A DNA stretch of 64,000 nt from Caenorhabditis elegans. Its lineage: Eukaryota > Nematoda > Chromadorea > Rhabditida > Rhabditidae. The position numbers were made by a program, and so were the translations under genes. The stretch spans positions 1,922,001 to 1,986,000 of the forward strand of contig NC_003280.10 in assembly GCF_000002985.6 (NCBI RefSeq), read 5' to 3'. Positions 1 through 64,000 of the stretch are shown one piece after another (position 1 is the first letter of the stretch; every line of letters starts with the position of its first letter). Under the pieces are notes generated by a model, which saw only the letters and a list, made by a program, of their open reading frames with translations, was not told the DNA's origin and did not search any database.

Positions 1-8
1 TTTCTCAC

Positions 9-744
9 CATCAATAGCATATTCTCCATACCGAACTTCCATGAGATTCTGAAAATCGGTGGAATTGATGTCCTGGAGTTTGACTTCTGATTTGTCAGCT
101 TCTGCAAAATTTCCGAGCAGCAGAGTCTCGAAATATGTAGAGTGGGAAGCCAGGAACTGAAAAAAAAATCAATAATTGATTGATAAAAAAATTGAGAACA
201 TACTTTTCGGAGAACGAAGAACTTTTTATCTCCAACTGCCAAAATCACATCTGAAAATTCTTCATTCGATCTCTCGAAGCTTTTGAGCTTTTTCTTCGGA
301 ATTCCAGACATATTCTTGATTTTAACAGCAACTTCAATGATGATGACGTCATCGATTAGATAATCCTTCAGCAATGAGTCCCACTCGAAAACATCGCAAA
401 ATCCAAGTGCATCATATGAATTCCAAATGTCACTTCCGGTTTTTGTCACAGATTTTCCCGAAGAATTAGAGAGTTTCAAGGTAAATTCAGAGTCGATTTT
501 CCAGGGAGCTTGCTCATTTTTTGGGTGCAGATACCGGAGAAATACAGCCACGTCTTCTTTTTGGTGAATGAGAACTATTCGCCTGCAATATTAAACGTAA
601 GAGTGAAATTACAATTCATTTTCTAGCTTGCCATTGAACATTGAAATGTTCTTCTTCAGGACCATAAAAAGTATTTCCATCTTCCAGCTTCGACACATCT
701 TTGAAAACATGGGAGAGCTCAAATTCTCTTTTGACAGCGACCAT
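9..744 (-). CDS. MATH-BTB (BATH family) protein, 3' end outside window
   Basis: Predicted CUL3 ubiquitin-ligase substrate adaptor: the MATH domain recruits substrate and the BTB domain binds CUL3 (family knowledge). Three exons are visible on the minus strand: 744-632, 582-204 and 156-9 (113, 379 and 148 bp; phases 2, 0, 1). Exon 1 encodes the N-terminal MATH strand beginning MVAVKREFELSHVFKDVSKL. Exon 2 completes the MATH domain and starts the BTB fold (EEFSDVILAVGDKKFFVLRK). Exon 3 continues BTB (HSTYFETLLLGNFAEADKSE) and splices out of the window at GATG|gtgag. A TTTTCAG acceptor about 13 bases before the ATG fits trans-splicing. The first intron starts with GC, not GT (CAATG|gcaag), a minor but real donor class. 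No frame break is seen, but the BTB C-terminus is outside the window. It lies divergently to the ubiquitin-like cluster. Confidence 0.88.
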
Positions 745-1146
745 TTCCCAATGTGCCGCTGAAAATAATTATTTTTGAATTTTCTGCAAAAAATACGATG
801 AACTACGTTTAAATGCGAAGAAAAAACAACAACAAAACCCCAAAAAACTAATTGCGCGTCAATTAATGTGCATTGTGTGCAATGTGAACTTTTTCGCTTA
901 CCGTAGTTTGGAAATTTTTGTTCTTCGATTTATTGATTTTTTCGAAACTCTTGCCCATATTTACTTGTTTTTTCTCATTTTTTATCGAAATTTAAATGAA
1001 ACAAATTAGTTTAAGTGCTATATTTTTTTTATTCAACAGAATAAGTTCAAAACTTCCCGAAGATCAAATTTCTGTGGATTGTTACTCTTTTTTCACTGTT
1101 TTTTGTTGCAATACTCTCAATAAATTCAACTTTTCCAGCTAAAACC
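745..1146. repeat. Intergenic block, repeated upstream of each ubiquitin-like gene
   Basis: This 400-bp divergent intergenic region contains a block (about 853-1010) that recurs at about 2455-2600 and 4135-4290. It carries the common stretch gcgcgtcaatta, a TTACCGTAGTTT motif and a Ser/Phe-like AT-rich tail. The same motif appears inverted as AAACTACGGTAG near 2308, 3930 and 5660, so the gene duplications carried flanking dispersed repeat with them. No separate gene is seen. Confidence 0.6.
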
Positions 1147-1924
1147 ATGCTGCTCTCCGTCAAAACGTCGACTGGAAAAACCATCACAGTGGAGGCGCCG
1201 AAAAATGTGAAAACTGAAGTTCGCGACAAACAGGGAGTCGTTTTCACAGTCTCTTACGGTATTTATCGATTTTTTTTTTGGTTTTTATTTCAATATATGT
1301 TTATTTTTTCAGGAGAAGTAACCGGAGATCCAATCACTGTTGAAGCATCGGACGCCATCAAGGATCTTAATTTCAAGGTTGCCGAGGCTCAGCGAAAACC
1401 GCATCGTGAAGGAATGCGAATTTACGTTAAAACTTGTGAAAAAACGATCACTCTTGACACTGCTGCCTCCGATACCATTGCAAGTGTTAAGGCTAAAATC
1501 TAGGAAAAACGAGGTTTTCCATCAAATCTGCAGAAACTATATTTGGGTTAGTACTTTGAAACTGATAGCTTGTCTAATTTCTTTAGTTTTTACAGAACCT
1601 TCCAACATTGTTTTGTGCAAGGATCAACGTACTATTTCTGACTACAACATCAAAAACGGCAGTACTCTCCGTTTGGAAGTTCCTGTAAAAGAAAAACTGA
1701 CGGTTTCTGTGAAAACCTTATTCGGAAAGACGATTCCTATTTCAATCAAGAATACGGATACTGTTGAGACATTGAAGTTCAAGGTTCAGAATAAACACGG
1801 TGTTCCACCAGATCAGCAGCGTCTCATTTTCGGTCGGGCACAGCTCGAGAATGACCGTGCTCTGTTCGCCTATAACATTCGTGATGAGGATATTATCCAT
1901 TTAGTCTCCAGACATCGGTTGTGA
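1147..1924 (+). pseudogene. Polyubiquitin-like gene, copy 1, with nonsense codon
   Basis: Three exons: 1147-1258, 1313-1546, 1596-1924. Exon 1 encodes a truncated ubiquitin-like start (MLLSVKTSTGKTITVEAPKN). Exon 2 holds a degenerate unit and the start of a fuller one ([20 protein letters not shown]). Exon 3 ends with a complete ubiquitin-like unit including [12 protein letters not shown]. The spliced frame is open for 224 codons except for TAG at 1501-1503, where copy 2 has TGG (Trp), so the gene is either dead or makes a 113-codon truncated product. The C-terminus reads SRHRL, with no Gly-Gly, so it could not be conjugated like ubiquitin. A TTTTCCAG acceptor lies just before the ATG. An unusual splice around the stop cannot be excluded. 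Confidence 0.75.
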
Positions 1925-2766
1925 AGTTCTCAATTTGATTGCTCTTAATCTGTTGTTTTGTTACTTTTTTGTTTTTTATTGTTGATAAATGTTGAAGGTT
2001 TTTTTTTTAATTTTTAAATTAAAAACACTGTCTCAAAATATTACAGGTACCATATTTATGATATATGAGGGTTTTTTTCCAGTAAATTCTTCTGTGTTCT
2101 GAATTTCCGACTTAAACATTTTATTTCGATGGTTCAGAAAATTGGTTTTTCAGGTTTTTGGATACTTCAGGCTGATATTTTGAAATACTCGAATTTAATT
2201 CAATTTAGCATTATTCAACCCGCTAGAATTTCTGTTGGCACATGTTTCTTCAATTAGAATTTCTATTATTTAAAAAACCACAAAGAATTTAATAAAAAAT
2301 CAGCGAAACTACGGTAGACGAGGAAGTAGGCAGTTGCACACGATACACATTAAATAATTGACTTTTCCGTTTTTCTTGATTCAGTACTCGAAATGTTTTC
2401 ATCGAAAACTTAGAAAAAAGTTTTTTAATATAAATGAAATTTCAATAAAATTTGCGCGTCAATTAAAGTGTTCTTTGTGCATTGTGAACTTTTTTTGCTT
2501 ACCGTAGTTTTGCAATATTTGTTTTTCGATTTATTGACTTTTTCAACGCAATTCTTCTTTATAGCTTGCTTTTTGCCCGTAATTCATCAAAATCTTGATA
2601 ATAATATTTATTAATTCATTCTATTCATATTTTTAAGAAAAATCATTTCGAAATTATCCAAAAACCAGATTTCTCCCTTGTTTGCTTCTTTTTTCACCGT
2701 TGTCCTCGTTTTTCTGTTGCAAAACTCTCAATAATATTTAATTTATAAATTTTTCCAGCTAAAATC
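1925..2766. other. Spacer between ubiquitin-like copies 1 and 2
   Basis: AT-rich, no open gene. It contains the AAACTACGGTAG dispersed-repeat motif near 2308 and, from about 2450 to 2766, the upstream block shared with the other two copies, ending in a TTTTTCCAG acceptor at 2751-2759 just before the next ATG. Confidence 0.6.
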
Positions 2767-3633
2767 ATGCTGCTCTCCATCAAAACGTCGACTGGAAAAA
2801 ACATCACAGTGGAAGCGCCGAAAAGTGTGAAAACTGAAGTTCGCGACAAACAGGGAGTCGTTTTCACTGTCTCTTACGGTATTTATTGTTTTTTTCTGGG
2901 TTTTGCATTAAAAAAATCATTTTCAGACAAAGGTACCGGAAATCAAATCATTGAAATGGAGGACACTGTCCAAGATGTCAAAATTCAAGAGGCTCAGCAA
3001 GCACCGCTTCGTGAATCAGAAGAAGTGACCGAAGATCCCATCAGTGTCGAATCATCGGAGGTCATCGGAAATCTGAATGTCAAGGTTGCCGAGACTCAGC
3101 AAGAACTGCATCATGAAGGAATCCGAATTTACGTTGAGAACGCTGGAAGAACATGCACACTTGACACTTCCGCCTCCGATACCATGGCAAGTGTCAAGGC
3201 TAAAATTTGGGAAAAACTAAGAATCCTCCCAAATACGCAAAAACTATTATTGGGTTTGTACTTTAAATATTGAAAGATATGTCTAATTTCTTTAATTTTT
3301 ACAGAAAACTGGGACCTAGATTTGTTTAGCGATCATAGCACTCTTTTTGACAACAGTTTCGAAAACGGCAGTACTCTTCGTTTGGAAGTTTCTATAGAAA
3401 AAGAAATTGACGTTTTTGTGAAAACCTATACCGGAAAGACAATCACCATTTCAATCTAGAATACGGATACTGTTGAGACCTTGAAGCTCAAGATTCAGGA
3501 TAAGGAAGGTATTCCACCAGATCAACAGCGTCTTATTTATCAAGGATCGCAGCTCGAGGATGACCGTACTTTGATTGCCTATAACATCTATAATGAGGCT
3601 ACTCTCCGTTTAATTCTCAGACTTCGTGGATGA
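2767..3633 (+). pseudogene. Polyubiquitin-like gene, copy 2, with nonsense codon
   Basis: Exons 2767-2878, 2927-3253 and 3305-3633 (112, 327 and 329 bp) keep the same phases as copy 1. Exon 1 is nearly identical to copy 1. Exon 2 has an insert, EDTVQDVKIQEAQQAPLRES, shared with copy 3 but absent from copy 1. Exon 3 carries a full ubiquitin-like unit ([20 protein letters not shown]) ending ILRLRG, one glycine short of ubiquitin's LRLRGG. TAG at 3457-3459 replaces the AAG (Lys) present in copies 1 and 3, cutting off this last and best-conserved unit. Everything before and after is in frame, so loss looks recent. Intron 1 (48 bp) is itself open and in frame, so intron retention would not break translation. 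Confidence 0.75.
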
Positions 3634-4469
3634 AGTTCTCAATTTGAATATTGTTAATTTGTTACTTGTTATTTTGTTACTGTTCTGTTTATTTTTGTTG
3701 ATGAATGTTGAAAAAGTTTAGATTTTTTTGAAATTAAAAATATGGTTTTTAAACAGCCGGTATATTTCTTTGTGTTCTGAATTTCCAACGTAAAGAATCT
3801 TTTTCAGTGATTCAGAAAGTGTGCTTTTCAGGTTTTTCGTTAATTTCTGTATTTCTCTATCATAGAATACATTTCAACTCACAAGAATTTTCGTTAAAAA
3901 CCACAAAAAAATTAATAAAAAATCGGCAAAACTATGGTAGACGAGAAAGTACGCTGTTGCGCACAATGCATGTTAATTGACGCGCAAACAGTTTTTTGTA
4001 ATATTTTTTTCCTGTTTTGCTTGATTCAGTACTTGAAATGTTTCTTTTCAAATATTATAATAGTTTTTTTTAAAATTTTCTGCAAAAAATGCTGAAATTC
4101 TAATAAAACCAAAAAAAAACTCAAAAAACGGCATGCGCGTCAATTCATGCGCATTGTGTTCATTGTGAACTTTTACGCTTACCGTAGTTTGTCGAGATTT
4201 GTTTTTCGATTTATTGATTTTTTCGAAACTCTTGCCCATATTAACTTGCTCTTTCTCGCTATTTATCGAAATTTGAATGAAAAAAATTAATTTAGGTGCA
4301 TTATCATTTTTTATTTAACAAAATAAGTTCAACAACTACTGAAAATCCAATTTCTGTCGATTGTTATTCTTTTTTCACTATTTTTGTCAAATTAAAAAGT
4401 TCTTTCTGCGTCTTTTTTGTTTAAATGCTCTCAATTAGGTTTAATCTATCAACTTTTTCAGATAAAATC
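3634..4469. other. Spacer between ubiquitin-like copies 2 and 3
   Basis: No gene. It carries the AAACTATGGTAG/TTACCGTAGTTT dispersed repeat in both orientations (about 3930 and 4175) and the upstream block common to the three copies (4130-4469), ending in an ACTTTTTCAG acceptor before the next ATG. Confidence 0.6.
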
Positions 4470-5262
4470 ATGCTGCTCTCCATCAAAACGTCGACTGGAA
4501 AGACCATCACAGTGGAAGCGCCGAAAAGTGTGAAAACTGAAGTTCGCTACAAACAGGGAGTCGTTTTTGCAGTCTCTTACGGTATTTATCGTTTTTTTTT
4601 CCTGGTTTTTGCATTAAAAATAATAATTTTCAGACAAAGATGCCGGAAATCAAATCATTGAAATGGAGGACACTGTCCAAGATGTCAAAATTCAAGAGGC
4701 TCAGCAAGCACCGCTTCGTGAATCAGAAGAAGTGACCGGAGATCCCATCAAAGTCGAAGCATCGGACACCAACAGAAATGAAGAAAACCCCGATTTGGCT
4801 GGGCCACCCGCGGAGCCAGTTATTCGTGGCACTGCCGCCTCCGGTAGAATTGTAAATGTTAGGCTTGCGGGAAAAAGAATCGTCCAACCGAATAGGCGTT
4901 TCACATCATATTTGCCTTCGTCCGCCGTGAGACGTGGTTGGTTTTACAATTGATTATTTGTCTAATTTACCCATAATATTTTTTTTTCAGTAGCATCGCC
5001 CTATCAGATTCGGCGGGTTTCAGTCGATGGAAATTTCAACGTTTTTGTGAAAAACTCAACCGGAGGAAAGACTACCGCTGTTTCAATCAAGAATACGGAT
5101 ACAATTGGTACCTTGAAGCTCAAGGTTCAGGAGAAGGAAGGCATTCCACCAAATCAGCAGCGTCTTCTCTTCAAGGGATCGGAGCTTATGGATTATCGTA
5201 CTGTGGCGCATTGTGGACTTCGTCAAGGCACAAGTCTCGATCTTGTTAGACTTGATGCATGA
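4470..5262 (+). CDS. Ubiquitin-like domain protein, copy 3 (intact)
   Basis: Exons 4470-4581, 4634-4936 and 4991-5262 splice in phases 1 and 1 into a 228-aa open frame. Exon 1 has the family start MLLSIKTSTGKTITVEAPKS. Exon 2 has the EDTVQDVKIQEAQQAPLRES segment, then a diverged Pro/Arg-rich stretch unlike ubiquitin, which replaces the third ubiquitin-like unit of copies 1 and 2. Exon 3 carries a complete ubiquitin fold (STGGKTTAVSIKNTDTIGTL, then EGIPPNQQRLLFKGSELMD) ending DLVRLDA, again without Gly-Gly. It is therefore probably a ubiquitin-fold interaction protein, not a modifier. ATG 4470 is chosen because it aligns with the other copies and follows a trans-splice-like acceptor; an upstream ATG at 4425 lies before that acceptor. 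Confidence 0.78.
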
Positions 5263-5878
5263 AATTTTTCGATCGATACTCTTTAATTTTTTAAACTGTA
5301 TTTGTTTTATTCCTGTTTTGTTTCTTTAATGAACGCTTAATAATTTTTTTAGACGTAAAAATCTATTTTCAGTGATTCAGGCAGATGGGTTTTTAGGTTT
5401 TTCTCTAGAATATTCTTTTATTCGCAAGGATTTACTCGAAACTGCTCCAATAAATAAGTTTTTCCAGAAAATCCACTAAAAATTTAGCTTCTTCAGTTCC
5501 AAGCGATATCTGAGTGATCCACTGCGAATTTTGTACAGATTTTTGTCGAAATTAGAAAGAAATTTATTAAATTGAGTTTTCCATGCTTTTTTTCCAAGAA
5601 AATCGAGTTTTTGCAGCGAATTTTCATTAAAATTTCGATAAAATCAATTAAAAATCGTGCAAACTACGGTAGGCGATGAAGTACGCAATGCACAGAATGC
5701 ATAAGACCTGCCGCGCAAACAGTTTTTCGAAACTTTTAGTCGAAATTTTAAATGATTTTATTATATTTTGCTTGATTTTCCAACAAAGTTTCGCATTTTT
5801 CTTGAATTCTTCACTTTTTAATCGTTCCAAGGCCTCACAAGCTCAATTAAATCCAAAATTTCAGCGAAACTCTCGAAA
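5263..5878. other. Spacer between ubiquitin-like copy 3 and BATH pseudogene
   Basis: No gene. It contains another AAACTACGGTAG repeat motif near 5660 and a TTTCAG acceptor-like site about 20 bases before the next ATG. Confidence 0.55.
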
Positions 5879-6734
5879 ATGGTCGTTGCAAACAGGAAAT
5901 TCCAGTTTTCGCCCACTTTCACGAATGTATCGAAGCTAGAAAACGGCGAAAATCTATACAGTCCCGACGATACACATTTCAACATCCCATGGTATTCTTT
6001 TTTCCATTGTTTTTGCAAATATAAATTGAATTATATAATTTTAGGTGTGTATCATTATCTCACAAAGGCGACAATTTGGCTGTATATCTTTATTGCTCAA
6101 AATCGAGAAAAACTGATGTGATGTGGACCATTGAGACTAAATTCAACTTTTCAATCAGGGCTTCGAGTGGGAAAAGTACAACGAAACGTACCTATAATCA
6201 ATTTAAAAATACCGAAGACTGGGGATTTGGGCATAATCCATTGATCAGTTGGGATGAAATGATGAAGGATTTTCTAATTAATGATAGTATTACTAAATAT
6301 TGAAGTTTCTGTCAAGATCACAGATATAACTGGATTCTCGAAAAATGTGCTCCAAAGATTCGATCAGTCTGCTGAAGAATTTTCCGATGTGATTATTATA
6401 GTGGAAGGGCAGAAGTTCTATGTTTTGAAGAAAGTATGTGATTTTCCAGATTTTTTTTTGATAATTTTATCGATTTTTTCAGCTCCTCGCTTTTCACTCC
6501 ACATACTTCAAAGCGCTTCTCCTTGGAAAATTCGCGGAAGCTGATAAATCCGAAGTCACCCTTCAGGACATTGATCCCACGGATTTTCAGTACCTTTTGG
6601 AGGTTCTGTACGGAGAATCTCCGATTGATGGTATTTTTTGGCAAACAAATCGATTTTTAATACCAAGAAAACATGTATTTTCAGAAGATACAATTGATGG
6701 GATTCTCTACCTGGCTTGCATGAAGCTAACTTAA
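5879..6734 (+). pseudogene. MATH-BTB pseudogene with frameshift
   Basis: The exon plan matches the minus-strand BATH gene at 9-744: 5879-5991 (113 bp), 6045-6433, 6483-6630 (148 bp), then 6685 on. Exon 1 reads MVVANRKFQFSPTFTNVSKL. Exon 2 encodes a good MATH domain but is 389 bp, not phase-compatible: one extra base near 6295 (agtattactaaatattg) puts TGA at 6301. The downstream BTB (EEFSDVIIIVEGQKFYVLKK and HSTYFKALLLGKFAEADKSE) is open only in the shifted frame. Exon 4 starts EDTIDGILYLA, then decays into stops. The pieces are very similar to functional BATH proteins, so inactivation is fairly recent. Confidence 0.85.
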
Positions 6735-7164
6735 ATGTACAACAGTTTTTGAGCATGATGCAAACGTGCTCCATCGGACAACTTTTCAGCGGCAATTCAA
6801 ATTCGAGTTTTTTTTAGCGTTTCACTTACAATGCCAATTTTTCAGATTTTCAATGGAAAAATCGTTAATTTAATGGAAATTTCCTCATTATTTATAATAA
6901 ATATTTTTTTTTTGAAGATTTTTTATCAGATTTACACAAGTTTCTGTTCACATGGAAAATAGTTGATTGTTTAGTTCAGGCAACTGGTTCAAGAGGTCGA
7001 ATAATTTTTTCTAAACGATTTCGAAAGATGAATCAACGAAAATTTCAAGTTTTAACTGTCACAGGAGGAATCGAAAATGCTACTTCATCGATGGACATGT
7101 CTGTAGAGAATTCTTCAACCTTTTAACAATAGATTTAACAAAAAAAAACTTTATTCCCAATAAA
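6735..7164. other. Gene-free interval
   Basis: AT-rich sequence with decayed remains of the BTB 3' end at its left edge. No further coding, RNA or repeat signal is seen. Confidence 0.5.
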
Positions 7165-7233
7165 CTATAAAATCTTGACGATTTGGTTTTGTACCTCCTC
7201 GGCGGTCATCTTTTGCCATGATGGAACCGAGCG
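7165..7233 (-). pseudogene. Ribosomal protein S13 fragment (N-terminal third)
   Basis: Read on the minus strand, 7233-7165 encodes SVPSWQKMTAEEVQNQIVKI, then TAG. This matches the conserved S13 segment that follows the YRRSVP motif. Upstream DNA to about 7300 is a degenerate S13-like 5' piece after a TTTCAG acceptor. It is one of several S13 scraps interleaved with E2 exons and cannot encode a ribosomal protein. Confidence 0.65.
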
Positions 7234-7407
7234 ACGACCGACAATCTCCGATTTTACCAGCCGCAACAGCCTCGACGACGAGCTTCTCGACGTTTCAACT
7301 GAAAAAAACAATTTTAGTGGGAAAATGAAGTATTTAAGATTTACAGAAGATCAAACTTACTGTACTAGTCGATTATGTTAACGGTGATGACAATCGTGGA
7401 GTGATTT

Positions 7408-7919
<512 letters not shown>

Positions 7920-8140
7920 GTTGGTGTTCTGATTTGCTCCTCTTTTGCCATGATAGAACGGGGCGGCGGCATGGGATGGACGACAATCTCCGATGTTTCA
8001 GACGGTAGCAGCCTCGGATATGTCTCGTCGAGGAGATCTGATCTTGCATCAGCTTTGCGCGTAGTGGTTGTAGGCAGAGGCATCTTCCATGTCACCGACG
8101 GCAGCAGCTTCAACACAGTGCTCCTCGAGGCTCAACTGAA
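7920..8140 (-). pseudogene. Degenerate S13 5'-like piece upstream of E2 exon 1
   Basis: Immediately upstream of the E2 start, the minus strand reads a decayed PCRRPVLSWQKRS, aligning with the S13 motif PYRRSVPSWQK. It sits in DNA matching the pieces near 7230 and 7430 at nucleotide level (shared tttgccatgat and gacaatctccgat). A TTTTCAG acceptor near 8140 is preceded by an intron whose sequence recurs twice nearby (about 7300 and 8405). Assignment rests on this local repetition. Confidence 0.5.
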
Positions 8141-8182
8141 AATTGAAGAATTTTACTGGGAAAATCGAGTATTTCGGATCTA

Positions 8183-8390
8183 CTTGATGTCAATGTCCTT
8201 GCGGGATCTCTAAAGATGCTTGTGGATGGTTACGGCCTTTTTGACGAGATGGTACAAATCCTCTGGGAGCTTTGGAGACATTCCTTTGTACTTGAGGATC
8301 CTGAACATCTAGTTTCCGGCAGACTTGTCCAACTCCGTGGGAATCCCTGAGTATAACTCCAATTTGGGATGGTCGAAGACCCTTCTTGGC
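8183..8390 (-). pseudogene. Ribosomal protein S13 internal fragment
   Basis: The minus strand encodes [20 protein letters not shown], then, after a frame change, [32 protein letters not shown] and RSRKDIDIK. This is the conserved middle of eukaryotic S13 (RPS13). It contains a frameshift and two in-frame TAG codons where Lys and Glu are expected. It is a broken duplicate of a housekeeping gene, part of the E2/S13 mosaic at 7.1-8.4 kb. Confidence 0.82.
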
Positions 8391-9144
8391 GACGTTTCAT
8401 CTGAAAAATAAAGATTTCAAGTGGAAAATGAAGTTTTTCAGATCTACGGAAAGTGACAGAAAGCGGAAATGGGTTAATGAAATTGTAAGAAAAAGGTTTA
8501 AACAGGGAGAAACAGGGTTAATGAAATTGTGCACATCCTCAGGAAATGAAACTTTCAGATCTGAAAGTGGGAAGAAAAAGACAATTTCTGAAAAACGTGA
8601 AATAAAAAATGGAAAACATGAAAAATTTATCGTTGAATAGCAATTTTCGTTTTCTCTAATGGAAACGCGCTCCACCGAACAGATTGCGCGCGCGCGATTC
8701 AAAATGACTTGTTTTTGTTTACATCTTTCATTCTCGTTTTTCGTCATTCTTTACTCAATTTTGTAAATTCTCTCTCTCTCTCTTTTACCTATTTCTCATT
8801 TTATTCCATTTTATTTTGATAATTTTCATGATTTAGTCGTTCAGGTGTTTAAAATTCCTCGATTATTCTTGAATTCTGCGCGGGTTCTCCCTTTTCCGTT
8901 AATCTCGTTCAGTTTTAACCTTTTTCTTTGATTCGGTGTGTAATTATCCATTAGCAGTTAGATTCAAAGTTCGAACAAGTTTAAAAGGAACAAAATTTCA
9001 GTTTTATAACCACGAAAATTCTACAATAATTTTTCAAAATCCGATTAGAAAAAAAAAGAGTTGTGCGTTCCTCTAACTAGGCAAATGGAATAGAAATTAA
9101 ACTAAGTTCAATTGTAACGAAGAAAATTAAATAATATTTGCTTT
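8391..9144. other. Gene-free interval with simple-sequence tracts
   Basis: It contains an alternating GC tract near 8685 (gattgcgcgcgcgcgatt), a CT microsatellite near 8770 and AT-rich DNA. The open frames here are low-complexity and show no family motif. It forms the 3' flank of the MULE-like gene, which ends at 9145. Confidence 0.5.
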
Positions 9145-12100
9145 TCACTCTGAAAATTCATCCGAGTCGAGGTCATCCAAGTAGTTTTTGGGGAAGAGTT
9201 CAAAGGATGAATCGAGTGAACATGGACATTTCTTGCTCACCAAGGCGCATGAAATATGTGCAGGACTCTTACAAATGACGCATCTTTTCCAGTCCGTCAC
9301 TCGGCTCTCAAATTCTTGGGGATCAGTGTCAGGGTGCAACATAGGATCTTGCTAAAAAAAATTAATAGAAAAATAAAAGTGCTGCTTCTCAAACCGCTGC
9401 ACAAATACTGCATCTTTCAAGTCTTCTTTTCGGTAGCAACTTGACATTAGATGATTCCACGCCTCGCCTTTTTGTTTTTTCACGAACCTTAAATACATTT
9501 TATTTGTAAAGTATAAATTTCTATATTCTGGCTTTAGAATGTACCTTGAGAGTAGATTCCATATGCATAGACTGTCTTGCCGTTAGTGGTTGATCTCTCG
9601 AATCCGCTCGCTCGACGAGGGTAGGTGTAGAAGACTCTGCGAGATACTCTTTCAAAAAGTTTTTGACTTTCACCACGTTTCCCGGGAGCTCTTCTGCCCC
9701 TTCTCTCAACTGTTTCCTGAGATTAGTGTTTACCAAAGCCATCATCTAAATTCACACATAGTTTTTATATTATTCAATTTTCTAACATTTTTAATGCTCT
9801 CAATTTCCTTCTCGAGCGCATCCGCATTCATTACTTCTTCATGTGCTCTTTTCTCTTCATAAAAATTTTGAATTTCAGTGATTCGTGGAGCGACAGGAGA
9901 AACAACGAATTGGAAAGGGACGTCTTCTTCAACAGCTAACAAAGTTCTCGCCGGTCAGTTCCTCTTGTCTGATACATTTTGCTGAATATTGTATTTTTGG
10001 ACTAATTCTCAACCCTCCTTCCTTACCGATGTAGCTAAGTACCCCGTGAATGTGCTTACAAGCCACTCCAGCAGTGCTGAAGAGGCAGTCACAGTGACAT
10101 CGATAGGCGCAGGCGTGACATTCCTCACAATGTGTGTTTTCCTTCAAAAAATTGATAATTGAATTGCATCTTGAATGCTGCAAACAACCTTTTTGTCACA
10201 AAAACAGTTGAGGAAGTCTGTCACTGTGTATTCCTTGTTATCTCCTTCCATTCTGACATTGTAGGATCCATCTTCCTTTTGAATGAACAAATACTTTTTC
10301 TCCTCATTTTTGAACTGACGACATTTCTGGTGATTCTGACCTTTCCTTGAACAACCAGAATACATACTCCTTTTCGACTAGAATTTTTAAGGTCAATTAG
10401 CTGTTTTAATAGTCTTACTTGGACAGATTTTCGATGTGCGACCATGTCTGATGTTGACAAAAGCACTGCAATAAGTTTATCACATCTAATTCTTCTCTTC
10501 TTTCCCATTTGTCCCTGAAATATAGGGAAAAACGTTGTGTAAAAGTTTCTGAAAATCGTTTTAGCTGACTTTTAAAACCGAATGCCACGATTCAGCAAAC
10601 ATCGATGTGTGGCATGCGATGTTTGCTCGAGACGTTGTCGACCATTGACCAATTCTGTCTGTAAAGTATATTTTTTTATTAGAATAACAAAACGACTAAC
10701 TGTATTGATATTTCATAAAATAATCGGAAAACTGTTTAGCTTTAGCGTTCCCTGATTCGTCCAGCTCCGTCAGAAGAGAGAGAATTCTGTGAATGAGACG
10801 ATCCTGTCTTGGCTCACGAATCAGTTCTCGTAGTGCTCTTGTTGTCTTATCAAGAAGGTCCTTATCAGACTAAACAAAATTAATTTAATGTAATAGAATT
10901 TCGCTAGAAGCAGCTCACCATCATTAATTCCTTTGCTTTTTTACACCATGATCTCAATAAGTGCCACCTACACAATACTTTCTTTGTGTGTGTACTATCG
11001 AAAACAGCTGAAAATCCATTCCAGAAGCAATTGGCTTCATCTGACATGAAGAATGCGGGTCTAAATTCTGGGTAAAGTTCTTTGACTTTTTGGAAGAATA
11101 CAGCTACTTCGGCTGAAGTTGTTGAACTAGAGAGTAAGAAACCTGGAAAAGTACATTTTTGAAAATTTAGAAATTAAACTTTTCTAACCTGCTGGCTCTC
11201 CTCTGTCGTTGTTATCGACAACCGTAATTGTCGTAAGTTTCAGCCCGTACATAGTAACATTATGTGTGTCATCCAAAATGATAATTTTATGAGAGTATTT
11301 CCGTAGGTTCTCCAAGTGACCTGGCGTGATGATAACTAAAAAAATACTTCTATTAGTTTTAGGTTGCTCTTAATTCACCAAGTAAAAAGTTCATCCCGTT
11401 TTCATCAGGTAGAGTGAAGTGCCGAAAACCGTCAGCTGGATCCTCCAGTTGAACCCTCTTTTTCACAGATTCTAGATCGACTTTGTCCAGTTGTTCTTGA
11501 TTTAGCCCCAAAGAATCTTTCAAGTTTCTATAATTTTACGATTTTTAGTCAAGAAATTTTTTTAAAAAAGGAAAGCCGTTTTTTATCACACCTACCGAAT
11601 ATCTTGTGGCAGAAGGCAGAACAATTTTGAAAATTCGTTTGAAGACTTTTTAGCTTCTTCAACAATAGCTGGATTACTCAGTCCCTTACTTGCCAACTCG
11701 GCAAGAACGTTTTTCTGAGTTGAGGTCAATTTGAGGTCTGCCACATTGATTTCATGTCCAAAGTGTTGAAAGCAGGCCTGAACATTGATCTCTCCGTTCG
11801 CAGTTACACTCTAAAACGGAATTATATAGTTACATTATGTTTTATCGTAAATACCTTCAGAAAAGCAGTGCAGACCATGTCCCCTGTTTGCTTTTTACTC
11901 TTGTGGCCACGCTTCTCCCCATCTTTTTTAGGCTCGTAACTTCCTTCATGAATGCAAGTCATATGGATTGTTCTTCTTCCTCCATTCTCGGACGAACTCC
12001 GAATTTTCAAACTTGTTCCAGTTTCTTCCAGTCTTTCCGCCAGCCACGCCTTTAAAAATTATATAACACTAATTTTTACAGTATGCTCACAAAATACTTA

Positions 12101-12507
12101 GGTTGAAACTTGATTTTTTATCTCATCTCGGACTTCTTCCATATCTTTTATATGTATAAAAAACCAATTATATCTTCCTACTCAAAACTTTATTGAAAAT
12201 TTTTAGAACCTTTTTGTGTCAAAAGACTCGAAAACATTGATCGATTGATTGATTATCATTTTTTTCTAGATTCAAAATTGTTTGAGAAAGAGCTAACCTC
12301 GTAGTTTTCCTTTGTATGAAAAAACATGTCTTCAACTTCGTGGTCAGTGTCATGATCCGTTCGAAAATGCATACAGAGGTAGCTTCGACAGTGACTGTAC
12401 TTAACCTCATCGTCTGGACAATCTGGGAAAGGACATTCGATGCGCTGGTTTTTCATTTCTTTAAAGTCTGGAATGTCGTCAAGATCGACTTCCAGAAGCA
12501 TTCTCAT
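9145..12507 (-). CDS. MULE-type transposase-like protein with C2H2-like and SWIM zinc fingers
   Basis: Fifteen exons give a continuous 832-aa frame: 12507-12298, 12049-11855, 11810-11596, 11527-11379, 11335-11189, 11142-10919, 10869-10701, 10658-10570, 10514-10419, 10377-10189, 10141-9976, 9935-9787, 9745-9545, 9487-9395, 9351-9145. Every junction agrees in phase. Residues 25-52 form a C-x4-C...H-x4-H finger. DDTHN (about 279), SDEANCFWNGF (D about 340), CRWHLLRSW and FAESWH (E about 459) fit a Mutator-like DDE core. C578-x-C580-x8-C589-x-H591 is a SWIM finger. A Cys pair (CSIC) and a Cys/His cluster (CVICKSPAHISC) follow near the C-terminus. No terminal inverted repeats are obvious at 8.6-9.1 or 12.5-12.7 kb. 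It could be a live MULE with diverged ends or a domesticated gene. The 40-bp intron at 9975-9936 and the first intron are the least certain joins. Confidence 0.82.
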
Positions 12508-13480
12508 GATCCCATGGTTTCTTAATATTATTTCTTGAAAAAAGAAAGAAAAAATTAATTTAATTCGAAAATATTGCAAAAAATAATAGTCACGTCACGT
12601 AGCCACGAAACCCTTGGAAACAACAAAAAAATTAAAAACAAATTTCGGAAAATCAATATTCAAATTTCATTTATTTCTCAATTTAGTCGTTGTTGAACAA
12701 CTATATTTTATTTTCTAGGACTTATAACAATGTAAGCTTTTACTTCCACTTGTCCCGACATCTGCCGGGTTCCGCGGCGAATCGCGCAGTTTTTGTAGAT
12801 TTGTTTGCTCTTTTTTTGGAGGGCTCCAGCTCAATTTCGCTGTTTACAGAAATTCACGACTTTCAGAAAAAATTTACTTTTAATTTAATTTAATTTATCT
12901 ACAGACAGCGGGAATATCATCAAACAAATTATTTTCAGAATATGACAATTGTGGATATCATTCGCTTCTGCCTGTGCATGCGTCGACGAAAAGCTCAAAG
13001 AGCTCGGAAAGATGAGGTATTTATAAAGAAATAAATAACTTTCATAGTTATGCGCGTCGGGTCTGATGTATTGTACGCAAACACCACAGACAAAAGACAA
13101 AAATTGCGAACTTTTGCACACCGTAGTCGGGAAATAAATTGATTTTTTTTTGGATTTCAGAGAGAAAATGGTGGTTTTTAAAAGAAATCCACATTTTTAA
13201 TTGAGATTAGGAAATAATTCACTGAAAATGAAGAAAACTTAGATAAAAATGTCCAAATATGAAGCTAAATTCGAAATTGGCAGCTGAATTTCAGGCGGTT
13301 TTCACAAAAAATTTTGCTTTCATCGTTTAAAACTCATTTCTAGATTTTCTGATTGTCGATTTCGAATCCTCCGCCATTTTATTAGTATTCACCGGCGTTT
13401 TCAGTCAAAAATGTGAAAATCGAGTGAAATTCTTTGTTTTGGGGGTGCTGTAGTTGGGGACATTATAAAATTGTATAATA
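12508..13480. other. Gene-poor interval left of Tc1
   Basis: No convincing gene. A possible tiny 5' exon starts at 12942 after TTTTCAG (MTIVDIIRFCLCMRRRKAQR) and ends at a gtattt donor, but no downstream exon could be supported. Near 13050-13130 a dispersed-repeat-like segment contains TTGCACACCGTAGT, similar to the CCGTAG motif of the 1-6 kb spacers. Confidence 0.45.
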
Positions 13481-13534
13481 CAGTGCTGGCCAAAAAGATA
13501 TCCACTTTTGGTTTTTTGTGTGTAACTTTTTTCT
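13481..13534 (+). repeat. Tc1 left terminal inverted repeat
   Basis: 54 bp identical to the reverse complement of 15039-15092. It carries the CAGTGCTGG terminus cut by the transposase and, inside it, the region bound by the transposase N-terminal domain (family knowledge). Confidence 0.95.
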
Positions 13535-13753
13535 CAAGCATCCATTTGACTTGAATTTTTCCGTGTGCATAAAGCGAAATGTTACGCAAATTTGCGGACC
13601 AAACATTACATGATTATCGATTTTTTTCTGAATTTTATTTCAATTTTTTGATTTTTTCGTTTTTCCAATTTTCATTATTTTTTTTGAATTATCAATAAAA
13701 CGCACTCTGTTTGTTGCACTGGATTTGTTTGGTTGATAAATTATTTTTAAGGT

Positions 13754-14826
13754 ATGGTAAAATCTGTTGGGTGTAAAAATCTTTCCTTGGACGTCAAGAA
13801 AGCCATTGTAGCTGGCTTCGAACAAGGAATACCCACGAAAATGCTCGCGCTGCAAATTCAACGTTCTCCGTCGACTATTTGGAAAGTAATCAAGAAGTAC
13901 CAAACTGAGGTGAGTTCGAAAAATATTATTTTTTAATAATAAATGTTTAGAAATCCGTCGCTTTGAGAATCTCGCCCGGCAGGCCTCGAGTGACAACCCA
14001 TAGGATGGATCGCAACATCCTCCGATCAGCAAGAGAAGATCCGCATAGGACCGCCACGGATATTCAAATGATTATAAGTTCTCCAAATGAACCTGTACCA
14101 AGTAAACGAACTGTTCGTCGACGTTTACAGCAAGCAGGACTACACGGACGAAAGCCAGTCAAGAAACCGTTCATCAGTAAGAAAAATCGCATGGCTCGAG
14201 TTGCGTGGGCAAAAGCGCATCTTCGTTGGGGACGTCAGGAATGGGCTAAACACATCTGGTCTGACGAAAGCAAGTTCAATTTGTTCGGGAGTGATGGAAA
14301 TTCCTGGGTACGTCGTCCTGTTGGCTCTAGGTACTCTCCAAAGTATCAATGCCCAACCGTTAAGCATGGAGGTGGGAGCGTCATGGTGTGGGGGTGCTTC
14401 ACCAGCACTTCCATGGGCCCACTAAGGAGAATCCAAAGCATTATGGATCGTTTTCAATACGAAAACATCTTGGAAACTACAATGCGATCCTGGGCACTTC
14501 AAAATGTGGGCCGTGGCTTCGTGTTTCAGCAGGATAACGATCCTAAGCATACTTCTCTTCATGTGCGTTCCTGGTTTCAACGTCGTCGTGTGCATTTGCT
14601 CGATTGGCCAAGTCAGTCTCCGGACTTGAATCCAATAGAGCATTTGTGGGAAGAGTTGGAAAGACGTCTTGGAGGTATTCGGGCTTCAAATGCAGATGCC
14701 AAATTCAACCAGTTGGAAAACGCTTGGAAAGCTATCCCCATGTCAGTTATTCACAAGCTGATCGACTCGATGCCACGTCGTTGTCAAGCTGTTATTGATG
14801 CAAACGGATACGCGACAAAGTATTAA
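13754..14826 (+). CDS. Tc1A: Tc1 transposase
   Basis: Two exons, 13754-13909 and 13951-14826, flank a 41-bp intron (GAG|gtgagt ... tttag|AAA) and give 343 aa, the standard Tc1 transposase length. The N-terminal paired-like DNA-binding domain includes LALQIQRSPSTIWKVIKKYQ and the GRPR hook (PGRPRVTTHRMD). The DDE catalytic triad is visible in HIWSDESKFNLFG, FQQDNDPKHTS and LNPIEHLWEEL, with the D34E spacing of this family. No stop or frameshift is present, so the element appears able to make its own transposase. In the host, activity is normally limited by RNA silencing in the germline. Confidence 0.96.
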
Positions 14827-15038
14827 GCATAATTATGTTGTTTTTAAATCCAATTGCTCATATTCCGGTACTTTAATTGTCATTTCCTTGCAACCTCGGT
14901 TTTTTCAATATTTCTAGTTTTTCGATTTTTTTGAATTTTTCTGAAGTTTTTTCAAAATCTGTTGAACATTTTTGATGAATATTGTGTTTTTAGATTTTGT
15001 GAACACTGTGGTGAAGTTTCAAAACAAAATAACCACTT

Positions 15039-15092
15039 AGAAAAAAGTTACACACAAAAAACCAAAAGTGGATATCTTTTTGGCCAGCACTG
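15039..15092 (-). repeat. Tc1 right terminal inverted repeat
   Basis: Reverse complement of 13481-13534 over 54 bp, ending GCCAGCACTG and followed by TA. Confidence 0.95.
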
Positions 15093-15134
15093 TATGTATT
15101 AAAGTAATATGGAGTATTGTGAATTAGAAAACAA

Positions 15135-16258
15135 TCATCTCCGTGGAACACGTTTGAACATAAATTCTTTTGCGTTTGGATAATAACGAATTTGAAGATC
15201 CTCAACACCTTCTTTGTAAGAGAAGAACCAAATATCTGGTTGATTTGATGATATATCTTCAACTCTTCGAAATGGCTCTCCCAAAAAGTTGTCTTCAAAT
15301 ATTGAGTCATCGACATTTGTTTTTGAGAACTTGGCCTTGAATTGAAGGAAATTGGAAGATAATAGGAATTTCTGAAAATTCACAATGACTTTTCATGCAC
15401 ACCTAAACCCGCATTGGGATGTTAGATGAAATAGTTGAACTGACCTTTTTCAGATATAAGACATCTTTCAATGAAATTGATGTTATCCTTATATCAACCT
15501 TTGAAAAGTGAATCAAATTTTCAATATCACAGTCTACGAAAAAATGTTCAATCTTCAATTCACGTGCACTTGTCCACTGCTCCAAGCATACAAGTTGCTC
15601 CAAGTGTGACTCTAATTGTAAGGCAATTGGAATCCCGAGAGGGGGTCGAATTTCAATTGTTTTAATTGCAACGGGGTCCACATTTTGTAGCATTTGCGCC
15701 GCTACTTTCAAACTTAATGTTCTCAAACATAATTCCACTACTGGAATCAAATCGCCACGTAAGAAGATAGATTTGCTGAACATTTCAACAAACTGCTCTT
15801 CTCTCAATTTCCAATCTTCTATTTTAGTATCATCAGAATTCCATTCACCCGACTCTATGAGTCTAGATGAGCCTAAAGTGACACAAATCCTTTTCAAAGC
15901 AGTCTTTTGATCCTTCAAAATTTGAAGCAAATCGCCTGAAAAATTGATAATGTCAGCTTTGTTGTAAGTGTCTATAAAGGAAGACGTACCAGGAGCTTCA
16001 CATGAAAATCTTTTGTAATTATCTCTGCCAAACACTTCAACAAATATTGAAGGTTTCAAATGAAAGTTCATTGCCACCAATTTGGGGTCTGGCTTAAGAA
16101 TGTCAACACACTGACGACTTCCACGAGAAACTTTACGGAGCACTGCCCTGAAACAAGAAGCATGTTTTTCTAAAAGTGAGCAAAATCACTTACAAATCAG
16201 CAAAATCAAAATGTTGAACAATTTTTTCCATAATCAATTGGTTGGATAAACATAACAT
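15135..16258 (-). CDS. F-box / FTH (DUF38) protein 1
   Basis: Exons 16258-16194, 16147-15445 and 15371-15135 (65, 703 and 237 bp) join in phases 2 and 0 to give 334 aa. Residues about 5-35 are an F-box-like helix pair (SNQLIMEKIVQHFDFADLAV then LRKVSRGSRQCVDILK). The rest fits the FTH (FOG-2 homology) domain of Caenorhabditis fbxa proteins, with ALKRICVTLGSSRL, KTIEIRPP, EHFFVDCDIENLIHFSKVDI and a Cys-poor C-terminus ending RVPRR. The predicted role is as an SCF ubiquitin-ligase substrate receptor binding SKP1-related proteins through the F-box. ATG 16258 is used because it opens the F-box frame; the nearby ATG at 16253 is out of frame. No lesion is seen. The stop lies about 40 bp from Tc1. 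Confidence 0.82.
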
Positions 16259-16337
16259 CGCTGACTTTGATGGCCGGCTGGTTAGTGCAGAAGTCTGGAA
16301 TATCAGTTTGTGTTCAGTCAAAATTGAATAACCAAAT

Positions 16338-16762
16338 TAACGTATTTTCACTATTAGTTTTGCACCTTCATCAGTTTTGCATCTAAAATGGCTATTCGAA
16401 AATTAGTTTTGCAGTCACTATTAGTTTTGCACTTCTGATAGTCTTGCGCACCTTCATTTGTGACCCATTTTTGAGGATTCAAATTTTTGCATCATAGATA
16501 CGTTCTACAAATTAGGAACACTCTTGCAGACTTTGGGCAAAGTCAAAATTGGTAAAATATGACTTAGACAATTTTTGCGAATCAGCCGTAAAATTTGTCC
16601 ATTTTGATTTTAAATTTGTTATTGAAATTGATGATATTGTGCCATAACTGAATTGAAAACATGAGAAAAAAACTTGTTCGAAAAATTGTATGGCAGTCTA
16701 TATTAGTTTTAGGTGTACGAAAATTAGAATTGCATGCCTTACTAATAGAGAAAATACGGTGA
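16338..16762. mobile_element. Small non-autonomous element (MITE-like)
   Basis: Near-identical inverted ends flank about 425 bp with no coding capacity: the left end reads acgtattttcactattagt, and the reverse complement of the right end reads ccgtattttctctattagt. The interior repeats the phrase TATTAGTTTTGCA several times. Family not identified. Confidence 0.6.
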
Positions 16763-16792
16763 GCTCACCGGACGCTGTCGAATAACAACAGT

Positions 16793-17744
16793 TCAACAAT
16801 GTCCCACCTCTATGCTCTCATCTTTGTTCTTATCAAATAATTTAGAAATATACATTTTTTCCGAACCAAGATTATGGATAAACTTGATCTCATTTTCAAT
16901 CAATCGAACATGCTCTCCATCCGTATTAATTTGCTTTTCACAAATCAGATTATCCAAAAATTGTTCTGTGATGTTTTCGTGCAAACAGTGATAGGTAAAA
17001 CAAAAATGTTTCAAACATGAAGAGTTGGAGACGATTGCCTGTAAAATTATAAAATAGACTAGGTTTTCAAATTTCTGATGTTACGTTTACAAGTGTTCGT
17101 ATGTCATCTGCAGAAATACACAAGACGAATATTGTTACATCTTCACAGTGGCTGAAGTTTTCGATAGGTATCTCAACAACGATACAATCAAGTTGAATTT
17201 TCTTTGCATTCTTCCAATGATCCATTACCACAATATTTTTAAAACCGAATGGCTTACCCAAATAAGCGATGGTCAATTCTGTTAATTTGTCTGGATTGAA
17301 GTATGTTAATACGGAACACAGTTGAGAGAGATTTTCTATTTGCAAATGGAGTGAGCGTACATAAATTGGATTTTTTGTCGTTTGTGAATGAATCTTAAAT
17401 TGTTCATAAAGACGATTCGCCAGTTCTAAAGTTTCCTGATTGTCGTGGTCGTACCATATACGAATTTCGATATCTTCCCCAAACTTGGCATTTGTCAAAA
17501 TATGAAGCAAATCTTCGCACACCACATCAATGTAGTTTTTGTCTCCAACAAGCCGCTTGTTGTATTTCGTTTTATCTATTAGTGTATCATTTTTCGATAA
17601 CATATAATATATACTATTTGAATGGTTTCCAAAGCTCAGGTCAAGATTCACAGAATGGAATCTCGTTTCAAACCTTACGAAAATTGATAACTTCCTTATA
17701 GCGGAATAGTTTAGGACTGACAACATTTCAAACGCATATGGCAT
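16793..17744 (-). CDS. FTH-domain (F-box family) protein 2
   Basis: Exons 17744-17085 and 17038-16793 (660 and 246 bp, phase 0) give a 301-aa open frame. The start ATG follows TTTTTCAG by five bases, a clear trans-splice-type acceptor. The N-terminus MPYAFEMLSVLNYSAIRKLS is a shortened F-box-like segment. The body matches FTH architecture, with YIDVVCEDLLHILTNA, SLHLQIENLSQLCSVLTYFN, KLTELTIAYLG and ENFSHCEDVTIFVLCISADD. Probable SCF substrate receptor, although the F-box is short enough that SKP1 binding is uncertain. It is tandem with FTH protein 1, separated by the MITE-like element. No disabling change is seen. Confidence 0.78.
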
Positions 17745-17886
17745 TGTTTTCTGAAAAATTGAAAAGAAGGGAGAAAATAGCAGGAAATAATTATTAAACA
17801 CTTTAAAAATGAGGCAAGTACTATACAAATGAAAGCAGGCAGAAGGTTATGCGTATTGACTTTTTCGTACGCTCAAAATCATTTAC

Positions 17887-18134
17887 TGATAAAGGTTATT
17901 GCTTTTTTATTACAAATAGAATGTGAAAAACCTGATATTGAGTGCTAAACTTGGTTGCAGTATTTTTTTCTTAACAGATTATAATTATCATCAGCACATC
18001 TTTTTAAGCTAGCAGGTGTCATATAAAACGCGATGCTCACTCTTACCAGTTATTACCTTTGAAAAGAAAAAATAAAACTGCAAAAAAAAGTGGTTAACAG
18101 CCCATTTGTAATAAAAAAGCAATAACTTTTATCA
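17887..18134. repeat. Foldback repeat with 31-bp arms
   Basis: The arm at 17887-17917 (tgataaaggttattgc...) is the inverted match of 18104-18134 with about one mismatch. The spacer is about 186 bp and non-coding. Likely a palindromic MITE remnant in the 5' flank of the FTH gene. Confidence 0.65.
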
Positions 18135-18370
18135 ATTTTGTGCCTATGAAAAAATCGAAACTCACAGCCATCTGCCTGGTTACAGTTTTTTCCGTAAATT
18201 CTTTTTGATTGATTTTTGATCTTTCAGAAAGCAATGTCATATGCCTTCAATTTGTTGAAATAGAGTCACAATTCTTTATGTGGAGTTTTCATATAAAATT
18301 GATCGTTTAATATGAAAAAAAAAAGATACAAAAATTAAAAAAAGGAAATTTTCATTTACATGTCGTCTTC

Positions 18371-18622
18371 TCATCGTCGATCTTTCAGCTCCAGAATCTT
18401 TGAGTTTGAACTGATAGTGAAACTGAAAACAATATCCGAGATGTTGTCCATGTGGAGGTCACCAAATTTCCAGAAGCTCTGAAATTCAAATCTATAAATT
18501 CTGCTACTTTTCACGACGTTTAGAATTCCCCGGATTTCATCCAATAACGAGAAGGCTTTATGTAGATCTCTCATTAAAAATGTGAACTGATAGTGAGTTC
18601 CAAGGTCCCGCCCGTGATTCAA
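18371..18622 (-). other. Unassigned 83-codon open frame, possible 3' remnant of an F-box-type gene
   Basis: The minus strand is open from 18622 to a stop at 18371 with a plausible protein composition (LHKAFSLLDEIRGILNVVKS ... FSFTISSNSKILELKDRR). The ending resembles the last strands of F-box-associated domains in mood only; no diagnostic motif is present. No upstream exon was found. It lies between the FTH genes and the MATH cluster, so a truncated family member is possible. Confidence 0.25.
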
Positions 18623-18807
18623 CCAATAAGTTGTAAGTAGTGAGATGAGCTCAAGTACTCCGTAACTCTCTTGTGGCTCGTACTAGCCGTCATAAAAAAG
18701 TGCAGCAATTTACATAACTTGTGAGCAACTTAGAACGGTACAGTTTTAATTTCATAAAAATTTATTCACATAAGTTTCACCCGAGTAATTTTAACCTCTA
18801 CAAATGA

Positions 18808-19910
18808 TCACATAATAAAAGAGAACTCTTCGTTCAAATCATCTACATCCTCACATCCAGTCATCTCGACAATCTTCGCGCGAACTTCAATAATGATACT
18901 GTCATTCACCAGAAATCTCTCATCCATATCCTTCCATCTGATTATCTTATCCCAGCCGCAATCCGTTTCATCTGTATAAGTGTGTTCTGTGTTGAATAGT
19001 AGGCTCTGACCATCTACTGACATCAATTTTAGCGTGTACTCAACTCGGATAGACCAATTATTGATTCTAGACGCTTGTTTATAGCATCGTAGGAATAATT
19101 TGAAGAATCCATCTTTTCTTTGAATCACGAGACACCTTAAAAATATGATTGTTAAAATAGAGTTATGTCTTCTAATTGACTAACCATGGAATACCAAAAC
19201 GAACTTCAGTGTTAGTATGATATCTACTTCCTTCTCGAATGTTGGAAACATTTCTAACAGTTTTATTCAGCATAAATGTTTTCAGGTTCTTGCGAGCAAT
19301 GCACGTGATATCTGTAATGACTAGTATATTTTTATCATTCCTGCTGATGCCCAAAAATTGGTCTCAAAGCGAAAACTTTCTCTTTTACGTCTTGACTCAC
19401 AAAAACAAAATGGAATTAATTAATGTTCAGCCTCATGCAAAGTCTGGCATCTCAACTTTATTCCAACTTACTTGAAATTTTAATAATCTTGACGTGCGCT
19501 TCAATTATGATACTATCATCAACTACATAGTCTCTCTCCAGTTCCTCCCAACTGATGAAATTGCGCCAACCTCTTCTATTCAGCTCTTTAAATATGTGCA
19601 CTTGATTCCTTGTCAAACTATTTCCATAAGGAGACACCAACTTCATTGTAAACTCAGTTTCGACGGTCATTTTCTGGTTTCACATTGTTCTTTGTCACAT
19701 TGCAAATATAATACCAGATAACCATTGTGCCTCCATATCCTAATTCTCCTGTAACACGTTGGTTACCAATGTTTAAAAAGAAATTAACTGAACTAACCAT
19801 GGAATATTGAACCTTTCTTCTACATCAGTAAAGTACTGCTCCTCGTCCACAAATTGTGAGATATTCTTGATAGTTTGGCTAATTGCAAACTCTTTGCAGG
19901 AAGTAGACAT
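18808..19910 (-). pseudogene. Two-MATH-domain gene, copy A, with 1-bp deletion
   Basis: Exons 19910-19798, 19748-19472, 19311-19185 and 19135-18808 match copies B and C exon for exon, but exon 2 is 277 bp instead of 278. The missing base lies near 19670, where copy B reads AGAAAATTGACC and copy A AGAAAATGACC, turning the frame into TGA within MATH 1. Otherwise both MATH domains are intact (MSTSCKEFAISQTIKNISQF; second domain NLKTFMLNKTVRNVSNIREG and DGFFKLFLRCYKQASRINNW). There is no BTB domain. The other exons show no damage, so the break is young; a sequencing error in a short A run would also explain it. Confidence 0.82.
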
Positions 19911-20209
19911 TTTTCTTTGAGAAGTTGAATTTGTTAAAAACGCGAAATGAACTTTTTTGAACCAAAGTTTCAAGGAAATAAACATTTCATCACACGCTGG
20001 CATTCAATTTTTTTTTCTAAAAATGTCACGTTTGTTGAAATATGCACTAATTCACCTTTTTTTTTGGGGATTGTTTTCAGTTTTGGCAAAGGACGAGTGG
20101 CGGGCAACATAGGGCGAGTGAAGCGGATATATTGCGACAATATAATTGAAAAAAGAATTGAAAAAAGGAAAAGGAAAAAGGAAAAAGGAAAAAAAGGACA
20201 GCTGTAAAA
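19911..20209. other. 5' flank of MATH copy A, ending in a purine tract
   Basis: Non-coding. It ends in an A/G-rich tract (about 20150-20200, repeated gaaaaagga) immediately left of the LINE fragment, probably at or near the LINE 5' truncation point. Confidence 0.5.
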
Positions 20210-21669
20210 AACGCTAAATGTGGGGTTCCGCAAGGCGCTGTACTCTCACCAGTTCTGTTTGGAATTTACGTTAATGAGATCCCAACAATACTGCCCGCAA
20301 ATGTTAAAGTGCAGCAGTTTGCAGATGACACCAAGCTGTATGTACACAAGCCAAAAGGCGACCAGAGTAATAGTCTGCAAGAAGCAATAGACAGAGTAGC
20401 AAATTGGTCCGTCAGTAACAATTTGGCTCTTAATGAACAAAAAACCGTCCATCTCACGATAGGGAAAAAACGCCAAAATTTCACTTATAAGATAAACGGC
20501 CAGGATATCAAAAAAGAGTCAACGACACGTGACTTAGGCTTTATGATCTCTCATAATCTGGATTTTAGTGAACACTGGAAAAAGGCTATTAATTCTTCTA
20601 AATTTCAAATGACACAAATTTTTAACCATTATAACAGTAACAAACCAAATCTGATATTCCTATTATATAAAACATTTATTAGGCCTTTGCTAGAGTACGG
20701 AACCGTTATAAGTAGCCCACCAAAGCAGTCAGATATAAGAGCCATCGAGGCAGTTCAAAATTCGTTCACAAGGCGTCTATATAGTAGGACTGTAGGCAAA
20801 TACGTCTCAATAAGTGATCCGGAATATAAAACCTCGGCAGAAAGAAATGAATTGTTTGGGCTCACGACGCTGCAAAGACGACGTCTGACAACCGATAAAA
20901 AAATGATTTCGAAAATGATAAACGGTAAAATAGATCTGAAAGTACCTGAATTTTTTACCTTCTCGGACAACACTAGAACGCGTTGTAAAAGAAAGTTCTC
21001 TTGGAGCAGATGTAAATCTAAAATTAGGAAACATTTCTTTGTTAACAGAATATTAAGCCAACCGGCATTCCTCAAATTTATCTCTAATTTAAACAAGGAT
21101 AACTAACTAGGGAGTATTTTAACTATACGGTGCGTACGGGTAAAAGTAAACGTGTCATGCGATAGCTGGTATCTTAGGCTTTCAAAATCTGTAATTTGTT
21201 TCGGCGGAAGACCTCTGTGAGTCTGGAAATTTTCATCTGAAAATTTATTACTGAAATCAGTGCATTTCCTATGGTTAACAGTGTATTTTTGTCTCTGGCG
21301 CCAACAGAAGTCTTGCCACAATGGTGGAAGGGCGAAAACATCGCTTCGGTGGTCGAGTCGTGAACGCGTTCGCCTCAAGAGCAGAAGTTTGTGGGTTCGC
21401 TTCCCACACATGGTTTAAATTTTGGTGATTCTGATATAAATTTTTTAGAACGGTAAGTTAGGACACGAACGACATCTACTCTTGATCAATAAAAGTCATT
21501 CTTCACTTTCCTATGATTTCTCCTGTTTTTTATCCTACTCCTTCTCATGCTCTTTCTCTACGCCTTATAATCTCCCAGTCCACCCTCCGACATGAACCTT
21601 TGTATGTATCATCTTTCTTTTCTTTCCACGCTTCTTCAAGAACGTAATAAATTATTATTATTATTATTA
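20210..21669 (+). mobile_element. 5'-truncated non-LTR retrotransposon (LINE) with RT C-terminal half
   Basis: From 20210 the plus strand enters reverse transcriptase in mid-domain: KCGVPQGAVLSPVLFGIYVN, then QQFADDTKLYVHK with the catalytic FADD box, followed by the thumb region (AENWSV-like ANWSVSNNLALNEQKT, DLGFMISHNLDFSEHWKKAI, LLYKTFIRPLLEYGTVISSP). The frame stays open to TAA at 21104-21106, ending FISNLNKDN. The endonuclease and N-terminal RT are missing, as in usual 5' truncation. A 3' untranslated part runs to an ATT repeat tail at about 21645-21669. The clade looks CR1/Jockey-like by motif style; not resolved. It splits the spacing between MATH copies A and B. Confidence 0.8.
21343..21412 (+). 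other. tRNA-like segment in the LINE 3' region
   Basis: The stretch has a Leu/Ser-type tRNA look: an A-box-like GGTGGTCGAGTCGTGAACGC, a CTCAAGAGC loop and a B-box-like GGGTTCGCTTCCCAC. Stem pairing is partial and the B box departs from GGTTCGANTCC at one position. It is a degenerate tRNA relic or a tRNA-derived piece, not a confident functional gene. Confidence 0.4.
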
Positions 21670-22057
21670 AAATGAGATTCTGATGATTTTTGAAGTCAAA
21701 ATAAATTTGTTGACCTAATATTTATTAACTCAATTTACGATATTCCCTATCGCTATGATTGTGGTCCGTTGCAAGGTGTGCACGGGAATTCTGGAGATGA
21801 AAGTTCGGCGAAGAACAAAGTATTAGAGCATATTATTAAATCTATTACTTTGTGTGAGTTTCATTTAGTATTCGAATAATCAATTTTATAACCAAATAAA
21901 TGCACAATAAATTTCCTGAATAAAATACTGGTCATAAAAGTGCAGCAATTTACTTAATTTGTAAATGGCACGACTTGGAAAGGTACAGTTTTAATTTCAT
22001 AAAAATTTATTCATATGAGTTTCACCCGAGTAATTCTGCTTTCCAATAGTACAGTTA
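21670..22057. other. Spacer between LINE fragment and MATH copy B
   Basis: No gene. The right part (from about 21900, including aaaagtgcagcaatttac) is the 3' flank shared with MATH copies A (about 18695) and C (about 23400), showing that the duplicated unit extends past the stop codon. Confidence 0.55.
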
Positions 22058-23168
22058 TCACATAATAAATGAGAACTCTTCGTTCAAATCATCTACATCA
22101 TCCTCACATCCAGTCATCTCTACAATCTTCGCGCGAACTTCAATAATGATACTGTCGTTAACCATAAATCTCTCCTCCATATCATTCCATCTGATTATTT
22201 TATCCCAGCCGCTATCATATCCAGCTTTGAAAGTGTATTGTGTGTTGAATAGTAGGCTCTGACCATCTACTGACATCAATTTTAGCGTGTACTCAACTCG
22301 GATAGACCAATTATTGATTCTAGACGCTTGTTTATAGCATCGTAGGAATAATTTGAAAAATCCATCTTTTCTTTGAATCACGAGACACCTTAAAAATATG
22401 ATTGTTAAAATAGAGTTATGTCTTCTAATTGACTAACCATGGAATACCAAAACGAACTTCAGTGTTAGTATGATATCTACTTCCTTCTCGAATGTTGGAA
22501 ACATTTCTAACACTGCGATTCAGCATAAATGTTTTCAGATTCTTGGGAGCAATGCACGTGATATCTGTAATGACTAGTATATTTTTATCATTCCTGCTGA
22601 TGCCCAAAAATTGGTCTCAAAGCGAAAACTTTCTCTTTTACGTCTTGACTCACAAAAACAAAATTGAATTAATTAGTGTTCAGCCTCATGCAAAGTCTGG
22701 TATCTCAACTTTATTCCAACTCACTTGTAACTTTAATAATCTTGACATGCGCTTCAATTATGGTACTGTCATCAATTACATAGTCACTTTCCAGTTCCTC
22801 CCAACTGATAAATTTGTGCCAACCTCTCCCTTTCAGCTCTACAAATGTGTGCACTTGATTCCTTGCCAAACTTGTTCCATAAGGTGATACCAACTTCAAT
22901 GTAAACTCAGTTTCGACGGTCAATTTTCTGGTTTCACATTGTTCTTTGTCACATTGCAAATATAATACCAGATAACCATTGTGCCTCCATATTCTAATTC
23001 TCCTGTAATACATTGATTATATTCAAAGAATCTTTAAACCTTTAAATCAACTAACCATGGAATATTAAATCGTTCTTCCACATCAGTGAAGTATTGTTCT
23101 CCATTCAGAAATTGGGAGATATTTCGGACAGTTTGGCTGATTGCAAACTCTTTGCAAGAAGTAGACAT
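22058..23168 (-). CDS. Two-MATH-domain protein, copy B (intact)
   Basis: Exons 23168-23056, 23002-22725, 22564-22438 and 22388-22058 (113, 278, 127 and 331 bp; phases 2, 1, 2) give 282 aa. MATH 1 spans about residues 5-130 (SQTVRNISQFLNGEQYFTDV, RIRIWRHNGYLVLYLQCD, ISWEELESDYVIDDSTIIEA). MATH 2 spans about 135-272 (TFMLNRSVRNVSNIREG, DGFFKLFLRCYKQASR, ENDSIIIEVRA-type strand NDSIIIEVRAKIVEMTG). There is no BTB, so unlike BATH proteins it cannot link directly to CUL3 by itself; it may bind MATH partners or substrates. Intron 2 is longer than in copy C by about 110 bp. Its sequence is close to copy A. Confidence 0.86.
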
Positions 23169-23517
23169 TTTTCTTTGCAAAATTGAAATGGATGAAAAAT
23201 CGAAGTGGATTTTTTTTCCACGCTAGCATTTGTTGTTTTTTTAAAACACGCTGGATTTTTTTTAGAAACGTCACGTTTGTTGAAATATGCCGTGCATATT
23301 ATAAAATGGATTACTTTGTATGAATTTAATTTAATATTTGAATAATCAATTTTTAAGCCTAATAAATGAATAATAATTTTCTCGAATAAAACACTGGTCA
23401 TGAAAAAGTGCAGCAATTTACAGAATTTGTGAGCGACTTGGAAAGGTACAGTTTTAATTTTATTAAAATTTATTCACATGAGAATTTCCACCGAGTAATT
23501 GTGTCCTCCAATAGTGA
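23169..23517. other. Spacer between MATH copies B and C
   Basis: 5' flank of copy B and 3' flank of copy C. It contains the shared aaaaagtgcagcaatttac segment near 23404. No gene is seen. Confidence 0.55.
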
Positions 23518-24517
23518 TCACATAATAAAAGAGAGCTCTTCGCTTAAATCATCTACATCCTCACATCCAGTCATCTCCACAATGTTCGCGCAAACTTCAA
23601 TAATGATACTGTCGTTCACCAGAAATCTCTCCTCCATATCCTTCCACCTGATTATCTTATCCCAGCCGCAATCCGTATTATTTGTATAAGTGTGTTTTGT
23701 GTTGTATAATAATCTCTGGCCATCCACGGACATCAATTTCAGCGTGTATTTAACTCCAATGGACCAATTATTGATTCTAGACGTTTTTTTATAGCATCGT
23801 AAGAATAGTTTGAAAAATCCATCCTTTCTTTTAATCACGAGACACCTTAAAAATATGATTGTTAAAGTAGAGTTCTCTCTTCTTATTGACTAACCATGGA
23901 ATACCAAAACGAACTTCAGTGTTAGTAAGATATTTATTTCCTTCTCGAATGTTGGAAACATTTCTAACAGTTTGATTTAGCATAAATGTTTTCAGATTCT
24001 TGGGAGCAATGCACGGGACATCTGGAATAAGTAGTATCGTTTGGGTCTCTAAAGTAACTTTTTTTCAACTTACTTGAAATTTTAATAATCTTGACATACG
24101 CTTCAATTATAACACTGTCATCAACCATATAGTCATTTTCCAGTTCCTCCCAACTGATGAATTTGTGCCAACCTCCCATTTTCAGCTCTTTGAATGTGTG
24201 CACCTTATTCCTGGTCAAACTTCTCCCATAAGGCGACACCAACTTCAACGTGAACTCTGTTTCGACAGAAAACTTCCTGGTTTCACATTCTTCTTTGTCA
24301 CATTGCAAATAAAATACCAAATCACCATTGAGCTTGCATATTCTCATTCTCCTGTAACACGTTAGTTATATTCAAAGAATCTTTAAATCTTTAAATCAAC
24401 TAACCATGGAATATTAAATCGTTCTTCCACATCAGTGAAGTATTGCTCTCCATTCAGAAATTTGGAGATGTTCCGGATAGTTTGGCTGATTGCAAACTCT
24501 TTGAAGGAAGTAGACAT
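23518..24517 (-). CDS. Two-MATH-domain protein, copy C (intact)
   Basis: Exons 24517-24405, 24351-24074, 24021-23895 and 23845-23518 (113, 278, 127 and 328 bp) give 281 aa with the same phases as copy B. MATH 1 includes RMRICKLNGDLVFYLQCDKE and ISWEELENDYMVDDSVIIEA. MATH 2 includes TFMLNQTVRNVSNIREGNKY and IRWKDMEERFLVNDSIIIEV. The joint between the domains is VPCIAPKN where copies A and B have ITCIAPKN or ITCIARKN. There is no BTB and no disabling change. It differs from B at many scattered residues, so the B/C duplication is older than A/B. Confidence 0.86.
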
Positions 24518-24963
24518 TTTTCTTTGAGAAATTGAAATTGATGAAAAATCGAAGTGGATTTTATTTCCACGTTGTTGTCCACATTTGTTGTTTTTTTTAA
24601 ACTTCACGTTATGTATTTAATTAATTTATATAAATAAGTTGATGGGTTTTTATTTGGAGCTTCCTTGTTCAGGACGTGCTTCCGACACCTCACCGCTAGA
24701 ATGGCAAAATTGATATGGCAAAATTGATCGATTTGGTTTCTGATAAAATTTCAATAACTTTCTCCGTCTAATGTTCATTCATTCAATTTACGATCGATGA
24801 GAAAAAAAATGGGGATACAAATTATATTAGCAATATAAAACCTAGGGAGCAAGCCAGTATACAATAGAAAAAATTAAACACCAAAAAGTTGTAAAATATA
24901 ATTTTTTAACAGAAAAGACTAAAATGTTGTGTACTTTCACTAATTTCTTGAGCAAGCACAACG
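24518..24963. other. Gene-free interval
   Basis: AT-rich 5' flank of MATH copy C and 3' flank of the F-box pseudogene. A short direct repeat, tggcaaaattgat, occurs twice near 24701-24727. No gene is seen. Confidence 0.5.
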
Positions 24964-25796
24964 TCACTTATGGCGAAATGGAGATTTATCCAGATCAGCA
25001 AACAAGTAGAAGTTCTGGCTTCTTGGATCCACGGAAGCCCATACTTCAACTCCATCGTTGCGACAAAGTGCCAAGTCTTTAATCAAAAATCCATCTTGGT
25101 AGATATCGGAAGAGCGAGACGTCCGGTACTCGATACCTTTCAGCAAAACTTCTTTGTAGTTCTCAAGGTTGTCCTCTGCCAGTGCAATATGAGCTTCTGC
25201 CAATCTAGGATTCGACCCATTGATGAGATGTCTGAGAAACAGATTCAAATCAGATAAAGAGAATGGGTGCTCGATTTTCAGATCTAAAGATCCTGAGCGT
25301 TGCATGAGAGCAGATCGTCAAGTCCGATGACACATTCTGCAGTAAACTCCAGGCGATCCAAGTTCTCGGAGACTAGAGCCCTGAACTGCTCACCAAGGAG
25401 AGCTCTGTCGGCAATGCTGATATTCATGGCGTCACGGTAGTAGAGATCGAACATCGTTGGGTTGTTCTCTCCCATCACGAGCTTCCACAACTTGATTCCT
25501 TTCAGCTCGTCATAGATCACATCTTCATCCATAACAAACAACATATCAATTTCCAGAAGATCCAGAGCGACGAGCAAATTCTCAACGCAACGTCTCATCG
25601 AAAAGCTTTCATTGAGCAATATCCAATTCGTAAAGTGCTCCTCAACGTCGTCTGAAGGAGGAATGAATAAGAACCTGCAGCATCCATTGGCAGACCAAAC
25701 AATGATACCCATAAGGTGATCCAGAACTACGCACACATTTCCTGCTTCGATGTTCAGAAGCTTTACGGATGTTGGAGAGATCAGGGAGAAACTCAT
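24964..25796 (-). pseudogene. F-box-associated (fbxb-like) pseudogene, F-box missing and 8-bp insertion
   Basis: The minus strand from ATG 25796 encodes a body typical of Caenorhabditis fbxb proteins (FBA_2 domain): LFIPPSDDVEEHFTNWILLN, LEIDMLFVMDEDVIYDELKG, then SLSDLNLFLRHLINGSNPRL and YKEVLLKGIEYRTSR. The frame breaks near 25290: GATCT is repeated around TTTAGATC, and removing 8 bp would restore ...AQDLKIEHPF in one frame. The first frame instead ends at TAG. The usual N-terminal F-box is absent upstream; the ATG directly follows an ATTACAG acceptor, so exon 1 may be lost. Confidence 0.72.
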
Positions 25797-26692
25797 TCTG
25801 TAATTTATTATTTTAGTAAACATAGAAAATATATAAGTTAAACTCAAAAATCCGCGAATTTAAAATTCTGAAGAGTAGAACGAAGGGCCTTCGCTGGAAG
25901 ACGGAGGATGGGGAAAGACGGAGCAGACATGGCTGGGAGAATAATGAAGAATGAATGGGGAGATATAGAATGGGATGGCTTGGTATCGATTCTTCAGATT
26001 TGCACTCCCGGGATGATGATCACGGTTAATAGTGGGAAAAGGTTTAGGTGAGAACCTTGCAAAATGACTATTTTGAAGGTTCTCACCTGAACGTTTTCAC
26101 ACTATGGGGTAACAGGTGAGAACGTCCCACTAGGAAGTGTCAATCAATTGGGTGAAAATGTCTCAAAATCGATACGAAAAAAAAAACCGATTATTGCAGT
26201 GATTAATATGAAAATACCTGATCGCTCTTTGTAAAATCTGAAACTCAGAGAAAAAATTTGTTCAAAAAAGTTACATTTTGAACGTTACTAGGAAGATAAA
26301 ACAAACGCGTAATAAAAGCCGCCCATCTCTGATGTGGACCTCAGAAATTTAGGAACTTTCCGGAGTGAATCTTCAAAACTGGGGGCAATATTTTCTAATC
26401 AGACCTAGGGAAAATCTAGTCGTATGCTATTAGATCATCACCTGTCATGATAAGATCCGTATCACGGATAGATCACCTTATCTTGTTGGTTTTCTTATCA
26501 AGAAGCTTGTCTAGTCTTCCGAAAGATGGACTATGTTGATCTTCATGTGATCCTGTATCAACTGATCTGTCTGGTTCAATTTGTTTCTAGTCTTATCATA
26601 TCGCTTCGCTAGACTTGGAAACATTTGAGTAACTGGATTTTCGATTCCGAGGATAATAAGTACACATTTTGCCATTTAGCTTCACAGTCGCT
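25797..26692. other. Gene-free interval
   Basis: Non-coding. It contains GA-rich DNA near 25880-25960 and imperfect short repeats such as aggtgagaac (26047, 26115) and its inverse gttctcacct (26080). No RNA or mobile element is recognised. Confidence 0.45.
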
Positions 26693-27894
26693 ATGAACTT
26701 CTATTTTATATCCGTGTGTTCTATTATTTCATCCTTGGCGGTTTTAACAGAAAGTTGTATGCGAATGGTTCCACGAAAGGACGTATATATTTCGAGCACA
26801 TTAGCTCCGGAGGTGGACCCGCCTACCACATTGGCTCCAGAGACTGCTGCTCCTACTACACATGCTGAGACTGGCATGACTGAGGTATTTTGTTATACTT
26901 CGATTGAAGTAGATCTGATAGTGTTGCCAATAAACAGATGCTTGTAGGAAATGATGACAACGCCTGTAGTGGAAGTTTCAACTGTAACAGGTAAGCTATC
27001 AAAAGGGTATCACTTGAGATTATTTGGTTTCCAGAAAAAGTATGCCCAGGGATTTCAGCAGAATGTCCAGATCTGAAACTGCAATTCTACAGTGAGTCGG
27101 TTTTTTGTCTCCATTGTAACTAGTTCTTGTCCGGCAATTCCAGAGCACCCCCTCTTGAGCATATGTATACACATATACATATATATGTATAGGTTCCATT
27201 TTTCAAGCTGAACAGGTTTTATCAAAAACGTTCCTAAAGTGATAAGACTTAATTGACAAAATAGACAGAACAAGCGTTTCTTATCTAGTGATTGATAAGC
27301 CTCGGTATTCTTTGATCGGAAGTACAGTCGATATCTGTGCCTGGTCGGAACACTAGACAAGATTCTTGATAAGAAATACTTTGTGGTGATACGGGGCTTA
27401 TCATGATAGGTGACGAGAAAGAGATCGGCAAAAATGCCACTGTAATACTAGCTATGACTAGACTACCCATGTTTAGACTAGGATACAATACTTTTAAAAG
27501 AAATTTCAGCACCAGTAGACACTATAGAACAAGATGGCTGCTCCGTCCTAAAATGCCCAGCAGGCGGGAAACCATATGCGACCACACATTTCTCGAAAAG
27601 TGAAATTCCGAAACCGCCAACTACCAACGACGAAGATGAATTTGTGAGTGGTCCTTAGAGTGTATTTATAGTTTTTTTTTCAAGTTTTAGACTATTTATA
27701 AAGCCGTCGAAGCTGAAAATTTGGATAAGATCTTCGTTGATATATTCGGGATCACATGTGAAGGCGGGGTGTGGAAGGCGTCAGTGTATCCGAATGGGAT
27801 TCTGACGTTCGGAATCGATTATGAGAAAAATTATGATGGCATGGATGGTGCATATGATGGTCTGAAATCTGAAATTGATAGGATGTACTGTTAA
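26693..27894 (+). CDS. Secreted Cys-containing protein with CMRM motif (DUF281-like)
   Basis: Exons 26693-26884, 26948-26990, 27035-27091, 27510-27643 and 27691-27894 (phases 0, 1, 1, 0) give 209 aa. The N-terminus MNFYFISVCSIISSLAVLTE is a signal peptide with probable cleavage near residue 20. It is followed by CMRMVP, a signature of small nematode secreted proteins, then a Thr/Pro-rich linker (STLAPEVDPPTTLAPETAAP). The C-terminal part has spaced cysteines (VCPGISAECPD, GCSVLKCPAGGKPY, FGITCEGGVW) and ends in RMYC. This resembles the DUF281 family of unknown function; the assignment is by motif memory. Intron 4 (27092-27509) is unusually long and holds an AT-rich near-palindrome around 27165-27195. 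Confidence 0.75.
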
Positions 27895-28040
27895 ATTAAA
27901 GTTTCGAATTGGACTCATAATAAAATTTCCTACATTTTTTTTCCAAAAAAGGCTTTCAAAGAAAAGAACGAAAGTGAATAATTATTATCAGATTATAAAC
28001 AGTATAGGCTCTGGCCTCAATTATTCAGGCTCCTCCTCGT

Positions 28041-28810
28041 TCTGCCAAGCAGCCTCTAATAAATGCCGAGTGTACAGACTCCGCCCCTTTTTCGCGTTTT
28101 TTCGCGTTTTTTTTGGCTTGCGAAAAAATGTCACACTTAGTTTTCATTCACAACTCCTGAACCGTGCCGTGACTTCATGCTCTAATATTTGAAATCCTAC
28201 TAGAAATATTTTGCCCCACGGTGGAGCAGAAAACGGCACTAAGTTCGGAGCAAAATTGAGCCCAGGGCGGCTTTCCCCAGTTTGAAAAAATTTTTTGCAA
28301 AAAAGATGAAGTAGAACTTGAGATAATGACGAAAAACTACTTTTTCGGAAAAAAAATTTTTTTTGGCAAAATGCCATTTTTTGGCCTTTTGTTTTATCAC
28401 AACTTTTTTCCATTTGCACTTATGAACTCAATCTTTCTTTCAAAAAATCAGTCTCTCTGAGTAGTATCTTGCACAGAAATTTGGAACAAAACCGAGCAAA
28501 ACCCGAATTTTAATTCAATTAAAACATGGTTTTTTGGGGGTAAAAAGAGCAACAAAAAATTTTTTCAAACTGGGGAAAGCCGCCCTGGGCTCAATTTTGC
28601 TCCGAACTTAGTGCCGTTTTCTGCTCCACCGTGGGGCAAAATATTTCTAGTAGGATTTCAAATATTAGAGCATGAAGTCACGGCACGGTTCAGGAGTTGT
28701 GAATGAAAACGAAGTGTGACATTTTTTCGCAAGCCAAAAAAAACGCGAAAAAACGCGAAAAAGGGGCGGAGTCTGTACACTCGGCATTTATTAGAGGCTG
28801 CTTGGCAGAA
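28041..28810. repeat. Long foldback element, about 245-bp arms
   Basis: From 28041 (ttctgccaagcagcctctaa) the sequence is inverted at the right end (ttagaggctgcttggcagaa, to 28810). The arms run about 28041-28290 and 28562-28810 with few mismatches around a 270-bp AT-rich centre. Both arms contain CCGCCC and a Cgcgtttttt repeat, then a CCACGGTGGAGC mini-palindrome. No coding capacity and no clear target duplication. It is probably a hairpin MITE; transcription across it would give a very stable dsRNA. Confidence 0.85.
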
Positions 28811-29264
28811 AAAAATAATTCAAAAATTTAGTACTGAGGGGAGTGGTTTCCTGGGTCTCCTGAACATTTTTTCCACTAAAGTTTTGCGGAATGTATTTTT
28901 GATTCATAGTTTTTGATTTTATTTAATGGAAGATGAAGTTTCGTCGCATTAGAAATACTCTGCCAAGAGATATTATTTTTATTAACTTTCAGGCCAAAAC
29001 TTGTTTTTTTTCTATACATCTGTCTGTGTACAAGATATAGCCCTCAAATGTACGTCTCCCTGTCGGGAACTTTATGATGAGTACAATGCTATAATAAAAT
29101 TTTCAAAAATTAGGTTTTCCGCTGACTTATCAGTGATAAACGGTTTTCGAACGTCTTCCCCAAATAGTAATAATTGAAGAAAGCGGAATCGAAAGACGAC
29201 TTCCTCCAGAAATTTTTCTTCCCTACATCCCAGTTTGATGTGTCTCCTGCATGCACAGGTAAAG
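28811..29264. other. Gene-free interval
   Basis: AT-rich DNA between the foldback and a degenerate tandem repeat. Open frames are short, without family motifs. Confidence 0.45.
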
Positions 29265-29660
29265 CGCCACAGGTTAGTGGCAGGTGAATGGCAGGTTAAA
29301 AGCCGCCAGCAGGTTAGTGTCAGCTTAGTATCAGGCTAAAAGTCGCTGTCAGGCTAAGAGCAGGTTAGTGTCAGCTTAGTGATTTTCGCTCAAATTTTCA
29401 GAAAAGCGCGTCAGGTGAACGGCGAGTAAGTGTCAGGTGATGGGTCAGATGATTGAAAATGGAAGTTTCAGAAACTGAGTGAAAGTTCATAAAAATGAGT
29501 TTTATGTTCATTCGTGTAAATTTCTGAAAAAAAAATTTCAAAAAATACAGTTTCGGGGTTACCACACCGGATCATGAACCGCGTCAGGCAAGTGTCAGGT
29601 TAAAGGCAGGTTAAGAGCCGGCAAATGGTAACTGGCAGGTTACTGTCAGGCAAAGTTTTC
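29265..29660 (+). repeat. Degenerate tandem repeat built on AGGTTAGTGTCAG
   Basis: Variants of (C)AGGTTAGTGTCAG/AGCTTAGTGTCAG recur in two clusters (about 29268-29385 and 29408-29450, again 29580-29650) with a period near 10-20 bp. Interspersed are AAAGCCGCCAGC-like words. The word AGGTTAG resembles a splice donor, but no exon is attached. Confidence 0.55.
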
Positions 29661-29773
29661 TTGGCTCAAAAACATTTTTCAGTACGATCTGTTACGTTTT
29701 AGGGAAATTTTCGAAAAGTAAAAAATGTCTGAAAATAAATATTTTGGCGTGTTCATAGAAAGTCAGTACTTCC

Positions 29774-30481
29774 AAATCCAAAGGGTCCCCCCTTATGAAA
29801 AATTTCTAAAATTTTTTCGAAATTTTTTTTTGAAAACTTTTCATAACTTGATCAGATGTTATAGAAAAATGTAAAATTAATTGTTTTTTTCAGCTTCGAT
29901 GTTCTGAACACGAGTTCAAACAAAAACCTGAGGTATTGTAGAACTCCTAAGTTCAAAAAAGGCATTTACTTTGAATGCGTATATCTCCGTGAAAAAAATT
30001 TTTATGGCAAAGTGATCAACTACAAAGTTGTTTATTTTAATCTAAAGTACAATTTTGTAGTTGATGATATTTCCTCAAAAAATTTCATGGTCGAGATAAG
30101 GTTGTGTGAAATGCAGCAACTTCATGCTTGTATTTTCTTCTTCTTTTTCTGTTTGTATCTCGGCCATCAAATTTTTGATGAAATATCATCAACTACAAAG
30201 TTGTTCTTTAGATTAAGATAAACAATTTTGTAGTTGATCACTTTGCCATAGAATTTTTTTTTCACGGAGATATACGCATTCAAAGTAAATGCCTTTTTTG
30301 AACTTAGGAGTTCTACAATACCTCAGGTTTTTGTTTGAACTCGTGTTCAGAACATCGAAGCTGAAAAAACAGTTAATTTTACATTTTTCTATAACATCTG
30401 ATCAAATTATGAAAATTTTCTTTAAAAAATTTTGGAAATTTTTTTTTGAAAACTTTTCATAAGGGGGGACCCTTTGGATTT
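29774..30481. repeat. Long foldback element, about 317-bp arms, with nested palindromes
   Basis: Left arm 29774-30090 begins aaatccaaagggtcccccct. Right arm 30165-30481 ends with its inverse (aggggggaccctttggattt). Arms differ by small gaps and substitutions. Within each arm ATCAACTACAAAGTTG and its near-inverse CAATTTTGTAGTTGAT form a second hairpin, so the element can fold at two scales. No coding capacity. Target duplication not evident. Confidence 0.82.
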
Positions 30482-31229
30482 TTTTCTCAAGAAAATCCAA
30501 AAATGTTTTTTCAAAAGTTGTCAAATATTTATCAGATATGGTAAAAATATGTTTCCCTAACTGCATCTATGTACTTTCTTGCCAAATGTGGTGCTTTCGA
30601 AAACTAAGAAACTGTAAAAACCTCTATTCCTCTAACTGATCTACCTACAGTGCGTATGACTGCAGAATTTTTGGTAGTTGGTTCAATTCTACCAAGTGAT
30701 AAATTTTTTTGTTTTTTGTGAGTAATCGGGATTCGAATAGAAATACTCGATTTTATACAAAATATGGGTACGTCTCCCCTAATATAAAGCCTCCTCAAAC
30801 TTCAATCAATCAAAACTCAGCTTTAACTGATTCATCGGGTGCATCTGTTTTTGGTCAAACCGAACTCAAAAATTAAGAAGACTCCCATTGACCTACTGAA
30901 ATTTTCACAAACCCTCTACCAGGTTCGAGGCGAAGCCGAGAACCTACGCCCGGCAAGGGGAATCGCCTTACACCCCCTACAACTGGCGGGCCCGCAGGGC
31001 CCGCTAGTCTTGGGGGAAATCACGGGGAACTTCAAAAATCGGATCCCAACGAACATCAGCCGCCGACTTCTCACGAGTTCTGCGCCCGCTGTCCACAAAA
31101 TAACTTCACATGGTGTTAAGCCGATTCTTGGCGGAATTTCAGGCTCCACATCGTTTAAAGTGTCACTTCTTTGTTTTTACGCCGTTAACTTTGATTTTTA
31201 ATCGATAAATCACATTTTCTTGGCCGTTT
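30482..31229. other. Gene-free interval with a GC-rich palindromic island
   Basis: Between 30920 and 31020 the otherwise AT-rich DNA turns GC-rich, with two small hairpins: GGTTCGAGGCGAAGCCGAGA near 30922 and GGCGGGCCCGCAGGGCCCGC near 30985. Open frames through it look like chance. Function unknown. Confidence 0.45.
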
Positions 31230-31360
31230 CTTCAAACTGCCCGTAGAATAAAAGAGGACGGCATTTAAAGCCGATGTGTTTGTTTAACCAAAGAAGCTCT
31301 GAGGAAGATATATAAGATACAGATGTTTGCACAAATTTAAACATAGCACACCATAAGAGT
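31230..31360 (-). promoter_or_regulatory. Orphan copy of the three-MATH upstream block
   Basis: This stretch matches the conserved block upstream of the three-MATH genes at about 33755-33840, 35965-36060 and 36845-36905: aataaaagagga, ctctgag-aagata and TTTGCACAAATT...AACATAGCA, in the same orientation and order. No MATH exon follows on the downstream (lower-coordinate) side, so the gene it served has been lost, probably by rearrangement around the foldback elements. Confidence 0.55.
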
Positions 31361-31679
31361 ACGGGGGAACCAAACAAATACAAGTCTTCCCGCCGCGCGC
31401 CATTGTGTGTGGGCAACGTAGTACGAAAAGATGGTTATTTGGAAGCGGCCGACACCTTCGGAGGACCGCGCCGAACTTTACACCTCATGGGAGTCCTAGT
31501 TTATTCAGACTCTGTTTGCTGGAGATTTCCAGCCACATTTTCTGTAATGATGCTACTGTAGTTAACACTTATAAGAACAGAACAGTGGAATATTATTAAA
31601 ACCTTTATCACGTCAAAGTTTTGAAAAAAAAAGTTAATCTTAAAAGACCAATACATAATTTAACGCTAAAATCCCATTT

Positions 31680-33668
31680 TCAGTGATCAAAAGCCATCTC
31701 AAGCCACTTCTCCAATGAATACTCCTGATCCCCCACTGGAATCACGAATCCCGGAAACTTCTCAACATCCTCCATTCCAGTCATTTTCCGAATCCACACA
31801 CGAGCTTCTACTATGATGGTGTCGTTGACTAGGTAATCCTCCTCCAACACATCCCATCTGAGGAACATGTCCCAGCCAACGCCACCACCTCTTTCAATCG
31901 ATAAAATTTTTCCATTTGGTGACACTATTTTCAATTGAAAATCATGTTCAATTGACGATTTTTTGGATTCAGGTTGGCTTTTCCCATGAAGAAGATATAA
32001 TCCTAGAAATCCATTTTGTTTTTCGATTTTCATTCTCCTAAAATACTCATTTTTTAAGTTTTAAAAACAAAAAAACTAACCATGGAATGTTAAACCAAGT
32101 TTGAATGTCCGTAAAGATGCTCCCTCCTTCTTTAATATTTGACATGTTCTTGATAGTATGGGATAGTACAAATGATTTCTCTAGGCATGGTACATCTTCA
32201 AATAATCGGTTTTAGTCCTATTTTAAACTTTAAAGGTGGTGTGGCGCCTGTGAGGAGTTTATTTAAATACACTTATAGTGATCCCAAACGACCGAATATC
32301 ATATTAAAACACTTCCACAAATTTTTATAATTTCCGGTCAAAGTTTTGGAAAATTGCCAAAATTTTGAAAAATATGAGCTTTTGTGGAAATTTAAAGAAA
32401 TGTCGCATGTGTTGACCCCTACAATGTTTTAATACAAATAATTTAAACAAAATTAAAACATAAAAAATCTCAAAAAAAAATTTTTTTTTTGGTCTACTTC
32501 CAAAATTATGAGTGGCAAAAACTGAGTAATTGCCACTTTTTGACAGTAAATAAAAAATTTTCAAAAATTTTTTGAAAAGTTTTTATCATGATATTCGGTC
32601 ATTTTGGGACCAAAGGAGTGGTTTTTAACAATTTCCCCACTGGCGCTACTCCACCTTCAATAAGAAGACCTACCTTTGACTTCAATTATTTTCACGCGAA
32701 CCTCCACATCGATACTGTCATTGCTCACATAATCTTTTTCTATACCATTGCAATAAATTAAAAATACACTACCAGATTTTGCACCAAATGTACAAGTTCT
32801 TTTCGGTACCGAATGAAATTTTCCGTTTGCAGCAATCAATTTGATCTCACGTTCCACCACGACAGTCTTTGTCCTATCTTCGGACACGTGGTGCAAATGG
32901 AATCCAAAAGATCCGTTTTCCTCTTGTAATTCAATTTTCCTAGAAGTAAATTGTTGTTTACTAAGACTGTTTTAATATTATACCATGGAATATTGTAATG
33001 CACTTCTACATCACTATACTGGTACTCTCCCTCTAGAATTCTCGAGAGATTTTTGAAGGTATGTTTTAGCACGAACGATTTTCCCGAATCAGCTGGCATA
33101 TTTGGAAGACCTGAAATAACTTCCTGTAGTATAAGAGTTTTAATGAATTCAATATTACATTTCTGTTCGAAGAATCCTGAACTGCTAACAATATCGGCGT
33201 GAATTTCAATGATAATACTGTCTTCATCCACATAATCCCTTAGCATATTCTCCCAACTAATTAATTTATCCATTCCATGTCCTTCAGGCTTTTGGAATTC
33301 ATGTTGTACAGTCCGTTGGAAGAATTTCCCACTGACAGCTACTAGTTTCATCGTGAATTTTGTTTGAAATGACCATTTTTTCGTCTCGGAGCATTCCTTA
33401 TTTTCACAGTGCAGATTTACACCAAGAAATCCGTCTTTTTTGGAAATGCTGAGCCTCCTAAAAATTCAAGTTTGAAAAATTCAAGTTTTGAAAATCTTTC
33501 AAGTAGTGTTCAGAGAATTCAAATTAGCGTGCATACATAGTTTGTAAAAAAGACAACTAACCATGGAATATTGTGTCGTATTTCAATATCACTGTAGTAA
33601 CTGCCTCCTTCGTCGAGTTTTGATACATCCTTGAAGGTATGAGTTAGCAAGAAAGATCTGCTCGTCAT
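31680..33668 (-). CDS. Three-MATH-domain protein, copy E (intact)
   Basis: Exons 33668-33562, 33457-33159, 33110-32984, 32939-32674, 32195-32081 and 32037-31680 (107, 299, 127, 266, 115 and 358 bp) give 423 aa. MATH 1: MTSRSFLLTHTFKDVSKLDE and ISWENMLRDYVDEDSIIIEI. MATH 2: SFVLKHTFKNLSRILEGEYQ and GIEKDYVSNDSIDVEVRVKI. MATH 3: SFVLSHTIKNMSNIKEGGSI and RWDVLEEDYLVNDTIIVEAR, with a tail ending GDQEYSLEKWLEMAFDH. There is no BTB. Intron 2 uses AAAT|gtaat because the donor used by paralogue F (GCGG|gttt) is mutated to GA here; reading straight through 33158-33111 is also open. Intron 5 contains a dispersed repeat. Substrate-binding role inferred from MATH; partner unknown. Confidence 0.8.
32228..32660. 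mobile_element. MITE-like repeat inside intron 5 of three-MATH copy E
   Basis: Imperfect inverted ends (aaaggtggtgtggcgcc at left; reverse complement of the right end gaaggtggagtagcgcc) also share ACCGAATATC inward of each end. The word ggtggagtagcgccagtggg is, from memory, common in C. elegans dispersed repeats. It explains why this intron is 478 bp while the same intron in paralogue F has about the family minimum of coding-free sequence. Confidence 0.6.
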
Positions 33669-33860
33669 TTTCTTTCAGAAAAAGCACAGAATTGAAATAG
33701 CAAAACGTTAAGCTAGGGGGTGAATGAAAAGTAAGAAATGAAGAAAATAAAAGAGGAGAACCTTCTAACTCTGAGCAAGATAAATACAGGATGACAGAGA
33801 CATTTGTTTGCACAAATTGAACATAGCAAGCCGCAAGATAATGTTGATTTTCTATCAATT
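33669..33860 (-). promoter_or_regulatory. Conserved 5' region of three-MATH copy E
   Basis: Upstream of ATG 33668 lies a TTTTTCTGAAAG acceptor-like site, a T/C-rich stretch and, about 120-190 bp up, the block TGCTATGTTCAATTTGTGC ... TGTATTTATCTTGC (minus strand). The same arrangement stands before copy F and remnant G. Conservation outside coding DNA suggests a promoter duplicated with the genes. Confidence 0.55.
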
Positions 33861-34049
33861 TAAATTAATTTGGACATTAGGAAAATATCAGCAATGATTT
33901 GTTTTATATTTTTTGACCTGCTCCTGATTCCCCGTACTAACACTTGATCTGTTTTTAGAAATAATTATTCGAATCAGACAAATATTACTTCAATGTGTCA
34001 AAGTTCATTTTGGTGTAAAACAAACAAAGAATAAACATTAATTGCATAG

Positions 34050-35890
34050 TCAATGATCAAATGCCATTTCAAGCCACTTTTCCAATGAATATTCCTGATC
34101 TCCCACTGGAATTACAATTCCAGAAGGTTTCTCAACAGTGGTTTCATCTTCAATTCCAATCACATTAAGAATCTTCACGTGAGCTTCAATTGTGAGAGTA
34201 TCGACGACTATGTATTTTTCCTCCAAACTGTTCCATCTCATGAAACGCCATCCGTAACCGGTTGCTTTATCAAACACATATGGTTTTACATTTAACAATA
34301 AACTTCTCCCATTGGATGACACTATTTTAAATTGAAATTCAGTTTCAATTGACCATTTTCTGGATTTACATAGTTGTTTGTCACATAGGAGAAATAATTC
34401 AAAAAACCCGTCTTGCTTTCGAATTTTCAATTTCCTGAAATATTGAAAAAGGTAATGAGTCTAGATAGTGTTTTTAAAATTTAGTTTTTATTGCTCACTT
34501 CATTCTGTCATTAATCATTGTTTTTAGGAAAATATGAGTTTTCTTTTTTTTTCGAGTAAAATACGAATGTTTTACTCAGTTTTTTTTTACAAACAATGAA
34601 ACTTTGAAAATGTTCTTTAAAAAATTGGCTCAGCCCATCAACGTAACCAGTCCAAAATTTGATTTGAATCGTTCTCCGTATTTTTAGTTTCATAAACCAA
34701 AAAATATACACCAAGGGAAAGTAAACTAACCATGGAATGTTAAACCGAGTTTGAATGTCCGTAAAGATGCTCCTTCCTTCTTCAATACTTGACATGTTCT
34801 TGACAGTATGGGATAGTACAAATGATTTCTCTTGGCATGACAATTCTTAAAATAATCGATTAATAACATTCTACATATACTAAAAAGAAACCTGTGATTT
34901 GAACTATTTTGACATGAACTTCCACATCGATACTGCCATTGGTCACATAATCGTTTTCCATATCATTCCAACTAATAAACTGGAATCCCCAATTCGACGT
35001 AGCTCCAAAGATAGCCTTGTTCTGTGTTGAATGAAGTTTCCCGCTCGCAGAAATCAGTTTAAATTCATATTCACACTCAATCGACAATTTTCTTCCTTCG
35101 TACATTTCTTTTTCGCAGTGCAAATAGGTTTCCAGAAACTCGTTATACTTTTCGATTTGCATTCTCCTGAAAAACTAACAATTTTCCCATAGTGCTCCAA
35201 AACATTCAAAAAGATACCATGGAATATTGAAATGCTCTTCTAAATCACTATAATCCGAGTCCCGCTCTACCAATCTCGAAATGTTCTTGAAAGTATGTTT
35301 AAGCACAAATGAATTATTGGAATTTGGTTGCAAATTAGGAAGATCTGGAAGTTATCAATGAGGAGTACTACTCATAAATCTAATTTTACATTTGACTTTA
35401 AAGAAACCCGCACTGCTAACAATATCGGCATGGATTTCAATGATAATACTATCATTATCCACATAATCCCTTAGCATATTCTCCCAACTTATGAATTTAT
35501 TCATTCCATGTCCTTCCGGCTTTTGGAATTCATATTGAACAGTCCGTCGGAAAAACTTCCCACTGACAGCTACTAGTTTCATCGTGAATTTCGTTTGAAA
35601 CGACCACTTTCTCTCTCCAAAGCATTCCTCCTTTTCACAGTGCAGATTTACACCAAGAAACTCTTCTTTCTTGAAAATACGGATTTTCCTGGAAATTTAG
35701 GTTTTGAATAATAACTTGCTGTTCTACTAGTTATCAAGACATTTTCACATCTTTCAATTATGTGTGTAAAAATAATAACTAACCATGAAATATCATGTCG
35801 TATTTCAATATCACTGTAGTAACTGCCTCCTTCGTCGAGTTTTGATACATCCTTGAAGGTATGAGTTAGCAAGAAAGATCTGCTCGTAAT
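34050..35890 (-). pseudogene. Three-MATH-domain gene, copy F, start codon lost
   Basis: Exons 35890-35784, 35688-35408, 35344-35218, 35166-34892, 34845-34731 and 34434-34050 (107, 281, 127, 275, 115 and 385 bp) join into an unbroken 429-codon frame with three MATH domains (SFLLTHTFKDVSKLDEGGSY; SFVLKHTFKNISRLVE; SFVLSHTVKNMSSIEEGRSI) and the same EYSLEKWLEMAFDH end as copy E. The only lesion found is at the start: where E has ATG ACG AGC, F has ATT ACG AGC (35890-35888). No in-frame ATG occurs in the rest of exon 1. Translation from ATT, from an unseen upstream exon, or from the ATG in exon 2 (MKLVAVSGKFF) are alternatives. All splice sites are canonical, so the gene may still be expressed. 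Confidence 0.75.
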
Positions 35891-36065
35891 TTTCTTTCAG
35901 AAAAAGCACAGAATTGAAATAGCAAAACGTTAAGCTAAGGGGTGAATGAAAAGTAAGAAATGAAGAAAATAAAAGAGGAGAATCTTCTAACTCTGAGCAA
36001 GATAAATACAGGATGCTAGAGACATTTGTTTGCGCAAATTGAACACAGCAGGCAACAGGAGGTAC
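35891..36065 (-). promoter_or_regulatory. Conserved 5' region of three-MATH copy F
   Basis: Nearly identical to the 5' region of copy E, including aaaataaaagaggagaa, actctgagcaagataaatac and acatttgtttgcgcaaattg on the plus strand. The transcription signals therefore look preserved although the ATG is not. Confidence 0.55.
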
Positions 36066-36360
36066 GGGAAGCCCGAAAAAAATAGAAAAGAGTCAGATAA
36101 TCACACTAAAAATCATCAAGTTCTGTGAAGCTATACGTCAGAAAAAAAAGAAAAAGTTCATTTGAAGGCAATAAATACAAATCAAAACAATAGCGAACTA
36201 TAAGGGTAAGCTCGAAGTTTAAAAATTCTGCGTAGGTTGAGGTCTGGCAGCTCATCTTGAGATATGCTCAGAACTTATTAAAATTTTAAAAAAGATTAGA
36301 GTTATTTGAAAAGTAAACAGTATTTATTAAATAAATTGAAAGATTCATTTAGACTCTAAT

Positions 36361-36753
36361 TCAAGAAATAGACCATTTAGATGATGGTTCAGAGTTTCTA
36401 GCATCCTCAAGCTTAAACTCCTCAAGCTCTCTCATCAACATCTTATCCTCTTCCGGCATAATCGCATTGTCATTCTCCATTCCAGTCATTTTCAGAATCC
36501 AGACACGAGCTTATACGATGATGGTGTCGTTGACTAGGTAATCCTTCTCCAACACATCCCATCTGATGAACACTTCCCAGCCATTCGCAATATAACCTTC
36601 AGAATTTTTGTATTCATAAATGCAATCAACTTATGTAGTAACTCACCATGGAATATTATGTCGTATCTCAATATCACTGTAATAACTCTCTCCTTCTCCG
36701 AGTTTTGATACATCCTTGAAGGTATGGACTAGCAAAAATTGTTTAGCTGTCAT
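36361..36753 (-). pseudogene. MATH-domain gene remnant G
   Basis: Exon 1 (36753-36647) is a good family start, MTAKQFLLVHTFKDVSKLGE to RHNIPW, with a canonical gtgagt donor. What follows is only the last part of a MATH domain (NGWEVFIRWDVLEKDYLVND), missing the first half of exon 2, and TAA replaces GAA in TIIV-E-ARVW. The remaining frame ends with an acidic tail (EEDKMLMRELEEFKLEDARN) and stop at 36361. One MATH domain, deleted and interrupted, so not functional. Confidence 0.78.
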
Positions 36754-36839
36754 TTTCTGAAATATTGAAAATGTGAATTAGTGGCAAAATAAAAAGTAAA
36801 AGTGAAACAAGCTGATAGATGAAAACCGTTTAAGTGTTA

Positions 36840-36910
36840 ATCTAACTCTGAGCAAGATAAATACAGGAAGATAGAGGCATTTGTTTGCGCATATTGAACA
36901 TAGCAATTCA
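36840..36910 (-). promoter_or_regulatory. Conserved upstream block of remnant G
   Basis: Contains ctctgagcaagataaatac and gaggcatttgtttgcgcat in the order and orientation seen upstream of copies E and F. Confidence 0.5.
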
Positions 36911-37019
36911 TTAGGATATGGGAAAACTGAACAATTACTTGTTTTTTGTCAGTACGCAAATAAATAAACAAAAAAATAGGAAAAATTCAGAAGATTTCAA
37001 AAAAGATCTAGAAGTGCTT

Positions 37020-39412
37020 TCGCATTGGTTTGTGGTCTGACAGATCAGTTTTCGGGCAACTCGTTGCAATTGAACATTCGAATAGCAATCAAGAACTGGT
37101 TAATTGCATGTTGGCTAATGCTCGATCCATTGCATCGCTTGAAAAACTTGAATTTGTCCATAAGTTCGTAGCCTCTAATAGTTTAGACTTCTTGTTTGTT
37201 ACCGAAACATTTCTAAGTAATGCTTTTACTGATTTCTCATGCTCTTCACCTCACTATACCTGCATAAGATCTGATCGGCTTGAGTGCCATCCAAAAAAAT
37301 GCGGCGGAGGTACTGCTGTGTTTTTTCATAAAAAATGGGCTCTTACGCCTGTCTCAATGGCACCTTCTTTTTATCTCTCGCATTTTTGTGAAATTCTGGC
37401 ATTAGACCATAAGCAATCCAAAACTAGATTTATACTGATATACCGCCCCCCCCCCATCCACTACCGCAAGTAGAACCGCTGAGCTCTTTAAAAATCTAAA
37501 CCAGCTTCTCGACTGCCCCTCCTATACTTATGTCCTCCTCGGTGATTTCAATTTTGCAAACACCAAGTGGAATTCAAATTTTCTTCCCACGGGCTCTGAG
37601 TATCTCTATAATTGGATGAAATTTCATGATCTGGCACAAATGGTAAATTTTCCGACTCGGTTTTCCAAATTAAACAGTGGCACGTTTCTTGATCTCATAT
37701 TTACAAATAATTCCGGTGTTTTACAAAATTTAAAACCGGGTACTCCATTTATAAACTCAGATCATATTTCCATTTTCTTCTCCTTATCTCTCCCCCAGAC
37801 CACTCCTGCTCATTCTGCCCCTCCCAAGTCTTTTATGAATTTCAGAAAATGTGATTTTTTCAACCTCAATAGATACATGGTGTCATACAATTGGCCTAAA
37901 CAGCTATCATTCTTTGCTACACCTGATTCTAAGCTTAATCATTTTCTCAAAATTTTTAATGAGCTTATCTCTGATTTCACTCCCCAATATCCAACATTAA
38001 GAGTTCAAAGTCCCAAAGTTACAGGTAGGAAATTATACAGAAAACTTCGTAAGCATCACCCAGACACTGAATCCTCAGTTTCAAAAAAGAGAGTTAAATC
38101 AAGATTAAAATTCCTCAAAAAGAAAAATATGGCTTTTGAAAATAAATTAATTCACTCTAAGAACTCTAAAAGTCTATTCTCTTACATTAGAAATCGTATA
38201 AAGCCTTCCAGTTCTCTCACTCATTTCTCTGTAGACAATAATAATGTTGATAAACCGATTGAAATGGCGGAAGTATTAGTTAAAGAGTTTTCAAAAAGTT
38301 TTGTTACTCATGATCCACCCTTCCCAACTTTTCCTTCCTGTGAGAGCACACCGTCCCCAGTAGATACATCGCCATTAACTATCGCGAGTACCATTCTTAA
38401 ACTAAAACCCAAAATAGGTTATTCCCTTGACAACATAAATTTTTTTATTTTAAAAAAGTGCTGCGATTCCATTTCTATTCCTTTATCTCTAATTTTTAAA
38501 GAATTCATAACTACGAATTCATTCCCATCCTGCTGGAAAACCTCAATTGTGATACCTGTACACAAAAAGGGCAACAGTAGTGACCCCAAAAACTATAGGC
38601 CCATAGCCTTGACTCATCCATTGTCCAGATTATTCGAAATAATAGTATTAAATCCTATCAGGAAAACATTCTCCCACAAGATATCCAAATTTCAGTTTGG
38701 ATTCTTAAACAATAGATCGTGTATAACTGCCCACCTAAATGCTTCATCTAATTACCATAAAATTCTTTCGGTACCCAATCAGTTTGTTGATATTATCCTT
38801 TTCGATTTCGCTAAGGCGTTCGATTCGGTGCCACACGAGCTTCTTTTATGCAAATTGAGAAACTTCGGTTTCGATGATAACATTTGCTTGTGGTTTAAAG
38901 CCTTTATATCAGATCGCGTCTCAAAAGTGAAAATTGGTGATTCCTTGTCAAATTCTTCCTTCAAGAACTCTTCTGGTGTCCTACAAGGCACTGTCACTGG
39001 ACCCTTTTTTTTTGGTCTATATAAATGACCTTCTTGATCTATTCCCCCCTGATGTTCACGTTATTGCATTTGCCGACGATCTCAAACTTTTCAGCAATAA
39101 CTGTCAAAGCTTGCGTTCATCTATAAAAATAATTGAAAACTGGTGTAAAATTTGGCAGCTCAAGCTAGCCGAAAATAAAACAAAGGTACTTCATGTTGGT
39201 AAGAAAAACCCTAAATATAAATATTATGTAAACGGACAAAAGATTGAATGTTGTTCTAAAGCTTGTGATCTTGGCATATGGGTCGATGATCAATTAACTT
39301 ATGAAAAACACATTCTAGTCAAAGTAAATGCAGCAATGTTTAAATGCCGCCAAATACTCAAAAACTTCCGCTCTCTTAATATGATGTTCTACTTCAAATT
39401 ATTTAATACTTA
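37020..39412 (+). mobile_element. Non-LTR retrotransposon (APE + RT), cut by Helitron insertion
   Basis: The apurinic-type endonuclease is recognisable: NARSIASLEKL, VTETFLSNAF, GGGTAVFFHKKW, then LLGDFNFANTKW and NSDHISIFF. Reverse transcriptase follows: [48 protein letters not shown] and [12 protein letters not shown]. Two frameshifts are visible, both in homopolymers: a C10 run near 37443-37453 and a T9 run near 39004-39012. The coding frame stops being LINE at 39412, in the middle of KLFNTY, where the Helitron 3' terminus begins; the missing RT thumb and 3' end should lie to the right of the Helitron array, outside the window. The 5' limit is uncertain. CR1/Jockey-like by motif style. Confidence 0.82.
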
Positions 39413-39442
39413 CCAGCCGTTCGCACGCGCCAAGGCGCGTGC
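39413..39442 (-). other. Helitron 3' terminus: hairpin plus CTGG (copy 1)
   Basis: Plus-strand CCAG (39413-39416) is CTGG on the element strand. The stem is gcacgcgcc (39423-39431) paired with ggcgcgtgc (39434-39442) around a 2-base loop. A hairpin just inside CTRR is the termination signal for rolling-circle transposition. The same terminus starts at 47835 and 55130. Confidence 0.9.
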
Positions 39443-39737
39443 TCCGTCTGGCTTTGTAGTTTCTAGATTTTTAAAACATATTTTCAGCTTGGTTTTTGAA
39501 TTTTACAACTTGAGGTTGAAAACAGCATTGAAACAAATGTCATGTTTCGGATTATCAGTGAGAATATGAGATCTTCTCTTATTGAGTTTCAGTTTTAAAT
39601 ATTTGGGAACAAATCGTGAATTTGATATAATTTCAATTTAAAATTACTTTTTTGAATAGTGTTTGTTCAAAACTATTTCACTTTGACAAATAAAGAAATG
39701 TTGTATATTGTTATTGGTCGAAGTTCAATCGCTTCCA

Positions 39738-39804
39738 GCATGGCACAGCTGGTAGCGCGCGCGTCATTGGCGCGCGGACCTTTTGGTTCGATCCCCGCGA
39801 GGGC
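39738..39804 (+). other. tRNA-like segment with Pol III A and B boxes (Helitron copy 1)
   Basis: TGGCACAGCTGG at 39741-39752 fits the A-box consensus TRGCNNAGYNGG exactly, and GGTTCGATCC at 39785-39794 fits the B box GGTTCGANNCC. Between them cgcgc/gcgcg can form an anticodon-like stem with a GTCATTG loop. The T stem and acceptor stem pair poorly, so it is more likely a tRNA-derived internal promoter than a working tRNA. Confidence 0.5.
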
Positions 39805-40028
39805 AAAAAAATTCTAAAATAGCAAAAGTGTTGCTGAGAATGGTCAAACTACTGGAGATGTCTAGCGAGACCCAGATAAGAGCAGAGGTGCTTCTGAGAG
39901 GGTTGGTGATTCAGGGGTAGTGCGAGCACTATCTCCTGTCTCTTATGTGGCACATTGTTGTGTTTCTGTGGTTATAATAATACTCCCTCCCCCCATACTC
40001 CTACATATGGGGGCGAGTGAGAAGGCTG

Positions 40029-41048
40029 GAGTTGTCGAGCGAGACCTCAGAAGAGAGCTGAGTTGTCTAGCGAGATAGCAGAGAAGAGATGAGTTGTCGA
40101 GCGAGACCTCAGAAGAGAGCTGAGTTGTCTAGCGAGATAGCAGAGAAGAGATGAGTTGTCGAGTGAGACCTCAGAAGAGAGCTGAGTTGTCTAGCGAGAT
40201 AGCAGAAAAGAGCTGAGTTGTCTAGCGAGATAGCAGAGAAGAGATGAGTTGTCGAGTGAGACCTCAGAAGAGAGCTGAGTTGTCTAGCGAGATAGCAGAG
40301 AAGAGATGAGTTGTCGAGCGAGACCTCAGAAGAGAGCTGAGTTGTCTAGCGAGATAGCAGAGAAGAGATGAGTTGTCGAGTGAGACCTCAGAAGAGAGCT
40401 GAGTTGTCTAGCGAGATAGCAGAGAAGAGATGAGTTGTCGAGCGAGACCTCAGAAGAGAGCTGAGTTGTCTAGCGAGATAGCAGAGAAGAGATGAGTTGT
40501 CGAGCGAGACCTCAGAAGAGAGCTGAGTTGTCTAGCGAGATAGCAGAGAAGAGCTGAGTTGTCGAGCGAGACCTCAGAAGAGAGCTGAGTTGTCTAGCGA
40601 GATAGCAGAGAAGAGATGAGTTGTCGAGCGAGACCTCAGAAGAGAGCTGAGTTGTCTAGCGAGATAGCAGAGAAGAGATGAGTTGTCGGGCGAGACCTCA
40701 GAAGAGAGCTGAGTTGTCTAGCGAGATAGCAGAGAAGAGATGAGTTGTCGAGTGAGACCTCAGAAGAGAGCTGAGTTGTCTAGCGAGATAGCAGAGAAGA
40801 GCTGAGTTGTCGAGCGAGACCTCAGAAGAGAGCTGAGTTGTCTAGCGAGATAGCAGAGAAGAGATGAGTTGTCGAGCGAGACCTCAGAAGAGAGCTGAGT
40901 TGTCTAGCGAGATAGCAGAGAAGAGATGAGTTGTCGAGTGAGACCTCAGAAGAGAGCTGAGTTGTCTAGCGAGATAGCAGAGAAGAGATGAGTTGTCGAG
41001 TGAGACCTCAGAAGAGAGCTGAGTTGTCTAGCGAGATAGCAGAGAAGA
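40029..41048. repeat. 62-bp minisatellite, about 16.5 units (Helitron copy 1)
   Basis: Each unit is two related 31-bp halves: one with GTCGAGCGAGACCTCAGAAG, the other with GTCTAGCGAGATAGCAGAGA. Units differ only by single-base variants (gagc/gagtgag, aagagatg/aagagctg). It lies directly downstream of the Rep-helicase stop. Array length differs sharply between the three Helitron copies. Confidence 0.93.
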
Positions 41049-41062
41049 ATAATAAGCTTTAT

Positions 41063-44000
41063 TCAAAGAACTTCATTAAAAACGATATTGGTGACAATAT
41101 TAGAACTGGATTTTACAATAAGACCTTCTTTGGTACGAACTCTTGATAGAGCAACATATAGTTGTCCATGAGTGAAAACATCGGTGGGAATCCAGAGACC
41201 GATTTTAGAAAAGGATTGTCCTTGGGCCTTGTTGATCGATAATGCAAATGATAAGCGAACTGGGAACTGTGTGCGCCTGAGTTGGAAAGAGATGTTCTTA
41301 TCATCATAGCAATCGATTCTTGGAATGATTGTGAAATGTCCTTTCCTCTCGCCAGTTGCAAAGCGACATCCAAGTGAGTGACTGGCCAATGTTTCGACAA
41401 TGAAACGGGAACCATTGCAAAGGCCAGCGGAAACATCGAGATTCCTGAGCAGAATGATCACTGAGCCTTTCTTCAGCTTGAGAATATGGGGAGGAAGAGA
41501 TGATGGGGACATCTTGTTGAGAAACTCGGTGGGATAGTGCATAGTATCCGCTTGATGTTCCACGATCACTTCATCTCGTGACAGATAGATTCTTTCCTCG
41601 CCAACCATTCGATTGTGAACATCGTCATTCAGTTGAGCAACGTCGACGTTCTTAGGTGTAAGGATGACGTTGTCACATGGATCAGACGTGGTTGGATCGA
41701 TAACTGCTCCGAACACTTCCTCGACGATGTTGTGATCGCACATGACAGAGAGTGGGAGTGTAACCTTTGAATCAGAGTCATTTGCAGATCCATCGCCAAC
41801 ATTGAGGAGGAATTGGATCCAATCCGAGTCTCCAGATGTTACTCTCATATTTGAGATGAGATGCAAAATTTGAAACTCTGTCCATAGTGGTGATCTTTTG
41901 ATGCATGCGTCTACTTGATCAGCTCTAGAGCTTCTCTCCACCACAGGTAGGATTTGGCGAAAGTCTCCTCCGAGGATCAGGATCTTCCCACCAAATGGCT
42001 GATCGATCTTTGTGAGATCCCTAAGCAGTACATCGACCGTGTCGAGGGCTGTCTGAAAGTTGAATGAATGATTTGATTAGTACGATCAGAATCACTCTAA
42101 TACCTTGGGAACCATTGATGCTTCATCCCAAATGAAAACGTCGTTCTCCGCTAGCTCTTGTGCTTCTTTCAATTGCCTCTGATGAAGAGAAGACTTGCAT
42201 TGATTTCTAATATCAAGCTTGAAAAGGGAAGCGGATGTTCGACCGAGTGGGAGTAAATTGGCTGCAATTCCTGTCCACGCCGTACACGCTACCTGAAAAT
42301 ATGCAGTATTGAAATAACTTTAGTATGTTTGGTTGAAAGTGTACCTTCAGTCCTCTTCCAACACAGATGTTGTACAGAGTGATGTAGAGATAAGTCTTTC
42401 CGCTCCGTCCAGGCCCATCCAAATAGAAAAGACGGGGTAGCGAGGCATCATCTAATGCAGCAAGGATCTGGTCAGCTGCACGTTTCTGTTGATCATTGAG
42501 TGTCGCAAGGAGCCTATTGCCTTCTGATGCACATTGAGCAGGGTTGACTGTGTCGAGATCGATTGGTGGCGGATTGATAGATGGTTTGGTGACATCGAAT
42601 CTTTTTCCAACCCTGGAAAAATATTATAATCTACTTTTGAAAAAAGCTCAAAAGATACCTTTGAAGGCGACTTTCGATATCAAAATATGCAAGTGCCTCA
42701 GCCTCTTCTTTCCCTGCTCCAGCATGGCGAAAATCCTCAGAAAGATCCCACTTCACGGCATCCCAAAGTGCGTTCAGATCGTGAACTTCGTTAAAAAGAA
42801 TGATAGCGACAAACATTGAGCGAAGAGCTGCGGGCACTGAGCATCCAGCCCACTCTTTCAAAGACTTCAAATATTCGCTGTCATCATTCAGAAGTCCTTG
42901 AGCTTTTGCTGCTTCCACATAAGTTGCGTATACCACTGGAACATTGTTCTCGTCCAAAACAGTACGAAGATCTTCGAATGACATCGCTCCTTTGATGTTC
43001 AAAAGAAGAATTCGAAGTGCGTATCTCTCGGTTTCGTATGGTGGGACAGTGTACATTCGGCCTATCTGCCTTGTGCCTCTTCCTCGAACCTTCCAGCCAT
43101 CCTTTTTCACAAAGGTGAAGTGCGTTGGCATATCCATGTAGAAGAATTGGCGTGAATCAACAAATGTCGAAGGGATGTTCCCGCTCTCCGCAATATCCTT
43201 GCTCTTTTGGTTGATCTTAAACCAAGCTGTGAGAGTCGTGTCGGTTTGTGATGAAGATTCGAGTTGTTGTGTGGTGACACTGGCTCTAAAGTAGATCGTT
43301 TGGAATCCTTCGAGATGCACAGCGAGTCAATAAACTGTATCGGACTTCTTTTCCAGTTTGAATCCCAAGATGTGGTGGATTGCCTCGGGAGCACAGACGT
43401 ATCGAGCATCTAGATGCTCTCGGATCTCATCAACAACATTTCCATCTCCACGTACATTTTGGATGATGTTGAGTGCAGCACGGTCATGTCCTTTGTAGAC
43501 ATATTTGAAGAGATATTTTACAGCTTCGATGAATCCACAAATCTCGACATTCATGTGAGCATTGTAACGGAGCAGAAGCCATTTGTTGTATGGAACAACT
43601 CTCCTGTTATCGAGATGTTGGGTGCCATATTCCACATATCGTCCATCATCCCTTCGACGATACCCGGGATATCCATCAACGTTGAGAGTGGTGCTAGGAT
43701 GAAAATCCTTCGGATACCTTTTCGAGCAGTGCCCATCAACCATGCATGGCGAGTGAGGATTTTGAGCACCACATGGACGATGCATCATGGCGGTGGTCAC
43801 AATGCGATGAAGTTCTGGCTCGTTGTCAGGATTTGGAATCTCAGCTTGCACAATCTTGTCGATGTCCTCCGAGGTTCGTGGCTTTGAGTTCTCTGCCATA
43901 GTTAACAGCATGTGTACATGAGGAAGACCTCGTTTTTGCCTTTCGAACACGGAAATGTATGCGGCAACGTGTCCGAGAATATCCCGATTTAGAAGATCGT

Positions 44001-45936
44001 CAAACAGCGCATCTACCTGGAACACAATGAAGAAAGTGATGAGTTAAATATAGATCTTCAACTTACTTTTAGCTTGAAGACACGGGCAATAAGGTCTGGA
44101 CGATCAGATGCAGATTGTCGCGGACCGAGGTTTTCAGAAATCTCTGTCCATGCAGGATTACACGTGAAAGTTAAAAATATATCAGGCTTTCCGAACTTCG
44201 AGACAATAGCCATCGCGTCTTGAAAGTTTTGGACCATTGCTCGGGGACTCCCTGGAAAAGATGATGGAAGAACGATGCGTCTTCCTGGGACATCAGTATC
44301 TCCAGCAATATAATCCTGAACCGCATTGTAGTTGGCGGCTTTCAAATCAACTTGATGAGTTCGATGATAGTTTAGCCTGTTTTGCTCGATCTGCAAAAAC
44401 ATGATTATTTTGTGAACATGAGATCATGTATTCTTACCTTTACCCATGAGTCTACTGCAAACTGTTGAAACAGGGCACGCCCGTGATGCAGTGGATTGAA
44501 AACTCCTGATCTCTCCATGAGCAGGTAACTGTAGTACATCTTCTGAGTAATCCTTCCTTGTTTCTTCTCCGATGGTCTCTTTTCCAAGTCAGGATGCCAT
44601 CCGTCGGTTCCATTTGGAAACAATACAGGATATGTGAGAGGATCGCAGATCCTATCGATATCACGAATCGTCTTAAGTCCTCCTCCTCTTGGATGAACAG
44701 CCAAAGAGCGAGTGGTTGGCACGTCATCGTCTTCGCCCACAAAAACAACTGCGACTTCATTCGCTTGTGGCAAGTTATAACGTCGTGGATCCTTAGTTGT
44801 CGAAATATCGAAGATCAGTCGAACGCATCCCGGATGTCGTCCTTCCTTTGCAGCTTCAGAATTTTCTTTTTCTTCAACTTCAGCCATCATCTTGTATGCC
44901 TGTGCATATGGATTGGTTCTCAACAGAAGACTGCTCAATTCAGCCATAACAGCAGGATCACAATCGGCATTGGCAGGATTTCCAAGCCTCTCGTCTGTTG
45001 CTTGATCAGTGTCCAGGATGTAGATCTGTCCAAATGCTGGTCTCTGGCCTGGATCCGGGTGAAGTGGTCCCGCAAAATGGTAAACTTGACCGTGGATTTT
45101 GAAGCAGTATGGGCCGCGGCCTCTCGGAACATCAAGTTGTGCACCCATCGATGCCATTGCGAACGATGAATTAAACTGTCGGATGTTCTTCTGGAAGTTA
45201 CGGGCGTGAGAAGAATCATCGAGGAGAAGATGTCGTAGTTCATCTGGGTAGTTGGAGAATCGATCTTGAAGTGTGGTTGTTAATCCGAAGTAGCAACACA
45301 TATTGATATGATCGTTGGATGAGGACACCTCTCCTGAAACATTAAATTTCTGTATGATGCTAGTATATGTTATTAGTTATGAAAAAAAACCAATCTGAAA
45401 CTCAGAATGGAAATAAGAAGTAGAAGTTCACTAAACTTTGAAAAAATGTATACCTTGAAAGAATCTGGCATTGCAGTTCTTGCACACACATCTCATGCTT
45501 CCAAGGTAGTTGGGATTGGCAACAGATGACGTATCGTGTGTTTTTGCTACTTCATTTCTTTTTTTCTTCATCCATACTCTTTTTTTATATTTCATCTCAG
45601 CCTTTTCCTCTTCTGACATTGAAGCTCGTTTTTCCTTTTTTCTTTCCCAATCCATCCTGAGTCTTGATTCTGATTCTTGCGAAGTTTCTCTTGAACGACG
45701 TTCTCTCTTCCATACAGCATTTGAGTTGTCACTAAAACTGCTTATTGGTAAAATTCCACGAGCATTCAAGATCCTTACCTTAATGTTCTGGAACGTGTCC
45801 TCCTAGAGACGGGTTCTTGGGATGTAGAAGGGAAATCAGGCAGGTTTGTTGGTTTGGTATCCATTGCTGAATCGGGTAGAGTTGTTGGTTCCGTATCCAT
45901 TATTGAATCGGGTCGACTTGTTAGCTCGTTATCCAT
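41063..45936 (-). pseudogene. Helitron Rep-helicase, copy 1, with in-frame TGA
   Basis: Exons 45936-45779, 45737-45454, 45333-44438, 44390-44067, 44016-42659, 42612-42345, 42292-42104 and 42052-41063 join in phase into 1,488 codons. A Cys pair region (CVCKNCNARF) lies N-terminal. Rep signatures are FTCNPAWTEI, the HUH motif LPHVHML (His 587/589) and the tyrosines of KYLFKYVYKGHD (Tyr 722/726). Helicase signatures are Walker A DGPGRSGKT (Lys about 1079), Walker B IWDEASM, LGGDFRQILPVV and the C-terminal AQGQSFSKIGLW/YVALSRV. TGA at 43329-43327 (codon about 784) replaces the Arg expected in VYRL between Rep and helicase. All else is intact. AATAAA overlaps the stop codon. Role in life: nicking, unwinding and rolling-circle transposition. 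TGA readthrough, or two separate proteins, are possible but unproven. Confidence 0.85.
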
Positions 45937-46640
45937 TGTTGATTAATAATGAGAAAATGATAATTTTCTTCTCCTTATATAGAATTTTTTTGGAAGATTC
46001 TAGAAGTTTTGGGTCTTGAAACGAATTGGGTTTTAGAAGGACAGATTTAATATAGTTTAAACTTGTAATAATATAAATTAAAAATTGCACAATGAAATAG
46101 TCAAAATTTAAATTTTGCACACTACATTGAAAAATCCAGAAGTTTCTAGATGGTTGTAGAATCTTCTTGATTATATTAATGGGTAGTTCCTGTGATGTCT
46201 TTATCAGTGACGTCATCTTTTGTGACGTTATTGGAACATTCTCTTCTTTTTCTGCAACTTCTGGAAGATTCCAGAAGTTTCTTTTACTGTAATGGGCGGA
46301 GCCTATGACGTCACATTCTGTGACGCTGATATATTTGGCGTCATCACCTATTTTTTTCCGAATGTGAGACTATATAGGTGTCATCATATGTGACGTCATA
46401 ATCTGTGACTTATTTTTTGTTACGCCAGTGATTGTGACGTCATCAGAATTTTCTGGAAGTTTCTCCAAAATTCTAGAAGGTTCCAGAATTTTCTGAAAAT
46501 TATATTGGGTTCAGCCTGTGACGTTTACTTAATGTCCTCATCATGTGTGACGTCGTCAAGTGTTACGTAATCCGAGATATCTAGAAGTTTTTCGAAATTT
46601 CTAGAAGATTCTCGAAGTTTATTGCATGAAGTTTTCCTCT
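45937..46640 (-). promoter_or_regulatory. Helitron Rep-helicase promoter with heat-shock elements, TATA and CRE-like sites (copy 1)
   Basis: On the minus strand a TATATAAGG box lies at 45973-45981, about 40 bp before the ATG. Upstream are runs of alternating GAA/TTC pentamers: 45993-46008, 46264-46281 (GAAGATTCCAGAAGTTTC, four perfect units), 46446-46463 (four units), 46471-46493 (five units) and 46594-46616 (five units). These match HSF-1 binding sites. TGACGTCA palindromes are at 46208, 46306, 46391 and 46435. Helitron-borne HSF-1 sites have been reported in Caenorhabditis; here they stand in front of the element's own gene. Confidence 0.75.
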
Positions 46641-46789
46641 TCTATAGGTTTATTAAATTCTAAACAAATGTGCCGGGATGTCGCATTGGTTGTGTGCGGG
46701 AATTTGGTGTGAACCTTCTGTGGTTCAAACTATCTTCCCCTTCATACTTTTTTTTTCTGTCAAACAAAGTTAAATTTGACTACTCCGAC

Positions 46790-47650
46790 AAAATTTCTCT
46801 AAAAATTTGAATTTCCCGCCATAATTTTTCACTGAAAATTTGAATTCCCGCCAAAAATTTTTCAGAAAATTTGAATTCCCGCCAAAAAATTGTAAAGAAA
46901 ATTTAAATTCCCGCCAAAAATTTTCAGAGAAAATTTGAATTCCCGCCAAAAATTTTTCAGAAAATTTGAATTCCCGCCAAAATTTTTCACAGAAAATTTG
47001 AATTCCCGCCAAAAAATTTTAAAGAAAATTTAAATTCCCGCCAAAAATTTTCAGAGAAAATTTGAATTCCCGCCAAAAATTTTTCAGAAAATTTGAATTC
47101 CCGCCAAAATTTTTCACAGAAAATTTGAATTCCCGCCAAAAAATTTTAAAGAAAATTTAAATTCCCGCCAAAAATTTTCAGAGAAAATTTGAATTCCCGC
47201 CAAAAATGTTTCAGAAAATTTGAATTCACGCCAAAAATTTTCAAAGAAAATTTGAATTCCCGCCAAAAAATTTTGAAGGAAATTTAAATTCCCGCCAAAA
47301 TTTTTCAGAGAAAATTTGAATTCCCGCCAAAAATTTTTCAGAAAATTTGAATTCCCGCCAAAAAATTTTGAAGGAAATTTAAATTCCCGCCAAAATTTTT
47401 CAGAGAAAATTTGAATTCCCGCCAAAAATTTTTCAGAAAATTTGAATTCCCGCCAAAATTTTTCACAGAAAATTTGAATTCCCGCCAAAAAATTTTAAAG
47501 AAAATTTAAATTCCCGCCAAAAATTTTCAGAGAAATTTTGAATTCCCGCCAAAAATGTTTCAGAAAATTTGAGCTACCGCCAAAAATTTTCACAGAAAAT
47601 TTGAATTCCCGCCGAAAAATTTCAAAGAAAATTTAACTTCCCGCCAAAAT
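46790..47650. repeat. Minisatellite of TTCCCGCCAAAA units, about 27 (Helitron copy 1)
   Basis: A roughly 31-bp AT-rich unit (aaaatttgaattcccgccaa) repeats about 27 times. Nearly every unit contains TTCCCGCCAAAA or its one-base variants, which equals the E2F/EFL-1 consensus. Variant units include cacgcc (47227), taccgcc (47575) and cccgccg (47608). It lies between the HSE promoter and the element's 5' end. The periodic open frames across it (MAGIQIFCEKFWREFKF) are a by-product of the repeat. Confidence 0.88.
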
Positions 47651-47720
47651 GTATGGGTCTCGCCACGATGGGTCTCGCCACGAAGGGTCTCGCAACGATG
47701 GGTCTCGCCACGAAGGGTGA
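47651..47720 (+). repeat. Short tandem repeat GGGTCTCGCCACGAA/T (copy 1)
   Basis: Four to five 15-bp units between the minisatellite and the Helitron 5' end. Copy 3 has one more unit (63901-63977) than copies 1 and 2. Confidence 0.8.
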
Positions 47721-48159
47721 CTGGCCCCGCCCACAACTCTCAGTGACTTTAGGGGTGACGTCACAGACTACAAAGACTACATAGACTACAAACTATGGAC
47801 AGACCCACACTATTTTTTTATATATAAGTAATGACCAGCCGTTCGCACGCGCCAAGGCGCGTGCTCCGTCTGGCTTTGTAGTTTCTAGATTTTTAAAACA
47901 TATTTTCAGCTTGGTTTTTGAATTTTACAACTTGAGGTTGAAAACAGCATTGAAACAAATGTCATGTTTCGGATTATCAGTGAGAATATGAGATCTTCTC
48001 TTATTGAGTTTCAGTTTTAAATATTTGGGAACAAATCGTGAATTTGATATAATTTCAATTTAAAATTACTTTTTTGAATAGTGTTTGTTCAAAACTATTT
48101 CACTTTGACAAATAAAGAAATGTTGTATATTGTTATTGGTCGAAGTTCAATCGCTTCCA

Positions 48160-48226
48160 GCATGGCACAGCTGGTAGCGCGCGCGTCATTGGCGCGCGGA
48201 CCTTTTGGTTCGATCCCCGCGAGGGC
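48160..48226 (+). other. tRNA-like segment (Helitron copy 2)
   Basis: Identical in sequence to 39738-39804; A box starts at 48163. Confidence 0.5.
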
Positions 48227-48450
48227 AAAAAAATTCTAAAATAGCAAAAGTGTTGCTGAGAATGGTCAAACTACTGGAGATGTCTAGCGAGACCCAGATA
48301 AGAGCAGAGGTGCTTCTGAGAGGGTTGGTGATTCAGGGGTAGTGCGAGCACTATCTCCTGTCTCTTATGTGGCACATTGTTGTGTTTCTGTGGTTATAAT
48401 AATACTCCCTCCCCCCATACTCCTACATATGGGGGCGAGTGAGAAGGCTG

Positions 48451-48819
48451 GAGTTGTCGAGCGAGACCTCAGAAGAGAGCTGAGTTGTCTAGCGAGATAG
48501 CAGAGAAGAGATGAGTTGTCGAGTGAGACCTCAGAAGAGAGCTGAGTTGTCTAGCGAGATAGCAGAGAAGAGCTGAGTTGTCGAGCGAGACCTCAGAAGA
48601 GAGCTGAGTTGTCTAGCGAGATAGCAGAGAAGAGATGAGTTGTCGAGCGAGACCTCAGAAGAGAGCTGAGTTGTCTAGCGAGATAGCAGAGAAGAGATGA
48701 GTTGTCGAGCGAGACCTCAGAAGAGAGCTGAGTTGTCTAGCGAGATAGCAGAGAAGAGATGAGTTGTCGAGTGAGACCTCAGAAGAGAGCTGAGTTGTCT
48801 AGCGAGATAGCAGAGAAGA
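48451..48819. repeat. 62-bp minisatellite, about 6 units (Helitron copy 2)
   Basis: Same unit as at 40029-41048, but the array is 369 bp, a difference from copy 1 of exactly 651 bp (10.5 units, i.e. 21 half-units). Confidence 0.93.
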
Positions 48820-48833
48820 ATAATAAGCTTTAT

Positions 48834-51800
48834 TCAAAGAACTTCATTAAAAACGATATTGGTGACAATATTAGAACTGGATTTTACAATAAGACCTTCT
48901 TTGGTACGAACTCTTGATAGAGCAACATATAGTTGTCCATGAGTGAAAACATCGGTGGGAATCCAGAGACCGATTTTAGAAAAGGATTGTCCTTGGGCCT
49001 TGTTGATCGATAATGCAAATGATAAGCGAACTGGGAACTGTGTGCGCCTGAGTTGGAAAGAGATGTTCTTATCATCATAGCAATCGATTCTTGGAATGAT
49101 TGTGAAATGTCCTTTCCTCTCGCCAGTTGCAAAGCGACATCCAAGTGAGTGACTGGCCAATGTTTCGACAATGAAACGGGAACCATTGCAAAGGCCAGCG
49201 GAAACATCGAGATTCCTGAGCAGAATGATCACTGAGCCTTTCTTCAGCTTGAGAATATGGGGAGGAAGAGATGATGGGGACATCTTGTTGAGAAACTCGG
49301 TGGGATAGTGCATAGTATCCGCTTGATGTTCCACGATCACTTCATCTCGTGACAGATAGATTCTTTCCTCGCCAACCATTCGATTGTGAACATCGTCATT
49401 CAGTTGAGCAACGTCGACGTTCTTAGGTGTAAGGATGACGTTGTCACATGGATCAGACGTGGTTGGATCGATAACTGCTCCGAACACTTCCTCGACGATG
49501 TTGTGATCGCACATGACAGAGAGTGGGAGTGTAACCTTTGAATCAGAGTCATTTGCAGATCCATCGCCAACATTGAGGAGGAATTGGATCCAATCCGAGT
49601 CTCCAGATGTTACTCTCATATTTGAGATGAGATGCAAAATTTGAAACTCTGTCCATAGTGGTGATCTTTTGATGCATGCGTCTACTTGATCAGCTCTAGA
49701 GCTTCTCTCCACCACAGGTAGGATTTGGCGAAAGTCTCCTCCGAGGATCAGGATCTTCCCACCAAATGGCTGATCGATCTTTGTGAGATCCCTAAGCAGT
49801 ACATCGACCGTGTCGAGGGCTGTCTGAAAGTTGAATGAATGATTTGATTAGTACGATCAGAATCACTCTAATACCTTGGGAACCATTGATGCTTCATCCC
49901 AAATGAAAACGTCGTTCTCCGCTAGCTCTTGTGCTTCTTTCAATTGCCTCTGATGAAGAGAAGACTTGCATTGATTTCTAATATCAAGCTTGAAAAGGGA
50001 AGCGGATGTTCGACCGAGTGGGAGTAAATTGGCTGCAATTCCTGTCCACGCCGTACACGCTACCTGAAAATATGCAGTATTGAAATAACTTTAGTATGTT
50101 TGGTTGAAAGTGTACCTTCAGTCCTCTTCCAACACAGATGTTGTACAGAGTGATGTAGAGATAAGTCTTTCCGCTCCGTCCAGGCCCATCCAAATAGAAA
50201 AGACGGGGTAGCGAGGCATCATCTAATGCAGCAAGGATCTGGTCAGCTGCACGTTTCTGTTGATCATTGAGTGTCGCAAGGAGCCTATTGCCTTCTGATG
50301 CACATTGAGCAGGGTTGACTGTGTCGAGATCGATTGGTGGCGGATTGATAGATGGTTTGGTGACATCGAATCTTTTTCCAACCCTGGAAAAATATTATAA
50401 TCTACTTTTGAAAAAAGCTCAAAAGATACCTTTGAAGGCGACTTTCGATATCAAAATATGCAAGTGCCTCAGCCTCTTCTTTCCCTGCTCCAGCATGGCG
50501 AAAATCCTCAGAAAGATCCCACTTCACGGCATCCCAAAGTGCGTTCAGATCGTGAACTTCGTTAAAAAGAATGATAGCGACAAACATTGAGCGAAGAGCT
50601 GCGGGCACTGAGCATCCAGCCCACTCTTTCAAAGACTTCAAATATTCGCTGTCATCATTCAGAAGTCCTTGAGCTTTTGCTGCTTCCACATAAGTTGCGT
50701 ATACCACTGGAACATTGTTCTCGTCCAAAACAGTACGAAGATCTTCGAATGACATCGCTCCTTTGATGTTCAAAAGAAGAATTCGAAGTGCGTATCTCTC
50801 GGTTTCGTATGGTGGGACAGTGTACATTCGGCCTATCTGCCTTGTGCCTCTTCCTCGAACCTTCCAGCCATCCTTTTTCACAAAGGTGAAGTGCGTTGGC
50901 ATATCCATGTAGAAGAATTGGCGTGAATCAACAAATGTCGAAGGGATGTTCCCGCTCTCCGCAATATCCTTGCTCTTTTGGTTGATCTTAAACCAAGCTG
51001 TGAGAGTCGTGTCGGTTTGTGATGAAGATTCGAGTTGTTGTGTGGTGACACTGGCTCTAAAGTAGATCGTTTGGAATCCTTCGAGATGCACAGCGAGTCA
51101 ATAAACTGTATCGGACTTCTTTTCCAGTTTGAATCCCAAGATGTGGTGGATTGCCTCGGGAGCACAGACGTATCGAGCATCTAGATGCTCTCGGATCTCA
51201 TCAACAACATTTCCATCTCCACGTACATTTTGGATGATGTTGAGTGCAGCACGGTCATGTCCTTTGTAGACATATTTGAAGAGATATTTTACAGCTTCGA
51301 TGAATCCACAAATCTCGACATTCATGTGAGCATTGTAACGGAGCAGAAGCCATTTGTTGTATGGAACAACTCTCCTGTTATCGAGATGTTGGGTGCCATA
51401 TTCCACATATCGTCCATCATCCCTTCGACGATACCCGGGATATCCATCAACGTTGAGAGTGGTGCTAGGATGAAAATCCTTCGGATACCTTTTCGAGCAG
51501 TGCCCATCAACCATGCATGGCGAGTGAGGATTTTGAGCACCACATGGACGATGCATCATGGCGGTGGTCACAATGCGATGAAGTTCTGGCTCGTTGTCAG
51601 GATTTGGAATCTCAGCTTGCACAATCTTGTCGATGTCCTCCGAGGTTCGTGGCTTTGAGTTCTCTGCCATAGTTAACAGCATGTGTACATGAGGAAGACC
51701 TCGTTTTTGCCTTTCGAACACGGAAATGTATGCGGCAACGTGTCCGAGAATATCCCGATTTAGAAGATCGTCAAACAGCGCATCTACCTGGAACACAATG

Positions 51801-53707
51801 AAGAAAGTGATGAGTTAAATATAGATCTTCAACTTACTTTTAGCTTGAAGACACGGGCAATAAGGTCTGGACGATCAGATGCAGATTGTCGCGGACCGAG
51901 GTTTTCAGAAATCTCTGTCCATGCAGGATTACACGTGAAAGTTAAAAATATATCAGGCTTTCCGAACTTCGAGACAATAGCCATCGCGTCTTGAAAGTTT
52001 TGGACCATTGCTCGGGGACTCCCTGGAAAAGATGATGGAAGAACGATGCGTCTTCCTGGGACATCAGTATCTCCAGCAATATAATCCTGAACCGCATTGT
52101 AGTTGGCGGCTTTCAAATCAACTTGATGAGTTCGATGATAGTTTAGCCTGTTTTGCTCGATCTGCAAAAACATGATTATTTTGTGAACATGAGATCATGT
52201 ATTCTTACCTTTACCCATGAGTCTACTGCAAACTGTTGAAACAGGGCACGCCCGTGATGCAGTGGATTGAAAACTCCTGATCTCTCCATGAGCAGGTAAC
52301 TGTAGTACATCTTCTGAGTAATCCTTCCTTGTTTCTTCTCCGATGGTCTCTTTTCCAAGTCAGGATGCCATCCGTCGGTTCCATTTGGAAACAATACAGG
52401 ATATGTGAGAGGATCGCAGATCCTATCGATATCACGAATCGTCTTAAGTCCTCCTCCTCTTGGATGAACAGCCAAAGAGCGAGTGGTTGGCACGTCATCG
52501 TCTTCGCCCACAAAAACAACTGCGACTTCATTCGCTTGTGGCAAGTTATAACGTCGTGGATCCTTAGTTGTCGAAATATCGAAGATCAGTCGAACGCATC
52601 CCGGATGTCGTCCTTCCTTTGCAGCTTCAGAATTTTCTTTTTCTTCAACTTCAGCCATCATCTTGTATGCCTGTGCATATGGATTGGTTCTCAACAGAAG
52701 ACTGCTCAATTCAGCCATAACAGCAGGATCACAATCGGCATTGGCAGGATTTCCAAGCCTCTCGTCTGTTGCTTGATCAGTGTCCAGGATGTAGATCTGT
52801 CCAAATGCTGGTCTCTGGCCTGGATCCGGGTGAAGTGGTCCCGCAAAATGGTAAACTTGACCGTGGATTTTGAAGCAGTATGGGCCGCGGCCTCTCGGAA
52901 CATCAAGTTGTGCACCCATCGATGCCATTGCGAACGATGAATTAAACTGTCGGATGTTCTTCTGGAAGTTACGGGCGTGAGAAGAATCATCGAGGAGAAG
53001 ATGTCGTAGTTCATCTGGGTAGTTGGAGAATCGATCTTGAAGTGTGGTTGTTAATCCGAAGTAGCAACACATATTGATATGATCGTTGGATGAGGACACC
53101 TCTCCTGAAACATTAAATTTCTGTATGATGCTAGTATATGTTATTAGTTATGAAAAAAAACCAATCTGAAACTCAGAATGGAAATAAGAAGTAGAAGTTC
53201 ACTAAACTTTGAAAAAATGTATACCTTGAAAGAATCTGGCATTGCAGTTCTTGCACACACATCTCATGCTTCCAAGGTAGTTGGGATTGGCAACAGATGA
53301 CGTATCGTGTGTTTTTGCTACTTCATTTCTTTTTTTCTTCATCCATACTCTTTTTTTATATTTCATCTCAGCCTTTTCCTCTTCTGACATTGAAGCTCGT
53401 TTTTCCTTTTTTCTTTCCCAATCCATCCTGAGTCTTGATTCTGATTCTTGCGAAGTTTCTCTTGAACGACGTTCTCTCTTCCATACAGCATTTGAGTTGT
53501 CACTAAAACTGCTTATTGGTAAAATTCCACGAGCATTCAAGATCCTTACCTTAATGTTCTGGAACGTGTCCTCCTAGAGACGGGTTCTTGGGATGTAGAA
53601 GGGAAATCAGGCAGGTTTGTTGGTTTGGTATCCATTGCTGAATCGGGTAGAGTTGTTGGTTCCGTATCCATTATTGAATCGGGTCGACTTGTTAGCTCGT
53701 TATCCAT
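48834..53707 (-). pseudogene. Helitron Rep-helicase, copy 2, with the same in-frame TGA
   Basis: Same eight-exon structure as copy 1 shifted by 7,771 bp; all visible protein segments are identical. TGA lies at 51100-51098. The shared stop shows that it predates the tandem amplification or that the copies are homogenised. Confidence 0.85.
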
Positions 53708-54411
53708 TGTTGATTAATAATGAGAAAATGATAATTTTCTTCTCCTTATATAGAATTTTTTTGGAAGATTCTAGAAGTTTTGGGTCTTGAAACGAATTGG
53801 GTTTTAGAAGGACAGATTTAATATAGTTTAAACTTGTAATAATATAAATTAAAAATTGCACAATGAAATAGTCAAAATTTAAATTTTGCACACTACATTG
53901 AAAAATCCAGAAGTTTCTAGATGGTTGTAGAATCTTCTTGATTATATTAATGGGTAGTTCCTGTGATGTCTTTATCAGTGACGTCATCTTTTGTGACGTT
54001 ATTGGAACATTCTCTTCTTTTTCTGCAACTTCTGGAAGATTCCAGAAGTTTCTTTTACTGTAATGGGCGGAGCCTATGACGTCACATTCTGTGACGCTGA
54101 TATATTTGGCGTCATCACCTATTTTTTTCCGAATGTGAGACTATATAGGTGTCATCATATGTGACGTCATAATCTGTGACTTATTTTTTGTTACGCCAGT
54201 GATTGTGACGTCATCAGAATTTTCTGGAAGTTTCTCCAAAATTCTAGAAGGTTCCAGAATTTTCTGAAAATTATATTGGGTTCAGCCTGTGACGTTTACT
54301 TAATGTCCTCATCATGTGTGACGTCGTCAAGTGTTACGTAATCCGAGATATCTAGAAGTTTTTCGAAATTTCTAGAAGATTCTCGAAGTTTATTGCATGA
54401 AGTTTTCCTCT
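53708..54411 (-). promoter_or_regulatory. Helitron promoter with HSE, TATA and CRE-like sites (copy 2)
   Basis: Same arrangement as copy 1 shifted by 7,771 bp: TATA near 53744-53752, HSE runs near 54035, 54217, 54242 and 54365. Confidence 0.75.
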
Positions 54412-54559
54412 TCTATAGGTTTATTAAATTCTAAAAAAATGTGCCGGGATGTCGCATTGGTTGTGTGCGGGAATTTGGTGTGAACCTTCTGTGGTTCAAA
54501 CTATCTTCCCCTTCATACTTTTTTTTTCTGTCAAACAAAGTTAAATTTGACTACTCCGA

Positions 54560-54947
54560 CAAAATTTCTCTAAAAATTTGAATTTCCCGCCATAATTTTT
54601 CACTGAAAATTTGAATTCCCGCCAAAAATTTTTCAGAAAATTTGAATTCCCGCCAAAAAATTTTAAAGAAAATTTAAATTCCCGCCAAAAATTTTCAGAG
54701 AAAATTTGAATTCCCGCCAAAAATTTTTCAGAAAATTTGAATTCCCGCCAAAATTTTTCACAGAAAATTTGAATTCCCGCCAAAAAATTTTAAAGAAAAT
54801 TTAAATTCCCGCCAAAAATTTTCAGAGAAATTTTGAATTCCCGCCAAAAATGTTTCAGAAAATTTGAGCTACCGCCAAAAATTTTCACAGAAAATTTGAA
54901 TTCCCGCCGAAAAATTTCAAAGAAAATTTAACTTCCCGCCAAAATGT
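54560..54947. repeat. TTCCCGCCAAAA minisatellite, about 12 units (Helitron copy 2)
   Basis: Same unit as copy 1. The first and last units correspond, so units were lost or gained inside the array. Confidence 0.88.
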
Positions 54948-55454
54948 ATGGGTCTCGCCACGATGGGTCTCGCCACGAAGGGTCTCGCAACGATGGGTCT
55001 CGCCACGAAGGGTGACTGGCCCCGCCCACAACTCTCAGTGACTTTAGGGGTGACGTCACAGACTACAAAGACTACATAGACTACAAACTATGGACAGACC
55101 CACACTATTTTTTTATATATAAGTAATGACCAGCCGTTCGCACGCGCCAAGGCGCGTGCTCCGTCTGGCTTTGTAGTTTCTAGATTTTTAAAACATATTT
55201 TCAGCTTGGTTTTTGAATTTTACAACTTGAGGTTGAAAACAGCATTGAAACAAATGTCATGTTTCGGATTATCAGTGAGAATATGAGATCTTCTCTTATT
55301 GAGTTTCAGTTTTAAATATTTGGGAACAAATCGTGAATTTGATATAATTTCAATTTAAAATTACTTTTTTGAATAGTGTTTGTTCAAAACTATTTCACTT
55401 TGACAAATAAAGAAATGTTGTATATTGTTATTGGTCGAAGTTCAATCGCTTCCA

Positions 55455-55521
55455 GCATGGCACAGCTGGTAGCGCGCGCGTCATTGGCGCGCGGACCTTT
55501 TGGTTCGATCCCCGCGAGGGC
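55455..55521 (+). other. tRNA-like segment (Helitron copy 3)
   Basis: Identical to 39738-39804; A box starts at 55458. Confidence 0.5.
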
Positions 55522-55745
55522 AAAAAAATTCTAAAATAGCAAAAGTGTTGCTGAGAATGGTCAAACTACTGGAGATGTCTAGCGAGACCCAGATAAGAGC
55601 AGAGGTGCTTCTGAGAGGGTTGGTGATTCAGGGGTAGTGCGAGCACTATCTCCTGTCTCTTATGTGGCACATTGTTGTGTTTCTGTGGTTATAATAATAC
55701 TCCCTCCCCCCATACTCCTACATATGGGGGCGAGTGAGAAGGCTG

Positions 55746-57230
55746 GAGTTGTCGAGCGAGACCTCAGAAGAGAGCTGAGTTGTCTAGCGAGATAGCAGAG
55801 AAGAGATGAGTTGTCGAGCGAGACCTCAGAAGAGAGCTGAGTTGTCTAGCGAGATAGCAGAGAAGAGATGAGTTGTCGAGTGAGACCTCAGAAGAGAGCT
55901 GAGTTGTCTAGCGAGATAGCAGAAAAGAGCTGAGTTGTCTAGCGAGATAGCAGAGAAGAGATGAGTTGTCGAGTGAGACCTCAGAAGAGAGCTGAGTTGT
56001 CTAGCGAGATAGCAGAGAAGAGATGAGTTGTCGAGCGAGACCTCAGAAGAGAGCTGAGTTGTCTAGCGAGATAGCAGAAAAGAGCTGAGTTGTCTAGCGA
56101 GATAGCAGAGAAGAGATGAGTTGTCGAGTGAGACCTCAGAAGAGAGCTGAGTTGTCTAGCGAGATAGCAGAGAAGAGATGAGTTGTCGAGCGAGACCTCA
56201 GAAGAGAGCTGAGTTGTCTAGCGAGATAGCAGAGAAGAGATGAGTTGTCGAGCGAGACCTCAGAAGAGAGCTGAGTTGTCTAGCGAGATAGCAGAGAAGA
56301 GATGAGTTGTCGAGTGAGACCTCAGAAGAGAGCTGAGTTGTCTAGCGAGATAGCAGAGAAGAGATGAGTTGTCGAGTGAGACCTCAGAAGAGAGCTGAGT
56401 TGTCTAGCGAGATAGCAGAGAAGAGATGAGTTGTCGAGCGAGACCTCAGAAGAGAGCTGAGTTGTCTAGCGAGATAGCAGAGAAGAGATGAGTTGTCGAG
56501 TGAGACCTCAGAAGAGAGCTGAGTTGTCTAGCGAGATAGCAGAGAAGAGATGAGTTGTCGAGTGAGACCTCAGAAGAGAGCTGAGTTGTCTAGCGAGATA
56601 GCAGAGAAGAGATGAGTTGTCGAGCGAGACCTCAGAAGAGAGCTGAGTTGTCTAGCGAGATAGCAGAGAAGAGATGAGTTGTCGAGCGAGACCTCAGAAG
56701 AGAGCTGAGTTGTCTAGCGAGATAGCAGAGAAGAGCTGAGTTGTCGAGCGAGACCTCAGAAGAGAGCTGAGTTGTCTAGCGAGATAGCAGAGAAGAGATG
56801 AGTTGTCGAGCGAGACCTCAGAAGAGAGCTGAGTTGTCTAGCGAGATAGCAGAGAAGAGATGAGTTGTCGGGCGAGACCTCAGAAGAGAGCTGAGTTGTC
56901 TAGCGAGATAGCAGAGAAGAGATGAGTTGTCGAGTGAGACCTCAGAAGAGAGCTGAGTTGTCTAGCGAGATAGCAGAGAAGAGCTGAGTTGTCGAGCGAG
57001 ACCTCAGAAGAGAGCTGAGTTGTCTAGCGAGATAGCAGAGAAGAGATGAGTTGTCGAGCGAGACCTCAGAAGAGAGCTGAGTTGTCTAGCGAGATAGCAG
57101 AGAAGAGATGAGTTGTCGAGCGAGACCTCAGAAGAGAGCTGAGTTGTCTAGCGAGATAGCAGAGAAGAGATGAGTTGTCGAGTGAGACCTCAGAAGAGAG
57201 CTGAGTTGTCTAGCGAGATAGCAGAGAAGA
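55746..57230. repeat. 62-bp minisatellite, about 24 units (Helitron copy 3)
   Basis: Longest of the three arrays (1,485 bp). It includes odd half-unit duplications (gatagcagaaaagagctgag at 55916 and 56068) also found once in copy 1 at 40200. Confidence 0.93.
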
Positions 57231-57244
57231 ATAATAAGCTTTAT

Positions 57245-60200
57245 TCAAAGAACTTCATTAAAAACGATATTGGTGACAATATTAGAACTGGATTTTACAA
57301 TAAGACCTTCTTTGGTACGAACTCTTGATAGAGCAACATATAGTTGTCCATGAGTGAAAACATCGGTGGGAATCCAGAGACCGATTTTAGAAAAGGATTG
57401 TCCTTGGGCCTTGTTGATCGATAATGCAAATGATAAGCGAACTGGGAACTGTGTGCGCCTGAGTTGGAAAGAGATGTTCTTATCATCATAGCAATCGATT
57501 CTTGGAATGATTGTGAAATGTCCTTTCCTCTCGCCAGTTGCAAAGCGACATCCAAGTGAGTGACTGGCCAATGTTTCGACAATGAAACGGGAACCATTGC
57601 AAAGGCCAGCGGAAACATCGAGATTCCTGAGCAGAATGATCACTGAGCCTTTCTTCAGCTTGAGAATATGGGGAGGAAGAGATGATGGGGACATCTTGTT
57701 GAGAAACTCGGTGGGATAGTGCATAGTATCCGCTTGATGTTCCACGATCACTTCATCTCGTGACAGATAGATTCTTTCCTCGCCAACCATTCGATTGTGA
57801 ACATCGTCATTCAGTTGAGCAACGTCGACGTTCTTAGGTGTAAGGATGACGTTGTCACATGGATCAGACGTGGTTGGATCGATAACTGCTCCGAACACTT
57901 CCTCGACGATGTTGTGATCGCACATGACAGAGAGTGGGAGTGTAACCTTTGAATCAGAGTCATTTGCAGATCCATCGCCAACATTGAGGAGGAATTGGAT
58001 CCAATCCGAGTCTCCAGATGTTACTCTCATATTTGAGATGAGATGCAAAATTTGAAACTCTGTCCATAGTGGTGATCTTTTGATGCATGCGTCTACTTGA
58101 TCAGCTCTAGAGCTTCTCTCCACCACAGGTAGGATTTGGCGAAAGTCTCCTCCGAGGATCAGGATCTTCCCACCAAATGGCTGATCGATCTTTGTGAGAT
58201 CCCTAAGCAGTACATCGACCGTGTCGAGGGCTGTCTGAAAGTTGAATGAATGATTTGATTAGTACGATCAGAATCACTCTAATACCTTGGGAACCATTGA
58301 TGCTTCATCCCAAATGAAAACGTCGTTCTCCGCTAGCTCTTGTGCTTCTTTCAATTGCCTCTGATGAAGAGAAGACTTGCATTGATTTCTAATATCAAGC
58401 TTGAAAAGGGAAGCGGATGTTCGACCGAGTGGGAGTAAATTGGCTGCAATTCCTGTCCACGCCGTACACGCTACCTGAAAATATGCAGTATTGAAATAAC
58501 TTTAGTATGTTTGGTTGAAAGTGTACCTTCAGTCCTCTTCCAACACAGATGTTGTACAGAGTGATGTAGAGATAAGTCTTTCCGCTCCGTCCAGGCCCAT
58601 CCAAATAGAAAAGACGGGGTAGCGAGGCATCATCTAATGCAGCAAGGATCTGGTCAGCTGCACGTTTCTGTTGATCATTGAGTGTCGCAAGGAGCCTATT
58701 GCCTTCTGATGCACATTGAGCAGGGTTGACTGTGTCGAGATCGATTGGTGGCGGATTGATAGATGGTTTGGTGACATCGAATCTTTTTCCAACCCTGGAA
58801 AAATATTATAATCTACTTTTGAAAAAAGCTCAAAAGATACCTTTGAAGGCGACTTTCGATATCAAAATATGCAAGTGCCTCAGCCTCTTCTTTCCCTGCT
58901 CCAGCATGGCGAAAATCCTCAGAAAGATCCCACTTCACGGCATCCCAAAGTGCGTTCAGATCGTGAACTTCGTTAAAAAGAATGATAGCGACAAACATTG
59001 AGCGAAGAGCTGCGGGCACTGAGCATCCAGCCCACTCTTTCAAAGACTTCAAATATTCGCTGTCATCATTCAGAAGTCCTTGAGCTTTTGCTGCTTCCAC
59101 ATAAGTTGCGTATACCACTGGAACATTGTTCTCGTCCAAAACAGTACGAAGATCTTCGAATGACATCGCTCCTTTGATGTTCAAAAGAAGAATTCGAAGT
59201 GCGTATCTCTCGGTTTCGTATGGTGGGACAGTGTACATTCGGCCTATCTGCCTTGTGCCTCTTCCTCGAACCTTCCAGCCATCCTTTTTCACAAAGGTGA
59301 AGTGCGTTGGCATATCCATGTAGAAGAATTGGCGTGAATCAACAAATGTCGAAGGGATGTTCCCGCTCTCCGCAATATCCTTGCTCTTTTGGTTGATCTT
59401 AAACCAAGCTGTGAGAGTCGTGTCGGTTTGTGATGAAGATTCGAGTTGTTGTGTGGTGACACTGGCTCTAAAGTAGATCGTTTGGAATCCTTCGAGATGC
59501 ACAGCGAGTCAATAAACTGTATCGGACTTCTTTTCCAGTTTGAATCCCAAGATGTGGTGGATTGCCTCGGGAGCACAGACGTATCGAGCATCTAGATGCT
59601 CTCGGATCTCATCAACAACATTTCCATCTCCACGTACATTTTGGATGATGTTGAGTGCAGCACGGTCATGTCCTTTGTAGACATATTTGAAGAGATATTT
59701 TACAGCTTCGATGAATCCACAAATCTCGACATTCATGTGAGCATTGTAACGGAGCAGAAGCCATTTGTTGTATGGAACAACTCTCCTGTTATCGAGATGT
59801 TGGGTGCCATATTCCACATATCGTCCATCATCCCTTCGACGATACCCGGGATATCCATCAACGTTGAGAGTGGTGCTAGGATGAAAATCCTTCGGATACC
59901 TTTTCGAGCAGTGCCCATCAACCATGCATGGCGAGTGAGGATTTTGAGCACCACATGGACGATGCATCATGGCGGTGGTCACAATGCGATGAAGTTCTGG
60001 CTCGTTGTCAGGATTTGGAATCTCAGCTTGCACAATCTTGTCGATGTCCTCCGAGGTTCGTGGCTTTGAGTTCTCTGCCATAGTTAACAGCATGTGTACA
60101 TGAGGAAGACCTCGTTTTTGCCTTTCGAACACGGAAATGTATGCGGCAACGTGTCCGAGAATATCCCGATTTAGAAGATCGTCAAACAGCGCATCTACCT

Positions 60201-62118
60201 GGAACACAATGAAGAAAGTGATGAGTTAAATATAGATCTTCAACTTACTTTTAGCTTGAAGACACGGGCAATAAGGTCTGGACGATCAGATGCAGATTGT
60301 CGCGGACCGAGGTTTTCAGAAATCTCTGTCCATGCAGGATTACACGTGAAAGTTAAAAATATATCAGGCTTTCCGAACTTCGAGACAATAGCCATCGCGT
60401 CTTGAAAGTTTTGGACCATTGCTCGGGGACTCCCTGGAAAAGATGATGGAAGAACGATGCGTCTTCCTGGGACATCAGTATCTCCAGCAATATAATCCTG
60501 AACCGCATTGTAGTTGGCGGCTTTCAAATCAACTTGATGAGTTCGATGATAGTTTAGCCTGTTTTGCTCGATCTGCAAAAACATGATTATTTTGTGAACA
60601 CGAGATCATGTATTCTTACCTTTACCCATGAGTCTACTGCAAACTGTTGAAACAGGGCACGCCCGTGATGCAGTGGATTGAAAACTCCTGATCTCTCCAT
60701 GAGCAGGTAACTGTAGTACATCTTCTGAGTAATCCTTCCTTGTTTCTTCTCCGATGGTCTCTTTTCCAAGTCAGGATGCCATCCGTCGGTTCCATTTGGA
60801 AACAATACAGGATATGTGAGAGGATCGCAGATCCTATCGATATCACGAATCGTCTTAAGTCCTCCTCCTCTTGGATGAACAGCCAAAGAGCGAGTGGTTG
60901 GCACGTCATCGTCTTCGCCCACAAAAACAACTGCGACTTCATTCGCTTGTGGCAAGTTATAACGTCGTGGATCCTTAGTTGTCGAAATATCGAAGATCAG
61001 TCGAACGCATCCCGGATGTCGTCCTTCCTTTGCAGCTTCAGAATTTTCTTTTTCTTCAACTTCAGCCATCATCTTGTATGCCTGTGCATATGGATTGGTT
61101 CTCAACAGAAGACTGCTCAATTCAGCCATAACAGCAGGATCACAATCGGCATTGGCAGGATTTCCAAGCCTCTCGTCTGTTGCTTGATCAGTGTCCAGGA
61201 TGTAGATCTGTCCAAATGCTGGTCTCTGGCCTGGATCCGGGTGAAGTGGTCCCGCAAAATGGTAAACTTGACCGTGGATTTTGAAGCAGTATGGGCCGCG
61301 GCCTCTCGGAACATCAAGTTGTGCACCCATCGATGCCATTGCGAACGATGAATTAAACTGTCGGATGTTCTTCTGGAAGTTACGGGCGTGAGAAGAATCA
61401 TCGAGGAGAAGATGTCGTAGTTCATCTGGGTAGTTGGAGAATCGATCTTGAAGTGTGGTTGTTAATCCGAAGTAGCAACACATATTGATATGATCGTTGG
61501 ATGAGGACACCTCTCCTGAAACATTAAATTTCTGTATGATGCTAGTATATGTTATTAGTTATGAAAAAAAACCAATCTGAAACTCAGAATGGAAATAAGA
61601 AGTAGAAGTTCACTAAACTTTGAAAAAATGTATACCTTGAAAGAATCTGGCATTGCAGTTCTTGCACACACATCTCATGCTTCCAAGGTAGTTGGGATTG
61701 GCAACAGATGACGTATCGTGTGTTTTTGCTACTTCATTTCTTTTTTTCTTCATCCATACTCTTTTTTTATATTTCATCTCAGCCTTTTCCTCTTCTGACA
61801 TTGAAGCTCGTTTTTCCTTTTTTCTTTCCCAATCCATCCTGAGTCTTGATTCTGATTCTTGCGAAGTTTCTCTTGAACGACGTTCTCTCTTCCATACAGC
61901 ATTTGAGTTGTCACTAAAACTGCTTATTGGTAAAATTCCACGAGCATTCAAGATCCTTACCTTAATGTTCTGGAACGTGTCCTCCTAGAGACGGGTTCTT
62001 GGGATGTAGAAGGGAAATCAGGCAGGTTTGTTGGTTTGGTATCCATTGCTGAATCGGGTAGAGTTGTTGGTTCCGTATCCATTATTGAATCGGGTCGACT
62101 TGTTAGCTCGTTATCCAT
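57245..62118 (-). pseudogene. Helitron Rep-helicase, copy 3, with the same in-frame TGA
   Basis: Same eight exons shifted by 16,182 bp from copy 1, with TGA at 59511-59509. HUH, Tyr, Walker A and Walker B motifs are all present. Confidence 0.85.
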
Positions 62119-62822
62119 TGTTGATTAATAATGAGAAAATGATAATTTTCTTCTCCTTATATAGAATTTTTTTGGAAGATTCTAGAAGTTTTGGGTCTTG
62201 AAACGAATTGGGTTTTAGAAGGACAGATTTAATATAGTTTAAACTTGTAATAATATAAATTAAAAATTGCACAATGAAATAGTCAAAATTTAAATTTTGC
62301 ACACTACATTGAAAAATCCAGAAGTTTCTAGATGGTTGTAGAATCTTCTTGATTATATTAATGGGTAGTTCCTGTGATGTCTTTATCAGTGACGTCATCT
62401 TTTGTGACGTTATTGGAACATTCTCTTCTTTTTCTGCAACTTCTGGAAGATTCCAGAAGTTTCTTTTACTGTAATGGGCGGAGCCTATGACGTCACATTC
62501 TGTGACGCTGATATATTTGGCGTCATCACCTATTTTTTTCCGAATGTGAGACTATATAGGTGTCATCATATGTGACGTCATAATCTGTGACTTATTTTTT
62601 GTTACGCCAGTGATTGTGACGTCATCAGAATTTTCTGGAAGTTTCTCCAAAATTCTAGAAGGTTCCAGAATTTTCTGAAAATTATATTGGGTTCAGCCTG
62701 TGACGTTTACTTAATGTCCTCATCATGTGTGACGTCGTCAAGTGTTACGTAATCCGAGATATCTAGAAGTTTTTCGAAATTTCTAGAAGATTCTCGAAGT
62801 TTATTGCATGAAGTTTTCCTCT
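62119..62822 (-). promoter_or_regulatory. Helitron promoter with HSE, TATA and CRE-like sites (copy 3)
   Basis: Same arrangement as copy 1 shifted by 16,182 bp: TATA near 62155-62163, HSE runs near 62446, 62628, 62653 and 62776. Confidence 0.75.
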
Positions 62823-62969
62823 TCTATAGGTTTATTAAATTCTAAACAAATGTGCCGGTATGTCGCATTGGTTGTGTGCGGGAATTTGGTGTGAACCTTC
62901 TGTGGTTCAAACTATCTTCCCCTTCATACTTTTTTTTCTGTCAAACAAAGTTAAATTTGACTACTCCGA

Positions 62970-63897
62970 CAAAATTTCTCTAAAAATTTGAATTTCCCGC
63001 CATAATTTTTCACTGAAAATTTGAATTCCCGCCAAAAATTTTTCAGAAAATTTGAATTCCCGCCAAAAAATTGTAAAGAAAATTTAAATTCCCGCCAAAA
63101 ATTTTCAGAGAAAATTTGAATTCCCGCCAAAAATTTTTCAGAAAATTTGAATTCCCGCCAAAATTTTTCACAGAAAATTTGAATTCCCGCCAAAAAATTT
63201 TAAAGAAAATTTAAATTCCCGCCAAAAATTTTCAGAGAAAATTTGAATTCCCGCCAAAAATTTTTCAGAAAATTTGAATTCCCGCCAAAATTTTTCACAG
63301 AAAATTTGAATTCCCGCCAAAAAATTTTAAAGAAAATTTAAATTCCCGCCAAAAATTTTCAGAGAAAATTTGAATTCCCGCCAAAAATGTTTCAGAAAAT
63401 TTGAATTCACGCCAAAAATTTTCAAAGAAAATTTGAATTCCCGCCAAAAAATTTTGAAGGAAATTTAAATTCCCGCCAAAATTTTTCAGAGAAAATTTGA
63501 ATTCCCGCCAAAAATTTTTCAGAAAATTTGAATTCCCGCCAAAAAATTTTGAAGGAAATTTAAATTCCCGCCAAAATTTTTCAGAGAAAATTTGAATTCC
63601 CGCCAAAAATTTTTCAGAAAATTTGAATTCCCGCCAAAATTTTTCACAGAAAATTTGAATTCCCGCCAAAAAATTTTAAAGAAAATTTAAATTCCCGCCA
63701 AAAATTTTCAGAGAAATTTTGAATTCCCGCCAAAAAATTTTAAAGAAAATTTAAATTCCCGCCAAAAATTTTCAGAGAAAATTTGAATTCCCGCCAAAAA
63801 TGTTTCAGAAAATTTGAGCTACCGCCAAAAATTTTCACAGAAAATTTGAATTCCCGCCGAAAAATTTCAAAGAAAATTTAACTTCCCGCCAAAATGT
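62970..63897. repeat. TTCCCGCCAAAA minisatellite, about 29 units (Helitron copy 3)
   Basis: Same unit and order as copy 1, with a two-unit internal duplication near 63720-63790. Confidence 0.88.
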
Positions 63898-64000
63898 ATG
63901 GGTCTCGCCACGATGGGTCTCGCCACGATGGGTCTCGCCACGAAGGGTCTCGCAACGATGGGTCTCGCCACGAAGGGTGACTGGCCCCGCCCACAACTCT

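Follow-up and report, generated by a model that had tools for sequence, protein, structure and literature searches.

The window analysed here, a stretch of 64,000 nucleotides of Caenorhabditis elegans DNA (contig C2, bases 1,922,001-1,986,000, of a genome of 100,286,401 bases in 7 contigs), carries on its minus strand an array of three complete and nearly identical Helitron copies that lie head to tail in a single target site within a LINE, share private markers and have no host base between them. The account that we favor, with evenly balanced confidence, is that a multimer of two or three units derived from one source element entered this A/T site and was later reshaped by homologous exchange or conversion.

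Array architecture and insertion site

Exact 3' ends (n = 3) and exact 5' ends (n = 3) delimit units of 8422, 7295 and 8965 bp, arranged on the element strand as 5'-C-B-A-3' with zero spacer bases. Copy A (39413..47834, minus strand, 8422 bp) is the 3'-most on the element strand; copy B (47835..55129, minus strand, 7295 bp) has, at both ends, satellites shorter than those of A and C; and copy C (55130..64094, minus strand, 8965 bp in total) has its 5' end 94 bases past the end of the window at 64000. The original prediction of a seamless junction between B and A was borne out on the element strand, where the CTGG of B is joined to the TC of A at 47834..47835, and a second, identical joint connects the CTGG of C to the TC of B at 55129..55130, making two exact junctions of two. 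On the plus strand the B/A junction reads ...TATATATAAGTAATGA followed directly by CCAGCCGTTCGCACGCGCC..., with the break between 47834 and 47835, and on the element strand both junctions read GCGAACGGCTGG followed by TCATTACT, so that in the B/A case ...GGCTGG, the 3' end of B, abuts TCATTAC..., the 5' end of A. The 261 bp spanning each of the two junctions are 100% identical to each other, and the 5' terminal 135 bp of copy A (47700..47834, minus strand) recur with 100% identity in B, in C and at five other places in the genome.

The array family is Helitron1_CE, an autonomous Helitron. Canonical termini were found in six of six full copies, each running from TC to CTGG (TC / CTRR), and the 3' terminal hairpin of copy B (47835..47873, minus strand, ending in CTGG), the one copy folded, gave a DNA fold of -16.9 kcal/mol (z -4.63) with an 8-bp inner stem and closing pairs, a value reached by 1 of 200 shuffles. 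The Rep-helicase gene region of copy B (48834..53147, minus strand) is a series of open reading frames; Pfam assigned a family to two of six of them (Helitron_like_N, 2.1e-10; PIF1, 5.9e-24), an NCBIfam search yielded nothing useful, and HVH, YLFKY and the Walker A motif GPGRSGKT were read in the translations. Motifs of these types define the Helitron Rep protein (HUH, two tyrosines) and its PIF1-like helicase.

Six complete Helitron1_CE copies on chromosome II, our A, B and C together with three single copies (M1, M2 and M3), have been tabulated with their satellite coordinates (PMC9918286 Table 2), and the chromosome II coordinates given there agree with ours. The genes named in that table are ZK250.9 at copy A, ZK250.10 at B, Y16E11A.2 at C, Y46B2A.2 at M1, F33H12.6 at M2 and F59H6.5 at M3. 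For the longest copy, a legend in the same paper gives 8956 nt versus the 8965 measured here. ZK250.10 is considered a pseudogene (PMC9918286), although the gene region of copy B (48833-53707) shows 0 differences in 4875 bp from that of copy A (41062-45936); A and C differ there at one position.

The left part of the interrupted LINE (39300..39412, plus strand) ends in ...AATACTTA, and the outer ends of the array read ATTGGTCTAATA followed by TC and CTGG followed by TAAGTATTAAAT. When the LINE flanks were joined in silico, an uninterrupted open reverse-transcriptase frame (LFNTYIRPILEYGC) was restored with neither gap nor duplication. The joined stretch matches five other LINE copies, in which this empty site is uninterrupted, over 239-240 bp at 96.7-99.6% identity, and a sixth over 167 bp at 95.2%; the array therefore sits in one A/T site without target duplication. 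A host A precedes TC and a T follows CTGG at all four insertion loci read, namely the array and the three single copies, with empty sites checked for the array only. Canonical Helitrons insert between A and T and duplicate no target bases. Termini, open reading frames and joined LINE flanks thus agree with the original prediction of a full-length, gene-bearing Helitron trimer on the element strand within one LINE target.

Relationship of the copies

The six complete copies were aligned and substitutions counted outside the satellites. Within the trimer, A and B differ at 1 of 6713 positions, A and C at 2 of 6712 and B and C at 3 of 6712, versus 10-25 differences from the single copies overall: 12, 13 and 10 for A, B and C, respectively, to M3; 23, 24 and 23 (of about 6118) to M1; and 24, 25 and 24 to M2. 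A, B and C are set apart from M1-M3 by four substitutions that they share (alignment columns 3992, 4950, 5526 and 5592), together with a common 32-bp deletion close to the 3' end. The other family members examined have unrelated sequence upstream of the hairpin and did not reveal the polarity of this deletion, but a short CA(A) repeat common to its two edges leads us to regard it as derived.

The near-identity and the private markers indicate that the three copies came from one source. In partial conflict with this, C has two markers in common with M3 (column 3514 and the indel at column 1177), so that it is markers from the 3' part of the element that group A, B and C together. The single copy M3 is complete, lies about 16 kb away in the opposite orientation to the array (G000:C2:2001893-2010151) and shares neither of these two markers with A or B, which hints at gene conversion between inverted copies. 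The sharing could be due either to conversion between C and M3 or to reversal in A and B.

Satellites of 31 and 32 bp lie near both ends of each copy (in copy A at 40029-41052 and about 46770-47720). The 31-bp satellite near the 3' end of copy A (40029..41052, approximate bounds, minus strand) has 33 units, compared with 12 in B and 48 in C, and satellite lengths thus differ among A, B and C while the remaining sequence is nearly identical. In their 5' satellites, A and C arrange the unit types in almost the same order, which differs from that in M1-M3.

A and B are further distinguished from C by a common substitution (column 1256) and by lacking two satellite units and one 15-bp unit. Because A and B share changes absent from C, exchange or stepwise growth must have taken place after or during the making of the array; had a single event left three identical copies, these A and B markers would need later exchange. 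The same markers speak against a trimer whose three copies have stayed unaltered since one insertion.

Rarity of seamless joints in the genome

A pattern for the family 3' end, with up to three mismatches, matched 120 places (68 + 52) compared with 18 for the reversed control. Among the 100 matches listed of the 120 counted, a family 5' end follows directly only at the two array joints. Both joints fall among the six full-length copies (hypergeometric 0.003, post hoc). One other 3' end among the 100 listed, at C4:13863004, is followed by TC; it was rejected as a joint, and the next 119 bp, found nowhere else, are taken as host DNA since no second copy of them was found. Two pairs of 3' ends (G000:C2:1036711 and 1039553; G000:C5:2626048 and 2631636) have the same downstream flank within each pair and are probably segmental duplications.

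A second pattern, CTRR followed by the family 5' end with up to two mismatches, matched 63 places, all listed, a number that is not a total of family 5' ends because the mismatch count includes CTRR. CTRR was fully matched in five of the 63: the two array joints and three places with CTAA or CTGA. None of these three has a 3' hairpin end upstream, and they were discarded as joints; one of them, C6:15613288, also gave no BLAST match to the family 5' end.

Origin of the array

A seamless joint of CTRR to TC could arise in three ways, known or plausible: from a transposase-made circle or multimer, by insertion at the boundary between host A and the TC of a resident copy, or by homologous recombination between a circle and a resident copy, the last being our own suggestion. 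The proposal that the B/A junction is a rolling-circle product is compatible with our results; the junction is not specific to that mechanism, since the A/TC boundary is itself a legal target. The host A before TC at all four loci makes the 5' boundary of a copy an A/T target, so that serial insertion would yield the same bases, and we therefore set aside the junction alone as proof of rolling-circle multimers, as a seamless pair in maize has also been read as consecutive insertion in the passages describing it (PMC2267711). The identity of the three copies is better evidence for a common origin than the junction, and is also compatible with exchange between copies.

Given the near-identity and the private markers, production of a circle or multimer by the transposase explains a single source with the fewest events. 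In the published model, the Rep nuclease cuts at the 5' end and one strand is peeled off or copied; the 3' hairpin end is then cut and joined, which yields a circle whose joint places the 3' end exactly against TC. Were the 3' cut missed, whether on the circle or within a resident tandem, the product would be a multimer. We infer that such a multimer, of two or three units from one source element, entered the LINE at the single A/T site, and that copy number or markers were altered later by homologous exchange or conversion among the adjacent copies and perhaps with the relative about 16 kb off.

Homologous recombination could instead have built the array, an unlikely course of events in which an excised circle recombines with a resident copy to form a dimer, and unequal exchange between A and C then generates B as a hybrid. 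B matches A and not C at five 5'-ward markers (columns 1177, 1256 and 3514, the satellite order l-m, and a single 15-mer) and matches C and not A at one 3' satellite unit, the mosaic expected of unequal exchange. However, the C-like side amounts to a single base of a single satellite unit, and that base may have changed in A alone; it is what separates a plain sister of A from a C/A hybrid, and B fits both. Unequal exchange also presupposes a dimer, and so leaves the first junction unexplained.

Serial insertion, in which a Helitron enters the A/TC boundary of a resident copy twice and produces CTGG joined to TC each time, is in our view rather improbable. The 5' boundary is a legal target, with A before TC and T after CTGG, as described above; the maize pair shows that unlike Helitrons can be joined seamlessly (PMC2267711), and in the passages on a fungal triple both readings are offered (PMC5148889). 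Nevertheless, the chance insertions expected at family 5' boundaries amount to about 0.0004-0.0008 for the family under rough assumptions, and at the remaining 98 listed 3' ends no family 5' end follows. Moreover, the three copies are closely related to one another and are not a mixture of family members; serial insertion would need active self-targeting.

It is highly improbable that a single copy was written three times in assembly. Long, near-identical repeats are a classic assembly hazard, but the copies differ in their satellite units (33, 12 and 48) and in substitutions, and the gene names, which carry clone labels, indicate that the array spans two clones, ZK250 and Y16E11A.

Ordinary segmental tandem duplication of a single copy does occur in related Helitrons, as at G000:C5:6295400-6300400, where three 3' ends in tandem units are spaced 1551 and 1376 bp apart with the same host flank after each, but in contrast to that locus the array has no host base between its copies, and the breakpoints would have had to hit both termini exactly, which makes this origin barely credible. 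Two further direct repeats were noticed in the window, at 18689-23216 (about 1.3 kb at 90%) and 32980-36050 (0.86 kb at 83%).

Known Helitron arrays and significance

Tandem Helitrons are described in passages on bat, plant, Drosophila and fungal genomes (PMC5876387, PMC5148889, PMC2267711), and according to a section of a review, nematode genomes can acquire long tracts of tandem repeats through the rolling-circle mechanism of Helitrons (PMC9071541). In Myotis lucifugus, known to us through citing papers, the perfect head-to-tail junctions of tandem Helitrons were read as rolling-circle products (via PMC2267711, PMC5876387); compared with these, the worm array shows complete gene-bearing copies and an empty site. 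Maize Helitrons No.1 and No.2 (Du et al. 2008, PMC2267711) have the same kind of joint, with a 3' CTRR against TC, but are unlike elements, read in the passages concerned as consecutive insertions, whereas outside the satellites the worm copies agree at about 99.95% or more of positions.

For the three tandem copies of Metarhizium acridum, the proposed origins are two successive insertions at the 5' end or, alternatively, rolling-circle replication (PMC5148889); that element is grouped with Helitron2, and the passages dealing with it give no empty site or pairwise markers. Helraiser forms precise head-to-tail circles that can transpose, and their joined ends are of the same kind as the worm junction, as stated in passages of PMC4778049 and PMC5876387. 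In contrast to the chromosomal worm array, these circles are extrachromosomal and derive from a rebuilt bat element in human cells (PMC4778049, PMC5876387).

The six complete copies are already in print, and the passages of that 2023 paper that concern the same three genes and three single copies do not describe end-to-end joining (PMC9918286). A search of titles and passages, with subscription journals largely outside its range, returned no account of the array as a head-to-tail trimer; within that literature, the joining of three of the copies as a trimer was apparently not reported.

Seamless Helitron arrays are thus known in other organisms, and the worm array is a complete and young example in a testable laboratory model. 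Multimer formation by Helitrons has so far been argued from genomic arrays and from the rebuilt bat element. Because the transposase of the Helitron1_CE family is heat-shock induced, according to the relevant passages of two reports (PMC6927752, PMC6765114), terminator bypass, serial insertion and recombination could be tested against one another in the worm. It is possible, although we hold it only tentatively, that the array is a captured rolling-circle trimer of a Helitron that may still be live, in which the 3' terminator was bypassed twice, the three-unit product was inserted and the joints are still usable; if so, monomers, dimers or trimers could leave from the array.
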